Positions 1 to 41,533 of a stretch of 41,533 nucleotides of DNA are shown here, piece by piece (position 1 is the first letter of the stretch; each line of letters starts with the position of its first letter). The position numbers were made by a program, and so were the translations under genes. A model generated the notes under the pieces. It ran no database searches and had not been told where the DNA came from. It saw only the letters and a list, made by a program, of their open reading frames with translations. This stretch comes from a virus, in IMG/VR virus record IMGVR_UViG_3300031456_000011, positions 1 to 41,533 of that record; one strand, 5' to 3'.

Positions 1-68
1 CCGAGCCGGCCGAAGCCGACCCGGGCGCTGCACAGCAGGTCAAAGGAGGTATCCCCGACCCGCGACCG
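1..68. other. Left flank outside the element (probable host chromosome)
   Basis: Short stretch to the left of the tRNA 3' fragment. I see no gene. It differs from the sequence left of the right-hand att copy, so it is outside the repeat and is either host DNA or the end of another inserted element. It contains an AAAGGAGG string at about 43-50 that looks like a Shine-Dalgarno site on the plus strand, but no start codon follows at a suitable distance. Confidence 0.5.
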
Positions 69-110
69 TAGACCCTGTGGGACTCGAACCCACAACCAAT
101 GGATTAAAAG
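69..110 (-). tRNA. tRNA-Lys(TTT) 3'-half fragment at attL (partial, not a working tRNA)
   Basis: Read on the minus strand this gives an anticodon loop CTTTTAA (anticodon TTT, 106-108), the 3' side of the anticodon stem, a variable loop, a perfect T-arm (stem GTGGG/CCCAC around TTCGAGT, 77-93) and the 3' acceptor strand AGGGTCT (70-76). The DNA that should hold the 5' half (111-150) has no D-loop GG and no AGACCCT acceptor strand, and the anticodon stem pairs at only three of five positions. It is therefore the displaced 3' end left by integration into a tRNA-Lys gene. Confidence 0.75.
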
Positions 111-191
111 TCTGTCGATCGCTCATGGCGTCTCACCCCGCCGAGTTTGCCTCACCCCACCAAGCCCCGGCAAGTGCAGGTCAGCGGCATG
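92..191. repeat. attL: left copy of a >=100-bp direct repeat
   Basis: Positions 92-191 match 41434-41533 base for base (offset 41342); the right copy is cut by the window end, so it may be longer. The tRNA-like part (92-110, through the anticodon loop) is the likely core where a tyrosine integrase exchanges strands. The rest (111-191) does not resemble a tRNA and should be phage arm DNA; it contains repeated TCACCCC strings (133 and 152, with more at 224 outside the repeat). Only one copy of the phage arm would be expected after a single integration. Confidence 0.8.
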
Positions 192-260
192 ACGCTTCCG
201 TTCTCGCCGCACGCTTCACCCCGTCTTACCCCGTCGTGTATCACGCTCTTGTGCGGCGTT

Positions 261-282
261 CGGGCCAGCAGCGGGCCAGCAG
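261..282. repeat. Integrase arm-type site, left copy: tandem 11-mer
   Basis: Two head-to-tail copies of CGGGCCAGCAG (261-271 and 272-282). The same tandem pair, with the same preceding TT, occurs at 41319-41340 next to the right att core. Short direct repeats on both sides of the att core, inside the element, are the usual form of arm-type binding sites for the N-terminal domain of tyrosine integrases. The role is inferred from position and repetition. Confidence 0.65.
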
Positions 283-315
283 AAGGGCCCCTGACCCGCA
301 GGTCAGAGGCCCTTC
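282..315 (-). terminator. Hairpin terminator downstream of integrase
   Basis: Inverted repeat GAAGGGCC-c-CTGACC, loop CGCA, GGTCAG-a-GGCCCTTC. It lies 16 bp beyond the integrase stop codon and would end the leftward int transcript before the att core. It directly abuts the tandem arm repeat. There is no U-run, as is usual for Streptomyces terminators. Confidence 0.65.
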
Positions 316-330
316 GTCTGTCCCTCGATT

Positions 331-2010
331 CTACGGCTCCGCAGCCCCGTTGTCAGTGCTCGCCAGTAGCTTGGAATCGTCCACATCAGCGTTTGCTGGC
401 TGCGACGCTTCAGGCCCCTGCTCCGGAACAGCGCCCGGGACGGGGGCCTCGTCGCGCGGCCTCCGTGCCCGCGGCACGGTCGCCGCCGCTCGCTCGGTCA
501 GCTCGTCCTCGTACTCCTCGAACAGCTCCATGTACGTGTCCGAGGTCAGCGTGATCGTCGAGTGGCGCAGCTTCACCTTGGCATCGTGCAGGTCGCCACC
601 GCCGGCCTTCACCAGCGCAGCGGCACCGTGGCGGAGGTCACGCAGGTTGATGGGCGGCAGGCCGGCCGCGTCCGAGATCCGGCGGAAGGCCTTCGAGACG
701 AAGTCCGGGTGCAGCCAGCTGCCGTCCTCGGCCGTGAACATCTTCCCCGTGTCGGTCCAGTCTGCGGTGTCCTTGCCCTGCTCCCGCTCGGCGGCGGCCT
801 GTGCGTTCCAGGCTTCCCGCTCCGCGCGCTGCTGCTCGCGATGGACCAGCAGGACGCGCACCGTCTCGGCGTCGATCTTTACGACGCCCACGGATCCGTC
901 GGTCTTAGGGCTCGTCTCGATGGGGGTCCAGCCGTCGACCACGATCTCTGTGCTGACCCTGATCTCTTTCCGCGCTGCCGAGAAGTCGTCCCAGCCCTGG
1001 CCGACCCCTTCGCCGCGGCGCAGGCCGTGGTGAGCAGTCAGGTGGAAGAACGCGTACAGGCGGTCGGCCTCGGCCTCGTCGAGGAACTCGCCGAGCTGGG
1101 CAGGTGTCCACACCATGACCGGGCCCGGCTTCTGTCCGGTCTCCCGCCAGCGCGCCACCCTCTCAGCCGTCCACAGCAAGCCCTTGGGCCGCGCGGCGGG
1201 ATCCAGTTCGACGTGGGAAGCCGCGTTGAAGGTGATGAGCTGCTTGGCGATCGCCTTGTTCAGCGCCATACGGAGCGTGCGGCGGACGGCCTGCTTCGTG
1301 GCCGGGCCAGTGATCCGACGGAAGGGCGGCATCTCGGCGAGCGTCGCCCGTTCGGCGGCCAGTTGGGTGCGTTCGCTGGCCTTGGGCGCCCCGGGCTTGC
1401 CTCGCTTGCAGCGGGCGACCTGTGCACGGCGCGCGGCGTTCTCTGCCGCGATCACGTCGTTCCGGTCGTCGATCGCGTTGAACATGTCCTCGACGTGCCC
1501 GACACCGAGCCGGTCCAGGCGCAGATGCCCGAGTGCGGGCTTGAGGTGCACGCGGACGTGGCTGTTGTAGCCCCGGTTCGTGGTGATGCGGGTCTTCTTG
1601 TTGGCCATGACCTGGTCGAGCAGATCGCCTACGGTCATTTTCCCGTCGAGCGGGATGCCGACCCCGAGCTTGCGCGAGACCTCGGAGGCCTCGGGGATGT
1701 TCGCGCGTCGCTTGCTGATGTCGGCGAGGAGATCGCCTACCCGCAGCTGCGCGTCGGTGTCGTCTCCGGGCAAGTCAAGGATGGCCTGAAGGCGGGACAG
1801 GTCGCCCTGGGCCTCCGTGACTCGCTTATACCCGGTGCGGCGAAAGGTGCGCCGCGTGCCCTCGGCGTCTGGTGGCAACTCCTGGCGGAGTGCGACGGAA
1901 CCGTGGGACTTCTTCTTGAGCTGTGGACAGGTGTTGCTCAGTAGTTTGCCGTCACCATCGCGACACTCGCAGCGTCGGTAGACACTCCCTGCGCTACGCG
2001 CTGACGGCAT
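331..2010 (-). CDS. int: Tyrosine (site-specific) integrase
   Basis: 559-aa tyrosine recombinase that integrates and excises the element at the tRNA-Lys att site. The C-terminal catalytic domain has the box I arginine in HHGLRRGE (about R331), a beta-hairpin lysine (SPKT, about K369), the box II stretch NLRDLRHG (455-462), LRHS (His about 483) and the nucleophile Tyr in SDTY (about Y493). Box II reads R-x-x-R where most relatives have H-x-x-R. The middle (about 125-180) looks like a SAM-like core-binding domain (VGDLLDQVM..., YNSHVRVHLKPALG). A Cys-rich N-terminus (CEC...C, residues 14-28), seen in other Streptomyces integrases, may bind zinc. It lies beside attL and follows the small gene 2016-2249 after 5 bp, so the two are probably cotranscribed. 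The tail after about 510 is low complexity. Confidence 0.93.
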   Translation of the reverse strand: MPSARSAGSVYRRCECRDGDGKLLSNTCPQLKKKSHGSVALRQELPPDAEGTRRTFRRTGYKRVTEAQGDLSRLQAILDLPGDDTDAQLRVGDLLADISKRRANIPEASEVSRKLGVGIPLDGKMTVGDLLDQVMANKKTRITTNRGYNSHVRVHLKPALGHLRLDRLGVGHVEDMFNAIDDRNDVIAAENAARRAQVARCKRGKPGAPKASERTQLAAERATLAEMPPFRRITGPATKQAVRRTLRMALNKAIAKQLITFNAASHVELDPAARPKGLLWTAERVARWRETGQKPGPVMVWTPAQLGEFLDEAEADRLYAFFHLTAHHGLRRGEGVGQGWDDFSAARKEIRVSTEIVVDGWTPIETSPKTDGSVGVVKIDAETVRVLLVHREQQRAEREAWNAQAAAEREQGKDTADWTDTGKMFTAEDGSWLHPDFVSKAFRRISDAAGLPPINLRDLRHGAAALVKAGGGDLHDAKVKLRHSTITLTSDTYMELFEEYEDELTERAAATVPRARRPRDEAPVPGAVPEQGPEASQPANADVDDSKLLASTDNGAAEP

Positions 2011-2015
2011 GAGAT

Positions 2016-2249
2016 CTACTCCTCCCGCTCAGGGGGCTTGTCGGTGTGGACGGCGTCGACGTGAGCGAGCCCCACGCCCAGGACGTGATCCGCGGCCTCG
2101 TTGAGCCGGTGGAGCATCTCCGGTTCCATCTTGCCGGGGCGTACGCCAAATGCCAGCCCGTGCTGTGTCTTGAAGGGCACGAGAATTTCCTCGTCGGGCA
2201 GGTCGTCGCTGAAGAAATACCAGACTCGTGGACCGCGTGGTGACTCCAT
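2016..2249 (-). CDS. Small hypothetical protein upstream of integrase
   Basis: 77-aa acidic protein (MESPRGPRVWYFFSDDLP..., ending TDKPPEREE). I do not recognise a family. The start is supported by a GGGGGAGG Shine-Dalgarno sequence about 6 nt upstream on the minus strand, and the stop lies 5 bp before the integrase start, so it is probably the first gene of the int transcript. It has no HTH, cysteine motif or membrane segment that I can see. Such position-conserved partners sometimes modulate integrase, but that is only suggested by location. The 156 bp before it (2250-2405) hold no gene; a weak -10-like TAAGGT on the minus strand (2288-2293) is a possible promoter. Confidence 0.6.
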   Translation of the reverse strand: MESPRGPRVWYFFSDDLPDEEILVPFKTQHGLAFGVRPGKMEPEMLHRLNEAADHVLGVGLAHVDAVHTDKPPEREE

Positions 2250-2405
2250 GCAGCCTCCCCCATCTCCCGCTCATGCGTTCGATTTTTACCTTAGACCAGC
2301 ATCCTTTCTGTGAAGGGCGTTCCGACATGATCGCACCACCAGCCCCACAGCGCTACGGGGCGCTCGTGATCATCACTGAGAGTAATGCAAAGGGGAGGGC
2401 ATTTC

Positions 2406-2840
2406 TCAGCCGCCGTCACTCGGCGGCACCAGCGTGTCAATGAGCCGCAGCAGCCGCTCACGCTGCTCGGCAGGCAACTGGTCCAGCTTGTGCACGTAGG
2501 CCTTGGCCTCGGTCGATCCACCCTTGAGGGGATCGACGCCATGGAACTCACTGCCCGCCGCATCCTGGAGCGCCTCGACTGGCAGTTCACACGCCTGCGC
2601 AAGGGCGCACAGTTCCTCGTAAACGGGGGGCGTGACCGGCTCCCCAGTCTCCAGCCGGTTGATCCACCCTCGCGTCACCCTGACCCCCGAGATCGGGTCG
2701 ACAGCCTTCGCCGCGAACACAGCCAGACTCTCCTTCAGCTCCGCGCGGCGCCGTCGGATGAGGTCTCGGAACTGGGTACGGCGTTCAGGTTGCGGCTCGA
2801 TATCGCTCGGTTGCGTTGAGTTGGCGGCCATGCGGCTCAT
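2406..2840 (-). CDS. XRE-family HTH regulator, probable lysogeny repressor
   Basis: 144-aa protein with an N-terminal XRE/Cro-type helix-turn-helix at about residues 23-80: FRDLIRRRRAELKESLAVFA, then RVTRGWINRLETGEP as recognition region and YEELCALAQACELP. The C-terminal part (90-144) is charged and helical (LPAEQRERLLRLIDTL) and could dimerise; there is no LexA-like peptidase domain. It is transcribed divergently from the HTH gene at 3111, across a gap full of GTTCA half-sites, which is the classic layout of an immunity repressor facing an early gene. The start ATG at 2840 has a CAGGAG site upstream. Repressor identity is inferred from family and position. Confidence 0.75.
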   Translation of the reverse strand: MSRMAANSTQPSDIEPQPERRTQFRDLIRRRRAELKESLAVFAAKAVDPISGVRVTRGWINRLETGEPVTPPVYEELCALAQACELPVEALQDAAGSEFHGVDPLKGGSTEAKAYVHKLDQLPAEQRERLLRLIDTLVPPSDGG

Positions 2841-3110
2841 CCTGCCACTCCTGTGTTTAAAGGGAGGTCGGGGGTGTTCAGGGCGTACGACATCTATTGA
2901 GACGTACGGGCAGGTCAGTCGAGGCGTTCATCACGCCTACTGAACGGATTGTTCAGCACATGAGTCAATCCCGCCAGGTCGCACTCCGTCATTGACTGAT
3001 TACCACCGCGTACGCCGGTTCATTCAGCGCACTGGACAAAACGTTCAGCCCATGGAATGCTCGCGCCATCGCCGTTCAGCGCGATGAACGAAACGTCCCA
3101 TGGGGTGAAC
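2841..3110. promoter_or_regulatory. Divergent control region with nine GTTCA/TGAAC half-sites
   Basis: The region between the repressor and the next rightward gene holds GTTCA at 2876, 2926, 2951, 3018, 3043 and 3074 and the reverse form TGAAC at 2941, 3085 and 3106 (first bases given). TGAAC-N5-GTTCA (2941-2955) and GTTCA-N6-TGAAC (3074-3089) are inverted pairs of the kind XRE repressors bind. Two CGTACG palindromes also flank 2884-2908. About 0.5 copies of a given 5-mer pair would be expected by chance in this length. Promoters are presumably here but I cannot place -35/-10 boxes firmly. Confidence 0.7.
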
Positions 3111-3404
3111 GTGAGCGAATCTCCACCCACCATGTACGCGGTCGCCAGCAGCAGGCGACTGAAGCTCCTCATGGAGCGCACCGGCACCGGTGAGTCCATC
3201 ACCAGCCGCGAACTGGCCGCCGCCGCCGGCGTAGCCCACGGAACGATCGGCGCCCTCATGTCCGGCGCCCAACAGTCCGTCCCCGAGGACAAGGCCAAGG
3301 CGATCGTCGCCGCCATCGGCGTCGACCTGCTCGTGCTGTTCGTGCCCATGGAGCGGGCCGGCCGCGTCTTCGTCCCCGCCCAGGTCCAGGGGGAGGCGGT
3401 ATGA
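3111..3404 (+). CDS. Small XRE-like HTH protein (Cro-like candidate)
   Basis: 97-aa protein from GTG 3111; the open frame continues upstream to ATGs at 3084 and 3057, but only 3111 has a purine-rich GGGG site before it. Residues about 9-70 form a helix-turn-helix: SSRRLKLLMERTG, ITSRELAAAAGVAHGTIGALMSG, DKAKAIVAAIGVD. The C-terminal LVLFVPMERAGRVFVP is a hydrophobic strand region. It is the first rightward gene opposite the repressor and overlaps the next gene (3401) by 4 bp, so it probably opens the early operon. A TGAAC half-site overlaps its ribosome binding site. It could be a Cro-type antirepressor or an early activator. Confidence 0.7.
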   Translation: MSESPPTMYAVASSRRLKLLMERTGTGESITSRELAAAAGVAHGTIGALMSGAQQSVPEDKAKAIVAAIGVDLLVLFVPMERAGRVFVPAQVQGEAV

Positions 3405-3721
3405 CGACCAAGGTCGAGCCGCTGACGCCCGAGCAGGTCATGGGTCTTCCGGCCATGCCCCCCGTGAAGGTCGCGTTCGCCGCCCTGAACATCAGCGAGG
3501 GGACGGGCTACCAGCTGATTCGCCAGGACGAGTTCCCGATCGAGGTCATCGAATTCGGCCGCGCCAAGCGCGTCCGGAAGGTCGACCTTGTCGCCTTCCT
3601 CGGTCTCTCCCCGTCCGCTGCTGCCGAGGTCCAGTCGGCAGCAGCCACGCACAACGACGGCGCCCCCGGGGTCCAGCCGAAGGCGCCGTCAGCAGAGCAG
3701 CCCGCACCCACCAGCAAGTAG
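3401..3721 (+). CDS. Excisionase/MerR-like HTH DNA-binding protein
   Basis: 106-aa protein. Residues 20-70 (VKVAFAALNISEGTGYQLIRQDEFP, then FGRAKRVRKVDLVAFLGL) match the pattern of small excisionase-type winged helices: a short helix-turn-helix followed by a basic strand and a final helix. The tail (75-106) is Ala/Pro/Gln-rich. It is translationally coupled to the upstream HTH gene through an ATGA overlap. A recombination directionality factor is a reasonable reading, because the integrase needs one and no better candidate sits near it; a second, smaller HTH candidate is at 17426. It could also simply be an early regulator. Confidence 0.65.
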   Translation: MTTKVEPLTPEQVMGLPAMPPVKVAFAALNISEGTGYQLIRQDEFPIEVIEFGRAKRVRKVDLVAFLGLSPSAAAEVQSAAATHNDGAPGVQPKAPSAEQPAPTSK

Positions 3722-3737
3722 AGAACGGGGATTGCTC

Positions 3738-4208
3738 GTGAAGCACCTTCCCACGCCCGACGTCAGCCGCGCGCTCGCCGACATCGAGGCCGTCAAGCAG
3801 GGCGCCGAACCGGCCGTCGTTGAGTGCCTGACCGCGATCGCGGACCTCGTCCAGCAGACGGGCGACCCGGCGAGCGTCTTCGACAGCGTCCTGGACGCCT
3901 TCGCCCGCGAGGAAATCCGGGTACTGGCCGCCGCACACCGCGTGCGCCTGCACATGACGACCGCCAAGCCGGTCACCCTCGGGTACCGCAACGACGCCTT
4001 CCTCGTGTGGCAGGCAGACGGGACCGGCATCGCCGCCATCCCGCGCGAGCAGCGCCCCCGCGATGCCCTCGACCAGTTGCGCGGATTCATCCGCGCGCGT
4101 GAAGAGGAAGAGCGCCTGGCCGCCGACTTCCAAGCGTCCGTCGCGGCCGGCCACGTCGAGGGCCTCGACGCCTGGGACGCCCGCATCTCATCTCAGGCGG
4201 GGCGTTGA
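3738..4208 (+). CDS. Hypothetical early protein
   Basis: 156-aa protein from GTG 3738, preceded by ACGGGG; the longer open frame upstream (from 3588) overlaps the previous gene and is ignored. Mostly helical and acidic (ALADIEAVKQGAEPAVVECL, LDQLRGFIRAREEEERLAADF), with a central strand region ITLGYRNDAFLVWQADG-like. I do not recognise a family. It is in the early operon between the excisionase-like gene and the primase, and its stop overlaps the TTG start of the next gene, suggesting coupled translation and a role in early replication or regulation. Confidence 0.6.
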   Translation: MKHLPTPDVSRALADIEAVKQGAEPAVVECLTAIADLVQQTGDPASVFDSVLDAFAREEIRVLAAAHRVRLHMTTAKPVTLGYRNDAFLVWQADGTGIAAIPREQRPRDALDQLRGFIRAREEEERLAADFQASVAAGHVEGLDAWDARISSQAGR

Positions 4209-4435
4209 CCACCTCCGCCGTGCGCTCCCGGGACACCCCGGGCGGCACGGCCGAACCCCAGGTCGTCGGCGTGCTCGTCATCGACGCCGACAACGGCAGG
4301 GCCCGTTACGACTGCCACCGGCCCGGCTGCCCGAAGCGCCGCGAGGGCCCGGTGTACGGGGCCGCGATCCCGGAGTGGTCCAAGACCGTCAGGGCCGAGC
4401 ACATCGCCCAGTACCACCCGGGGGAGCAGCCTTGA
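4205..4435 (+). CDS. Small zinc-finger-like protein
   Basis: 76-aa protein, probable TTG start at 4205 overlapping the previous stop (TTGA), with GGCGGGG before it; GTG 4220 is an alternative. Residues 35-72 contain C-x4-C (CHRPGC) followed by H-x4-H (EHIAQYH), a spacing that fits a C2H2-type zinc finger binding nucleic acid or protein. It sits directly before the primase-helicase, whose TTG start overlaps its stop, so the two are probably made together. Family not recognised; zinc binding is inferred from residue spacing only. Confidence 0.55.
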   Translation: MTTSAVRSRDTPGGTAEPQVVGVLVIDADNGRARYDCHRPGCPKRREGPVYGAAIPEWSKTVRAEHIAQYHPGEQP

Positions 4436-7290
4436 CCGACTCGCAGACTCCAGACCTCCGGGCAGCAGCCCGCGAGCTGCACGACGCGGGCCTGTGCGTG
4501 CTGCCCATCAAGGCCGACGGCACCAAGAAGCCAGCCGTGGCGTGGCTCGAATACAAGGTGGCCCGGACCACGCCCGAGCAGCACGACACCTGGTTCGGCG
4601 GAGACCGAGCCCGCGGCATCGCCGTGGTGTACGGCGAGGTGTCCGGCGGCGTTGAGCTGATCGAGTTCGAGGGCCTCGCCATCCGTGAGGGCCTGCTCGA
4701 CGACGTCACCCAGATCATGAACGACTCGGGACTTGGCGAGCCGTGGGCCGCTGTCCTCAGCGGCTGGGTCTCCGAGTCGCCTTCCGGCGGCCGGCATTAC
4801 CGCGTCCGCGTCGAGGGTGGCGTACCCGGCAACAGCAAGCTGGCCTCTCGCCTCGCCCGCGAGGACGAGTACACCGAGGAAGAGCGCCAGCGGATCCGGG
4901 AGAAGCCGAACGCTCGCATCGTCCGCGTCCTCATCGAGACCCGCGGCGAGGGCGGGTACGGCCTCGTCGAACCGTCGAGCGGTGCCGTCCATGCTTCCGG
5001 GCGTCCGTACGTCCGGCTGGCAGGTGGCCCGGACGCCGTCCCCGTCCTGGACGCCGAGACGGTTGACGCGATCCGCAACGCCTGCCGCATGGTGGACGCG
5101 CTCCCCCAGCCCGAGGCCGTGAAGACCGCACCGCGCCCCGCGCCCCCGCGCAATGACGGGAGCCTGCGGCCCGGCGACGACTTCGAGGCTCGCGCGTCCT
5201 GGGAGGACATTCTCCGGAGCGTCTTCCGCCCGCTGTCCACCCGTGGCAGTGAGACGTACTGGGGATGGGCCGATGGCGTCGGCGGTGTGAAAGCGACGAC
5301 CGGGAAGGACGAGCACGACCGCCTGTTCGTCTTCGCCACCGGGTCCGAGTTCCAGAGCGAGGTGCCGTACAGCAAGTTCGGCGCGTACGCCCTGCTCAAC
5401 CACAGCGGTGACCACAAGGCCGCCGCCCGTGAGCTGGCCCGCCAGGGCTTCGGCAGCCGCCACCTGGCCTCGGTTGGCGCTCCGTCCGCCGCACCCGCAC
5501 CCACCGCCCCTACCCCCGACACGGCGCCCGACGAGGACGAGCACACCAGGGCCGACGAGGAGCAGGCTCACAAGGCCGACACCGCTCGTGAATCGGAAGG
5601 CTTTGGGTACGCCGACACCTTCGACCTACCGCTCGGCGTCCGTACGCCGTACGACTACCGGGTCACCGGCAGGGGCGTCGAGGTGCTCAGCCAGAGTGGC
5701 GAAAGCTGGACACGGGTCACCTTCGCCCCGCTGGTGGTGACGGCTACCTTCGAGGACCCCGAAGGCGACCAGTACGTAGAGCTCTCGTGGATCGACCGCA
5801 GTCTCGGACGGCCCCGCCGTATCTCCCGCATCGTCAGCCGCGAGACCGCGAAGCGCGGGCGGAAGCTGATCGAGACGCTCGGCTCAGCTGGACTCCCCGC
5901 AGTCGAGGGCGACGCGAGGGCCGTCGAGAAGTGGCTCGCCGAGTTCGAGGCAGAGAACGTCCACCGCATCCCGTCTGAGCAGCTGGCCCGCTGGCTGGGC
6001 TGGCAGGACGACGGCACGTTCGTCTCCTCGCCCGAGGACGGCATCAAGGTGGACACCGCCTTCGAGGAGCAGCGCGGCCCCGCCCGAGCACACGCCAGGA
6101 AAGGGACCCTTGAGGACTGGCAGGCGACCGTCGCCCACCTCGCCGGCTACCCGGTGCCGCGCGTCGCCGTCGCCGCCGCGCTCGCTGCTCCGCTGCTCAA
6201 GCCGCTCGGCCTGAACTCCTTCACCCTGGATATCTCCAGCCGGTCTACCAAGGGGAAGACGACCGCGCTTCAGGTCGCGCTCAGCGTGTGGGCCGACCCG
6301 TCCGAGCACGCGAGCGCCATGTCCAACTGGCGCACCACCCTGTACGCGATCGAGAAGCGGCTGAACCTGGTGCGCGGGATCGTCACCGTGTTCGACGAGA
6401 CGATGGCAGTCACGGACGACAGCCTCATCGACGAGGTGCTCTACCAGCTCCCGATGAACCACGGGAAGGCGCGCAGCGGCGGGGCGTTCGGCAACATGCT
6501 GCCCTGGGAGACGATCCTCCTCTCATCCGGTGAGCGCCCGGCGCTGAGCTTCACGACGAGCCAGGGCGCGGCGGCCCGCATCCTCGGAACGACCATCGCC
6601 CCGTTCGGCGACGGAGGCGGCCCGACGGCGGCAGCAGCCCGTGAGGGCGTCCTCGCCAACCATGGCCACGCGGGGCCGGAGTTCATCCGGTACATCCTCA
6701 GCGGCCTCGCCCAGCCGAACGGCAGGGAGAAGCTCAAGGAACATCACCGCACGCTGGTCGACGAGTTCCGTGGCGCCGGCGACATGACCAACAGGCGCGC
6801 GCCCATGGTCGCCGCGCTGGTCCTCGCCGAGACGCTGGCCTGCCGAACAGGCCTGCTGCCGTACGAGCCGCTCACCCACGATGTGTGGCGCTCGCTGTTC
6901 ACCGCCCACAACCCCACCGACAACCGGCCGCAGATGGCCTTGGACGTCCTTCGCGAGTACGTCGCAGGGCACGCCCACGAACTTTTCACCACCACTCGCG
7001 CGGCCATGAACGAGAAGCCGCCGTACTCCGGATGGCTCGGCGCCCTGTCCACCAAGGACGGCGTAACTGAGGTCGCGCTGCTGCCGGAGCGCGTACGCAA
7101 GATCCTCGCCGAGGCGGACTACTCGCTCGACGCCGTAGTCGGCAGCTGGGTCGACGCCGAGTACCTCAAGGTGCTGAAGAGCCAGCGCCCGGCGCACCTG
7201 TTGCCGCGCCGCTTCGACGGCGTCCGCGCAAAGTGCCTGGCGTTCACGCCCGACGGGATCAGCTTCGGCGACGAGGACGAGGCGGCATGA
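4432..7290 (+). CDS. Primase-polymerase / DUF927 helicase fusion (phage replication protein)
   Basis: 952-aa protein from TTG 4432; a longer frame reading (from 4063) runs through two upstream genes and is discarded. The N-terminus (about 1-200: ELHDAGLCVLPIKADGTKKPAVAW, GIAVVYGEVSGGVELIEFEG, SPSGGRHYRVRVEGG) is a bifunctional DNA primase/polymerase (prim-pol) domain. The C-terminal half resembles DUF927-type hexameric helicases: Walker A STKGKTTA at about 604-611 and Walker B VTVFDE at about 650-655. A Pro/Ala/Glu-rich linker (about 345-380) joins the halves. This architecture is common in phages and integrative elements and supplies priming and unwinding at an origin. It is followed directly by an iteron-rich gap, the likely origin. 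Confidence 0.85.
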   Translation: MTDSQTPDLRAAARELHDAGLCVLPIKADGTKKPAVAWLEYKVARTTPEQHDTWFGGDRARGIAVVYGEVSGGVELIEFEGLAIREGLLDDVTQIMNDSGLGEPWAAVLSGWVSESPSGGRHYRVRVEGGVPGNSKLASRLAREDEYTEEERQRIREKPNARIVRVLIETRGEGGYGLVEPSSGAVHASGRPYVRLAGGPDAVPVLDAETVDAIRNACRMVDALPQPEAVKTAPRPAPPRNDGSLRPGDDFEARASWEDILRSVFRPLSTRGSETYWGWADGVGGVKATTGKDEHDRLFVFATGSEFQSEVPYSKFGAYALLNHSGDHKAAARELARQGFGSRHLASVGAPSAAPAPTAPTPDTAPDEDEHTRADEEQAHKADTARESEGFGYADTFDLPLGVRTPYDYRVTGRGVEVLSQSGESWTRVTFAPLVVTATFEDPEGDQYVELSWIDRSLGRPRRISRIVSRETAKRGRKLIETLGSAGLPAVEGDARAVEKWLAEFEAENVHRIPSEQLARWLGWQDDGTFVSSPEDGIKVDTAFEEQRGPARAHARKGTLEDWQATVAHLAGYPVPRVAVAAALAAPLLKPLGLNSFTLDISSRSTKGKTTALQVALSVWADPSEHASAMSNWRTTLYAIEKRLNLVRGIVTVFDETMAVTDDSLIDEVLYQLPMNHGKARSGGAFGNMLPWETILLSSGERPALSFTTSQGAAARILGTTIAPFGDGGGPTAAAAREGVLANHGHAGPEFIRYILSGLAQPNGREKLKEHHRTLVDEFRGAGDMTNRRAPMVAALVLAETLACRTGLLPYEPLTHDVWRSLFTAHNPTDNRPQMALDVLREYVAGHAHELFTTTRAAMNEKPPYSGWLGALSTKDGVTEVALLPERVRKILAEADYSLDAVVGSWVDAEYLKVLKSQRPAHLLPRRFDGVRAKCLAFTPDGISFGDEDEAA

Positions 7291-7616
7291 GGGCCGCCAC
7301 GGCGATGGTACGCACGAGGTGCGTACCACCCGCTCGCCCGCATCACCGCAGCTCAGAGCGTCCTCAGGCGCGCTTTGCGAGGTGGTACGCACTCGCCCGG
7401 AAATGGCACCCCTCAGGCGTGAGCGTGTGCGCGTGTGTGTGCGGGCGAGTGCGCACACATCGACCCCTGTCTGTTTCTGCGTACCTGCGTACCACTGTCT
7501 CTAGAGAGAGACATAACAGCAGCTCAGAGCCTGTTTTTGCCCGGTACGCAGCCGGTACGCAGCCGGTACGCAGTGCGTACCGCCTCTCTCCCCTCTCCAT
7601 CGGATCGAGGTGACCC
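7291..7616. repeat. Iteron-rich intergenic region, candidate replication origin
   Basis: This 326-bp gap has no gene. It carries nine exact copies of GGTACGCA or its complement TGCGTACC: 7307(+), 7320(-), 7384(+), 7478(-), 7486(-), 7543(+), 7554(+), 7565(+), 7574(-). The three at 7543-7572 are spaced exactly 11 bp (one helical turn). 7307-7327 forms a 9-bp perfect inverted repeat. Also present are a GT-alternating stretch (7425-7440), GTGTGCGC/GCGCACAC (7425, 7451) and GTCTCT/AGAGAC (7497-7512). It lies between primase-helicase and SF2 helicase, so a replication origin with iterons is the best reading; a regulatory array is the alternative. Confidence 0.7.
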
Positions 7617-9224
7617 ATGTCCTTCGCACCCCGCCCCTATCAGGTCGACGCGATCGAGGCGCTCCACCGTGGTTGGAGCACCGGCCAGACCCGCATCGCC
7701 GTCGTTCTCCCGACCGGCGCCGGTAAGACCGTCGTCTTCTCCCACCTGGCCCACCAGATGCTCGACAAGCTCGACGGCCGCCGAGCGCTCGTCATCGCCC
7801 ACCGCGAGGAGCTGATCGAGCAGGCCGCTTCCAAGCTGCTCGCCGTCGACCCGATGCTGCGCGTCGGCATCGTCAAGGCCCAGCGCGACGACCACCACGA
7901 CGCCGACGTGATCGTGGCCAGCGTCCAGACCCTGGCCGTACCCAAGCGCCGCGAGGCCATCCGCGACATCGGCCTGATCATCGTGGACGAGTGCCACCAC
8001 GCCGCCGCTCCCACCTACATGGAGGTCCTCCAGCACTTCGGAGCCTGGGACGGCGTACCGACGGCCGGCTTCACCGCCACGATGACCCGGACCGATGGCG
8101 GCCTCGCCGAGGTCTGGCAGGACGTCGTCTTCCGCCTCGACATCCTCGACATGATCAGCGACGGCTATCTCTGCGACGTCCGCGGCAAGGCCATCACCGT
8201 CGACACCCTCGACCTCAACAAGGTCAAGACCCGCGGCGGCGACCTGATCGACGGCCAACTCGGCAAGGCGCTGGAAGACTCCGGCGCGCTCGACGCGATC
8301 GCCAAGGCCTACGTCGACCACGCCAGCGACCGCCCGGGCGTCGTCTTCACGCCGACCGTGGCGACCGCCCAGGGCGCCGCCGCCGCGCTGCGGGCCGTCG
8401 GAATCAAGGCCGCCCCGGTCTGGGGCGACATGGGCCGCGACGAGCGCCGCGCGACCCTCGCCCAGTACGCGGCGGGCGACGTGCAGGTGCTTACCAACTG
8501 CATGGTGCTCACGGAGGGGTTCGACGCCCCGCACACCTCCTGCATCGTGGTCGCCCGGCCCACCAAGAGCGCCGGCCTGTACGTGCAGATGGTCGGGCGC
8601 GGCCTGCGCCCGGCGCCGGGCAAGCGGGACGCCCTGCTGCTCGATGTCATGGGCGCCGCGAGCCGCCACAAGCTCGCGTCGATGGTCGACCTGACCGAGC
8701 GGGACATCGGCGAGGCCGACGAGGGCAAGAGCCTGCGGCAGGTCGCCGAGGAGCACGTGGCCTCCGAGAAGCGCCGGGCCCTGGCCGCGCAGGTCCATGC
8801 CGAGGAGATCAGCCTGTTCGGCGGCTCGTCCATCTGCTGGCTGCGGACGCCAGCCGGGACCTGGTTCATCCGGGTCTCGAACTCGATGACGCTGTTCCTC
8901 GCCCGGGACCACGGGACGCGCCTGTACCGGATGCGCCGCTGGACAGCACAGGACGGCGTACAGCCGCCGCGCGAGGACGTCGCCCGCCCGCTCGACGAGG
9001 CGCTGGCCTGGTTGGAGCAGCAGGCCCGCGTGCTGGCGCCAGGCGCGTTCGTCGACCGCCGTGCGCGCTGGCGAGCGGGCAAGCCGAGCCCGAAGCAGCT
9101 GGGCCTGTGCCGCCGCCGGGGCCTCGCGATCCCTCGGCAAGCGTCGGCGGGCGAGGTCGCCGACCTGATCGACATCGCCCATGTGACGTCGGTCCTCGAT
9201 GGCCTGCTCGCCCGCGCCGCTTAA
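7617..9224 (+). CDS. SF2 DEAD/DEAH-box helicase
   Basis: 535-aa ATP-dependent helicase. The N-terminus has a Q-like motif (RPYQVDAIEAL, 6-16), Walker A LPTGAGKT (31-38), motif Ia (AHREELIEQA), motif II DECHH (124-128) and a motif III-like FTATMTR (about 149). The second RecA fold has VVFTPTVATAQ, a FDAPHTSCIVVARPT stretch and motif VI QMVGRGLRPAPGK (about 324-336). It belongs with UvrB/RAD25-like ResIII helicases common in actinophages. The C-terminal quarter (about 390-535) is specific and includes a segment (ARWRAGKPSPKQLGLCRR) found in nucleic-acid-binding tails of such proteins. It probably acts in replication or recombination with the primase. ATG start is preceded by GATCGAGGTGACC. Confidence 0.9.
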   Translation: MSFAPRPYQVDAIEALHRGWSTGQTRIAVVLPTGAGKTVVFSHLAHQMLDKLDGRRALVIAHREELIEQAASKLLAVDPMLRVGIVKAQRDDHHDADVIVASVQTLAVPKRREAIRDIGLIIVDECHHAAAPTYMEVLQHFGAWDGVPTAGFTATMTRTDGGLAEVWQDVVFRLDILDMISDGYLCDVRGKAITVDTLDLNKVKTRGGDLIDGQLGKALEDSGALDAIAKAYVDHASDRPGVVFTPTVATAQGAAAALRAVGIKAAPVWGDMGRDERRATLAQYAAGDVQVLTNCMVLTEGFDAPHTSCIVVARPTKSAGLYVQMVGRGLRPAPGKRDALLLDVMGAASRHKLASMVDLTERDIGEADEGKSLRQVAEEHVASEKRRALAAQVHAEEISLFGGSSICWLRTPAGTWFIRVSNSMTLFLARDHGTRLYRMRRWTAQDGVQPPREDVARPLDEALAWLEQQARVLAPGAFVDRRARWRAGKPSPKQLGLCRRRGLAIPRQASAGEVADLIDIAHVTSVLDGLLARAA

Positions 9225-9283
9225 CGGTCCGGGCCTGTCGCTATCAGGCCCGGACCTCCGCCCATCCCATCACGGAGGAACAA

Positions 9284-10438
9284 ATGGATCACTATCCGTC
9301 CCCGCTCCGGATCGGTTCCGTGTGCACCGGCTACGGCGGCCTGGACGAGGCCGTGCAGCAGGTGTTCGGCGGTGAACTCGCGTGGGTGTCCGACATCGAC
9401 CCGGGCGCCTGCCAGATCATCGCCCACCGCATGCCCGGCGTGCCCAACATCGGCGACCTCACGACTACCCGGTGGGAGGACGTCGAGCCGGTCGACATCT
9501 ACATCGGCGGCTACCCCTGCCAGCCCTTCAGCCTCGCCGGCGACCTGAAAGGAACCGACGATGAGCGGCACCTCTGGCCCTTCATTGCCAGTGCCCTTCG
9601 GGTTCTACGACCCCGAGTCGCGATCTTTGAGAACGTCGCGAACCACCTTCGAGTCGGCTTCGACACTGTCCTCCAAGACCTTGCCGAAATCGGGTTCGAT
9701 GTTGAGTGGTGCGTTGTACGCGCGGACGAGGTCGGCGCTCCCCACCAGCGGCGCCGGCTCTTTGTTCTCGCCACAGCTGCCGACGCCCCGGGCGCGCGAC
9801 GGGAAGGGACGGAGCCGCAGCGGGGATGCCCTCCCGGAAACGGTGACGCTGCTACCGACGCCACGTACCTCGGACACGAACGGAGCAGGAGCCCACGGAG
9901 ACGGGGGCCTGGATCTGCGGACCACGGTGTCCCTGCTCCCGACCCCGAGGGCGTCCGACGGGGAGAAGGGCGGACCGAACCAGCGCGGCAGCAAGGGCGA
10001 TCTGGCGTTGCCGTCAGCCGTCGTGCAGTTGCTGCCGACGCCACGAGTGGCAGCAGGGCGGACCGGTCGATCCGCGATCCTGAACTCCAGCTCCTCACCG
10101 AGTCTGGAGCAGGCGGCGGAACTGGTGAACGGCGAAGTCCCGAGGGAATTGAAGGGGCTGGAGAAGCCACCCCCCTCCTGGAGTGGGGACGGTTCGCGCC
10201 CGCCGTCCAAAGGTGGGAAGCGGTCACCAGACGCCGTGCTCCCTGGGCAACTGACGATCGACGCCGGCTGAGCCCCGCGTTCGTCGAATGGATGATGGGC
10301 CTCGCCGCCGGCCACGTCACCGCTGTCCCGGGCCTCACACGCACCCAGCAGCTCAAGGCGCTCGGCAACGGTGTCGTTCCTCAGCAGGCCACCGCAGCGC
10401 TCCGGCTCCTCGCCGAGAGGGCGGGTGTGTCGGCATGA
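9284..10438 (+). CDS. C5-cytosine DNA methyltransferase
   Basis: 384-aa Dcm-type enzyme that transfers a methyl group from S-adenosylmethionine to cytosine. Motif I is SVCTGYGGLDEA (12-23), motif IV IGGYPCQPFSLAG with catalytic Cys at about residue 79, motif VI FENV (116), motif VIII QRRRLFVLA (about 155) and motif X LGNGVVPQQA near 359. Residues about 166-315, the target recognition region, are unusually Arg/Gly/Glu/Asp-rich and low in GC at third positions for this genome; the same DNA is open in another frame (see 9561-10271). CACGGAGGAAC precedes the ATG. No restriction partner is adjacent, so it likely shields phage DNA from host enzymes. Confidence 0.9.
   Translation: MDHYPSPLRIGSVCTGYGGLDEAVQQVFGGELAWVSDIDPGACQIIAHRMPGVPNIGDLTTTRWEDVEPVDIYIGGYPCQPFSLAGDLKGTDDERHLWPFIASALRVLRPRVAIFENVANHLRVGFDTVLQDLAEIGFDVEWCVVRADEVGAPHQRRRLFVLATAADAPGARREGTEPQRGCPPGNGDAATDATYLGHERSRSPRRRGPGSADHGVPAPDPEGVRRGEGRTEPARQQGRSGVAVSRRAVAADATSGSRADRSIRDPELQLLTESGAGGGTGERRSPEGIEGAGEATPLLEWGRFAPAVQRWEAVTRRRAPWATDDRRRLSPAFVEWMMGLAAGHVTAVPGLTRTQQLKALGNGVVPQQATAALRLLAERAGVSA
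9561..10271 (+). CDS. Overprinted ORF inside the methyltransferase gene (LPTP-repeat protein)
   Basis: A 236-codon ORF in the +1 frame inside the methyltransferase, from ATG 9561 with AAAGGA 7 nt upstream. It encodes a Ser/Pro/Leu-rich protein with four spaced copies of a LPTPR motif (QLPTPRARDG, LLPTPRTSD, LLPTPRASDG, LLPTPRVAA). By hand count about 79% of third positions in this frame are G/C between 9783 and 10271, against about 62% in the methyltransferase frame, so composition favours this frame across the target recognition region. I recall similar LPTP-repeat proteins from actinophage methyltransferase loci, without a known function. The alternative is a chance frame forced by repeats in the enzyme. 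Confidence 0.5.
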   Translation: MSGTSGPSLPVPFGFYDPESRSLRTSRTTFESASTLSSKTLPKSGSMLSGALYARTRSALPTSGAGSLFSPQLPTPRARDGKGRSRSGDALPETVTLLPTPRTSDTNGAGAHGDGGLDLRTTVSLLPTPRASDGEKGGPNQRGSKGDLALPSAVVQLLPTPRVAAGRTGRSAILNSSSSPSLEQAAELVNGEVPRELKGLEKPPPSWSGDGSRPPSKGGKRSPDAVLPGQLTIDAG

Positions 10439-10626
10439 ACGTTATCGAGTGGGTGATCTGGGGCGCCTTGGTCCTGCTTGTCTTCTGGGCCTACCAGGCC
10501 GTCGACCTCGCCCGGTACTGGCATCGGCCTGCCAGCCCGAAGCCCACTCGCCACCACGTCCCGCACTGGGCCCGGCACGGTCACCTGCCGCCGCCCGCGA
10601 AGCACGGTCGGCACGCCCGCCGGTGA
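10435..10626 (+). CDS. Small single-pass membrane protein
   Basis: 63-aa protein from ATG 10435, overlapping the methyltransferase stop (ATGA). Residues 4-25 (IEWVIWGALVLLVFWAYQAV) form one transmembrane helix, followed by a short His/Pro/Arg-rich cytoplasmic tail (ARYWHRPASPKPTRHHVPHWARHGH). No catalytic motif. It begins a run of small genes (10435-12112) of the kind found between replication and structural modules of actinophages. Function unknown. Confidence 0.55.
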   Translation: MNVIEWVIWGALVLLVFWAYQAVDLARYWHRPASPKPTRHHVPHWARHGHLPPPAKHGRHARR

Positions 10627-10690
10627 ACGCCGGCCGCCCCGCAGTCGAGTTGCGGGGCGGCCACCTGCCCATCACACCACGGAGAACCGC

Positions 10691-10891
10691 ATGCGCCTGA
10701 CGCCCTGCTACTCCTGCAAGAAGCCCCGCCAGCCCGGTCACTACCTGTGCGGCAACTGCTGGGGCCAACTCCCCCTCGCCGTACGCCGCGCCCTCTGCAA
10801 GCGCGACCGCCTCGCCCTCGCCCGGCTCCGCCAACTGCACGAGCAGATCGACGCCGACAACCCCCTGTCCGAGATCGGAGTCTCCGCATGA
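10691..10891 (+). CDS. Small zinc-ribbon protein
   Basis: 66-aa protein from ATG 10691 with CACGGAG upstream. Residues 6-23 contain CYSC and CGNC (two CxxC pairs), a rubredoxin-like zinc ribbon, followed by a basic helical region (VRRALCKRDRLALARLRQLHEQI). Such mini zinc ribbons recur in Streptomyces phages and usually bind nucleic acid or a protein partner. It ends in an overlap with the next gene (GCATGAGC). Function unknown; zinc binding is inferred from the cysteines. Confidence 0.6.
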   Translation: MRLTPCYSCKKPRQPGHYLCGNCWGQLPLAVRRALCKRDRLALARLRQLHEQIDADNPLSEIGVSA

Positions 10892-11235
10892 GCCGAACCG
10901 CTCGCATCCTGTGCATCCTCTACGGCGCCACCGCCCTCTTCCTCGCCTGGGCCACCGTTCAGTCGGCCCTGGCCGGCTCCGTCTGGGCCATCCTCGCCTT
11001 CGCCGCCACCTCGATCGTCCCGCTTCTCGCGTGCCTGCGCGAGGCCGAGTTCGCCGACGCCAAGGCGGCGGCCCGAGCCGACATTGAGCGGGCCGCGCGG
11101 CTGCGTGACAGCGACGAGCGCCGAGGCATCAGGGAGGCCGCCGATGCGCTCGGTCACGTCTGCTGCGAGCGCTGGTGGACCAGCCTCGGCACCGATCACG
11201 ACCCCACCTGTGAGAAGCAGCGGAGGGCGGCATGA
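10888..11235 (+). CDS. Small membrane protein with coiled tail
   Basis: 115-aa protein from ATG 10888. Two hydrophobic segments at about 5-25 (ARILCILYGATALFLAWATV) and 30-49 (GSVWAILAFAATSIVPLLACL) make a helical hairpin, followed by an Ala/Glu/Arg-rich helical region (EFADAKAAARADIERAARLRDSDERRG) and a Cys pair plus a later Cys (HVCCERWW, PTCEK) that could bind metal. It overlaps both neighbours by 4 bp and is surely part of the same operon. Function unknown. Confidence 0.55.
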   Translation: MSRTARILCILYGATALFLAWATVQSALAGSVWAILAFAATSIVPLLACLREAEFADAKAAARADIERAARLRDSDERRGIREAADALGHVCCERWWTSLGTDHDPTCEKQRRAA

Positions 11236-11495
11236 GCAGGCGCCGGCACACCGCCGACAGCATCACCGACGACGACCTGGACGCCCTCTACGCCAACGCC
11301 AACACGGGTTGGCGGCGCGGCGACCGCTGGAAGAGAAAGACCCGGGCCGCGGAGGTCGCCCGCGATGAACTGCTGCGCATCGTCGCCACCTGGTACGTCA
11401 ACGTGAACGGCGGCCTCGGCTACGACGCGGGCGACCTCATCGGCGACATCGAGCGAGCTGGGTACCAACTGCCCGAGGAGACCAGGACACCGTGA
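11232..11495 (+). CDS. Small hypothetical protein
   Basis: 87-aa basic then acidic protein (MSRRRHTADSITDDDLDALYANANTGWRRGDRWKRK-type start, cut here at its first segment). The C-terminal half (DELLRIVATWYVNVNGGLGYDAGDLIGDIERAGYQLP) is predicted helical with a conserved-looking aromatic core. Translationally coupled on both sides through ATGA and GTGA-type overlaps. I do not recognise the family; proteins of this sort are frequent in Streptomyces phage early regions. Confidence 0.5.
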   Translation: MSRRRHTADSITDDDLDALYANANTGWRRGDRWKRKTRAAEVARDELLRIVATWYVNVNGGLGYDAGDLIGDIERAGYQLPEETRTP

Positions 11496-12112
11496 ACGTC
11501 TGCGGACTGTGCGAGCGCGACATCGAGACCAGCTACCTGTGCGAGAGCTGCACGCGTGCGCTCGCCAGGCGGCTGGCCGTACTGCCCGGTCTGGGCGCCG
11601 AGTTGACCGTGTACCTGGTGCCGCGCCGCACCGGCCCCGCCGAGCTGGTCACCGCCAGCTCGGCGGGGCCGCGCTCTCCGATCAACGAGGAAGTACTGGA
11701 CCTGATCCAGAGTCAGCACATGGCCAAGGTCGTCGAGTCGTGGCGGGAGGACGTACAGCGCGTGCGTTGGCCGCACTACGCTCCACCGCCGCCGGCCGGG
11801 CTCAAGGCCGCGTGCCGATGGCTCGGCATGGAACTGGACTGGATCGTCACCAACTACCCAGCGTCTGGGGATCTCGCGCGCGAGGTACGGGAGTTGGAGC
11901 GACAGGCTCGCACGATCGTGGGCGACCCGCCGCCGCGTCCGCAGCGAATCGGCCTGTGCGTGGCGACCACCGACAGCAAGGGCACCGTGTGCGGGGCCGT
12001 TCTGTCTCGTCTTCCTGGCGATCCTGTGCAGTGCCGCTGGTGCGGCAAGGAGTACAGGACGGAGAAAGACCTCCTGCTGCTGCGGCACTACCAGCCCGCA
12101 GACGTTGCCTAG
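11492..12112 (+). CDS. Zinc-ribbon protein, possible DNA-binding
   Basis: 206-aa protein from GTG 11492. Two cysteine clusters frame it: CGLCERDIETSYLCESC (residues 4-20, CxxC...CxxC) and a second near the C-terminus (LCV...VCGAV...CRWCGKEY, about 151-185). Between them is a helical region with a segment GLKAACRWLGMELDWIVTNYP (about 108-128) resembling the helix-turn-helix found in related actinobacterial phage proteins. It closes the small-gene operon; its stop codon abuts a perfect 14-bp palindrome. A regulatory or nucleic-acid role is likely but unproven. Confidence 0.55.
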   Translation: MNVCGLCERDIETSYLCESCTRALARRLAVLPGLGAELTVYLVPRRTGPAELVTASSAGPRSPINEEVLDLIQSQHMAKVVESWREDVQRVRWPHYAPPPPAGLKAACRWLGMELDWIVTNYPASGDLAREVRELERQARTIVGDPPPRPQRIGLCVATTDSKGTVCGAVLSRLPGDPVQCRWCGKEYRTEKDLLLLRHYQPADVA

Positions 12113-12141
12113 AACCCTAGGGTTCGGGTAGCCTGATCTGT
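12112..12141 (+). promoter_or_regulatory. Palindromic operator and leaderless promoter
   Basis: GAACCCTAGGGTTC is a perfect 14-bp palindrome at 12112-12125. It is followed at once by a -10-like TAGCCT (12129-12134), with the GTG start of the next gene only 7 nt further on, so the transcript would be leaderless. The palindrome sits where a -35 box would be. The downstream gene encodes a small HTH protein, so autoregulation is a natural guess. Confidence 0.6.
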
Positions 12142-12387
12142 GTGCCAACCAACAATTGGCGCGAACGAGTTGATGCCGAGGACCAGCGACAGAAGCGACT
12201 ACTCGGCTTGATCTCAGCGAGTGCCCGACGGCGAGCCGCAGCGCTCGAAGACGGCGTACGAGAACTGGGAGACAAGTCGGCGGTCGCCAGGGACCGCGGC
12301 ATCAGCCCGAGCGCAGTCCGAAGAGCCATCCGCGAGCACGGGACCGGGACCCTACCCCCGCCCAGCTCCCCGACCACAACCGAATAG
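12142..12387 (+). CDS. Small HTH protein with leaderless start
   Basis: 81-aa basic protein from GTG 12142. Residues about 42-65 (GDKSAVARDRGISPSAVRRAIREHG) form a clear helix-turn-helix of the homeodomain-like/resolvase type. The N-terminus is helical and charged (WRERVDAEDQRQKRLLGLI). No Shine-Dalgarno site precedes the GTG; a -10-like box 7 nt upstream points to leaderless translation. It stands between the zinc-ribbon operon and the transfer module, with a palindromic operator in front of it, and may control the genes downstream. Confidence 0.65.
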   Translation: MPTNNWRERVDAEDQRQKRLLGLISASARRRAAALEDGVRELGDKSAVARDRGISPSAVRRAIREHGTGTLPPPSSPTTTE

Positions 12388-12469
12388 GCCCGGAAAGCGG
12401 GCAGCCCCGGAACGCGCGACCCTACCGCCCGTCCGGGGACCACCACTTGATCAAGAGGAGTACACCCTC

Positions 12470-12757
12470 ATGACCCAGCGGAACCCTATCGTCCCCGGCC
12501 AGGGGGCCAATCCGCGCGTTGCCGAACTGCACCACCTGGCCCGCCAGGACTACGCCAAGGGGCAGCAGGAACGAGCCTCTGTTCCCAACCTGCTCCCGAC
12601 CTACGCGGCCGGTGTCCACGTCCCCGAGCCCAGCGACCTCGAAGTCGCCATCAGCGTCGCCCAGCAGCTGCTCGACACCGACCAGATCCTGTCCCTCCGC
12701 GAAGCCCTCCGCCTCCTGCTGCGCGCCCTCGGCGCCGAAGCGGGTGAGGTCCGGTGA
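12470..12757 (+). CDS. Small hypothetical protein at the start of the transfer-like operon
   Basis: 95-aa protein from ATG 12470 with AAGAGGAG about 8 nt upstream. The C-terminal half (SDLEVAISVAQQLLDTDQILSLREALRLLLRALGAEAG) is two amphipathic helices; the N-terminus is Gln/Asn/Pro-rich. I do not recognise a family. Its GTG-overlapped neighbour (12754) and the following Spd-like genes are all coupled by 4-bp overlaps, so this is probably the first gene of that operon. Confidence 0.5.
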   Translation: MTQRNPIVPGQGANPRVAELHHLARQDYAKGQQERASVPNLLPTYAAGVHVPEPSDLEVAISVAQQLLDTDQILSLREALRLLLRALGAEAGEVR

Positions 12758-13074
12758 CCCGCAAGACCACACCCAGCAGCGAGGCCCGCGAACTGCGCCG
12801 GCTGCTGGCCGTCGTCCTCGACGCCATCACCCTCGACTACGCCGCGCCCGACTACGAGCGGCGCCTTGCCGACCGCGCAGGCTGGGCCCACACCGTCCTC
12901 ACCGCCATCAACAACGGCACCAGCAACGACATCGGCTGGGAGGCCGACTTCCTCCGCAGCAAGCTCACCGCCGAGGAGACCGAGGCCGCGGAAAAGGCTG
13001 TCTGCCGCTCCGTCGACCGCGCCTTCCCCGTCGTCGCCGCCTTCCTCGCCGACGAGCGAGGTGAGCACCGATGA
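12754..13074 (+). CDS. Small hypothetical protein
   Basis: 106-aa protein from GTG 12754 (overlaps previous stop). Helical and acidic (ELRRLLAVVLDAITLDY, ERRLADRAGWAHTVLTAINNG, LTAEETEAAEKAVCRSVDRAFPVVAAFLADE). No motif recognised. It directly precedes the Spd-like membrane protein with an ATGA overlap, consistent with a shared transcript and possibly a shared role in the transfer-like module. Confidence 0.5.
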   Translation: MTRKTTPSSEARELRRLLAVVLDAITLDYAAPDYERRLADRAGWAHTVLTAINNGTSNDIGWEADFLRSKLTAEETEAAEKAVCRSVDRAFPVVAAFLADERGEHR

Positions 13075-13910
13075 AGAACGACTACCTGAAGTGGGCCGCG
13101 CTTCTCGCGGCCCTCGTCGCCACCGCCTCCGCTGAGTACGAGCTGGCCCGTCAGGTCGGCTTCAACCAGTGGGTCGCCGCCGCGGTGCCGGGCGCCCTCG
13201 ACATCTACACCGTGCGGGCAATGCGGGCTCACCGCGACGTCCTCGCCGCAGTGACAGCGATGATCGGTGTCAACGCTGCGAGCCACCTCGTGACGGCCGG
13301 CCTGCTGCCGGTCGATGTGCCGCTCGTCGTCGCCGTGTCCGCCATCGCCCCACTCGTGCTGTGGCGGGTACACCGCCTCGCCGACGAGGCAACCACGGTC
13401 GCAACGGAGGCAGTTGCCGGATCCCAGCAGGACCCCGCAAAGGGTCTCGCCGAGACCGAAACCCCTGCCGTACCCGAGCGTGCGCCCGAGGCGTACCCGG
13501 CGATCGAGACGGCCGTACCTGCCGTACCCGAGGCCGTACCTGCGGGCGCCCGGCTGCTCCCGGTGTTCGACTGCCCCGGAGAGCTGAGCCGCGCCCTGCG
13601 GAGCGAACTCCCGGTGCCCGTACTCGCCGCCGAGCCTCCCCGTACCCGGCGTGCGCTTCAGGGCGGATACGTACCCGAGCCCGCGATAGAGCCCGAACCC
13701 GACTGGATGATCCCGGGCGACTACGCCGACGAGCACGGCCAGCCGGCCGAGCCGGAGGAAGAGGTCGAGTACCCCGACCCGCTGATCCCGAAGGTACGGG
13801 CCGACTTCCCCGACGAGGTACCCGGAGTACGGCGCCTCAAGGAGACGTACAGCATCGGCCAGCCCCGCGCGCAGCGCATCCGTGACGAGCTGACGGGGGT
13901 GCGGTCATGA
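13071..13910 (+). CDS. Spd/DUF2637-like membrane protein (plasmid spread-type)
   Basis: 279-aa protein. Residues 1-105 hold about four hydrophobic helices (WAALLAALVATASAEYELA, WVAAAVPGALDIYTV, VLAAVTAMIGVNAASHLV, LVVAVSAIAPLVLW) in the arrangement of Streptomyces plasmid spread proteins. A long Pro/Val/Glu linker (115-235, many Ala-Val-Pro) follows, then a C-terminal helix-turn-helix-like YSIGQPRAQRIRDELTG. In conjugative Streptomyces plasmids and AICEs such proteins help plasmid DNA pass between hyphal compartments with TraB. Many linker valines use the rare codon GTA before C, giving at least 14 GTAC sites in about 540 bp. Assignment rests on topology and neighbourhood. Confidence 0.6.
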   Translation: MKNDYLKWAALLAALVATASAEYELARQVGFNQWVAAAVPGALDIYTVRAMRAHRDVLAAVTAMIGVNAASHLVTAGLLPVDVPLVVAVSAIAPLVLWRVHRLADEATTVATEAVAGSQQDPAKGLAETETPAVPERAPEAYPAIETAVPAVPEAVPAGARLLPVFDCPGELSRALRSELPVPVLAAEPPRTRRALQGGYVPEPAIEPEPDWMIPGDYADEHGQPAEPEEEVEYPDPLIPKVRADFPDEVPGVRRLKETYSIGQPRAQRIRDELTGVRS

Positions 13911-14080
13911 AGTGGCTTCTCGTGGGCGTCCTGTTGGGCCTGCTGCTCGTGTTCCCGTCGCTGCTCGCCCTGGTCGTCGCCGTTGTCGCAGCGATCGTCT
14001 CAAAGCCGGTCCTGGTGGCGTTTGGCCTCGGCCTGGTGGCCCGCCCGCACCTGCCCCGCATGCGGAGGTGGGCGCCGTGA
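13907..14080 (+). CDS. Small membrane protein (Spd-like)
   Basis: 57-aa protein from ATG 13907 (ATGA overlap with the previous stop), ending at TGA 14078-14080. Translation begins MKWLLVGVLLGLLLVFPSLL and continues with VVAVVAAIVSKPVLVAFGLGLVARP and a basic tail PHLPRMRRWAP: two hydrophobic helices and a positively charged end. Very small two-helix proteins accompany SpdB in Streptomyces transfer operons, hence the tentative label. The 4-bp overlaps on both sides support it as a real gene. Confidence 0.6.
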   Translation: MKWLLVGVLLGLLLVFPSLLALVVAVVAAIVSKPVLVAFGLGLVARPHLPRMRRWAP

Positions 14081-14409
14081 GTGAGGCCCTCGACAAGGCG
14101 GAGGCCGCCGCGAGAGAGGCGGAGACGAACACCGTCGCCGTGCAACTCGCTCTCGCCGCCGTCGAACTCGCGAAGGTGGCCAGCGCGCAGCAGGCGCCGG
14201 CCTGCCAGCACCAGGCGACGCAGCAGGCGCAGTTCAACAGCCGGAAGTGGCTGACCATCGGCGGCCTGGCCATCGTCGGCGGCTGCGTCGCCTGCTTCCT
14301 GGCGATGGCCTTCGCCGTGGCGGCCGTCGCCGTCGCCATCGGCGCGACCTGCGCCACCGCCTGCCTGATCGTCCTGCGCAGCATGTGGCGCGACCTCACC
14401 AACCGCTGA
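14077..14409 (+). CDS. Membrane protein with N-terminal coiled region
   Basis: 110-aa protein from GTG 14077 (GTGA overlap). Residues 1-45 are Ala/Glu-rich and helical (EALDKAEAAAREAETNT, ALAAVELAKVASAQQ); residues about 55-100 carry a helical hairpin (WLTIGGLAIVGGCVACFLAMAFAVAAVAVAIGATCATACLIVL) and a short basic end. It belongs to the same coupled operon as the Spd-like proteins and probably sits in the membrane with them. Family not recognised beyond that. Confidence 0.55.
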   Translation: MSEALDKAEAAAREAETNTVAVQLALAAVELAKVASAQQAPACQHQATQQAQFNSRKWLTIGGLAIVGGCVACFLAMAFAVAAVAVAIGATCATACLIVLRSMWRDLTNR

Positions 14410-14423
14410 CCAGGGGGAATCCC

Positions 14424-14660
14424 ATGAACAAGACCACCCAAGAGCAGTACGTCCGCCTTGCGTGGAACGCCACCGCCAAGGCCGAGCAGCTGGCCCGCGA
14501 CGCCGAACGGGCCGCCCGCAACGAGGACTTGCGGCACAAGGTCGAGCCGCTCGCCGCCGCCGGCCGCCTGTGGGCCGAGGTCGCGCAGGCCTACAGCTCG
14601 ATCGCGGCCGTCCTGCCCGAGCCGCTGCCCGAACTGCCCACCGCCGGAACGGAGTACTGA
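14424..14660 (+). CDS. Small helical hypothetical protein
   Basis: 78-aa protein from ATG 14424 with CAGGGGGAA upstream. Almost entirely predicted alpha-helix (EQYVRLAWNATAKAEQLARDAERAAR, VEPLAAAGRLWAEVAQAYSSIAAVL). No motif recognised. It lies in the transfer-like operon two codons before the next gene; a soluble accessory role is possible. Confidence 0.5.
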   Translation: MNKTTQEQYVRLAWNATAKAEQLARDAERAARNEDLRHKVEPLAAAGRLWAEVAQAYSSIAAVLPEPLPELPTAGTEY

Positions 14661-14662
14661 CG

Positions 14663-14998
14663 ATGCCCAGCTCATACACGCGCGGCGAGAAGCTGCGCCT
14701 GGCCTGGCTCGTCGCGAAGGCCGCCAAGCAGTCCATGGCCGGTGACCGCAACGTCGACACCATCGACCCGCGCATCAAGCGGGAGGCCGACCAGATCGAG
14801 AAGCGGGCCGCCGAGCGCGGAGAGGCCGAGGCCAACGCCGTGCGCCAGCGTCTCGGCCAGGCCCGCCAGGACGCCGCGACCGCGAAGGTCACCATGCGCA
14901 CCAGCAAGGGGCCGGAGCGGGCCGCCGCCCGCCGGGAGATGCACGACCGCGAAGCCGCCGTCCGCCGCTTGCAGCGAGAACTCAACAGGTACAGCTAG
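14663..14998 (+). CDS. Coiled-coil hypothetical protein
   Basis: 111-aa highly charged protein from ATG 14663. Arg/Glu/Ala-rich heptad-like stretches (about 45-108: READQIEKRAAERGEAEANAVRQRL, REMHDREAAVRRLQRELNR) suggest a long coiled coil. The stop is followed by a strong hairpin, so this is the last gene of the transcript before the TraB-like translocase. Function unknown. Confidence 0.5.
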   Translation: MPSSYTRGEKLRLAWLVAKAAKQSMAGDRNVDTIDPRIKREADQIEKRAAERGEAEANAVRQRLGQARQDAATAKVTMRTSKGPERAAARREMHDREAAVRRLQRELNRYS

Positions 14999-15004
14999 CG
15001 CCGC

Positions 15005-15048
15005 CACGGGGCGGCCGTACCCGGCCAGGTACATCCGGCCGCCCCGTG
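15005..15048 (+). terminator. Hairpin before the TraB-like gene
   Basis: Perfect 13-bp inverted repeat CACGGGGCGGCCG (15005-15017) and CGGCCGCCCCGTG (15036-15048), 18-nt loop. It lies between the 14998 stop and the ATG at 15085. It is probably a factor-independent terminator or an attenuator that separates expression of the translocase from the small proteins. Confidence 0.65.
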
Positions 15049-15084
15049 CTCCCGATCACCCATCGAGCAACCGGAGAAGCCAGC

Positions 15085-17238
15085 ATGCCGAACCCCGTCG
15101 TACTCGCCAAGAACGAGGACGCAGGTACACCCGCACCCGGTGTACCCGACGAGCCGGGTACACCGGGTACACCCGTACTCCGTGCCGTACCCGACCTCAC
15201 CACCGAGACCATCATCGACGTCATCCAGGACGCCGACCCGCGGCCCGTCGACAAGCCCGACGAGGCCGTACCCGCGGGGATGTGGATCGCCGAGAAACAG
15301 GCGTACCTCGCCGAAGCCCCGCCCGTCGTCCCCACCTTCCTGCGCAACGCCGCCGAGTTCATCGACGCCGCCCGCTGGACCGTCTCCTACTACGCGCACG
15401 TCACCGCCTTCCACTCCTTCCGGGCGCCCGTCTACCTCGCCCGCCTGCTGCTGCGCTCACCGCGCGGCTCCGGCCGCCTCGTCGTTCGCTGGGGCAAGTG
15501 GGTCGCCGACACCGAAGCCCGGCCCGTCGAGGCCAAGGCCGCCGCGTCCGCGGACATCGAAGCGTGGCTGTCGCTGTCGCGTGAGAAGTCCCGCCGCGTC
15601 CGGCCGCGTCGTATCGCCTCACTGGTGGTCGCCACGGCCACCGGCATCACCACCCTGGTCAGCGCGTTCATGGTGCCCGGCTGGACGGTCACCGCAGCGC
15701 TCGCCGCCGCCGCACTGGCCGGCCTCAACGGCACGAAGGGCAGCAAGCCGCTCATCACCCGCTACGTCGCCACCAACGTGCTGCGCAAGCTCGACTCGAC
15801 CGAGGTGTTCGAGGCCCTCGCCGCCATCGGCATCGAGGGCAAGAAGGGCAAGCGCGGGGTGGAGTTCGCCGCCGAGGTCATGCGGGACGGGCCCGGCTGG
15901 CGCGCCGAGGTCGACCTGCCCCCGGGCATCGAGGCCACCGCCGTACTGGAGAAGCGCTCCGCCCTCGCCGCAGCCATGCGCCGCCCCATCAGCACCGTGT
16001 GGCCCGAGGCCGACCGCACCGCCCACCCCGGGCGCCTGGTGCTGTGGGTGGCAAGCCGCGACCCGGCGAAGGCCGGCCGCAAGCTGTGGCCGCTCATGAA
16101 ACAGGGCCAGGCCGACGTATACGAGCCGCTGCCCTACGGGTTCGACCCGCGCGGCAACCTGATCGAGATCACCCTCATGTACTCGAACCTGCTGGTCGGA
16201 GGCATTCCCGGGTCCGGCAAGACGTCGTGTGCGCTCGCCATCGTGCTCGGCGTCGCCCTCGACCCCACCGCCGAACTGTGGATCTTCGAACTCAAGGGAT
16301 CCGGAGACCTCGACGCCGTCCGCCCCGTCTGCCACCGGTACGTGTCCGGCGACGAGGACGAAGACCTCGAAGCCGCGCTCGGCGGCATGCGCTCCGGGAT
16401 CGCCGAGTACCAGCGCCGCGCCAAGTTCATCAAGTCCCTGCCCGCCAGCGAGGTCCCCGAGGGCCGCAAGGTCACCCGCGCGCTCGCCGAGAAGTACCCG
16501 GAGCAGAACCTCGGACCGCGCGTCATCGTCGTCGACGAGGTACAAGAGCTGTTCACGCACGCCGAGTACAAGGAAGAGGCCGCCGCCCTCGCGACCCGCC
16601 TGATCAAGAAGGGCCGCGCCTACGGCCTGATCCTGATCCTGCTCACCCAGAACCCCGACGCCCCCAGCCTGCCCACCAGCGTCTCCAGCTCGGTCGGTAC
16701 CCGCCTCTGCCTGGCCGTCATGGACTGGCGGGCCAACAACAACGTCCTCGGCACATCCGCCTACGACCGGGGCTTGCGCGCCACCGACATCAGCATCGAC
16801 GAGCAGGGCACCGGCATCCTCGCCCGCGGCCGTGAAGGCATCACCGTGCGCGCGGCGTTCATCAAGCAGACCGAGGCCGAGGACATCGGCAAGCGGGCCC
16901 TCGCGCTCCGCACCGCGGCCGGCACCCTCACCGGGCAGGCTGTCGGAGCGCAGGTCGAGGTGCTCGACGTCGAGACCGTCGTCGACCATGTCCGCGCCAT
17001 CTGGCCCGACGGTACCGAGAGCGTGCACTCGCACCGCCTCGTCGAGGCCCTCGCCGCCTACCGGACCGACCTTTACAAGCCGTGGCTGGACATGGATCCC
17101 GCGGCAGCCTCGACGGCGCTGAGCACGGCCCTGAAGCCGTTCAAGGTGGCCACCCGGCAGCTCACCATCCGGGAGTGCTGTGGCGGCGCGAAGGGCGTCC
17201 GCTGGGCCGATCTGCCCACCCCGGAAGACGGCGAGTAG
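15085..17238 (+). CDS. FtsK/SpoIIIE-type DNA translocase, TraB-like
   Basis: 717-aa motor ATPase from ATG 15085 (GGAGAAG upstream). N-terminus (1-75) is Pro/Val-rich and disordered; about 176-213 hold two membrane helices (IASLVVATATGITTLVSAFMV, VTAALAAAALAGL). The motor has Walker A GGIPGSGKTS (about 372-381), Walker B RVIVVDEVQEL (about 478-488) and the FtsK-type ILILLTQNPDAPSLP stretch. The C-terminus (about 650-717: SHRLVEALAAY, ALKPFKVATRQLTI, GVRWADL) fits the small winged helix with which Streptomyces TraB reads its 8-bp repeats. TraB moves double-stranded plasmid DNA between mycelia as a hexamer. Chromosome-partition FtsK is unlikely: the four-helix FtsK N-terminus is missing and Spd-like genes precede it. 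Confidence 0.8.
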   Translation: MPNPVVLAKNEDAGTPAPGVPDEPGTPGTPVLRAVPDLTTETIIDVIQDADPRPVDKPDEAVPAGMWIAEKQAYLAEAPPVVPTFLRNAAEFIDAARWTVSYYAHVTAFHSFRAPVYLARLLLRSPRGSGRLVVRWGKWVADTEARPVEAKAAASADIEAWLSLSREKSRRVRPRRIASLVVATATGITTLVSAFMVPGWTVTAALAAAALAGLNGTKGSKPLITRYVATNVLRKLDSTEVFEALAAIGIEGKKGKRGVEFAAEVMRDGPGWRAEVDLPPGIEATAVLEKRSALAAAMRRPISTVWPEADRTAHPGRLVLWVASRDPAKAGRKLWPLMKQGQADVYEPLPYGFDPRGNLIEITLMYSNLLVGGIPGSGKTSCALAIVLGVALDPTAELWIFELKGSGDLDAVRPVCHRYVSGDEDEDLEAALGGMRSGIAEYQRRAKFIKSLPASEVPEGRKVTRALAEKYPEQNLGPRVIVVDEVQELFTHAEYKEEAAALATRLIKKGRAYGLILILLTQNPDAPSLPTSVSSSVGTRLCLAVMDWRANNNVLGTSAYDRGLRATDISIDEQGTGILARGREGITVRAAFIKQTEAEDIGKRALALRTAAGTLTGQAVGAQVEVLDVETVVDHVRAIWPDGTESVHSHRLVEALAAYRTDLYKPWLDMDPAAASTALSTALKPFKVATRQLTIRECCGGAKGVRWADLPTPEDGE

Positions 17239-17425
17239 GGGCCCTCGGGCCGGTTTCGGGAAGGGGCTGTGGTTTCACCCCGACCCGAAACCGGTTTCGC
17301 CCCTGATACCGGCCCTGAGCTGGGAAGTTTCGGGTTTCGACCATCTTGGCGGCACCGCCGAAATGGCCTCTGAGAGGTACCCGAGAGCCACGACGCAGGC
17401 GACACCACTGTCGCATCATGGAGGC
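17239..17425. repeat. GTTTCG repeat array downstream of the TraB-like gene (candidate recognition site and/or terminator)
   Basis: No gene. GTTTCG or CGAAAC occurs at 17253, 17286(-), 17294, 17327 and 17334 with a GTTTCA variant at 17272. 17286-17299 is a perfect 14-bp palindrome (CGAAACC/GGTTTCG). 17250-17260 and 17284-17294 form an 11-bp perfect inverted repeat (CCGGTTTCGGG / CCCGAAACCGG) that could fold as a terminator. Clusters of short direct repeats beside traB are where Streptomyces plasmids keep the TraB loading site (clt), so either role, or both, is possible. Confidence 0.5.
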
Positions 17426-17626
17426 ATGGAGCAGCTCTACGCCCGTCCCGGCCACCTCACCGCCACGCAGACCCGCCAGGCCCTCGGCATCAGCGCCGGC
17501 GCCCTCCGCAACCTCGTCTACCGCGAACAGCTCACCCGCTCCGGCGGCACCGAGCGGTACCCCGAGTTCGCGGTCGCGGACGTCGCCGCCATCGCCGTCA
17601 AGAGGCAACAGCGCGTAGTTGCTTGA
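17426..17626 (+). CDS. Small HTH protein (excisionase-like)
   Basis: 66-aa protein from ATG 17426. Residues about 10-55 (LTATQTRQALGISAGALRNLVYREQLTRSGG, then YPEFAVADVAAIAVKRQ) follow the MerR/excisionase winged-helix pattern: turn-helix, basic wing, final helix. The GGAGG at 17420 is too close to the ATG for a normal Shine-Dalgarno spacing, so translation may use another mode. It follows the GTTTCG array and is therefore a candidate reader of those repeats. The next gene is separated by a strong hairpin. Confidence 0.6.
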   Translation: MEQLYARPGHLTATQTRQALGISAGALRNLVYREQLTRSGGTERYPEFAVADVAAIAVKRQQRVVA

Positions 17627-17691
17627 CCGCAGGTCAAACGCTGTGTGACGATCTCCGTGCAGAGCTGTGCCCACAGAGGCCTCACACAACT

Positions 17692-17737
17692 CACGACGAA
17701 GCCCCCCGGTGACCTGAACCCGGGGGGCTTCGTCGTG
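17692..17737 (+). terminator. Strong hairpin, 18-bp perfect stem
   Basis: CACGACGAAGCCCCCCGG (17692-17709) pairs perfectly with CCGGGGGGCTTCGTCGTG (17720-17737), 10-nt loop. No U-run. It lies after the HTH gene and 13 bp before the next start codon, so it may end one transcript and shape the 5' end of the next. Confidence 0.75.
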
Positions 17738-17750
17738 CCCAGGAGCCGCC

Positions 17751-17951
17751 ATGCTCGCCCCACCCAACCCCGCCGCCGAGGCCGCCCACCAACTCGCCCG
17801 CGGCGGCGCGCACGTCCACCTCATCTCCGAGGGACACAGCACCTGCCTCAAGGGCTGCTGCGGACCAACTCCGCTCGACCTCCCCGCCGCCACCCGCGAC
17901 CGGGCCCACTACACGCGGCTCTCCCTCGCCCTCGGCATCCGGCGTCTCTAA
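17751..17951 (+). CDS. Small Cys-containing hypothetical protein
   Basis: 66-aa protein from ATG 17751 with AGGAG upstream. Contains a CLKGCCG cluster (about 37-43) after GGAHVHLISEGHST, with histidines and cysteines spaced suitably for metal binding. No family recognised. It is an isolated small gene bracketed by two strong hairpins, which would make it a short transcript of its own or one read through attenuators. Confidence 0.5.
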   Translation: MLAPPNPAAEAAHQLARGGAHVHLISEGHSTCLKGCCGPTPLDLPAATRDRAHYTRLSLALGIRRL

Positions 17952-17966
17952 CCGTCACCACAGACC

Positions 17967-18012
17967 CACGGCGAAGCCTCGGTTCGGTCCCCCTGGCCGA
18001 GGCTTCGCCGTG
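17967..18012 (+). terminator. Strong hairpin, 16-bp stem
   Basis: CACGGCGAAGCCTCGG (17967-17982) pairs with CCGAGGCTTCGCCGTG (17997-18012), 14-nt loop. It follows the stop at 17951 and precedes the gene at 18096. Confidence 0.7.
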
Positions 18013-18095
18013 TCACAACCCTGTCGCAACGCTCGCCCACCAAATCGCACGACGGCACACTGAGCCCCTCACCACCACGCTCCCAGGGGGGAACC

Positions 18096-18359
18096 ATGGG
18101 GTTCATCAACAACGCCAAGGCGGGCAAGGCCACCGACGAGGCGAAGAAGGCCTACGCCGAAGGGCGCTACGTCCTCGTCTACAAGTTCATCGAGGCGAAC
18201 AAGACCAGCGCGACCACCGCACCGATGGCCGGCGTCGGCGAGCAGATCGAAGCCGTAGAGGCAGAGGGCTGGGCACTGGCCAACATGGCGGCAGCCGAGA
18301 GCAAGACGCTCGGCGGCGAACGCATCGGCCTCGTCTGCCTGTTCCGCCGCAGAGTCTGA
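18096..18359 (+). CDS. Conserved-looking hypothetical protein
   Basis: 87-aa protein from ATG 18096 with a strong CAGGGGGGAA ribosome site. Alternating helix and strand (FINNAKAGKATDEAKKAYAEGRYVLVYKF, VGEQIEAVEAEGWALANMAAAESKTLGG, RIGLVCLFRRR), suggesting a small compact fold. I recall many similar Streptomyces proteins of this length annotated as hypothetical. It is bracketed by hairpins and lies in the region just before HNH and terminase genes. Confidence 0.6.
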   Translation: MGFINNAKAGKATDEAKKAYAEGRYVLVYKFIEANKTSATTAPMAGVGEQIEAVEAEGWALANMAAAESKTLGGERIGLVCLFRRRV

Positions 18360-18372
18360 CGAGCCGCCACCC

Positions 18373-18401
18373 GGCCCGGCCTGCATCGTGTAGGCCGGGC
18401 C
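18373..18401 (+). terminator. Hairpin between small genes
   Basis: GGCCCGGCCT (18373-18382) and AGGCCGGGCC (18392-18401), 9-nt loop, immediately before the HNH gene. It has the same layout as the hairpins at 17692 and 17967. Confidence 0.6.
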
Positions 18402-18423
18402 TCGCCGTGTCCAGGGGGTGACC

Positions 18424-18717
18424 GTGGCCACCGACCGCGGCGAACTCACCAGCTACCAGTGGCGGCAGCTGCGTGCCCGCACCCTCGCCGCATCCGACGT
18501 CTGCATCGTCTGCGGCCACGGCGCGTCCGACAGCGCCGACCACGTCATCCCCGTCAGCAAGGGCGGCGCACGCCTCGACCCCGACAACGTCGCCCCGATT
18601 CACGGCGTGGCCGGCTGCCCCGTCTGCCTGCGCAAGTGCAACAGCGAGAAGAGCGACCGGCCACTCGCCGACGTCGTACAGCTGCACACCTCGGTCGACT
18701 GGTTCGCCGGCCCGTAG
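18424..18717 (+). CDS. HNH endonuclease
   Basis: About 97 aa from GTG 18424 (GTG 18418 is in frame but overlaps the CAGGGGG ribosome site). The fold is visible: CIVCG (zinc pair), ADHVIPVSKGG with the catalytic Asp-His, LDPDNVAPIHGVAGC, then CPVCLRKCNSEKSDR with the second Cys pair and final Asn/His-equivalent region. Phage HNH proteins next to terminase nick DNA and are needed for packaging of cos-type HK97-like phages. Its place shortly before terS/terL and a repeat-rich, partly AT-rich gap fits that role. Confidence 0.85.
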   Translation: MATDRGELTSYQWRQLRARTLAASDVCIVCGHGASDSADHVIPVSKGGARLDPDNVAPIHGVAGCPVCLRKCNSEKSDRPLADVVQLHTSVDWFAGP

Positions 18718-18727
18718 AGAGGACGCC

Positions 18728-19045
18728 ATGCAGTTCGCTCGCCTCTGGCTCAACGACCGGGTGGCGTCACGCCACGTCGAGGAGGACGCCATGCCCCTGA
18801 AGCCTGGGCCCATCACCCACATGACGGTCGACGGTCTGGACCTACAGATCACCAGCGCGACCATCAGCGAGGAAGCCACCACCACCCAGGCCGCCTGCGA
18901 CTGGGAGACCCTCACCGACGCCTACGACCGGATCACGCGCGACGTCCTCGCCGAGCCCGGCCCCACGCACACGCGCGTCATCGACCAGGACGGCAACCCG
19001 GTGCGCCCACCGACCGGTTGGCTGCGCAACCTGGGAGCCTACTGA
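18728..19045 (+). CDS. Hypothetical protein with two matching start contexts
   Basis: 105 aa from ATG 18728, preceded by AGAGAGGACGCC; an in-frame ATG at 18791 has nearly the same leader (GAGGAGGACGCC), giving an 84-aa form. The C-terminal part (MTVDGLDLQITSATISEEATTTQAACDWETLTDAYDRITRDVLAEPG, split here by its helices) is mixed strand and helix and ends with RPPTGWLRNLGAY. No family recognised. It is in the pre-terminase small-gene cluster. Confidence 0.5.
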   Translation: MQFARLWLNDRVASRHVEEDAMPLKPGPITHMTVDGLDLQITSATISEEATTTQAACDWETLTDAYDRITRDVLAEPGPTHTRVIDQDGNPVRPPTGWLRNLGAY

Positions 19046-19046
19046 A

Positions 19047-19319
19047 GTGGCCAAGCCCATCGACACGCCCTTCGGCCCCATGGGCGCCGTGGCCAACTGG
19101 CTCCGTGCCAACGACATCGACCCGAGCGACGTGCCGATCGAGGGACCGATCAGCATCGAGCGCGACCCGCTGGAGGGGCGGAGCATCCGGTACGCCGCCA
19201 TGCTGCGCAACCAAGAGGGCTTCCACTACGCGGACCGGGCCACCGGCGCCGCAGCCAGGGAAGAGCGGACCGTCCCGCTCAAGGCCGAGCCCGAAGGCCT
19301 GGCCATAGATGGCGCGTGA
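19047..19319 (+). CDS. Small hypothetical protein
   Basis: 90-aa protein from GTG 19047, directly after the previous stop. Composition is balanced (PIDTPFGPMGAVANWLRAND, ISIERDPLEGRSIRYAAML, TVPLKAEPEG), with no motif I recognise. It is the last convincing gene before the repeat-rich gap upstream of terminase and overlaps the doubtful ORF at 19309. Confidence 0.45.
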   Translation: MAKPIDTPFGPMGAVANWLRANDIDPSDVPIEGPISIERDPLEGRSIRYAAMLRNQEGFHYADRATGAAAREERTVPLKAEPEGLAIDGA

Positions 19320-19509
19320 CCCTGCACGGTTTGCCCGCCTGCTCCGTACATGCTGGACGCGAGGCCAAATCACGCACGCCGCACAAGAGTCGCAACGCTC
19401 TGACCTGCACAAACGTGCAACTCCCGGAGGGGCGCCAGACCAGGGGGACGGCCCAGACTGGGTCGATCTGCTGGCCAACCCCAACATCGTCGGCACCGAG
19501 AAGCGCTGA
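19309..19509 (+). CDS. Doubtful small ORF in the repeat region
   Basis: 66 codons from ATG 19309. The predicted product (MARDPARFARLLRTCWTRG..., ending DWVDLLANPNIVGTEKR) has no recognised family. Most of it is encoded by a segment that recurs in diverged form at 19574-19680 outside any gene, and by one arm of a 21-bp inverted repeat, which argues that the DNA itself may be what is conserved. It could be real, with the repeats intruding on it, or spurious. Confidence 0.3.
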   Translation: MARDPARFARLLRTCWTRGQITHAAQESQRSDLHKRATPGGAPDQGDGPDWVDLLANPNIVGTEKR

Positions 19510-19713
19510 CCTGCGACGATACGGGCGACTGCACAAACATGCAGGTCAGAGCGTTGCGACACCGATGCGAGGGGCACGATTTGCCGAGCGCTCCGGTACA
19601 TGCCGAGCAGGCCACCAAATCGGCACCCTCGCACGGGAGTTGCAGGGCCTTGACCAGGCACGATGCGCACGCACGTGAGGCACCCTCGCTGCACACAAAC
19701 ATGCAGGTCAGAG
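19323..19713. repeat. Diverged direct repeat and inverted repeats upstream of terminase
   Basis: A segment at 19323-19418 (GCACGGTTTGCC..., TCCGTACATGC, ...AAATC, ...GAGT-GCA) recurs, diverged, at 19574-19680. A 21-bp exact inverted repeat pairs 19389-19409 with 19540-19560 (arm contains GCAACGCTCTGACCTGCA), and a 12-bp part (TGCAGGTCAGAG) appears a third time at 19702-19713. Each is next to CACAAACATGC or CACAAACGTGC. This precedes terminase and could be packaging (cosB-like) or regulatory sites. Confidence 0.6.
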
Positions 19714-19866
19714 ACTTGTGAACATGATCGATCCGAAATGATCAGATCGATTCGGCTGAGATCGTCCTGGGATTTTTAGAAATCGGACATATCGCAACCC
19801 CGCGCCCAGCTTTTATTTTTCTCCCCCCGGGCCGATGGCGCGGGAATGATCTTGGAAGGGGGCGTC
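19714..19866. other. AT-richer gap before terminase, candidate cos region
   Basis: No gene. Base composition drops sharply compared with the rest of the window (for example GGGATTTTTAGAAATC and CTTTTATTTTTCTCC at 19769-19825). It contains GATCGAT twice (19728 and 19744), with CCGAA/TTCGG in inverted order. The position between HNH and terminase, together with the repeats to its left, fits a cos or terminase-binding site; a late promoter is the other reading. Confidence 0.4.
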
Positions 19867-20148
19867 ATGGGCCCCGTCGAGCAGGCCGTCCGCGACGACG
19901 TCAGGGAGCTTGGCGACCTGGTGGGCGTCGAGCCGTCGCTCTCCGAGATGGCGTACCGGCTCGCCCGCGAGATCGACGGCGCGTCGATGGCCGAGTGCGA
20001 GACGTGCGGTGAGCCAATCCCCAACCAGGAGGACACCCGCTCTCTCCCTCAGTTGAACCGCGAGCTTCGGCAGACGCTCGCCCAGCTGCTGGAGGGACGG
20101 GCGCCTGACGATGACGACGAACTCGGAGACCTGGGCTCCCCCGACTGA
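19867..20148 (+). CDS. terS: Terminase small subunit
   Basis: 93-aa protein. ATG 19867 is preferred over ATG 19846 because of GGAAGGGGGCG before it. Residues 1-40 (EQAVRDDVRELGDLVGVEPSLSEMAYRLAREIDG) are helical, then a Cys pair (CETCGEP) and a C-terminal helix SLPQLNRELRQTLAQLLEGRAPDDDDELGDL of the form shared by small terminase subunits of actinophages. It recognises phage DNA and loads the large subunit. Its end overlaps the large-subunit gene by 38 bp. Assignment relies on this pattern and on position. Confidence 0.7.
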   Translation: MGPVEQAVRDDVRELGDLVGVEPSLSEMAYRLAREIDGASMAECETCGEPIPNQEDTRSLPQLNRELRQTLAQLLEGRAPDDDDELGDLGSPD

Positions 20149-21676
20149 GTTCGCCGAGGATCTGCACGAGCGGTACGGGCTGACGTGCCCTCCGCGCTGG
20201 GGAACGCCGCGGCATCCGGACCGGCCGTCGTTGGGACCGAAGCTGTGGAAGGTCATGGCCAAGCTCGGGGCCCCACCGATGCCGTGGCAGAAGTACGTGT
20301 CCGACGTCGCCTTGGAGATCGACCCGGACACCGGCCTGTTCGCGCACCGTGAGGTCGGGCTCAGCGTGTCCCGACAGCAGGGCAAGACCGAGCTGTGTCT
20401 TGGCGCCCAGGTGCACAGGTCGCTGGCATGGCCGCGGCAGAACATCGTGTACGCGGCGCAGACCCGGGGCATGGCCCGGCAGCGCTGGGAGGACGAGTTC
20501 TGGGAGAAGATCTCCGGCTCGGATCTGGCCCGGATGGCGCGCATCCGGAAGTCGAACGGCAACGAGGCGATCCTGTGGCCGAGCAAGCGCTCGAAGATGG
20601 GCATCACCGCGAACACCGAGAAGGCCGGCCACGGGCCGCCGCTCGACCTCGGTTTCATCGACGAGGCGTTCGCGCACGAGGACGACAGGTTGGAGCAGGC
20701 TTTCAGCCCGGCCATGCTGACCCGGACCATGGCGCAGCTGTGGTGGGCGTCCGCCGGCGGCACCACCAAGAGCGTATGGCTGAACAAGAAGCGCAAGGTG
20801 GGGCGCGAACTGATCGAGGCTCTGTTCGCCGCGCTCGCCCAGGACTTGGGCGCTCTCCGTCCCGCGACCGCGTACTTCGAGTGGTACGCGCCGGAGGACA
20901 TGCCGCGAGACGATCCGGCGACGTGGCGGGCGACACTGCCCGCGCTGGGCTACACCGTCACCGAGGCAGTCATCCGCGCCGAGCTGGAGAAGATGGCCGA
21001 TGACCCCAGCGCGTTCGACCGGGCGTACCTGAACCGCACGCGGAAGCCGGCCCCGCCGTCCGACCCGAACGTGCCAAAGGCGGCATGGCCCGGGCTGGTC
21101 GACGCGGACAGCAAGGCGAACTCGGACGTGGCGTTCGCCATCGACGTGTCGCAGGACAGGAAGCGGGCGGCGATCGCTGCGGCCTGCCGCCGCCCGGACG
21201 GCAAGGTGCACCTGGAGGTCGTGGCGTACCGGCCCGGTACGGACTGGGTGGTGCCCGCCATGGTGAAGCTGCACGGGCTTTGGAAGCCAGTGGCCGTAGC
21301 GGTCGCCGCATCGGGGGCACCGGCCAGTTCACTCATCGACGACCTGGTGGCCGCAGGCATCGACGTGCCCAAGGACAAGGAACAGCCGGAGCGCGGCGAC
21401 CTGGCCATAATGCGCAGCGGCGACATCATCGAGGCGTGCGGGCAGATGGCCGACGCCATGAACCAGGGCACGGCCCGGCACATCGACCAGGTGCCGCTGA
21501 CCGCTGCCGTGAACGGCGCCCGGACACGGCGCAACGGTGACGCCTGGACGCTGGACAGAACCAGCTCGCTGACCGAGGTCAGTCCCTTCGCCGCGGCGAC
21601 GTTCGCCCGCTGGGCACTGGTGATCCGGGGCCCGCACGTACTGGACGACTACGACCCACTCGATTCGATCTACTGA
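20111..21676 (+). CDS. terL: Terminase large subunit
   Basis: 521-aa DNA packaging motor and nuclease. The ATPase part has a degenerate Walker A VSRQQGKTE (about 85-93), the adenine-binding region before it (PWQKYVSDVALEI), Walker B LGFIDEAFAH (about 180-188) with catalytic Glu, and a coupling stretch WWASAGGTTKS. The RNase H-like nuclease starts with FAIDVSQDRKR (about 341-351, first catalytic Asp) and continues through PASSLIDDLVAAGIDV to a late acidic segment. Length and motifs fit HK97-like Terminase_1/Terminase_3 proteins. It opens the head operon and overlaps terS. Confidence 0.92.
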   Translation: MTTNSETWAPPTEFAEDLHERYGLTCPPRWGTPRHPDRPSLGPKLWKVMAKLGAPPMPWQKYVSDVALEIDPDTGLFAHREVGLSVSRQQGKTELCLGAQVHRSLAWPRQNIVYAAQTRGMARQRWEDEFWEKISGSDLARMARIRKSNGNEAILWPSKRSKMGITANTEKAGHGPPLDLGFIDEAFAHEDDRLEQAFSPAMLTRTMAQLWWASAGGTTKSVWLNKKRKVGRELIEALFAALAQDLGALRPATAYFEWYAPEDMPRDDPATWRATLPALGYTVTEAVIRAELEKMADDPSAFDRAYLNRTRKPAPPSDPNVPKAAWPGLVDADSKANSDVAFAIDVSQDRKRAAIAAACRRPDGKVHLEVVAYRPGTDWVVPAMVKLHGLWKPVAVAVAASGAPASSLIDDLVAAGIDVPKDKEQPERGDLAIMRSGDIIEACGQMADAMNQGTARHIDQVPLTAAVNGARTRRNGDAWTLDRTSSLTEVSPFAAATFARWALVIRGPHVLDDYDPLDSIY

Positions 21677-21687
21677 AGGGGGGCGTA

Positions 21688-21864
21688 GTGCGCGAGCGGA
21701 TGACGACCGCGCTCGACACCGTCGGCCTGCTGCTCGTGGCGGCCGGGGCGGGCGCAGGGGTGTATCGGTGGCTGGGGTGGGCGGCGATGGCCGCCAGCGG
21801 CGCCGTGGTCCTCGCTGGTTCCTGGCTGGCTGCGGGGGCCGGCAGGAAGGGCGGTAAGACGTGA
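21688..21864 (+). CDS. Small two-helix membrane protein between terminase and portal
   Basis: 58-aa protein from GTG 21688 (GGGGGGCGTA upstream), ending at TGA 21862-21864. The sequence TTALDTVGLLLVAAGAGAGVYRWLG and WAAMAASGAVVLAGSWLAAGAG gives two hydrophobic helices, with basic ends (MRERM, RKGGKT). Small membrane proteins in this exact slot recur in Streptomyces siphophages; their job is unknown. The 4-bp overlap with the portal gene supports it. Confidence 0.65.
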   Translation: MRERMTTALDTVGLLLVAAGAGAGVYRWLGWAAMAASGAVVLAGSWLAAGAGRKGGKT

Positions 21865-23039
21865 GTCTCTTCCGACGCCGCGACTACGCGGGGCAGACCG
21901 CCGACCAGATGATCCCGCCGCGGCCTGGCATGGGCGGCGGGTCCCCGGTGGTCACGAACGAGACGGCGCTGAGGCACAGCGCGGTGTGGGCGTGCCTGCG
22001 GCTGCGCGCGAACCTCATCAGCACCATGCCCGTGGACCTGTTCCGCAAGGTGGAGGGGATCCAGGTCGAGGTGCCCAAGCCGACCGTGCTGATCACCCCC
22101 GGTGGGGACAAGGTCAAGATGCCGGAGTGGATGTACTCCAGTCAGTTCGACCTCGACCGGGCGGGCAACACGGTGGGGCTGATCACCGCCAGGGACGGGC
22201 TGAACCTGCCGGCGCGCATCGAGCTGGTGCCGAGCAGCGACGTCACGGTCCGGATGCGCAAGGGCAAGCTGACCTACCGCATCGCAGGCACCACCTACCA
22301 GCCCGACGAGGTCTGGCACGAGAAGCAATACACGGTCCCGGGCCTGCCGGTCGGCCTGTCGCCGGTGGCGTACGCCGCGTGGTCGATCAGCGAGTACCTG
22401 TCCATCCAGCAGTTCGCGATGGACTGGTTCCGCAACGGTGCGGTGCCCAGTGCCCACCTGAAGAACACCGCGAAGACGATCACGCCGTCGGTGGCCGACG
22501 AGACGAAGCAGCGCTTCAAGGCGGCCGTCCAGGGCCGGGACCTGTTCGTCACCGGCAACGACTGGGACTACGAGATGATCCAGGCCGAGCAGGCGGGCGC
22601 TGACTGGATCGCCGCGAAGCAGTTCGGCATCGGTGACATCGCCCGGTTCTTCGACTGCCCGTCCGACCTGATCGATGCGTCGGTGTCCGGCAGCTCGGTC
22701 ACCTACGCGAACATGACGCAGAGGAACTTGCAGTTCCTGGTGATGTCCCTGGGCCCGGCCGTGTCACGTCGCGAGGACGCGCTCTCTGATCTCTCCTCGC
22801 GTCCGCGGTTCGTGAAGCTGAACCGCAACTCGCTGCTGTCGATGGACCCGCAGACTCAGGCCAGCGTGATCAGCACGCGCATCACCTCGCGGACGCTGGC
22901 GCCGTCCGAGGCCCGCGCCCTGTACGACCTGCCCCCGTTCACCGAGCAGCAGAAGGCCGAGTTCGACCGGCTGTTCGGCAAGGGCACCACTCCGACGCCC
23001 ACCACCGCGACCCCGCAAGCAGGAGGAGCACCCTCATGA
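21861..23039 (+). CDS. Phage portal protein (HK97 family)
   Basis: 392-aa protein from GTG 21861. Twelve copies form the ring at the capsid vertex through which DNA passes. The family is shown by NETALRHSAVWACLRLRANLISTMPVDLF (start of the wing domain), the VPSSDVTVRM...KLTYRI strand region, EVWHEKQY, the stem region LSIQQFAMDWFRNGAVPSAHL and the FGIGDIARFFDCPSDLI helix typical of HK97-type portals. The Pro/Thr-rich end (TTPTPTTATPQAGG) is disordered. It is coupled by overlap to both neighbours. Confidence 0.92.
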   Translation: MSLFRRRDYAGQTADQMIPPRPGMGGGSPVVTNETALRHSAVWACLRLRANLISTMPVDLFRKVEGIQVEVPKPTVLITPGGDKVKMPEWMYSSQFDLDRAGNTVGLITARDGLNLPARIELVPSSDVTVRMRKGKLTYRIAGTTYQPDEVWHEKQYTVPGLPVGLSPVAYAAWSISEYLSIQQFAMDWFRNGAVPSAHLKNTAKTITPSVADETKQRFKAAVQGRDLFVTGNDWDYEMIQAEQAGADWIAAKQFGIGDIARFFDCPSDLIDASVSGSSVTYANMTQRNLQFLVMSLGPAVSRREDALSDLSSRPRFVKLNRNSLLSMDPQTQASVISTRITSRTLAPSEARALYDLPPFTEQQKAEFDRLFGKGTTPTPTTATPQAGGAPS

Positions 23040-23842
23040 CCGACATGGCGACCCTGCGGCAGCAGGCTGCCCAGTCCCGCGCCGGCGCGGCGGGCTCGAC
23101 CTCGATGGCCGTCCCCCGCGACCGGCCCGAAAGCCCGGAGATCCGGTTCACCTCGCAGCTGCGTGCGAAGAAGGTCACGCGCGACGACGGCATGGACTGG
23201 TACGAAGTCGAGGGCTACGCCTCGGCGTTCGAGCAGGGCTACGAGATGTGGGACATGTTCGGCCCTTACACGGAGGTCGTCTCCAAGGGGGCCGCGGACA
23301 AGACGTTGGGCGCCGACCCCGAGGTGGTGTTCCGCTTCAATCACGCGGGCACACCGATGGCCTCGACGCGCAACAGCCGCCTGGAACTGTGGGCGGACGA
23401 TCAGGGGCTTGGGCAGCGCGCGTTCCTGAATCCGAAGCGGTCGGACGTGCAGCTGCTCGTCCAGGCCATCGAGGACCAGGACGTGCGCGAGCAGTCGTTC
23501 ATGTTCCGCATCACCTCGGGTCAGTGGTCCCCGGACTACACCGAGTACCGCATCCAAGAGTTCGACCTTGAGCGCGGCGACGTCGGTCCCGTGACCTACG
23601 GCGCCAACCCGCACACGTCCATCGCGGCGCGCTCCGGCGAGTTCCTGGACCTCATCCCGAACCTGCCGGCGCTGCTCGCCCGCGAGGCGTACTCGCGGCT
23701 CGGCCAGCGCTCCGACCTGACCACCGCCCCCGTGCCCGCGCCGCAGACGCCGGCGTCCGCACGCGCGGCGGCCCCGACCGCCACCGGGCGGTCGATCTCC
23801 ATGCTCCGCACTCAGCTGCTCGTCGGCCTCGACGAGGACTGA
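23036..23842 (+). CDS. HK97-family prohead protease
   Basis: 268-aa maturation protease that cleaves the capsid protein delta domain. Residues about 40-175 hold the S78-like fold: YEVEGYASAFEQGYEMWDMFGPYTEVV, the His in FRFNHAGTPMAST (about H103) and the Ser in REQSFMFRIT (about S153), in the usual order, followed by DVGPVTYGANPHT. The N-terminal 30 residues and C-terminal 45 are Ala/Pro-rich and probably removed by self-cleavage. It overlaps the portal stop (CATGACC) and precedes the capsid gene after 137 bp. Confidence 0.9.
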   Translation: MTDMATLRQQAAQSRAGAAGSTSMAVPRDRPESPEIRFTSQLRAKKVTRDDGMDWYEVEGYASAFEQGYEMWDMFGPYTEVVSKGAADKTLGADPEVVFRFNHAGTPMASTRNSRLELWADDQGLGQRAFLNPKRSDVQLLVQAIEDQDVREQSFMFRITSGQWSPDYTEYRIQEFDLERGDVGPVTYGANPHTSIAARSGEFLDLIPNLPALLAREAYSRLGQRSDLTTAPVPAPQTPASARAAAPTATGRSISMLRTQLLVGLDED

Positions 23843-23979
23843 GCACCACCAGACACAGCGCGCTGTCCGGCAGACGCCCGGATGCGCAGCCCTGTGCCGC
23901 CCGGCAGATGACCCGGGTTGGGCCGTGGCCCCGCTGTTGCTGCACCCAACAACCCCATCTGTACGGAGGGAACACACCC

Positions 23980-25401
23980 ATGCCCGGAACCATCGACGAC
24001 CTCATCGCGAGCATCGAGGTCGAGCTGGAGGCCGCCCAGAAGCGGCTGAAGAAGTGCGGTGCCGAGGTTCAGCTGATCTTGGACAAGGCGCAGCAGGACG
24101 GCCGTTCCAACCTCTCGGCGGAGGAGGACACCCGCGTCGCCGAGCTGTTCGCCGCGCGCGACCAGGCCCGCACCGACATCACCGGCATCGAGAACAAGCT
24201 GGCGACCACGAACAAGCTGAAGGTCGAGGAGCAGGAGCGGGAGACGAAGCAGAAGGAGTTCCGCGACACGCAGACCCGCACGCCCTCCTACGACCAGGTC
24301 GTCCGCGTCGGACGCGAGGAGCGGACCTACCGTTCGGACCAGGACCCGTTCGGCAAGGGCTTCCTGATGGACGTCTCGCGCCAGTTCCTCTACCAGGACG
24401 TCGAGGCCTCCCACCGCCTCGCGCAGCACATGCGCGAAGAGCGGGTCGAGCGCGCCGAGTACATGCAGCGCGCCGTCGGCACCGGGGCGTTCGCGGGCCT
24501 GACGGTCCCGCAGTACCTGACCGACATGTACGCCCCGGCCACGGCGAACCTGCGGCCGTTCGCGGACGCCTGCAACCAGCACCCGCTGCCGGAGTCGGGC
24601 ATGTCGGTGAACATCTCCCGCATCACCACGCCGTCCAGCGCGGCGTTGCAGGCGTCGGAGAACGCGGCGGTCGCCGAGCAGGACATGGACGACACCCTGC
24701 TGACCGTCCCCGTGCAGACCGCAGCCGGCCAGCAGACCGTGTCCCGGCAGGCGATCGACCGCGGTACGGGCATCGAGGACGTCACGATGCAGGACCTGTT
24801 CAACCGGGTCGCCACCGTCCTCGACTCGACGCTGATCAACCAGGCCACCACCGGTCTGTCGGCGATCTCGCAGGCCGTCGCCTACACCGACGCCTCCCCG
24901 ACGGGTGCCGAGATGTACCCGAAGATCCTGGGGGCAGCCGCAGGCGTCGAGGCGAACCTGCTCGCGATGGGCCGACCGTCGCACGCGGTCATGCACTCGC
25001 GCCGCTGGTACTGGCTGTCGAGCCAGATGCAGAGCGTATGGCCGATGATCAACTGGACGAACCTCCCCGTTCAGGCCGCTGGCCAGGCCAACCCGGCCAG
25101 CTCCTACAACTCCGGCCCGCGCGGTGTGCTGCCGTGCGGCCTGGAGGTCATCGTCGACAACAACATCCCCACGGGCCTGGGCGGCGGCACGAACGAGGAC
25201 GAGCTGTACGTCGTCCCGCAGTCGGAGTGCCACCTGTGGGAGGACCCCAACGCGCCGATGTTCATCCGTGCCGAGCAGGCCAAGGCCGCGAGCCTGGGCG
25301 TGCTGCTGGTGGCGTACAGCTACTTCGCCTACACCTTCGGCCGGTACGCCAACGGCATGCAGAAGGTCGGCGGCACGGGGATGGCCCAGCCGACGTTCTG
25401 A
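23980..25401 (+). CDS. Major capsid protein (HK97 fold)
   Basis: 473-aa protein from ATG 23980 with ACGGAGGGAAC. The first about 110 residues are charged coiled coil (VELEAAQKRLKKCGAEVQLI, RVAELFAARDQARTDITGIENKLA), the scaffolding delta domain. The rest follows the HK97 capsid pattern: GTGAFAGLTVPQYLTDMYAPATANLRPFADAC, a VSRQAIDRGT backbone helix region, ASPTGAEMYPKILGAAAGVEANLLAMG, then the YVVPQSECHLWED P-domain end. Cleavage by the upstream protease is expected near the end of the coiled region. A 13-bp hairpin directly follows the stop. Confidence 0.92.
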   Translation: MPGTIDDLIASIEVELEAAQKRLKKCGAEVQLILDKAQQDGRSNLSAEEDTRVAELFAARDQARTDITGIENKLATTNKLKVEEQERETKQKEFRDTQTRTPSYDQVVRVGREERTYRSDQDPFGKGFLMDVSRQFLYQDVEASHRLAQHMREERVERAEYMQRAVGTGAFAGLTVPQYLTDMYAPATANLRPFADACNQHPLPESGMSVNISRITTPSSAALQASENAAVAEQDMDDTLLTVPVQTAAGQQTVSRQAIDRGTGIEDVTMQDLFNRVATVLDSTLINQATTGLSAISQAVAYTDASPTGAEMYPKILGAAAGVEANLLAMGRPSHAVMHSRRWYWLSSQMQSVWPMINWTNLPVQAAGQANPASSYNSGPRGVLPCGLEVIVDNNIPTGLGGGTNEDELYVVPQSECHLWEDPNAPMFIRAEQAKAASLGVLLVAYSYFAYTFGRYANGMQKVGGTGMAQPTF

Positions 25402-25407
25402 CCCCGT

Positions 25408-25437
25408 CCGGGCCCGGCAGACCGCTGCCGGGCCCGG
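25408..25437 (+). terminator. Perfect 13-bp hairpin after the capsid gene
   Basis: CCGGGCCCGGCAG (25408-25420), loop ACCG, CTGCCGGGCCCGG (25425-25437), starting 7 bp after the capsid stop. It probably stabilises or partly terminates the mRNA so that the capsid protein is made in excess over downstream head proteins. Confidence 0.65.
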
Positions 25438-25465
25438 CTCCGTCACGCACCGAAGGAGATGGGCC

Positions 25466-25816
25466 GTGGGGCTCAGGAACGTACAGGCCGATGTCGCACT
25501 GACCTCGTCGGCTCGCGCTGCCGGCACCTTCACGAGCGGTCCGGTCGCCGCGGCGGGCGGCGCCGCCGACGTGGTGCTGACCGTGCACTGCACGGCGACC
25601 AGCGGCACGCCGACGCTCGACGCCTCGCTGGAGGAGTCGGCGGACGGCAGCAGCTGGTCGGCGATCGTCGGCAGCGCCGTGACGCAGCTGACCGCGGCCG
25701 GCAACCGGGTCGCCTACGCGGCCGTCACGAAGAACTACGTCCGCGTCACGTCCACCGTCGCAGGCACCACGCCGAGCGTCACCTATCGGGCGTCCGTCTG
25801 GATCCGCCCCGAGTAG
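25466..25816 (+). CDS. Ig-like or decoration-type head protein (probable)
   Basis: 116-aa protein from GTG 25466 (GAAGGAGAT upstream). It is strand-rich with alternating small and Val/Thr residues (AADVVLTVHCTATSGTPTLDASLEESADGSSWSAIVG, YVRVTSTVAGTTPSVTYRASVWI): an immunoglobulin-like beta sandwich pattern. Its place directly behind the capsid gene suggests a capsid decoration or surface protein. I do not see a catalytic motif; the name is inferred from fold pattern and position. Confidence 0.55.
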   Translation: MGLRNVQADVALTSSARAAGTFTSGPVAAAGGAADVVLTVHCTATSGTPTLDASLEESADGSSWSAIVGSAVTQLTAAGNRVAYAAVTKNYVRVTSTVAGTTPSVTYRASVWIRPE

Positions 25817-25833
25817 CAGGAGGAACCGCAGTC

Positions 25834-26127
25834 ATGGCACGAGACGAGAACATGATCGCCGCGCTGAAGCGGGAACGCGCCGTATACGTCAGCCAGGGCG
25901 ACGACGACCGCGTCCGCCAGGTCGACGAGTCGCTCACGCACTACGGCTACGACGCCGAGCAGGACGGACCGCAGGAACGCACCACCGCGCCGCAGCAGAC
26001 CGCCGACGCCGGCAGCACGGGAGCAAAGTCGACGGCCAGGAAGCCGACCGCCAAGAAGACGGCCGAGGCCAAGCCTTCAGAGGCGACGCCCTCGACCGAG
26101 GCGCAGTCCACACCGCCGGCAGAGTGA
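25834..26127 (+). CDS. Hypothetical head-region protein with Lys/Ala-rich tail
   Basis: 97-aa protein from ATG 25834 (GCAGGAGGAAC upstream). Residues 1-40 are helical and charged (NMIAALKRERAVYVSQGDDDRVRQVDESLTHYGYD); the rest is a Lys/Ala/Thr/Glu-rich disordered tail (KSTARKPTAKKTAEAKPSEATP). Proteins of this build are often found between capsid and connector genes in Streptomyces and Mycobacterium phages. Function unknown. Confidence 0.5.
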   Translation: MARDENMIAALKRERAVYVSQGDDDRVRQVDESLTHYGYDAEQDGPQERTTAPQQTADAGSTGAKSTARKPTAKKTAEAKPSEATPSTEAQSTPPAE

Positions 26128-26133
26128 TGACCG

Positions 26134-26727
26134 GTGGCCCACGAGTACGGCGGCCTGGCCGCGCTGAAGGAGCGTCTGGGGATCGAGGCCGACGACGACA
26201 GCCGGGACGCCCCGTTGACCTCGGCACTGGCAGCCTCGTCGCGTGGCATCGACAAAGTGACCGGGAGGCGGTTCTGGCTGGACGACACCGCCAGCCCTCG
26301 TGTGTTCCGCCTCGTTGGCCGGGTCGTGTGCGAGGCCGACGGGGACCTGCTCCTGGTCGACGACATCGGCAACATCGACGACCTGCTCGTCGAGACCGGC
26401 AGCGGCTCGACATGGTCCCCGCTCACCGGTTACGAGACGCAGCCGGACAACGCGCTCGCCGACGGGAAGCCGATCACCGCGCTGCTCCGCCGGGGGAGCT
26501 GGGGCACCTACACCTCGCGCGTGCGCGTCACGACCCGGTGGGGTTACCCGGCTGAGCCAGAGGACATCACCGAGGCCTCCCTGATCCAGTCCTCCCGCCT
26601 GTACAAGCGCAAGGACTCACCCGAGGGCATCATCGGCTCGGCCGAGTGGGGCGTGCGCAACCTCTCCCGCCGGGACCCGGACGTGTGGGCGCTGATCGAG
26701 CCGTATTGCCTTCCCGGCTTCGGATAG
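26134..26727 (+). CDS. Head-tail connector / adaptor protein
   Basis: 197-aa protein from GTG 26134. The start (YGGLAALKERLGIEADDDSRDAPLTSALAASSRGIDKVTGRRFW, here as its first helices) is the typical helical opening of gp6/gp15-like head-to-tail connectors; the middle is strand-rich (VFRLVGRVVCEADGDLLLVDDI), and WGYPAEPEDITEASLIQSSRLYKRKDSPEG is the helix found near the end of that family. It forms a ring below the portal. Position after capsid genes supports this. Confidence 0.75.
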   Translation: MAHEYGGLAALKERLGIEADDDSRDAPLTSALAASSRGIDKVTGRRFWLDDTASPRVFRLVGRVVCEADGDLLLVDDIGNIDDLLVETGSGSTWSPLTGYETQPDNALADGKPITALLRRGSWGTYTSRVRVTTRWGYPAEPEDITEASLIQSSRLYKRKDSPEGIIGSAEWGVRNLSRRDPDVWALIEPYCLPGFG

Positions 26728-26735
26728 GGGGCGCT

Positions 26736-27185
26736 GTGCAGATCACACCCATCAAGGACGCGATCGCGGACGTTGCCCGGGCCATCGTCCTGCCGACCGG
26801 TGTCGGAAAGCTGACGAGCACCGGGTACGTACCCGACGCCGTGGTCGCTCCGTGCTTCTTCGTCGGCGAGGTCGAGGTCAACTACGACCAGACCATGGGC
26901 CGCGGCACGGACGAACTGCTCATCACCTGCCGCGTGCTGGCCGGCCGCGCGGATGACCGCTCCGCTCAGCGCATCCTCGACGGGATGCTGTCCGGCTCGG
27001 GCGCCGCCTCGCTGAAGGCGGCCTTCACGGCGGCCCGCGGCGCCCCGGGCGAACTCGCCCTGGGCGGCCTGGCCGACGACATCCACCTGCAACGCGTGCA
27101 GGGCTACCGCTGGTACGAGCACGCCGGTTACAGCTACGTCGGCGCCGAGCTGGCCGTCAGGGTCATCGGAGACGGGAGGACATGA
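26736..27185 (+). CDS. Tail terminator-like protein
   Basis: 149-aa protein from GTG 26736. It begins with an amphipathic helix (ITPIKDAIADVARAI), then a strand-turn pattern (VAPCFFVGEVEVNYDQTMGRGTDELLITCRVLAGR), a helix with DDRSAQRILDGMLSG, and ends in strands with YVGAELAVRVIG. That order matches tail terminator proteins, which cap the tail tube and join it to the head. Its position between connector and tail tube genes agrees. I rate this as likely but not certain. Confidence 0.6.
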   Translation: MQITPIKDAIADVARAIVLPTGVGKLTSTGYVPDAVVAPCFFVGEVEVNYDQTMGRGTDELLITCRVLAGRADDRSAQRILDGMLSGSGAASLKAAFTAARGAPGELALGGLADDIHLQRVQGYRWYEHAGYSYVGAELAVRVIGDGRT

Positions 27186-27382
27186 TGCGCATCCGCATCA
27201 CCCAACAGCAGCCCGAGGGCGCGGTACTCAACGACGAGCCATGGCCCGACGAGGGCGACGAGGTCGAGGTGCCGACCGCACAGGGCGCGCACCTGGTCGC
27301 GTCCGGTGTCGCCGAGGAAGTCGTCGACAAGCCCGCGCCGCGCGGCCGTAAGAGCCCCGCGAAGGGAGGCGACGATGCCTAA
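27185..27382 (+). CDS. Small acidic neck-region protein
   Basis: 65 aa from ATG 27185 (6 nt after GGAGG); ATG 27182 is adjacent and in the same frame but too close. Sequence MRIRITQQQPEGAVLNDEPWP, then a central EVPTAQGAHLVASGVAEEV and a basic end PRGRKSPAKGG. Short acidic proteins with a hydrophobic middle segment of this sort sit in the neck region of actinophages, function unknown. The end overlaps the next gene by 8 bp. Confidence 0.5.
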   Translation: MRIRITQQQPEGAVLNDEPWPDEGDEVEVPTAQGAHLVASGVAEEVVDKPAPRGRKSPAKGGDDA

Positions 27383-28115
27383 GACCGTGCTGACCAACGT
27401 GCGGTGCTTCGCCGTTGGCGTCGACCTCACCGGCAACTCCAACAAGATCGAGTTGTCCTCCGAGGTGGAAGCCAAGGAGACGACGAACTACGGCTCGCAG
27501 GCGTACAAGGAGTTCGTAGGCGGCATCGGCTCGGCGGAGATCGCAGGCGAAGGGCAGTGGGAGGCCCTCGACGTCACGAAGGTCGACGACGCGTCCTGGG
27601 CGCAGCTCGGCGGCGTCGGCCCGTGGTCCATCAGCGCCAACAGCGGTGCGGCCGTGGGTGACCTGGCCTACTTCACGCAGGCCCTGCGCTCGGACTACAA
27701 GCTGTTCGGCGAGGTTGGCGACGTCGCGCCGTGGACGGGCACCGCGAAGTCCGCGTGGCCGCTGGTGCGCGGCCAGTTCGCCCACCCGCCCGGCACCGCC
27801 CGTACTGCGACCGGCACCGGGACCGGGCTCAACCTCGGCGCCGTCGCCCTGAATAAGCGGATGTACGCCTCGCTGCACGTGCTGTCGGTGGCCGGCACCG
27901 CCACGCCGACCATCACCGGCCGTGTGGAGTCCTCCGTGGACAACACGTTCGCGAGCCCGACTACCCGCCTGACGTTCGCCGCGGCTACCGCGGTCGGCGG
28001 GCAGACCCTGCGTACCGCAGGCACGGCCATCACGGATGCGTGGTGGCGCGTGGCGTGGACGATCTCCGGCACTACGCCGTCGTTCCTGTTCGCCGCCGCG
28101 CTCGGCATCCAGTAG
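27375..28115 (+). CDS. Major tail (tube) protein, larger paralog
   Basis: 246-aa protein from ATG 27375 (GAAGGGAGGC upstream). Residues 1-75 carry the tube-protein pattern: VLTNVRCFAVGVDLTGNSNKIELSSEVEAKETTNYGSQAYKEFVGGIGSAEIA (shown to its end in parts). The rest adds a beta-rich region (TPTITGRVESSVDNTFASPTTRLTFAAATAV). The protein at 28182 shares the N-terminal motif and ring contacts, so the two are paralogs. It polymerises around the tape measure to form the tail tube. Confidence 0.75.
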   Translation: MPKTVLTNVRCFAVGVDLTGNSNKIELSSEVEAKETTNYGSQAYKEFVGGIGSAEIAGEGQWEALDVTKVDDASWAQLGGVGPWSISANSGAAVGDLAYFTQALRSDYKLFGEVGDVAPWTGTAKSAWPLVRGQFAHPPGTARTATGTGTGLNLGAVALNKRMYASLHVLSVAGTATPTITGRVESSVDNTFASPTTRLTFAAATAVGGQTLRTAGTAITDAWWRVAWTISGTTPSFLFAAALGIQ

Positions 28116-28136
28116 CCCCCGCTTCACCTCGTACCC

Positions 28137-28155
28137 GGCCCACCTCCGGGCCTTT
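28137..28155 (+). terminator. Small hairpin between the two tail-tube genes
   Basis: GGCCC (28137-28141), 6-nt loop, GGGCC (28148-28152), followed by TTTC. Short stem, but well placed in the 66-bp gap between paralogous tail genes; it may lower expression of the second one. Confidence 0.45.
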
Positions 28156-28181
28156 CGTCATGCCCTGAAAGGGGGCCCGCC

Positions 28182-28592
28182 GTGCCCAAGATGGTTCTGC
28201 TCGCCGAGTACCTGAGCATCAACGCCAACGTCCTGAACACCTTCACGAAGAAGGCCGAACTCACCGTCGAGGTCGAGGAGAAGGACGTCACCAACTACGC
28301 CAGCCTCGGCTGGAAGGAAGTCATCGGCGGTCTCAAGTCCGGTGAGCTGGGCTGTGAGTTCCTCCAGGACTTCGCCGCCTCGCAGCTGGACGCCATCATG
28401 TGGCCGCTGCTGGGCACGGTGGTGCCGTTCGAGGCGCGAGCCGACCAGGGCGCCGCGTCCACCTCCAACCCGAAGTACACCGGATCGATTCTGATCAACG
28501 GGTGGAACCCGATCACCGGGTCGGTCGGCGACGAGGCCACCGTGTCGATGAGCTTCCCGACGTCGGGGGCCGTGACCCGAGCGACGACCTGA
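28182..28592 (+). CDS. Major tail (tube) protein, smaller paralog
   Basis: 136-aa protein from GTG 28182. The start (MPKMVLLAEYLSINANVLNTF, KKAELTVEVEEKDVTNYASLGWKEVIGGLKSGEL) matches the upstream 246-aa protein: both have MPK, E-E-K-x-T-N-Y and WKE/YKE-VGG. The ending (VGDEATVSMSFPTSGAVTRATT) is typical for tail tube subunits. It is half the length of its neighbour and lacks the extra beta domain. Its stop overlaps the next start (TGATG). Confidence 0.75.
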   Translation: MPKMVLLAEYLSINANVLNTFTKKAELTVEVEEKDVTNYASLGWKEVIGGLKSGELGCEFLQDFAASQLDAIMWPLLGTVVPFEARADQGAASTSNPKYTGSILINGWNPITGSVGDEATVSMSFPTSGAVTRATT

Positions 28593-29101
28593 TGGCCGGC
28601 GGGGGCCCGCCGTTCGGCCTCGGTGTGGAGACGCACGACGGGCTGGCGGCCCTGGTGCGTGCCATCCGCGCCGAGGAGGACGGCAAGCAGCTGCGCAAGG
28701 AGCTGGCGGCCAACATGCGCGACGCCCTCAAGCCCGGCGCGCAGCAGGCCAAGGACTCGATCATGGGCATGGTCTCGCTGCACGGTGCAGCGCCTGCACT
28801 GCGCACGTCGATCGCCCGGAAGATCCGGCCCGAGGTGAAGCTGGGCGGGCGCTGGTCCGGCGCCCGCGTGAAGGCCTTCAAGACCAAGAACATCAGGGGC
28901 TTCCCCAACGCTCCCAAGCGCACGAACAGGGCGAGCGGCTGGCGCCACCCCGTCTACGGCAACCGAGACGTCTGGACCCACCAGCGCGGAAAGCTCGAAT
29001 GGTTCGACCGCGCGTTCCGGGGGCGTGAGGGCCTCTACAAGCAGGCCGTCGAACAGGCAATGGAAGACATGGCCCGACGCATCGCGAACCGGGCCCGCTG
29101 A
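28592..29101 (+). CDS. Tail completion / HK97 gp10-like protein
   Basis: 169-aa basic protein from ATG 28592. Residues about 16-70 (DGLAALVRAIRAEEDGKQLRKELAANMRDALKPGAQQAKDSIMGMV, in parts) form helices like the head-closure/tail completion family; the remainder is strongly basic (KIRPEVKLGGRWSGARVKAFKTKNIRG) with WRHPVYGNRDVWTHQRG. That Arg/Lys/His-rich middle is typical of HK97 gp10-like proteins. Position is slightly unusual, after rather than before the tube gene, so the name is tentative. Confidence 0.55.
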   Translation: MAGGGPPFGLGVETHDGLAALVRAIRAEEDGKQLRKELAANMRDALKPGAQQAKDSIMGMVSLHGAAPALRTSIARKIRPEVKLGGRWSGARVKAFKTKNIRGFPNAPKRTNRASGWRHPVYGNRDVWTHQRGKLEWFDRAFRGREGLYKQAVEQAMEDMARRIANRAR

Positions 29102-29113
29102 GGGGGGACACCC

Positions 29114-29524
29114 ATGTATCTGAAGTATGAGCCCGAGGGCAGCGACGAGCCGAAGCGCTGGAAGTACCAGCCCAAGAAGCTCATGTCCGCCGAGCGGGAG
29201 ATGCTGGAGCGGTACACCGGCAAGAACTTCACCGAGTTCTCCACGGACGTGCTGAAGGGCAACAGCAAGTGCCGGCGCGCGTTGCTGTACCTGTACCTGA
29301 AGCGGGAGCACCCCACCCTGAAGTTCGACGACGTCGACTTCGCCTGGGATGAGCTGAGCCTGGAGCACTCAAAGGGCGAGCTGCTGCTCATGCGGGAGAA
29401 CGTCCGGGAGAGCGTGCCCGCCGACCAGCTGGCGGCCGTCCTGGAGAAGCTGGACCAGGAGATCGCCGAGGCCGACGAGGACCCTGACGAGCAGGGAAAA
29501 GCCCAGCTGCCGATCGCCGGATAG
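29114..29524 (+). CDS. Tail assembly chaperone, unshifted product (G-like)
   Basis: 136-aa protein from ATG 29114 (GAGGGGGGACACCC upstream). Acidic and helical (MSAEREMLERYTGKNFTEFS, LYLYLKREHPTLKFDDVDFAWDELSLEHSKG) and ending AQLPIAG. It keeps the tape measure protein soluble during tail assembly. Near its end a GGGAAAA heptamer lets ribosomes slip into the following frame, giving a longer product. The gene order tail tube, chaperone, tape measure is the normal one. Confidence 0.8.
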   Translation: MYLKYEPEGSDEPKRWKYQPKKLMSAEREMLERYTGKNFTEFSTDVLKGNSKCRRALLYLYLKREHPTLKFDDVDFAWDELSLEHSKGELLLMRENVRESVPADQLAAVLEKLDQEIAEADEDPDEQGKAQLPIAG

Positions 29525-29676
29525 GGCGGCTCGGCGACGCCGCGCACCTGCTTGGGATCGCAGGGCGCGACTGGGACGCCCTCACGGTCGAGGAGGAGGA
29601 CGCCTACCTCGACTGGCTCGACGCCTACGTGAAGGCCCAGCAGGAAGCCAACGAGAAGATCAAGTCGGGGCGCTGA
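29114..29676 (+). CDS. Tail assembly chaperone, -1 frameshift product (GT-like)
   Basis: A programmed -1 shift at the slippery site G-GGA-AAA (29494-29500, codon phase of the upstream gene) joins 129 codons of the G-like gene to an open frame ending at TGA 29674-29676, giving about 187 aa. The added part begins SPAADRRIGRLGDAAHLLG and contains WDALTVEEEDAYLDWLDAYVKAQQ, the usual acidic T-domain. No independent start or Shine-Dalgarno site precedes that second frame, which supports frameshift expression, as in most siphophages. The extended part binds the tape measure or tube protein. Confidence 0.8.
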
Positions 29677-29706
29677 CCGCCCGCTACCCAGAAGGGAGGC
29701 GGGCCG

Positions 29707-31815
29707 GTGAGCGATACCTCACTCGTGTTCAACCTGGTCGCCCGCGAGCAGGTGAGCGCGACCCTCGGCAAGGTCAAGGAGAAGTTCGACGCCGCTGCAA
29801 CCGGCATCGCCGCGGGCGTCGCCGGCGCCCTCGGCTACGGAGTGGCAGCGTCGATGGACATGTCGGCGGCCAACGCGAAGCTGGCCGCGCAGCTCGGCAT
29901 CGGTCCGGCCGAGGCCGCGAAGCTCTCCAAGGTCTCAGCGGACGTCTACGCCCAGAACTGGGGCGATTCCACCGAGCAGGTCAACGAGGCGATCAAGGGC
30001 GTCTACCAGAACATCGGGGACGTCTCCAAGGCCAAGGGCGGTCTGGAGGGCGTCACCACCAAGGCCCTCGCGCTGGCGCAGACCTTCGACCAGGAGGTCG
30101 GCCCGACCACTGCGGCGGTCGGCCAGATGCTCAAGACCGGGCTGGCGAAGAACGCCGACGAGGCCTTCGACATCATCACCACGGGCTTCCAGAGCGGCGT
30201 CAACAAGGCAGACGACTTCCTGGACACGCTGAACGAATACGGCGTGCAGTTCCACTCACTGGGCCTGAACGGGCAGATGGCCACCGGTCTGCTCTCCCAG
30301 GGCCTCAAGGGCGGCGCCCGGGACGCCGACCTGGTCGCCGATAGCCTCAAGGAGTTCAACCTCCGGGCCCGCGACATCACCTCGACGGCGGGGGCAGGCT
30401 TCAAGTCCCTGGGCCTCAACGGCAAACAAATGGCCGCGGACGTAGCGGCCGGCGGACCCAAGGCCACCGCCGCCCTTCAGGCCACCCTCGACGCGCTGCG
30501 CAAGTACCCGGACAGCTCGAAAAAGGCGTCGATCGCCTCGGCCATCTTCGGCACACAGTCCGAGGACATGCAGAAGGCGCTGGAGTCCCTCGACCCCAGC
30601 ACGGCTGTCAGCGCGATGGGCAAGGTCAGCGGTGCCACCGACCGGATGGCCAAGACGCTCAGCAACAGTCCGTCTGCCGCCCTGGAGACTTTCAAGCGGC
30701 AGGCCACCGTCAAGCTCGCCGAGGTCGGCGGGGTGTTCGTCCAGTTCGCCATGGACAACAAGGGCGCCTTCGGACCGCTCGCCATGATCCTGGGCGGGGT
30801 CGCTGCCGCGATCCTCGCCGTCTCGGTCGCCCAGAAGATCTACGCCACGTACACCGCCATCGCGTCCGCCGCCCAGACCATCTGGAACTCGACGATCTGG
30901 GCCTCTACAGCGGCTCTGCTGGCGAACCCGATGACGTGGATCGTCATTGCGATCATCGCCCTGATCGTCGTCATCGTGCTGATCGCGACGAAGACCACGT
31001 GGTTCCAGACCATCTGGTCCACCGTGTGGGGCGCGATCGTCGATGCCACGAAGGCGACGATCAGCGGCATCGGCGCTGCGCTTGGCTGGTTCGCCTCGCT
31101 GCCAGGCAAGTTCGCCGGCTGGTTCGGCTCCGCCAAGGACTGGGCGATCAAGAAAATGGTCGAGCTGGTCAACTGGCAGGCGGCCCTGCCGATACGGCTC
31201 TGGAACGCGCTGTCCAGCCTGGCAGGCACCGTGAGTTCGCGGGCGTCGGGCGCCTTCCAGTCCATGAAGGACGCAGCGGTCACCAAGGCCACATCCATGA
31301 TCAACTGGGTCAAGGGGCTGCCCGGGCGCCTCGCCAACGCCCTCGGCGACCTCAACGGCCTGCTCTACAACAAGGGCCTGGACATCGTCTCCGGCCTGTG
31401 GAACGGCATCAAGGCCATGGGCAACTGGCTCAAGGCCACCCTGATCAACTGGGCCAAGGACGTCATCCCCGGCCCGATCATCAAGGCCCTGGGCATCGGA
31501 TCCCCGGCAAGGGTGCTGGCGGCCGAAGTCGGGCACTGGATCCCGCCCGGCATCGCGATGGGTGCCGAGGACAACCGCGGCGTCCTCGACAAGACCATGT
31601 CCACGCTCGTCAGCCCGGCCGCCTACCGCCCCACAGCCCAGTCCATGGGCGTGACCCCGTACACCGGCGCGGCCTCCACCCTCGGCGCCACCCAGGGCGC
31701 CGGCCCGCGCCTGGTGTTCGAACTGCGCGGCGGGACGAGGGCGTTCCGGGAGTTCTTCCAGGAGTCCGTCCGCGTCACCTCCGGCGGCGACGTCATCAAG
31801 TTCGCAGAGGGGTGA
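29707..31815 (+). CDS. Tape measure protein
   Basis: 702-aa protein from GTG 29707. N-terminal TSLVFNLVAREQVSATLGKVKEKFDAAATG and the long helical, Ala/Gly/Lys-rich region are typical; the TMP core family pattern (DSTEQVNEAIKGVYQNIGD, FDQEVGPTTAAVGQMLKTGLA, KADDFLDTLNEYGVQFHSLGL) is clear. Hydrophobic helices lie at about 357-380 and 409-430 (WIVIAIIALIVVIVLIATK). Repeated WF/LPG units (about 455-590) form the C-terminal part. At roughly 0.15 nm per residue it would predict a tail of about 105 nm, short to medium for a siphophage. Confidence 0.92.
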   Translation: MSDTSLVFNLVAREQVSATLGKVKEKFDAAATGIAAGVAGALGYGVAASMDMSAANAKLAAQLGIGPAEAAKLSKVSADVYAQNWGDSTEQVNEAIKGVYQNIGDVSKAKGGLEGVTTKALALAQTFDQEVGPTTAAVGQMLKTGLAKNADEAFDIITTGFQSGVNKADDFLDTLNEYGVQFHSLGLNGQMATGLLSQGLKGGARDADLVADSLKEFNLRARDITSTAGAGFKSLGLNGKQMAADVAAGGPKATAALQATLDALRKYPDSSKKASIASAIFGTQSEDMQKALESLDPSTAVSAMGKVSGATDRMAKTLSNSPSAALETFKRQATVKLAEVGGVFVQFAMDNKGAFGPLAMILGGVAAAILAVSVAQKIYATYTAIASAAQTIWNSTIWASTAALLANPMTWIVIAIIALIVVIVLIATKTTWFQTIWSTVWGAIVDATKATISGIGAALGWFASLPGKFAGWFGSAKDWAIKKMVELVNWQAALPIRLWNALSSLAGTVSSRASGAFQSMKDAAVTKATSMINWVKGLPGRLANALGDLNGLLYNKGLDIVSGLWNGIKAMGNWLKATLINWAKDVIPGPIIKALGIGSPARVLAAEVGHWIPPGIAMGAEDNRGVLDKTMSTLVSPAAYRPTAQSMGVTPYTGAASTLGATQGAGPRLVFELRGGTRAFREFFQESVRVTSGGDVIKFAEG

Positions 31816-31816
31816 C

Positions 31817-34800
31817 ATGCCGAACCTGCCCCCGCCCGTGTGGGCGGAGCTGTTCTACAACGGCGCCTGGAACACCATCACCGACGACGTCCGCGTCGCC
31901 ACGTCCGCCGTGACCATCACCCGCGGCCTGTCGTCCGAGTCCTCCTCGGACGCCGAGCCGACCGCAGGCTCGTGCGACCTGGACAGCCGCGACGATCGGT
32001 ACGCCCCGCGCAACCCGGTCTCGCCGCTGTACGGCCTGATCGGACGCAACACGCCCATGCGGTTCGGCTACACGGCCGGCACGCCGTGGGCCGCCATGGC
32101 GGGCCTTCTGGGCAGCGACGCACTGGAGACCCCGGACGCCGCGGCCCTGGACGTCGCTGGGGACTTCGACCTGCGCCTCGACGTCTCCCTGGAGAGCTGG
32201 GCCGAGTCGCAGATGCTGTGCCTGCGCTACATCCCGGGCAGCGCCGAGCTGTGGGCCCTGGAGGTGATCGACGGCTCCCCCATGTTCATGTGGTCGCCCG
32301 ACGGCACGTTCGCCAGCCGCATCTCGCAGACCTGCACCGAGGAGCTGAAGGCCTACAACGGCCAGCGCCTCGCCCTGCGCATCGTCCTCGACATCAACAA
32401 CGGGGCGGGCGGCTACGAGCTGCGGTTCTACACCGGCCGCACGGTCGACGACACCGAATGGAACCTGCTCGGGGCCCCGATCGTGGGCGCGGCCACCACC
32501 TCGGTCTTCCCCGGCACCGCGCCGCTGGAGATCGGTTGCGGCACCGCGTTCAACTCGCTGCCCAGCGGCGGCGTCCTCAACCGGCTCCGCGGCAAGGTGT
32601 ACGCCCTGAAGCTGCTCGACGGCACCACCACCAAGGTCAACATGAAGACCAGCGCGGCCACCGCGGGCGGCACGTCGTTCGTCGACGCCACCGGCCTGAC
32701 GTGGACCAAGCAGGGCAGCGCGGTCCTCAGCAACAAGCACATCCGCATGTCCGGCGAGGTGCCCGCCTGGCCGCCGACGAGGGACCTGTCCCTCAAGGAC
32801 AACTACGTCAGCGTCACCCCGACCGGAGTGACGCGCCGCATGGACGCCGGCAACAAGCCCGTCGACTCCGCTCTGCTGCGGTACATCAAGTTCCACAGCC
32901 CCGTCGAGTGCTGGCCGCTCACCGACGGCCCCACCTCCCTGGGCGCCAAGTCCATGGTGGGCGGCTCGGACCTGCGGCAGGAAATCGTCATCGGCACCGA
33001 CACCGCCGCCGGCTGGGCGCAGGGCAAGCTGGCTGACTGGATCGAGCCGTGCCTGTCCGTGAAGGCGAACACCTCCGGGGACATCCGGGGCGGCTTCCGC
33101 CGCACCTCGGGGACGGACGCTTTCTGGTCCGTGGACCTGTTCCTGTCCGGCGGCGGCACCCCGTCCTCGGGACAGTTCACTCTCTTCGACCGTGGGGCGG
33201 GCACCGACGCGGACAACCGGGTGTTCATCGAGATCATCTTCACCGGCAACCTTGACCGGCTCACGGTCATCCGCCAGTCCGACGGAGAGACGACGTCGAG
33301 CTTCGCCCTGCTGGCCAACGTCGACGGCGTGGGGATCTACAACGAGGACCCCCACCACATCCGTCTGTCCATCGACCCGCAGGCCTCATCCTCCCTCTGG
33401 TACTTGTACGTCGACGGCACACTGCGCGGCAGCGGCACGATCACCAGCATCGTGATGAAGTCCGTGCAGAGCGTGTACTTGGGATGGGGATTCCTCACCC
33501 TCGCCGGCGTCACCATGACGGACCGGTCGTTCGGCTACCTCACCTACTGGGACGGCAACGGCCCCTCCGCCGCCGACATCTACACCGCGTACATGGGCTT
33601 CCAGGGCGAACGCGCCGGGGACCGTATCGAGCGCCTGGCGACCGAGGCCGCCTACGTGGCCAGCACCGCGGGCGAGTCGGTCTACCAGCAGCCCATGGGG
33701 ATCCAGGGACGCAAGAAGCTCCTCCAGCTGATGAACGAGGCGTCCGCCACGAACTTCGGCTACCTGCTGGACCGCCGGGACGCGCCCGAGGTCATCCACC
33801 GCGGGCAGTCGACGCTGTGGAACCAGCCGCCCGCCCTCACGCTGGACTTCTCGGCCGGGCTGATCGCGGCGCCGTTCAAGCCGGTCGACGACGACAAGCT
33901 CACTGAGAACGACGTGTCGGTGCAGCGCGAGTTCGGCTCGGTGCCGGCCAGGGAGGTGCTGGAGGACGGCGCCATGTCCGTCCAGAACCCCGAGGACGGC
34001 GGGGTGGGCCGGTACGACACCTCGTACACGTACAGCGTCGAGACCGACAACCAGGCCGACCAGGTGGCCGGCATGCGCCTGCACCTCGGCACGTATGACG
34101 GGGTGCGCTACGCCCGCCTCACCCTGAACCTGGCCAACCCCCGGGTCTACGCCCTGATCGACGACATCCTGCGCATCGACTGCGGCGACAAGATCCGCCT
34201 GACGAACCTCCCCGCGGACCACGGACCCGACGCCGTCGACGTGCTGGCGGCCGGCTACAGCGAGGAGGCCGGACCGAACGCCTGGCTCGTCACGTTCAAC
34301 TGCGTACCGGGCGAACCCTGGAATGCGGGCGTGACCAACTCCAGCACCTACGGCACCGCCGACACGGGCGGCAGCATCCTGGCCGAAGCCCTGGACTCCA
34401 CGGAGACCGCCGTGGACGTCTTCACGACGGGCCTGGCCCGGTGGGTCGACTCGGCGACCTACGCCAGCGACTTCCCCTTCGATGTGCGCACCGGCGGGGA
34501 GGTCATGCGGGTCACGGCGTGCACGAGCGCGGTACAGGACACCTTCACCCGCTCGGCGAGCAGCAGCTGGGGGACGGCGAACGTGGGCGGCACGTGGACG
34601 AACACGGGCGGGGCCGCGGCTGACTACAGCGTGACCGGCAGCGTGGGCGCGCACAGCCTCACCTCGGTCAGCGTCAACCGTCACAGCGTGATCCCCGCCC
34701 CGTCGGCGGACGTCGACGTACTCGTGGACGTGGCTACCAGCGCGCTGGCCACGGGCGGATCCCAGTACGTGGGTGCCCTCGCCCGGCACGCCGACGTCAA

Positions 34801-35242
34801 CAACCACTACTACGCGCGGGCCACCTTCCAGACCACGCAGGGCATCCAGATCGTCCTCCAGAAGAAGGTGGGCGGAGTCCAGACGGACATGGCCACCGTC
34901 ACCACGCCGTACACGCACGCCGCCGCCACGTTCTTCCGTATCCGCTTCCAGGTGACCGGGTCGACGCTGAACGCCAAGGTGTGGCCCGTGGGCGGCCTGG
35001 AGCCGACGGCCTGGCAGGCGACCGTGACCGACACCGCGCTGACCGCCGCGGGCTCGGTCGGGGTGCGCTCCATCCTCGACGCCGCGAACACCAACACGCT
35101 GCCCGTCACGGCCTCCTTCGACAACTTCGCGGTGCTCAACCCGCAGACGTTCACCGTGACCCGCTCGGTCAACGGCGTGGTCAAGTCCCATGCGGCCGGA
35201 CAGGATCTGCGCCTGGCCGCTCCCGTCTACGCAGGAATGTAG
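31817..35242 (+). CDS. Large minor tail (tail-tip) protein with LamG-like domains
   Basis: 1141-aa protein from ATG 31817. The beginning (WAELFYNGAWNTITDDVRVATSAVTITRGLSSESS, then TAGSCDLDSRDDRYAPRNPVSPLYGLIGRNTPM in parts) is the distal tail/baseplate-hub-like opening of many actinophage tail proteins. At about 110-250 and again at 430-560 are strand-rich lectin (LamG/concanavalin-like) segments, followed by a central tail-associated domain and a last beta domain (about 910-1110: DTFTRSASSSWGTANVGG...). These domains suggest sugar or cell-wall binding. It probably combines distal tail, hub and receptor-binding roles. Confidence 0.8.
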   Translation: MPNLPPPVWAELFYNGAWNTITDDVRVATSAVTITRGLSSESSSDAEPTAGSCDLDSRDDRYAPRNPVSPLYGLIGRNTPMRFGYTAGTPWAAMAGLLGSDALETPDAAALDVAGDFDLRLDVSLESWAESQMLCLRYIPGSAELWALEVIDGSPMFMWSPDGTFASRISQTCTEELKAYNGQRLALRIVLDINNGAGGYELRFYTGRTVDDTEWNLLGAPIVGAATTSVFPGTAPLEIGCGTAFNSLPSGGVLNRLRGKVYALKLLDGTTTKVNMKTSAATAGGTSFVDATGLTWTKQGSAVLSNKHIRMSGEVPAWPPTRDLSLKDNYVSVTPTGVTRRMDAGNKPVDSALLRYIKFHSPVECWPLTDGPTSLGAKSMVGGSDLRQEIVIGTDTAAGWAQGKLADWIEPCLSVKANTSGDIRGGFRRTSGTDAFWSVDLFLSGGGTPSSGQFTLFDRGAGTDADNRVFIEIIFTGNLDRLTVIRQSDGETTSSFALLANVDGVGIYNEDPHHIRLSIDPQASSSLWYLYVDGTLRGSGTITSIVMKSVQSVYLGWGFLTLAGVTMTDRSFGYLTYWDGNGPSAADIYTAYMGFQGERAGDRIERLATEAAYVASTAGESVYQQPMGIQGRKKLLQLMNEASATNFGYLLDRRDAPEVIHRGQSTLWNQPPALTLDFSAGLIAAPFKPVDDDKLTENDVSVQREFGSVPAREVLEDGAMSVQNPEDGGVGRYDTSYTYSVETDNQADQVAGMRLHLGTYDGVRYARLTLNLANPRVYALIDDILRIDCGDKIRLTNLPADHGPDAVDVLAAGYSEEAGPNAWLVTFNCVPGEPWNAGVTNSSTYGTADTGGSILAEALDSTETAVDVFTTGLARWVDSATYASDFPFDVRTGGEVMRVTACTSAVQDTFTRSASSSWGTANVGGTWTNTGGAAADYSVTGSVGAHSLTSVSVNRHSVIPAPSADVDVLVDVATSALATGGSQYVGALARHADVNNHYYARATFQTTQGIQIVLQKKVGGVQTDMATVTTPYTHAAATFFRIRFQVTGSTLNAKVWPVGGLEPTAWQATVTDTALTAAGSVGVRSILDAANTNTLPVTASFDNFAVLNPQTFTVTRSVNGVVKSHAAGQDLRLAAPVYAGM

Positions 35243-35250
35243 GAGGTGAC

Positions 35251-35655
35251 GTGACGCTCTGGCTCGCTGGTATGCGGATCACCGCCGACCGGCTCAACGA
35301 CTACTCCCTCGACGACGAGACGACGTCGGGCTTCGTCATCGGCACCGGCTGGGCCCTGAACAACTTCTGGGCCAACCGTCAGGGCGGCAACGTCGAGATG
35401 AACATCTACGTCAACCGGACCGGCGCCACCATCACCGCGACCACCGGCAACATCGCCGACACCCTGATCGGCACGGCGCCGGTCGGGTGGCGGCCCAACA
35501 GCGCGTCGACCCTCAACGGCACCTGGGGTGACGGTACGGCCTCGGGCGAGTTCGTCATCGGCACCGACGGCGTGACCACGATCCGTACCGCCTCCAGCGA
35601 CATCATCGCCGGCCGCAACCTGCGCCTGCACGTCACCTTCAACAAGGAGCCCTAG
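35251..35655 (+). CDS. Tail-tip / minor tail protein
   Basis: 134-aa protein from GTG 35251 (TAGGAGGTGAC upstream). The start TLWLAGMRITADRLNDYSLDDETTSGFVIGTGW (in parts) with the RITADRLND motif recurs in Streptomyces phage tail proteins, where it begins short fibre or tip proteins. The rest is beta-rich (VEMNIYVNRTGATITATTGNIADTLIGTAPVGWRP). It follows the large tail protein directly and likely decorates the tail tip; function inferred from position and that motif. Confidence 0.6.
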   Translation: MTLWLAGMRITADRLNDYSLDDETTSGFVIGTGWALNNFWANRQGGNVEMNIYVNRTGATITATTGNIADTLIGTAPVGWRPNSASTLNGTWGDGTASGEFVIGTDGVTTIRTASSDIIAGRNLRLHVTFNKEP

Positions 35656-35657
35656 AC

Positions 35658-35903
35658 ATGCCTCTTGGTACCCCTGAAGGCCCGACGGCGAGCCAGTGGA
35701 AGATCACCGCCAACAGTGTCGACTCGGCCGGCGACTACCCGGTTGCCTTCAACGTGACGGCCACGACCGACAACCCGGACGCCCCCGGCGTACCCGACAT
35801 CGTCCAGAAGTTCGTCGACATGATCGCCGCATCCCCGAACTTCCGCCTGATGTCGGCGAACCGTTCCTACTCCTACTCGGAGCCGATCACGCCCACCGCG
35901 TGA
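35658..35903 (+). CDS. Small tail-region protein
   Basis: 81-aa protein two bases after the previous stop. Strand-rich start (ASQWKITANSVDSAGDYPVAFNVTATTDN), a helix (PDIVQKFVDMIAAS) and a Tyr-rich end (SYSYSEP). No family recognised. The hairpin after it marks the end of the tail transcript before the lysis genes. Confidence 0.5.
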   Translation: MPLGTPEGPTASQWKITANSVDSAGDYPVAFNVTATTDNPDAPGVPDIVQKFVDMIAASPNFRLMSANRSYSYSEPITPTA

Positions 35904-35919
35904 CCACCTGTCACCACAC

Positions 35920-35945
35920 GCCCCGCGCCGACGGCCGGGGCTTTT
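35920..35945 (+). terminator. Terminator between tail and lysis genes
   Basis: GCCCCG-c-GCC, loop GAC, GGC-CGGGGC (35920-35941) followed by TTTTCTC. It has both a stem and a U-run, so a factor-independent terminator is likely. The endolysin start lies 19 bp beyond. Confidence 0.75.
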
Positions 35946-35963
35946 CTCATGTCTGGAGCACAC

Positions 35964-36887
35964 ATGGCCACACCCCTGACCGCTGCCCGGATGCTCGCCG
36001 TGCTGAAGGCCGAGGGCCTCACAGTGCATGAGCACACCGGCTGGACGACTCACAACCGCGAGGCGGCCACCGGCAAGACTTTCGGACCCGTGATCGGCGT
36101 GCTGATCCACCACACGGCCGGGCACGGCGACAAGGAGATCTGCTACAACGGCCGCTCCGACCTGCCCGGCCCGCTCTGCCATTCCTGGCTCGGTAAGACC
36201 GCAGGCCTGTGGATGATCGGCCACGGCCGGGCGAATCACGCGGGCCTCGTCGACCTCGACGTCCTCAACGCCCTCCGTGCGGAAGCGAGCCCGCTGCCGC
36301 ACGACGACCAGGCCAACGCGGACGGCAACGACGTCCTGTACGGGCTGGAGATCGAGAACCTCGGCGACAGCAAGGACCCCTACCCGGCCGACCAGTACCG
36401 CCAAGCCGTGCTGTGGGCCGCCGCGCTATGCCGGGCGCACGGCTGGACGGAACGTTCCGTCGCTGGGCACAAGGAAGTCCAGCCCGGCAAGATCGACCCC
36501 AGCTTCGACATGAACGACTTCCGCGCGGACGTGAAGAAGCAGCTCGCCACCAAGCCCGGCGCGACGGGTACTACGCCGACCACTCCGAGCAAGCCGAAGG
36601 TCGACCTGTCCCAGCTGATCGCCGCGGCGAAGGCGGACCCGGGGGCGAAGCAGGGCCACGTCACCTACATGGCCGGCACGAACCTCGTCGAGGCCGCCCT
36701 GGTCAAGCTCGGCTACCTCGCCAAGACCTACGCGGGCGACGGCTCCTTCGGCTCGACGACCGTCACGGCGTACGGAAAGTGGCAGCGCCACCTCGGCTAC
36801 ACCGGCACGGACGCCAACGGCATCCCCGGCAGCGCCTCCCTCAGCCAGCTCGGCACCAAGTCCGGTCTGTTCACCGTCGTCGCCTGA
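35964..36887 (+). CDS. Endolysin: N-acetylmuramoyl-L-alanine amidase with C-terminal cell-wall-binding-like domain
   Basis: 307 aa from ATG 35964 (TGGAGCACAC upstream; ATG 35949 is in frame but sits in the terminator tail). It cleaves the amide link between muramic acid and the peptide stem. Residues about 45-170 show the amidase_2/PGRP fold: IGVLIHHTAGHG (zinc His about 47), ANHAGLV, LYGLEIEN, and VAGHKEVQPGKIDPSFDM (second zinc His, catalytic Lys region). After a Pro/Thr linker (about 200-215) comes a peptidoglycan-binding-like domain (LVKLGYLAKTYAGDGSFGSTTVTAYGKWQRHLGY, in parts). It heads the lysis cassette. Confidence 0.9.
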   Translation: MATPLTAARMLAVLKAEGLTVHEHTGWTTHNREAATGKTFGPVIGVLIHHTAGHGDKEICYNGRSDLPGPLCHSWLGKTAGLWMIGHGRANHAGLVDLDVLNALRAEASPLPHDDQANADGNDVLYGLEIENLGDSKDPYPADQYRQAVLWAAALCRAHGWTERSVAGHKEVQPGKIDPSFDMNDFRADVKKQLATKPGATGTTPTTPSKPKVDLSQLIAAAKADPGAKQGHVTYMAGTNLVEAALVKLGYLAKTYAGDGSFGSTTVTAYGKWQRHLGYTGTDANGIPGSASLSQLGTKSGLFTVVA

Positions 36888-36906
36888 CCTCTGGAAGGAC
36901 CAGCCC

Positions 36907-37107
36907 ATGAAGATCTCGAAGATGTGGAAAGCCATCGTCGGCGGCCTCGCTGCGGGCGCTGCCTCACTGGTGACGGCGCTGGGCGACGGCACGATCACCA
37001 CGCAGGAAGGCCTCACCGCCGTGGTCGCAGTGCTCGGCGCACTCGGCCTGACGTGGTTCGTCCCCAACCGTCAGACGTCACCGAGCGCCTCGTCTTCAGA
37101 GGCCTGA
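36907..37107 (+). CDS. Holin candidate
   Basis: 66-aa protein from ATG 36907 (GGAAGGACC upstream). Two hydrophobic helices: AIVGGLAAGAASLVTALGDG (8-27) and GLTAVVAVLGALGLTWFVPN (about 35-54), with a basic N-terminus (MKISKMWK) and a short polar tail. Small proteins of this pattern (DGTITTQEGLTAVVAVLGALGLTW) follow endolysin genes in Streptomyces phages and are taken to be holins. It would form membrane lesions that release the amidase. Confidence 0.7.
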   Translation: MKISKMWKAIVGGLAAGAASLVTALGDGTITTQEGLTAVVAVLGALGLTWFVPNRQTSPSASSSEA

Positions 37108-37138
37108 CCCTGCCCCATGCGAGCGTCTTGGAGGTGGC

Positions 37139-37405
37139 ATGGACGCCGCCCTCGTCACAGCTATCGGCGTGATCGGCAGCGCCGCCGTGGCGGGGGCCGC
37201 AGCCATGTACGGCTCCAAGGTCGCTGGGCGCGCCCAGCGGGAGGGCAACGCGGTGAACGGCTTCAACTCGCTCACGGACCAGCTCCAAGAGGAACGCAAG
37301 GAACTGCGTACCGAGGTGGCCACGCTCAAGACCGAACTCGCTACTGAGCGGGCAGAGTCGGCGCGTCTGCGGCTCGTCGTACAGCAGCTCGGGGGGCAGC
37401 CGTGA
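37139..37405 (+). CDS. Membrane protein with coiled coil, second holin-like or lysis accessory
   Basis: 88-aa protein from ATG 37139 (GGAGGTGGC upstream). One membrane helix (ALVTAIGVIGSAAVAGAAAMYGS, 4-26), then a long charged helix (DQLQEERKELRTEVATLKTELATERAESARLRLVVQQL) that should form a coiled coil. Lysis clusters of actinophages commonly include such a second membrane protein. Its GTG-coupled neighbour follows at once. Lysis role inferred from position and topology. Confidence 0.55.
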   Translation: MDAALVTAIGVIGSAAVAGAAAMYGSKVAGRAQREGNAVNGFNSLTDQLQEERKELRTEVATLKTELATERAESARLRLVVQQLGGQP

Positions 37406-38055
37406 CGCGCACTGAACGGGTGCTGGCCCGCCGCTGGAAGCCGATCGCTCTCCTCGCGTTCCTACTTGCCCTCACCGGCGCCGTCCTCCTGGTGTACGTC
37501 CGCGTCCAGTCCGAAGCGAACCGCGCCGACCAACTGGCCGCCGAGGCCAACCTCCGGGGCAACGCCGTCAGCACGCTCGCAGGCGATGTGCGGGCGCTGC
37601 GCGAGCAAGTCAAGGCCGGCGGGGCAACGCCCGTCGCGCCGGATCCCACCAAGGCCGTCAAGGATCTGGCGGGCCGGGCCGAGGTGCCGGTGCCGATACC
37701 CGGACCGCCAGGCCCCAAGGGCGACAAGGGCGATCCGGGAAAAGCCGCGCCGACGGTCACCCCATCGCCTGGCGCTTCCGGCGCAGCTGGAGTCACTGGA
37801 CTGCAAGGACCCCAGGGTGAACCTGGCGCTGACTCCACCGTCCCCGGCCCGAGCGGACCGCCCGGAAGGGACGGGCGCGACGGTACGAACGGCAAGGACG
37901 GGCAGATCTGCCCCGACGGGTACAGCCTGCAAGCCCCGAGCTACGACCCCGACGCGCTCGTCTGCCGCAAGGACGGCGCCCCCGACCCGAGCCCGAGCAG
38001 CAACAGCGATCTGCTCTCCTTGGGGCTCGACCCGACGCGCCGCCAGTACCCATGA
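37402..38055 (+). CDS. Membrane-anchored collagen-like protein
   Basis: 217-aa protein from GTG 37402 (GTGA overlap). A signal-anchor helix (PIALLAFLLALTGAVLLVYV, about 14-33) is followed by a coiled helix (NRADQLAAEANLRGNAVSTLAGDVRALREQV) and then Gly-x-y repeats (about 97-165): GPPGPKGDKGDPGK, GLQGPQGEPG, GPSGPPGRDGRDGTNGKDG. It ends with a Cys pair (ICPDGY, LVCRKDG) that could form a disulfide. Collagen triplets give trimers, so this is likely a trimeric surface or virion-associated stalk. A UUCG-loop terminator follows. Confidence 0.75.
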   Translation: MTRTERVLARRWKPIALLAFLLALTGAVLLVYVRVQSEANRADQLAAEANLRGNAVSTLAGDVRALREQVKAGGATPVAPDPTKAVKDLAGRAEVPVPIPGPPGPKGDKGDPGKAAPTVTPSPGASGAAGVTGLQGPQGEPGADSTVPGPSGPPGRDGRDGTNGKDGQICPDGYSLQAPSYDPDALVCRKDGAPDPSPSSNSDLLSLGLDPTRRQYP

Positions 38056-38073
38056 CGCAACGAAATCCGTGAC

Positions 38074-38107
38074 GCGGCCCCGCTCTCCTTCGGGAGGGCG
38101 GGGCCGC
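38074..38107 (+). terminator. Strong terminator with UUCG loop
   Basis: GCGGCCCCGC (38074-38083) pairs with GCGGGGCCGC (38098-38107); the inner part CTCC-TTCG-GGAG makes a UUCG tetraloop. It ends the late/lysis transcript and separates it from the accessory block. Confidence 0.8.
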
Positions 38108-38222
38108 TTTCGTCATGTCCGGGATCAGGCACGGTCTTCTACGCTGCGGGCCTGGAGCGACTACACGGCCTCGCGCTGCGGTTGCCGAGTCGCTGGAGCA
38201 TCGACGGAGTGAGGGGAACGCC

Positions 38223-38417
38223 ATGCCGGAATCCCAAGACGAGCCGCTGACCTGGAAGACATCTACGTACACCGACACCACATCGTGCGTCGAGTGGGCA
38301 CGACCCACCGCAAGCGTCCTGGTCCGAGACACCAAGTGCCGCGAGCGGGCCCGCGTGGCGATCACTCGATCCGCGTGGACAGGCTTCGTCGACTGGGCAA
38401 AGACCGCCACCGTCTGA
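38223..38417 (+). CDS. DUF397 small protein (partner of XRE/DUF5753 regulators)
   Basis: 64-aa protein from ATG 38223 (GTGAGGGGAACGCC upstream). The DUF397 pattern is evident: LTWKTSTYTDTTSCVEWA, then ASVLVRDTKCRERARVAITRSAWTGFVDWAK. In Streptomyces these proteins pair with an XRE regulator carrying DUF5753 (the Scr1/Scr2-type systems) and influence development and antibiotic production. The matching regulator is at 39305, with one gene between them. A terminator follows at 38427, so this gene is its own transcript. Confidence 0.85.
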   Translation: MPESQDEPLTWKTSTYTDTTSCVEWARPTASVLVRDTKCRERARVAITRSAWTGFVDWAKTATV

Positions 38418-38426
38418 GTACCGAAA

Positions 38427-38468
38427 GCCCCCTGCCTGGTCTTCGGGACCTCGCAGGGGGCCTTTCTT
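38427..38468 (+). terminator. Terminator after the DUF397 gene
   Basis: GCCCCCTGC (38427-38435) and GCAGGGGGC (38453-38461), followed by CTTTCTT. It lies 10 bp after the stop and separates the DUF397 gene from the DUF6879-like gene. Confidence 0.75.
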
Positions 38469-38500
38469 CGTACGGCCTCGCCGCCTACACAGGCGCCCTG

Positions 38501-38528
38501 TTGCGGACGACGGCGAGCCAGCTACGGT
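38501..38528 (+). promoter_or_regulatory. Promoter candidate for the DUF6879-like gene
   Basis: TTGCGG (38501-38506), 16-bp spacer, TACGGT (38523-38528). This agrees with Streptomyces housekeeping promoters (TTGACr, 16-18, TAnnnT). The ATG and its AGGAGGGG site lie 33 bp downstream. Confidence 0.5.
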
Positions 38529-38560
38529 GCCGCAGACCACCAACCAGGAGGGGAACACCA

Positions 38561-39289
38561 ATGACCCGACGCCTGTGGAAAGTTGGCACCAACAGCGGCA
38601 ACGACGGATGCCCGACCCTGTACGAGATTCCCGGCACGGACCAGTACGTCGTCCAAGGCGACCGCGTCACTGACGCCGACGAACTCGGCCAGCTGGACAA
38701 CCTCACCACGGAGGAGGGCGCCGTCACCGTCCCGCGCGAGCTGCTCGCGAACTTCGGCCCCAAGGAGCCCGTGCACGTGCCCCAGCTCATCAGCTTCGAC
38801 GAGTTCGGCGGCATGTTCGCCAAGCTCAAGCACTCCGCATGGAGGCTGGAGACACGCGGCCGGTACGCCTCCGACGAGGAGACCGACACCTACCGCCAGT
38901 TCGTCGCAGGCGAGGCTGTGACCTGGGACCTGGACGATCCGTGGTGCGTCGGCCGACGCGAACAGAGTGCGCTCGGCAAGCGGTTCGAGCGCGTCCGCAT
39001 CCTCGACGAGCCGCCGACAGAAGGACAGCGGTACCTACTCGACAACGCCCGCCGGAACACGGCGGTAGGCGAGGACATCCGCACCCTGACCCGCAGTAAG
39101 GCGGTCGAACTCGGCCTCCCTGAAGAGGACTTCTGGCTCTTCGACTCACGCGTGGTCGCGCTGCTCCACCACAACGACGCCGACGAGATGACCGGCGTCG
39201 AGCTGATCACCAACCCCGTAGACGTCCTTCGCTACGCGCAGGTTCGCGAGGCTGCTTGGCACCATGCCGTGCCCTACGACCAGGCCTGA
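38561..39289 (+). CDS. DUF6879-like protein with N-terminal extension
   Basis: 242-aa protein from ATG 38561. Residues about 78-240 (FDEFGGMFAKLKHSAWRLETRGRYASDEETDTYRQFVAGE, here in part, then KRFERVRILDEPPTEGQRYLLDNARRN, GLPEEDFWLFDS and VDVLRYAQVREAAWHHA) match the DUF6879 family as I recall it, found beside XRE/DUF5753 regulators in actinobacteria. The first 75 residues (CPTLYEIPGTDQYVVQGDRVTDADELGQL) resemble a small protein usually encoded separately at such loci, so this looks like a natural fusion. Biochemical role unknown. Confidence 0.7.
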   Translation: MTRRLWKVGTNSGNDGCPTLYEIPGTDQYVVQGDRVTDADELGQLDNLTTEEGAVTVPRELLANFGPKEPVHVPQLISFDEFGGMFAKLKHSAWRLETRGRYASDEETDTYRQFVAGEAVTWDLDDPWCVGRREQSALGKRFERVRILDEPPTEGQRYLLDNARRNTAVGEDIRTLTRSKAVELGLPEEDFWLFDSRVVALLHHNDADEMTGVELITNPVDVLRYAQVREAAWHHAVPYDQA

Positions 39290-39304
39290 CGGTAACTTGC
39301 CCGT

Positions 39305-40144
39305 GTGACCACGGACTTCCAGCAGGCCCGCGAGGCCCTCGGCCGCCGTCTACGCGAGCTGAGGGCCGGCCAGACACAGCGGGAACTGGCGGCCGTGCTG
39401 GGGTGGCCGCAGGCCAAGGTCTCGAAGCTGGAGACCGGACGCCAGACGGCCACCCCCGACGACCTCGCTTCCTGGGCCCAGGCCACAGGCCACCCCCAGA
39501 GCACCGAGGAACTCCTGGCCCGACTTCAGAGCCTGGAGACCCACACGCGTTCGTGGCGGCGCCAACTGCGCGCTGGCCACCGCCCCGTGCAGGACGTCCT
39601 CACCATCGAGTACGAGCAGACCGCCGAGTTCCGCGCGTGGCAAGGCGCCCTCATCGTCGGCATCCTCCAGACCCCGGACTACGCCCGGAACATCTTCGCC
39701 CGGTACGCCGAACTCCAGCAGTCACCCCGGGACATCGAGGACGCTGTGCGGGCCCGCGTCCGCCGCCAGGAGCTGCTCTACCAGCCCGGCCGGACCTTCC
39801 ACCTCCTCATGTGGGAAGCCGCTCTTCACGCTGGCGTAGCGCCGCCCGACGTGCTCGCCGCGCAGCTGGACCGGCTGGCCAGCGTCATCGGGCTCGACAC
39901 TGTGCAGCTCGGCATCATCCCGTTCGGCGCGCAGTTCGCCATCCCTCCCGCTAACGGCTTCTGGCTGTACGACGACCGGCTGGTGATCGTCGAGGAGTGG
40001 CATGCCGAGCTGTGGCTGAACGACACGGACACCGTCTCCCTGTACCAGCGCGTGTGGGACACCCTGGACAAGTCGGCGGTCTACGGGACCCAGGCACGGC
40101 GTCTGATCGCGCGCGCCCGGGCACAGGTCTCCGACCTCGCGTGA
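39305..40144 (+). CDS. XRE-family HTH regulator with DUF5753 domain
   Basis: 279-aa protein from GTG 39305. TAACTT (39293-39298) lies 6 nt before the GTG with no Shine-Dalgarno, so a leaderless transcript is likely. Residues 8-62 are the XRE helix-turn-helix (LGRRLRELRAGQTQRELAAVLGWPQAKVSKLETGRQT in parts). DUF5753 follows (about 95-270): IEYEQTAEFRAWQGALIVGILQTPDYAR, RVRRQELLY, FHLLMWEAALHAGV, then LGIIPFGAQFAIPPANGFWLYDDRLVIVE. This is the Scr1-type regulator that acts with DUF397 proteins. It may control its own block and host development genes in the lysogen. Confidence 0.88.
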   Translation: MTTDFQQAREALGRRLRELRAGQTQRELAAVLGWPQAKVSKLETGRQTATPDDLASWAQATGHPQSTEELLARLQSLETHTRSWRRQLRAGHRPVQDVLTIEYEQTAEFRAWQGALIVGILQTPDYARNIFARYAELQQSPRDIEDAVRARVRRQELLYQPGRTFHLLMWEAALHAGVAPPDVLAAQLDRLASVIGLDTVQLGIIPFGAQFAIPPANGFWLYDDRLVIVEEWHAELWLNDTDTVSLYQRVWDTLDKSAVYGTQARRLIARARAQVSDLA

Positions 40145-40222
40145 GAATCACAGCGAATCGCACGTAACAGCAGGCGAATATTCGAGACTCAGGCACCGTG
40201 CCGATTCGCGAACCTCCCTAAC
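40145..40222. promoter_or_regulatory. Nested palindromic control site before the 40223 operon
   Basis: GCGAATCG (40153-40160) and CGATTCGC (40202-40209) form an outer inverted repeat around a perfect 10-bp palindrome CGAATATTCG (40175-40184). The AT content is higher here than around it. Placed between the XRE/DUF5753 regulator and the next operon, it is a likely operator. Confidence 0.55.
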
Positions 40223-40699
40223 GTGCTGGTCATGGCCCACACGAGGATGCGGTTCGCCGAGGTGTACGAGGCCGGGGACGCGTGGCTCGCCGACTGTTCC
40301 ACGCACCCGACCCTCGTCCGCATGACGTGGAACAAGGAAGCCCTCGCCCCGATCGCCGCCGGAACGCACTGGCTGGCCGCCGAGACGGCGCTCATCCCCA
40401 CGATGCAGGCCCTCAACCGGATCCGGGACGAACACCGTGGGCCGGTCCTCGCCGACGTCGAGACGGACACGGCCTGGTGGCTCGTCCCAACCGGCTCCGC
40501 AGTGGAACTGGCCGATCTTCGCCAAGTCACCGTCCAGCGCACGGGATGGACGCTGAACTGCCCGCCCACTGGCTGGAGCCTGGAGGGCCGCCTGTGGCTG
40601 AACCGCCCGGACGGGTCTGGCCGGCTGACCGATCCCGCCGTACTCGCTGCCGCGCTCGGGCCGGGCGGGTACCGACTCCCTACGGAGGCCGCTGGATGA
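40223..40699 (+). CDS. Conserved actinobacterial hypothetical protein of the XRE locus
   Basis: 158 aa from GTG 40223, or 155 aa from ATG 40232. It starts with a helical part (FAEVYEAGDAWLADCSTHPTLVRMTWNKEALAPIAAG in parts), then ETALIPTMQALNRI and a strand-rich core (GPVLADVETDTAWWLVPTG, LRQVTVQRTGWTLNCPPTGWSLEG, RLWLNRPDGSGRLTDP). I recall proteins of this type near XRE/DUF5753 regulators in Streptomyces; the function is not known to me. It is coupled to the next gene by a GATGAG overlap. Confidence 0.55.
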   Translation: MLVMAHTRMRFAEVYEAGDAWLADCSTHPTLVRMTWNKEALAPIAAGTHWLAAETALIPTMQALNRIRDEHRGPVLADVETDTAWWLVPTGSAVELADLRQVTVQRTGWTLNCPPTGWSLEGRLWLNRPDGSGRLTDPAVLAAALGPGGYRLPTEAAG

Positions 40700-40896
40700 G
40701 AACGGACATGGACCCTCCCGTCACACTCGGGCTCCCGCTCGACGAGCCCGTTCCGCCGCCCGACTGCGACGTGTGCGGGGCGCTTGCCCGGCGACGGGCC
40801 GAGGCCACGCAGGCCGGTGACCTCTCGCGCGTCTCGGACTGCAACGTGGAGATCCGTAACCACCACCTCGCGCGCCCCACCAAGGGGAAGCCGTGA
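40696..40896 (+). CDS. Small Cys-pair protein of the XRE locus
   Basis: 66-aa protein from ATG 40696 (overlaps the previous stop). It is Pro/Asp-rich at the start (DPPVTLGLPLDEPVPPPDCDVCG) with a single CDVC pair, then a helix with ARRRAEATQAGDLSRVSDCNVEIRNHHL that ends in basic residues. The Cys pair with the later Cys and His could bind zinc. No known function. Confidence 0.5.
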   Translation: MRTDMDPPVTLGLPLDEPVPPPDCDVCGALARRRAEATQAGDLSRVSDCNVEIRNHHLARPTKGKP

Positions 40897-41102
40897 GCAC
40901 GACCGGATGGCAATGGCGCGATGGGAGCGGCGGGGCCGGCCACATGCAGCGCGTCGCCAGCAACGCCGCGTTCACCCAGACCCAGACGGCCTACCGCGCG
41001 TACATCGACCACGCCAGCGAATGCCACTCATGCGCGGTGGACAGCGCGCAGTGCCCGACGGCCGAGCAGCTCTGGGAGGCGTACAAGGCCGTCCTTTCCT
41101 AA
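40893..41102 (+). CDS. Small hypothetical protein, last gene of the element
   Basis: 69-aa protein from GTG 40893 (overlaps the previous stop). Contains ECHSCAVDSAQCP (CxxC plus Cys) after RAYIDHAS, and ends with AEQLWEAYKAVLS. This Cys pattern recurs in small Streptomyces proteins next to XRE regulators. It closes the accessory operon; terminator hairpins and att follow. Confidence 0.5.
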   Translation: MSTTGWQWRDGSGGAGHMQRVASNAAFTQTQTAYRAYIDHASECHSCAVDSAQCPTAEQLWEAYKAVLS

Positions 41103-41216
41103 GCCTCGTTGCCGGCGCGGCGCCGATCGCGCCGGCGACGAGATGAGCCCGCCCAAGGTGTTGGAGCCGTGAGGCTCTGGACAGGGCACCGAGGGCGGGA
41201 AGGGTGGCCGTCCTAC

Positions 41217-41234
41217 GGGGCGGCCACCCGCCCC
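41217..41234 (+). terminator. Short GC hairpin
   Basis: GGGGCGG (41217-41223), loop CCAC, CCGCCCC (41228-41234), followed by TTCCCC. Probably ends the accessory operon transcript. Confidence 0.6.
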
Positions 41235-41254
41235 TTCCCCTGAGGGGAGAGAAA

Positions 41255-41290
41255 CGGCCCCAGCCAGGACCCCCGACCCGGCTGGGGCCG
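41255..41290. terminator. Perfect 11-bp hairpin terminator
   Basis: CGGCCCCAGCC (41255-41265) and GGCTGGGGCCG (41280-41290), 14-nt loop. It insulates the right att region from phage transcription on either side. Confidence 0.7.
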
Positions 41291-41318
41291 CTGCACGTTC
41301 ACCATGATCATTGCCATT

Positions 41319-41340
41319 CGGGCCAGCAGCGGGCCAGCAG
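41319..41340. repeat. Integrase arm-type site, right copy: tandem 11-mer
   Basis: CGGGCCAGCAG twice (41319-41329 and 41330-41340), identical to the pair at 261-282, including the TT before it. It lies about 94 bp left of the right att repeat, inside the element. Confidence 0.65.
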
Positions 41341-41369
41341 GCGATCACGAGACCCCACCAAAACGGACA

Positions 41370-41404
41370 CGCCCCCAGCTCGAACTAGCTCTGAGCTGGG
41401 GGCG
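41370..41404 (-). terminator. Hairpin just past the tRNA-like 3' end
   Basis: CGCCCCCAGCTC (41370-41381) and GAGCTGGGGGCG (41393-41404), 12-bp perfect stem. Read on the minus strand it begins 7 nt after the tRNA-Lys-like 3' end (41411), exactly where a tRNA gene's terminator would be. The element thus carries a tRNA 3' half together with its terminator. Confidence 0.7.
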
Positions 41405-41410
41405 ATCCCG

Positions 41411-41452
41411 TGGGCCCTGTCGGACTCGAACCGACAACCAATGGATTAAAAG
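41411..41452 (-). tRNA. tRNA-Lys(TTT) 3'-half fragment carried by the element (partial)
   Basis: Same structure as 69-110: anticodon loop CTTTTAA, perfect T-arm and 3' acceptor AGGGCCC. It differs from the left copy at the T-stem pair (GTCGG/CCGAC instead of GTGGG/CCCAC; 41421 and 41433 against 79 and 91), a compensated change, and at two acceptor bases. The 5' half is not present to the right in this window. Confidence 0.75.
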
Positions 41453-41533
41453 TCTGTCGATCGCTCATGGCGTCTCACCCCGCCGAGTTTGCCTCACCCC
41501 ACCAAGCCCCGGCAAGTGCAGGTCAGCGGCATG
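41434..41533. repeat. Right copy of the att direct repeat (attP-like junction)
   Basis: Identical to 92-191 up to the window end. To its left lies the phage right arm (arm repeats 41319-41340); to its right lies sequence equal to the phage left arm (111-191), not a tRNA 5' half. That is the structure of attP rather than of a normal attR, so another copy or a related element may begin here. Confidence 0.75.

Follow-up and report, generated by a model that had tools for sequence, protein, structure and literature searches.

Phages on the one hand and conjugative elements on the other are mostly regarded as distinct vehicles. Among the described systems closest to the DNA analyzed here (the window, a stretch of 41,533 nucleotides), AICEs of the pSAM2, SLP1 and pMR2 types share with it a tyrosine integrase acting at a tRNA, genes for replication and for small membrane proteins, one FtsK/TraB translocase and clt-like repeats, and intermycelial transfer is the established role of this family (PMC3218068). 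The plasmid pSVH1 has in common with the window a homologous motor, the gene order spd-tra-repeats and five recognition words directly behind the gene, the word recognized by pSVH1 TraB being GACCCGGA (PMC5133688). A precedent for a phage combined with conjugal transfer in Streptomyces is the plasmid-phage pZL12, cited in two papers as requiring tra genes for conjugal transfer and as having a lytic phage cycle (PMC3583192, PMC4487206).

The initial annotation of the window had placed a plasmid-type transfer module, ending in an FtsK/TraB-like translocase, between the replication and head genes of a complete-looking phage. We found that the operon at 12754-17238 is real, its small genes overlapping or closely spaced and followed by ftsK, and the gene content confirmed its position:

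92..191, no strand: the left-hand of two 100-bp terminal repeats, carrying a tRNA-Lys-like anticodon-loop/variable-loop stretch; attachment site
331..2010, minus strand: tyrosine integrase of the element (Pfam Phage_integrase 2.5e-6; PHROG integrase 1.8e-34)
4063..9224, plus strand: replication genes, a primase/helicase with DUF927 (4063-7290) and a helicase (7617-9224)
12754..13074, plus strand: 106-aa soluble protein, first gene of the module as initially annotated; variable, 37-58% in the relatives where it was found
13071..13910, plus strand: 279-aa membrane protein, N-terminal half hydrophobic, middle Pro/Ala-rich
13907..14080, plus strand: small, Spd-like, hydrophobic single-helix protein of 57 aa (homologues 42-73%, equivalent position)
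14077..14409, plus strand: 110-aa Spd-like protein with a C-terminal membrane segment (homologues 27-73%, equivalent position)
14424..14660, plus strand: 78-aa small protein
14663..14998, plus strand: 111-aa DUF6257 protein (Pfam 6.4e-10)
15085..17238, plus strand: 717-aa FtsK/TraB-type dsDNA translocase with N-terminal membrane segment(s), motor and C-terminal winged-helix-like domain
16918..17235, plus strand: C-terminal domain of the translocase, a predicted winged helix (AlphaFold model and alignment) that is a candidate for reading the repeat site (QLTIRECCGGAKG)
17252..17340, no strand: candidate clt-like cis site, about 90 bp, non-coding, starting 14 bp past the ftsK stop
20111..36887, plus strand: virion and lysis genes (terminase large subunit, portal, prohead protease, capsid, tape measure, tail, endolysin)

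Complete head, tail, lysis and integration genes lie in one element, a prophage of Streptomyces type, as in a temperate siphophage (Caudoviricetes), and a second copy of the terminal repeat occupies 41434-41533 at the opposite end of the window. The integrase and the tRNA-Lys-like repeat at both ends also agree with the attachment arrangement of AICEs. The replication protein does not, as it matched DUF927 and phage primase families rather than RepSA, RepAM (DUF3631) or Prim-Pol, with PF09250 and PF12307 not among its matches; nor do the terminase, portal, protease, capsid and tail genes, since AICEs are defined as having no virion genes. With putative genes for conjugal transfer as well as genes for virions, the window is a candidate for dual transmission of the pZL12 kind. 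We rejected the possibility of a tandem AICE-plus-prophage artefact, because the window is bounded by a single integrase and one pair of end repeats, and many records repeat the identical gene order. Repeats at 19390-19721 were also considered as clt and rejected; they adjoin the genes for terminase, and a packaging site is their likelier identity.

The translocase has a Walker A motif (GGIPGSGKT) and a Walker B motif (VIVVDE). It matched Pfam FtsK_SpoIIIE (9e-7) and the PHROG FtsK-like family (1.5e-27), and its match to NCBIfam TraB was 1e-3, far under the model cut-off. The best fold matches in Foldseek were FtsK motor structures (E 7e-16). As expected of a TraB-type protein, its FtsK/SpoIIIE motor is homologous to that of pSVH1 TraB (32% identity over 347 aa; hhalign probability 99.9) and an N-terminal membrane segment is present, seen as one clear hydropathy peak at residues 177-195; paired long helices (158-195/199-214) appear in a low-confidence part of the structural model. 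In the AlphaFold model of the C-terminal 106 aa, the pLDDT is about 90 over the core and the elements follow the winged-helix order H-E-H-H-H-E-E, and from this topology the domain is predicted to be a winged helix. A fold search of the domain against the PDB returned winged-helix matches, none of them significant, and the domain did not align by sequence with the C-terminus of pSVH1 TraB. Of the make-up initially proposed for the translocase, the membrane segment and the motor were recovered and the C-terminal winged helix stands as a prediction.

By hydropathy analysis, the 279-, 57- and 110-aa proteins have membrane segments, as does FtsK towards its N-terminus; the 106-, 78- and 111-aa proteins have none. 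No family match was obtained for the 106-aa protein in Pfam, PHROG and NCBIfam searches. The 279-aa protein sits where relatives have a DUF2637/Spd-like gene (homologues 27-39%), and the equivalent gene of S. regalis is DUF2637 (1.5e-14). The window protein had no Pfam match and no recognized Spd or DUF2637 domain, and its comparison with a plasmid DUF2637 protein gave no similarity; its putative designation as Spd-like is based on position and membrane segments. The early description of these products as Spd-like membrane proteins was borne out by the membrane segments of three of them, but not by any match to an Spd family.

The strongest piece of evidence is the repeat site, which the initial annotation did not contain. 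The words GTTTCG/CGAAAC occur there at 17253, 17286, 17294, 17327 and 17334, in direct and inverted orientation, and GGTTTC occurs also at 17271. Five of the seven GTTTCG/CGAAAC words in the whole 41.5-kb window fall within the 90 bp behind ftsK, and no 115-bp stretch in 100 Markov simulations held more than 3. In pSVH1, analyzed as a positive control, the TraB word was found in 5 copies within 115 bp past the traB stop. The sequence has what characterizes TraB-type systems, a clt-like site of repeated 5-9 bp words adjoining tra. Once this cis site is counted in, the module reaches to about 17342; the proposed bounds of 12754-17238 hold for the operon, with the difference that its ftsK, judging by the relatives, probably starts at the better supported ATG at 15085 and not at 15046.

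Nearly all relatives with at least 52% protein identity (52-92%), on prophages and on head-less AICE-like elements, keep the site, with 3-6 word copies behind ftsK, and a Nocardiopsis relative (48%) has a single exact 6-mer copy left there. We also scanned 2.9 million viral contigs with the site pattern only. The scan matched 51 stretches. Upstream of 47 of them, at a distance of 35-139 bp, an ftsK gene ended (5 of the 47 were on contigs that the protein search had missed), and 4 contigs had the site pattern without ftsK. The candidate recognition site and the pump gene travel linked. A translocase lacking sequence-specific DNA binding had been named as evidence against transfer; since the gene is accompanied by a repeat site of its own, the sequence evidence points away from such a translocase.

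A survey of related phages, as had been suggested, located the cassette in about 30 records of phage type, among which at least four unrelated head modules are represented. Pump and site are common to head-less conjugative-type elements and prophages at 70-92% protein identity, and the nearest relatives of the window ftsK are carried by AICE-like elements, the closest being a head-less S. prunicolor element (92%), with which it pairs in the tree (SH-aLRT 98). Phage and AICE copies of ftsK are intermixed in this tree, and the starred branches force at least 7 phage/AICE switches. The DNA similarity to head-less elements is largely limited to ftsK and the site, ending where the site does, at 17316-17342. 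The S. verrucosisporus element is a canonical AICE, head-less and 12.1 kb long, with integrase, tRNA-type direct repeats and the Prim-Pol and DUF3631 replication proteins of that class; those of S. prunicolor, S. ureilyticus, S. luteolifulvus, S. acidipaludis and A. physcomitrii are head-less elements of 15.6-26.8 kb with tRNA-type direct repeats. Elements were called head-less from the absence of PF04860 combined with tblastn using head proteins and gene lists. We rejected PF04860 absence alone as proof of this, because it misses some head types, such as that of S. apocyni, whose portal is of a different type. These data show that the cassette has been exchanged between head-less elements and phages. 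The TraB motor homology, the clt-like site and the similar AICE modules uphold the original view of a module of the AICE/Streptomyces-plasmid transfer type. Phage isolate records gave no near match at the DNA level, and at the protein level Streptomyces phage Gilgamesh was the sole relative found; in the literature covered, mostly outside subscription papers, we found no description of the cassette in integrated Streptomyces prophages.

Taken together, these sequence data make it probable that a temperate phage here carries a complete cassette for DNA transfer of the AICE type (TraB type), a candidate system for moving excised phage DNA, whose parts are best read as Spd-like membrane proteins, an FtsK/TraB-like dsDNA pump and a clt-like site directly behind the pump gene. 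Excision and replication would yield circular phage DNA displaying the repeat cluster at 17252-17340, and the C-terminal winged helix of the pump would bind the repeated GGTTTCG/CGAAACC words. The pump, assisted in its assembly by the small membrane proteins, would form a membrane hexamer at a hyphal contact or septum and drive the phage DNA, double-stranded and unprocessed, into the adjoining hypha or compartment; there the DNA would re-integrate at tRNA-Lys or enter lytic growth. The cassette may serve between mycelia, within one mycelium, or both. We regard as evenly balanced a broader reading, in which a widespread group of temperate actinophages has a working non-virion means of spread, a TraB/clt pump that would move naked phage dsDNA between hyphae and across septa and that AICEs and phages with unrelated types of head would exchange, together with its site, as one cassette, a route that could be likened to plant-virus movement proteins as their bacterial counterpart.

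Pump and site might instead serve the phage within one mycelium, with no transfer to other mycelia, for example in carrying the DNA of phage or prophage through septa or into spores, or in clearing DNA from closing septa, which would resemble the Spd/TraB intramycelial step alone. FtsK relatives do move DNA at septa, TraB is also reported to work together with Spd proteins at vegetative septa (PMC5133688), and the ftsK operon encodes membrane proteins. However, the same gene and site are found on canonical AICE-type elements without virion genes, for which intermycelial transfer is the established role (PMC3218068), and we consider a purely intracellular use unlikely, though worth keeping in mind. 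It is quite improbable that the cassette is a passenger or decaying, taken up from AICEs through recombination at a conserved island and of no gain to the phage. The strong mosaicism, in which ftsK and site form the island best conserved among elements that are otherwise unrelated, fits such an origin, but the translocase is under purifying selection: the frame is open in essentially all ftsK copies and dN/dS is about 0.2 (0.18-0.37 overall, 0.09-0.24 for the motor). The near-invariance of the site and the number of phage-type records and head modules with the cassette likewise argue against a passenger. That the cluster serves as an origin of replication (iterons) or as an RNA/terminator element instead of a pump-binding site is hardly credible: iterated words, palindromes and an intergenic location are typical of origins or agree with one, but the site stays with ftsK while the replication genes switch family (DUF927 primase in the window; Prim-Pol/DUF3631, AAA_25/Toprim and D5_N types elsewhere), terminator and promoter scans of 17252-17340 found none and Rfam gave no match, S. 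actuosus keeps the site intact despite a gene inserted between it and ftsK, and relatives at 36-41% have other words at the equivalent place.

If the transfer cassette works, the virus may spread its genome directly between hyphae besides spreading by virus particles. Lysogens could then hand the phage on, with no need of virions, to neighbours that are resistant or lack the receptor, phage-resistant Streptomyces would remain open to invasion by contact, and host range, immunity and gene flow in soil actinomycetes would have to be understood differently. The defined 90-bp site and its natural variants make the transfer reading directly testable.

Among the known systems, Gilgamesh has an FtsK-like translocase with 27% identity over 47% of the window protein, but it is a 129-kb phage whose neighbourhood is not comparable, a membrane protein gene lying downstream of the translocase rather than upstream. 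The gp71 of pZL12 is annotated as FtsK/SpoIIIE-like, as the window translocase is FtsK-like, but the two have very little similarity (27% over 305 aa, E 4e-5), and pZL12 is a 90-kb plasmid whereas the window is a tRNA-integrated 41-kb prophage. Compared with pSVH1, the motor is 32% identical, the C-terminal sequence is dissimilar and the word is GGTTTCG/CGAAACC instead of GACCCGGA. Compared with AICEs, the 41-kb element has in addition the full head, tail and lysis module of a siphovirus, and it has a phage-type DUF927 primase in place of the Prim-Pol/RepAM signature. In Pseudonocardia pPaSha2, which is annotated as a plasmid (41.9 kb) and in which we looked for a matching repeat cluster behind ftsK and found none, a DUF2637 gene is followed by an ftsK 41% identical to that of the window, and phage head genes for terminase, portal and capsid are present, as in the window.

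The initial annotation had proposed a plasmid-type transfer operon in a phage genome, and both the operon and its phage setting were confirmed. In the 41,533 bases of the virus record, six closely spaced genes (12754-14998) precede an FtsK-type gene:

ATG 15085 (best-supported start) to stop 17238, FtsK-type translocase (ftsK)

Membrane segments were found in three of the six small proteins. The translocase has Walker motifs. It matched FtsK_SpoIIIE (9e-7) and a PHROG FtsK-like family (1.5e-27), and its match to NCBIfam TraB was weak (1e-3). The dN/dS of ftsK was 0.18-0.37, and lower in the motor. Because the window also encodes an integrase, replication proteins (primase, helicase), head proteins (terminase, portal, protease, capsid), a tape measure and an endolysin, the setting of the operon is a phage.

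We modelled the whole translocase with modest quality (pLDDT 64); its motor had structural matches in FtsK (E 7e-16) and in TcpA, a conjugation protein. As for the proposed C-terminal winged helix, the last 106 residues, modelled with 45 relatives, were confidently predicted to have the winged-helix order of elements, but a search of the PDB with this model returned no significant entry. In sequence, the C-terminus does not align with that of TraB from the Streptomyces plasmid pSVH1. This would be expected if the two domains read different words, though it falls short of proof.

The initial annotation had missed a non-coding stretch, GCCGGTTTCGGGAAGGGGCTGTGGTTTCACCCCGACCCGAAACCGGTTTCGCCCCTGATACCGG...AAGTTTCGGGTTTCG, immediately 3' of the ftsK stop. 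The window holds seven GTTTCG/CGAAAC words, and five of them fall within 17253-17334, whereas 100 Markov control sequences of window length gave at most three per 115-bp stretch. When 25 relatives were aligned, the words of this site formed the invariant columns and the remaining positions drifted, and in S. actuosus the site is intact despite a gene inserted between it and ftsK. Known clt sites adjoin or overlap tra and consist of repeated 5-9 bp words that differ among plasmids (PMC3583192). The recognition word of pSVH1 TraB is GACCCGGA (PMC5133688), and we found five copies within 115 bp past the traB stop; the repeat layout behind the pump gene is alike in pSVH1 and the window, but the word differs. 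Two relatives at 36-41% identity have other words, GCTATCGATAGC and GCTAGCGCTAGC, in the site's position, as pump and site changing together would predict.

We scanned 2.9 million viral contigs for the site pattern without a protein query. This gave 51 stretches, 47 of which lie 35-139 bp downstream of the end of an ftsK relative, and added five ftsK-bearing contigs (51-87% identity) missed by the protein search. The other four contigs (L117, L124, L153, L159) showed no ftsK relative in the DNA examined; their pattern is possibly chance or another use. A replication origin is disfavoured, since replication modules vary among cassette-bearing elements while the site stays constant.

Protein searches yielded 44 viral loci and 23 genome loci at 47-92% identity, in Streptomyces, Actinomadura and Nocardiopsis. 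Many carriers are phages, and the survey of related phages suggested at the outset found the module with at least four unrelated kinds of head genes. In other carriers, family search, tblastn with head proteins and gene lists all found no terminase, portal or capsid. These head-less elements are flanked by tRNA-type direct repeats, the distance between which gives their size:

12.1 kb, S. verrucosisporus, with Prim-Pol, DUF3631 and integrase, the textbook AICE set
15.6 kb, A. physcomitrii
20.3 kb, S. ureilyticus
25.7 kb, S. acidipaludis
25.9 kb, S. prunicolor
26.8 kb, S. luteolifulvus

The S. regalis element resembles these, but a search for flanking repeats found none. Several head-less relatives carry a single tape-measure-like gene (1250-1515 aa) with no head genes nearby, and may be phage satellites or remnants:

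L072:11384-15355, opposite strand, S. regalis
L075:7590-11369, opposite strand, S. prunicolor
L080:6445-10791, opposite strand, S. luteolifulvus (PHROG tape measure family, 2e-138)
L105:15119-19666, opposite strand, S. acidipaludis

In the ftsK tree the window and the S. prunicolor element, which lacks head genes, formed a pair (SH-aLRT 98). The starred branches required seven or more switches between carriage by phages and by AICEs, and these labels clustered no more than shuffled labels. Outside 14408-17339, where their DNA is 86% identical, the window and S. prunicolor have little in common. For S. ureilyticus, S. regalis, S. verrucosisporus and G017, a phage with another head type, DNA similarity to the window begins at about 15.2-15.3 kb and extends to 17316-17342, where the site ends. 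What is swapped between elements is thus the pump with its site. A second module common to the window and head-less AICE-like elements is a regulatory segment at 38957-40865 that includes a DUF5753 XRE-type gene; its DNA is 66% identical in the head-less S. prunicolor and S. regalis elements, where it lies directly behind the transfer cassette.

The element is bounded by an exact 100-bp terminal repeat (92-191 and 41434-41533) containing a tRNA-Lys-like stretch. Inside the phage, a second tRNA 3'-half-like sequence precedes the right copy, which has the appearance of an intact attP; the left copy resembles a host junction. This suggests that a circular or tandem form may have been present in the source sample. 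CGGGCCAGCAG, repeated twice near each end (261-282 and 41319-41340), flanks the attP-like region as integrase arm sites would, and is a candidate for these. Just 5' of the terminase genes, past an HNH gene, CACAAACATGCAGGTCAGAG and its inverse are repeated (19390-19721), a candidate packaging (cos/pac) site.

What the observations establish is the set of parts with their homology, together with the pump-site linkage, the exchange with AICEs and the constraint. We propose that the pump would bind the site, assemble at contacts or septa together with the small membrane proteins, and move double-stranded phage DNA. Such a pump could act only within one mycelium; the presence of pump and site on canonical AICEs as well favours a role in spread between mycelia.

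TraB/clt transfer and AICEs are already known. So is pZL12, a Streptomyces plasmid-phage that combines transfer genes with a lytic cycle, as cited in PMC3583192 and PMC4487206. In the literature searched we found no description of the AICE pump-plus-site cassette recurring in tRNA-integrated temperate phages of several head types. The Pseudonocardia plasmid pPaSha2 offers another, more remote case in which phage genes accompany this type of transfer gene: it has phage head genes, and its DUF2637 gene is followed by an ftsK at 41% identity.

Follow-up and report, generated by a model that had tools for sequence, protein, structure and literature searches.

Attachment-site anatomy of a Streptomyces phage record with an attL at its left end and a joined attP at its right end

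The IMG/VR entry IMGVR_UViG_3300031456_000011 is analysed here in full (1-41533), and "the window" denotes this entire 41,533-bp stretch. Positions 92-191 recur at 41434-41533 as an exact direct repeat of 100 bp with no mismatches, the right copy running to the record's final base, which raises the question of whether the right border is a host junction or a joined phage site, and whether a second copy of the prophage begins there. At a GC content of 69%, a repeat of 100 bp cannot have arisen by chance within 41.5 kb.

Annotation with PHROGs gives a complete siphophage-type genome body at 2406-41102, with repressors, a primase (4063-7290), a helicase (7617-9224), TerL (20111-21676), a portal protein (21861-23039), a protease listed between portal and capsid, a capsid protein (23908-25401), a tail terminator listed between capsid and major tail, a major tail protein (27306-28115), a tape measure protein (29707-31815) and an endolysin (35949-36887). 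This predicted gene set is that of a complete siphophage. The gene at 331-2010 (minus strand) is predicted to encode a 559-aa tyrosine integrase (phrog_1, E=1.8e-34; up to 82% identity to relatives) and adjoins the attachment site, as in the class of tyrosine integrases that use the 3' half of a tRNA gene. The head region gives just short ~70% matches to phages of the collection. The element is taken to be a temperate phage of Streptomyces, with no close relative within the phage collection.

Each repeat copy is preceded on its left by its own version of a tRNA-Lys 3' end, and the two versions are related but not identical. The left border reads, on the minus strand, as the chromosomal 3' flank of the host tRNA-Lys(UUU) (1-68, from flank comparison and hairpin fold), the host tRNA-Lys 3' end with a host-type T-arm and acceptor (69-91, GTGGG..CCCAC-AGGGTCT, from sequence and comparison) and the attL part of the attachment core in the anticodon loop region (92-112, GACTTTTAATCCATTGGTTGT), a block identical in host tRNA and phage with different flanks on both sides. 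The first 79 bp of the int-proximal phage left arm follow at 113-191, as judged from the repeat and from arm comparison. The right border begins with the terminator hairpin of the phage right arm (41371-41403, minus strand, GCCCCCAGCTC..GAGCTGGGGGC), identified by its fold and by the same element at the attR and attP of relatives, where it comes after the tRNA 3' half. Next are the phage tRNA-Lys 3' end with its own T-stem and acceptor (41411-41433, minus strand, GTCGG..CCGAC-AGGGCCC, from sequence and comparison), the second core copy, which from the repeat and the graph model is the attP core (41434-41454, minus strand), and the second left-arm copy (41455-41533, an exact repeat of 113-191), ended by the record end. 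The initial annotation took 111-191 as the recurring phage arm; the exact recurrence is real and 113-191 is not tRNA sequence, but the boundaries shift, with the core at 92-112 and the phage-only arm starting at 113. The left arm also contains four TYACCCC repeats (133, 152, 216 and 226; TCACCCC at 133 and 152), compared with 11 on the same strand across the whole window, and these are possible arm-type Int binding sites.

Alignment of the attachment sites belonging to integrase relatives, which were gathered from phages, plasmids, IMG/VR and genomes, gave a comparison set of ~60 tRNA-Lys(UUU) sites in Streptomyces phages and genomes. Automatic sorting misassigned a few of the sites (e.g. L003, L097 and L098), and those were assigned by eye. 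In the tRNA sense, attR in relatives consists of TTAGCTCAATTGGCAGAGCAGTGGA-CTTTTAATC, the 3' half and the phage right arm with its GCCCCAG.TCAGAG terminator hairpin, and the intact tRNA is restored there. The attL consists of the phage left arm (..CAGA)-CTTTTAATC, the 3' half and a chromosomal flank ending with the native tRNA terminator, while attP consists of the phage left arm, CTTTTAATC, the 3' half and the phage right arm. The attP pattern is present in the free Streptomyces phage TurkishDelight (L003) and in the circular plasmid NZ_CP108372.1 (L004). The tRNA-Lys 5' half (TTAGCTCAATTGGCAGAGCAGTGGA, or TCCACTGCTCTGCCAATTGAGCTAA, in relatives) fills the place equivalent to 113-191 at attR, and a phage arm fills the same place at attL and attP.

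By this comparison the left border is identified as an attL, in which the chromosomal flank and the host's tRNA 3' half lead through the core into the phage left arm, and the sequence supports reading the right border as an attP, not an attR, in the order phage-variant 3' half with terminator arm, core and left arm. The attP arrangement, already proposed in the initial annotation, is supported by comparison with free phage, circular and integrated relatives. Set against the tRNA-Lys of Streptomyces genomes, the 3'-half copy at 41411-41454 is that of an attP whose attB is the host tRNA. The flank at 1-68 is 84-89% identical to the flanks of tRNA-Lys attL sites, and by its fold the record starts within the native GC-rich terminator hairpin of the tRNA. 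Related elements precede similar flanks in two genomes (G002 and G003), which suggested that 1-91 might belong to a further stacked element instead of the chromosome; this was set aside because at unoccupied Streptomyces sites the same type of flank directly follows the intact tRNA-Lys. As for NZ_CP108372.1, this closed 34.5-kb circle from Streptomyces sp. NBC_01335 has a similar integrase and an attP containing the tRNA-Lys 3' half; although labelled a 'plasmid', it may be a phage or integrative element that has been excised or has not integrated.

Host and phage both have GACTTTTAATCCATTGGTTGT at 92-112 and 41434-41454. Beyond this core the T-stem differs on one side, and on the other the tRNA 5' half gives way to the phage arm. 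Since host and phage thus differ on both sides of the 21-bp core, strand exchange would take place within those 21 bp, by the reasoning applied to the mycobacteriophage Boilgate (PMC10865867). Compared with the host tRNA-Lys 3' end, that of the phage has a compensated T-stem change and the acceptor AGGGCCC in place of AGGGTCT. The 5' half GGACCCT occurs in hosts with AGGGTCT (L055 and L057), and if the host has this 5' half, the restored tRNA would carry an A3-C70 mismatch. The mismatch in the presumed restored tRNA hints that the phage may have originated in a host with GGGCCCT. ARAGORN finds no tRNA gene in the window. Lysogeny dependent on a phage-encoded tRNA (Fionnbharth type), which involves a short (~10 bp) core without tRNA restoration (PMC10865867), is ruled out, the phage having the whole 3' half.

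At its end the record runs across the attachment site of a phage genome whose ends are joined, in a circle (or in a repeat). De Bruijn graphs were made from modelled DNA, with the tRNA 5' half of a relative used for the attR model. The integrated monomer alone gives one long contig with no repeat and no such end. The attL together with the phage circle, with attR uncovered and k=101 (100-bp overlap), gives exactly two unitigs, 1-191 and 92-41533, which together make up the record: a stalk of 191 bp on a loop of 41,342 bp, the latter being the unit length of the phage. When attR is included, the loop unitig ends at 41454 and the assembler has to pick attP over attR. The unitigs obtained from monomer plus circle are identical to those from the tandem dimer; therefore the record cannot tell them apart, and only reads can.

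The record is probably a 'lasso' contig, combining the attL of an integrated phage with an attP from phage DNA with joined ends, for which an excised or replicating circle is the likeliest source. The left end is the attL of a temperate Streptomyces phage that has inserted at tRNA-Lys(UUU), and the right end would be the attP of an excised or replicating circle coexisting with the integrated form. The assembler would have passed from the chromosomal stalk (1-91) around one 41,342-bp circle and across attP, halting where the sequence re-enters itself and leaving a k-mer-length repeat of 100 bp. End repeats at k-mer lengths remain when circular templates are assembled (CheckV, PMC8116208), and the window shows such an end overlap, an exact repeat of k-like length (100 bp) stopping at the contig end. 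We infer that the 100 bp are the assembler's overlap, and that excised circles, not a chromosomal tandem, are the source of the joined ends. Closed relatives bearing an attP (the contig IMGVR_UViG_3300046524_000291 and NZ_CP108372.1) imply that circular forms exist in this phage group, and attP is PCR-detectable in most of the M. abscessus lysogen cultures considered here from one published table (PMC9934374). However, 100 bp fits an overlap of k-1 at k=101 and not the k-length peaks of 55, 77 and 99 named by CheckV (PMC8116208) or the 127 bp of the closed relative, and the assembler must have missed attR or preferred attP over attR at 41454. The sole pointer to why the chromosomal stalk is as short as 91 bp is its start inside a strong hairpin.

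The main rival is a true tandem prophage, with at least two copies of one phage lying consecutively at tRNA-Lys, through recombination or another round of Int-mediated integration, so that the record comprises the first copy and 100 bp of the second. Its graph is the same as that of the circle, and the junction of right arm, core and own left arm is that of a head-to-tail dimer, although a circle has it too. Different elements are stacked at the same tRNA-Lys in assembled Streptomyces contigs (G002-G006 and G009), tandem AICEs have been published at tRNA-Lys in Frankia and at tRNA-Arg in S. avermitilis (PMC3218068), and tandem prophages are among those described in M. abscessus (PMC9934374). 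Against this, nothing of a second copy is visible past the first 100 bp, with the record ending at 41533, an identical tandem is found in none of the relatives examined, the arms of stacked neighbours differ, and a stop at exactly 100 bp requires an assembly stop anyway. We consider a tandem unlikely, and less likely than the circle with which it shares one graph; the split between the two rests on the commonness of spontaneous excision and on the closed relatives, rather than on a direct test. A dimer or longer head-to-tail array of one phage at tRNA-Lys(UUU), stable in the natural host and possibly the source of circular or concatemeric DNA for packaging, is unlikely. Of the tandem or stacked prophage suggested initially, the attP-type junction stands, but the tandem is not established, since attL plus an excised circle gives the same graph and relatives exist as circles.

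It is very improbable that the right side borders on another stacked element, related to this one and sharing its left arm. Stacking is common at tRNA-Lys and arms can match locally, but int-proximal arms diverge fast, and identity at 100 of 100 positions would require a near-identical phage. The left arm matches its best relative at 62 of 80 positions and most at 46-52 of 80, which speaks against the earlier suggestion that a relative sharing this arm starts at the window edge. In Streptomyces, tRNA-Lys(UUU) is a stacking site with two to four cores in a row and different int-proximal arms (L049-L072, in genomes G002-G009), and one recurring arm type (..CCAGCAAGCTTTGGCCAGGA) comes from a second element family. 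In Streptomyces sp. SID12488, a right-arm junction is repeated at two sites (L127:19414-19516 and L129:6452-6554), with 103 identical bp of core and right arm followed by divergence; this internal junction and attR may represent either stacked elements that have a right arm in common or ends that have recombined. A direct repeat at the record end would agree with a terminal repeat made in packaging linear virion DNA, but its position rules this out. The left copy is internal, at 92-191, chromosomal DNA lies on its outer side, and the repeat sits exactly at the core beside int.

Exact scans of viral contigs for the left arm, the phage-type 3' half and the right-arm terminator gave no matches, nor did scans of genome contigs for the left arm or of 392 Streptomyces genomes for the phage-type 3' half; across these collections, from which records very close to the window may be missing, the exact scans found no other record of the same phage and no attR of it. 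The record yields the attachment site, a 21-bp crossover interval and a 41,342-bp unit length for a Streptomyces phage. It also illustrates that attL and attP within one record can mimic a tandem prophage: this end most likely reflects the assembly of mixed integrated and excised phage DNA, which is ordinary and alone no proof of a tandem. Similar IMG/VR records should be taken as populations that mix integrated and circular forms, unless reads indicate otherwise.

Among known systems, the attP and attB-4 of Boilgate likewise involve an actinophage tyrosine integrase at the 3' half of tRNA-Lys(TTT), with strand exchange mapped between the core start and the first mismatch and the tRNA restored at one junction (PMC10865867). 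Here, host and phage are of Streptomyces, the phage copy has its own T-stem and acceptor variant, and the restored junction lies outside the record. TurkishDelight (NC_073473.1) has a related tyrosine integrase beside its attP and the same order of left arm, tRNA-Lys 3' half and right-arm terminator, but the int genes share ~70% DNA identity, its genome is 93.6 kb and the arms are unlike. The closest phage found over int and the replication end is IMGVR_UViG_3300046524_000291 (43,214 bp), with 82-94% DNA identity in blocks (82% over 8 kb at the int end and 94% over a further 1.3 kb), an interior attP and the same right-arm terminator; unlike the window, it forms a closed contig whose ends overlap by 127 identical bp, its left arm differs and it lacks a host stalk. 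The k-mer end overlaps described by CheckV (PMC8116208) are likewise identical end sequences of k-mer-like length, but in contrast to a simple circle, the left copy in the window lies 91 bp inside, behind the host stalk, and the contig has the form of a lasso.
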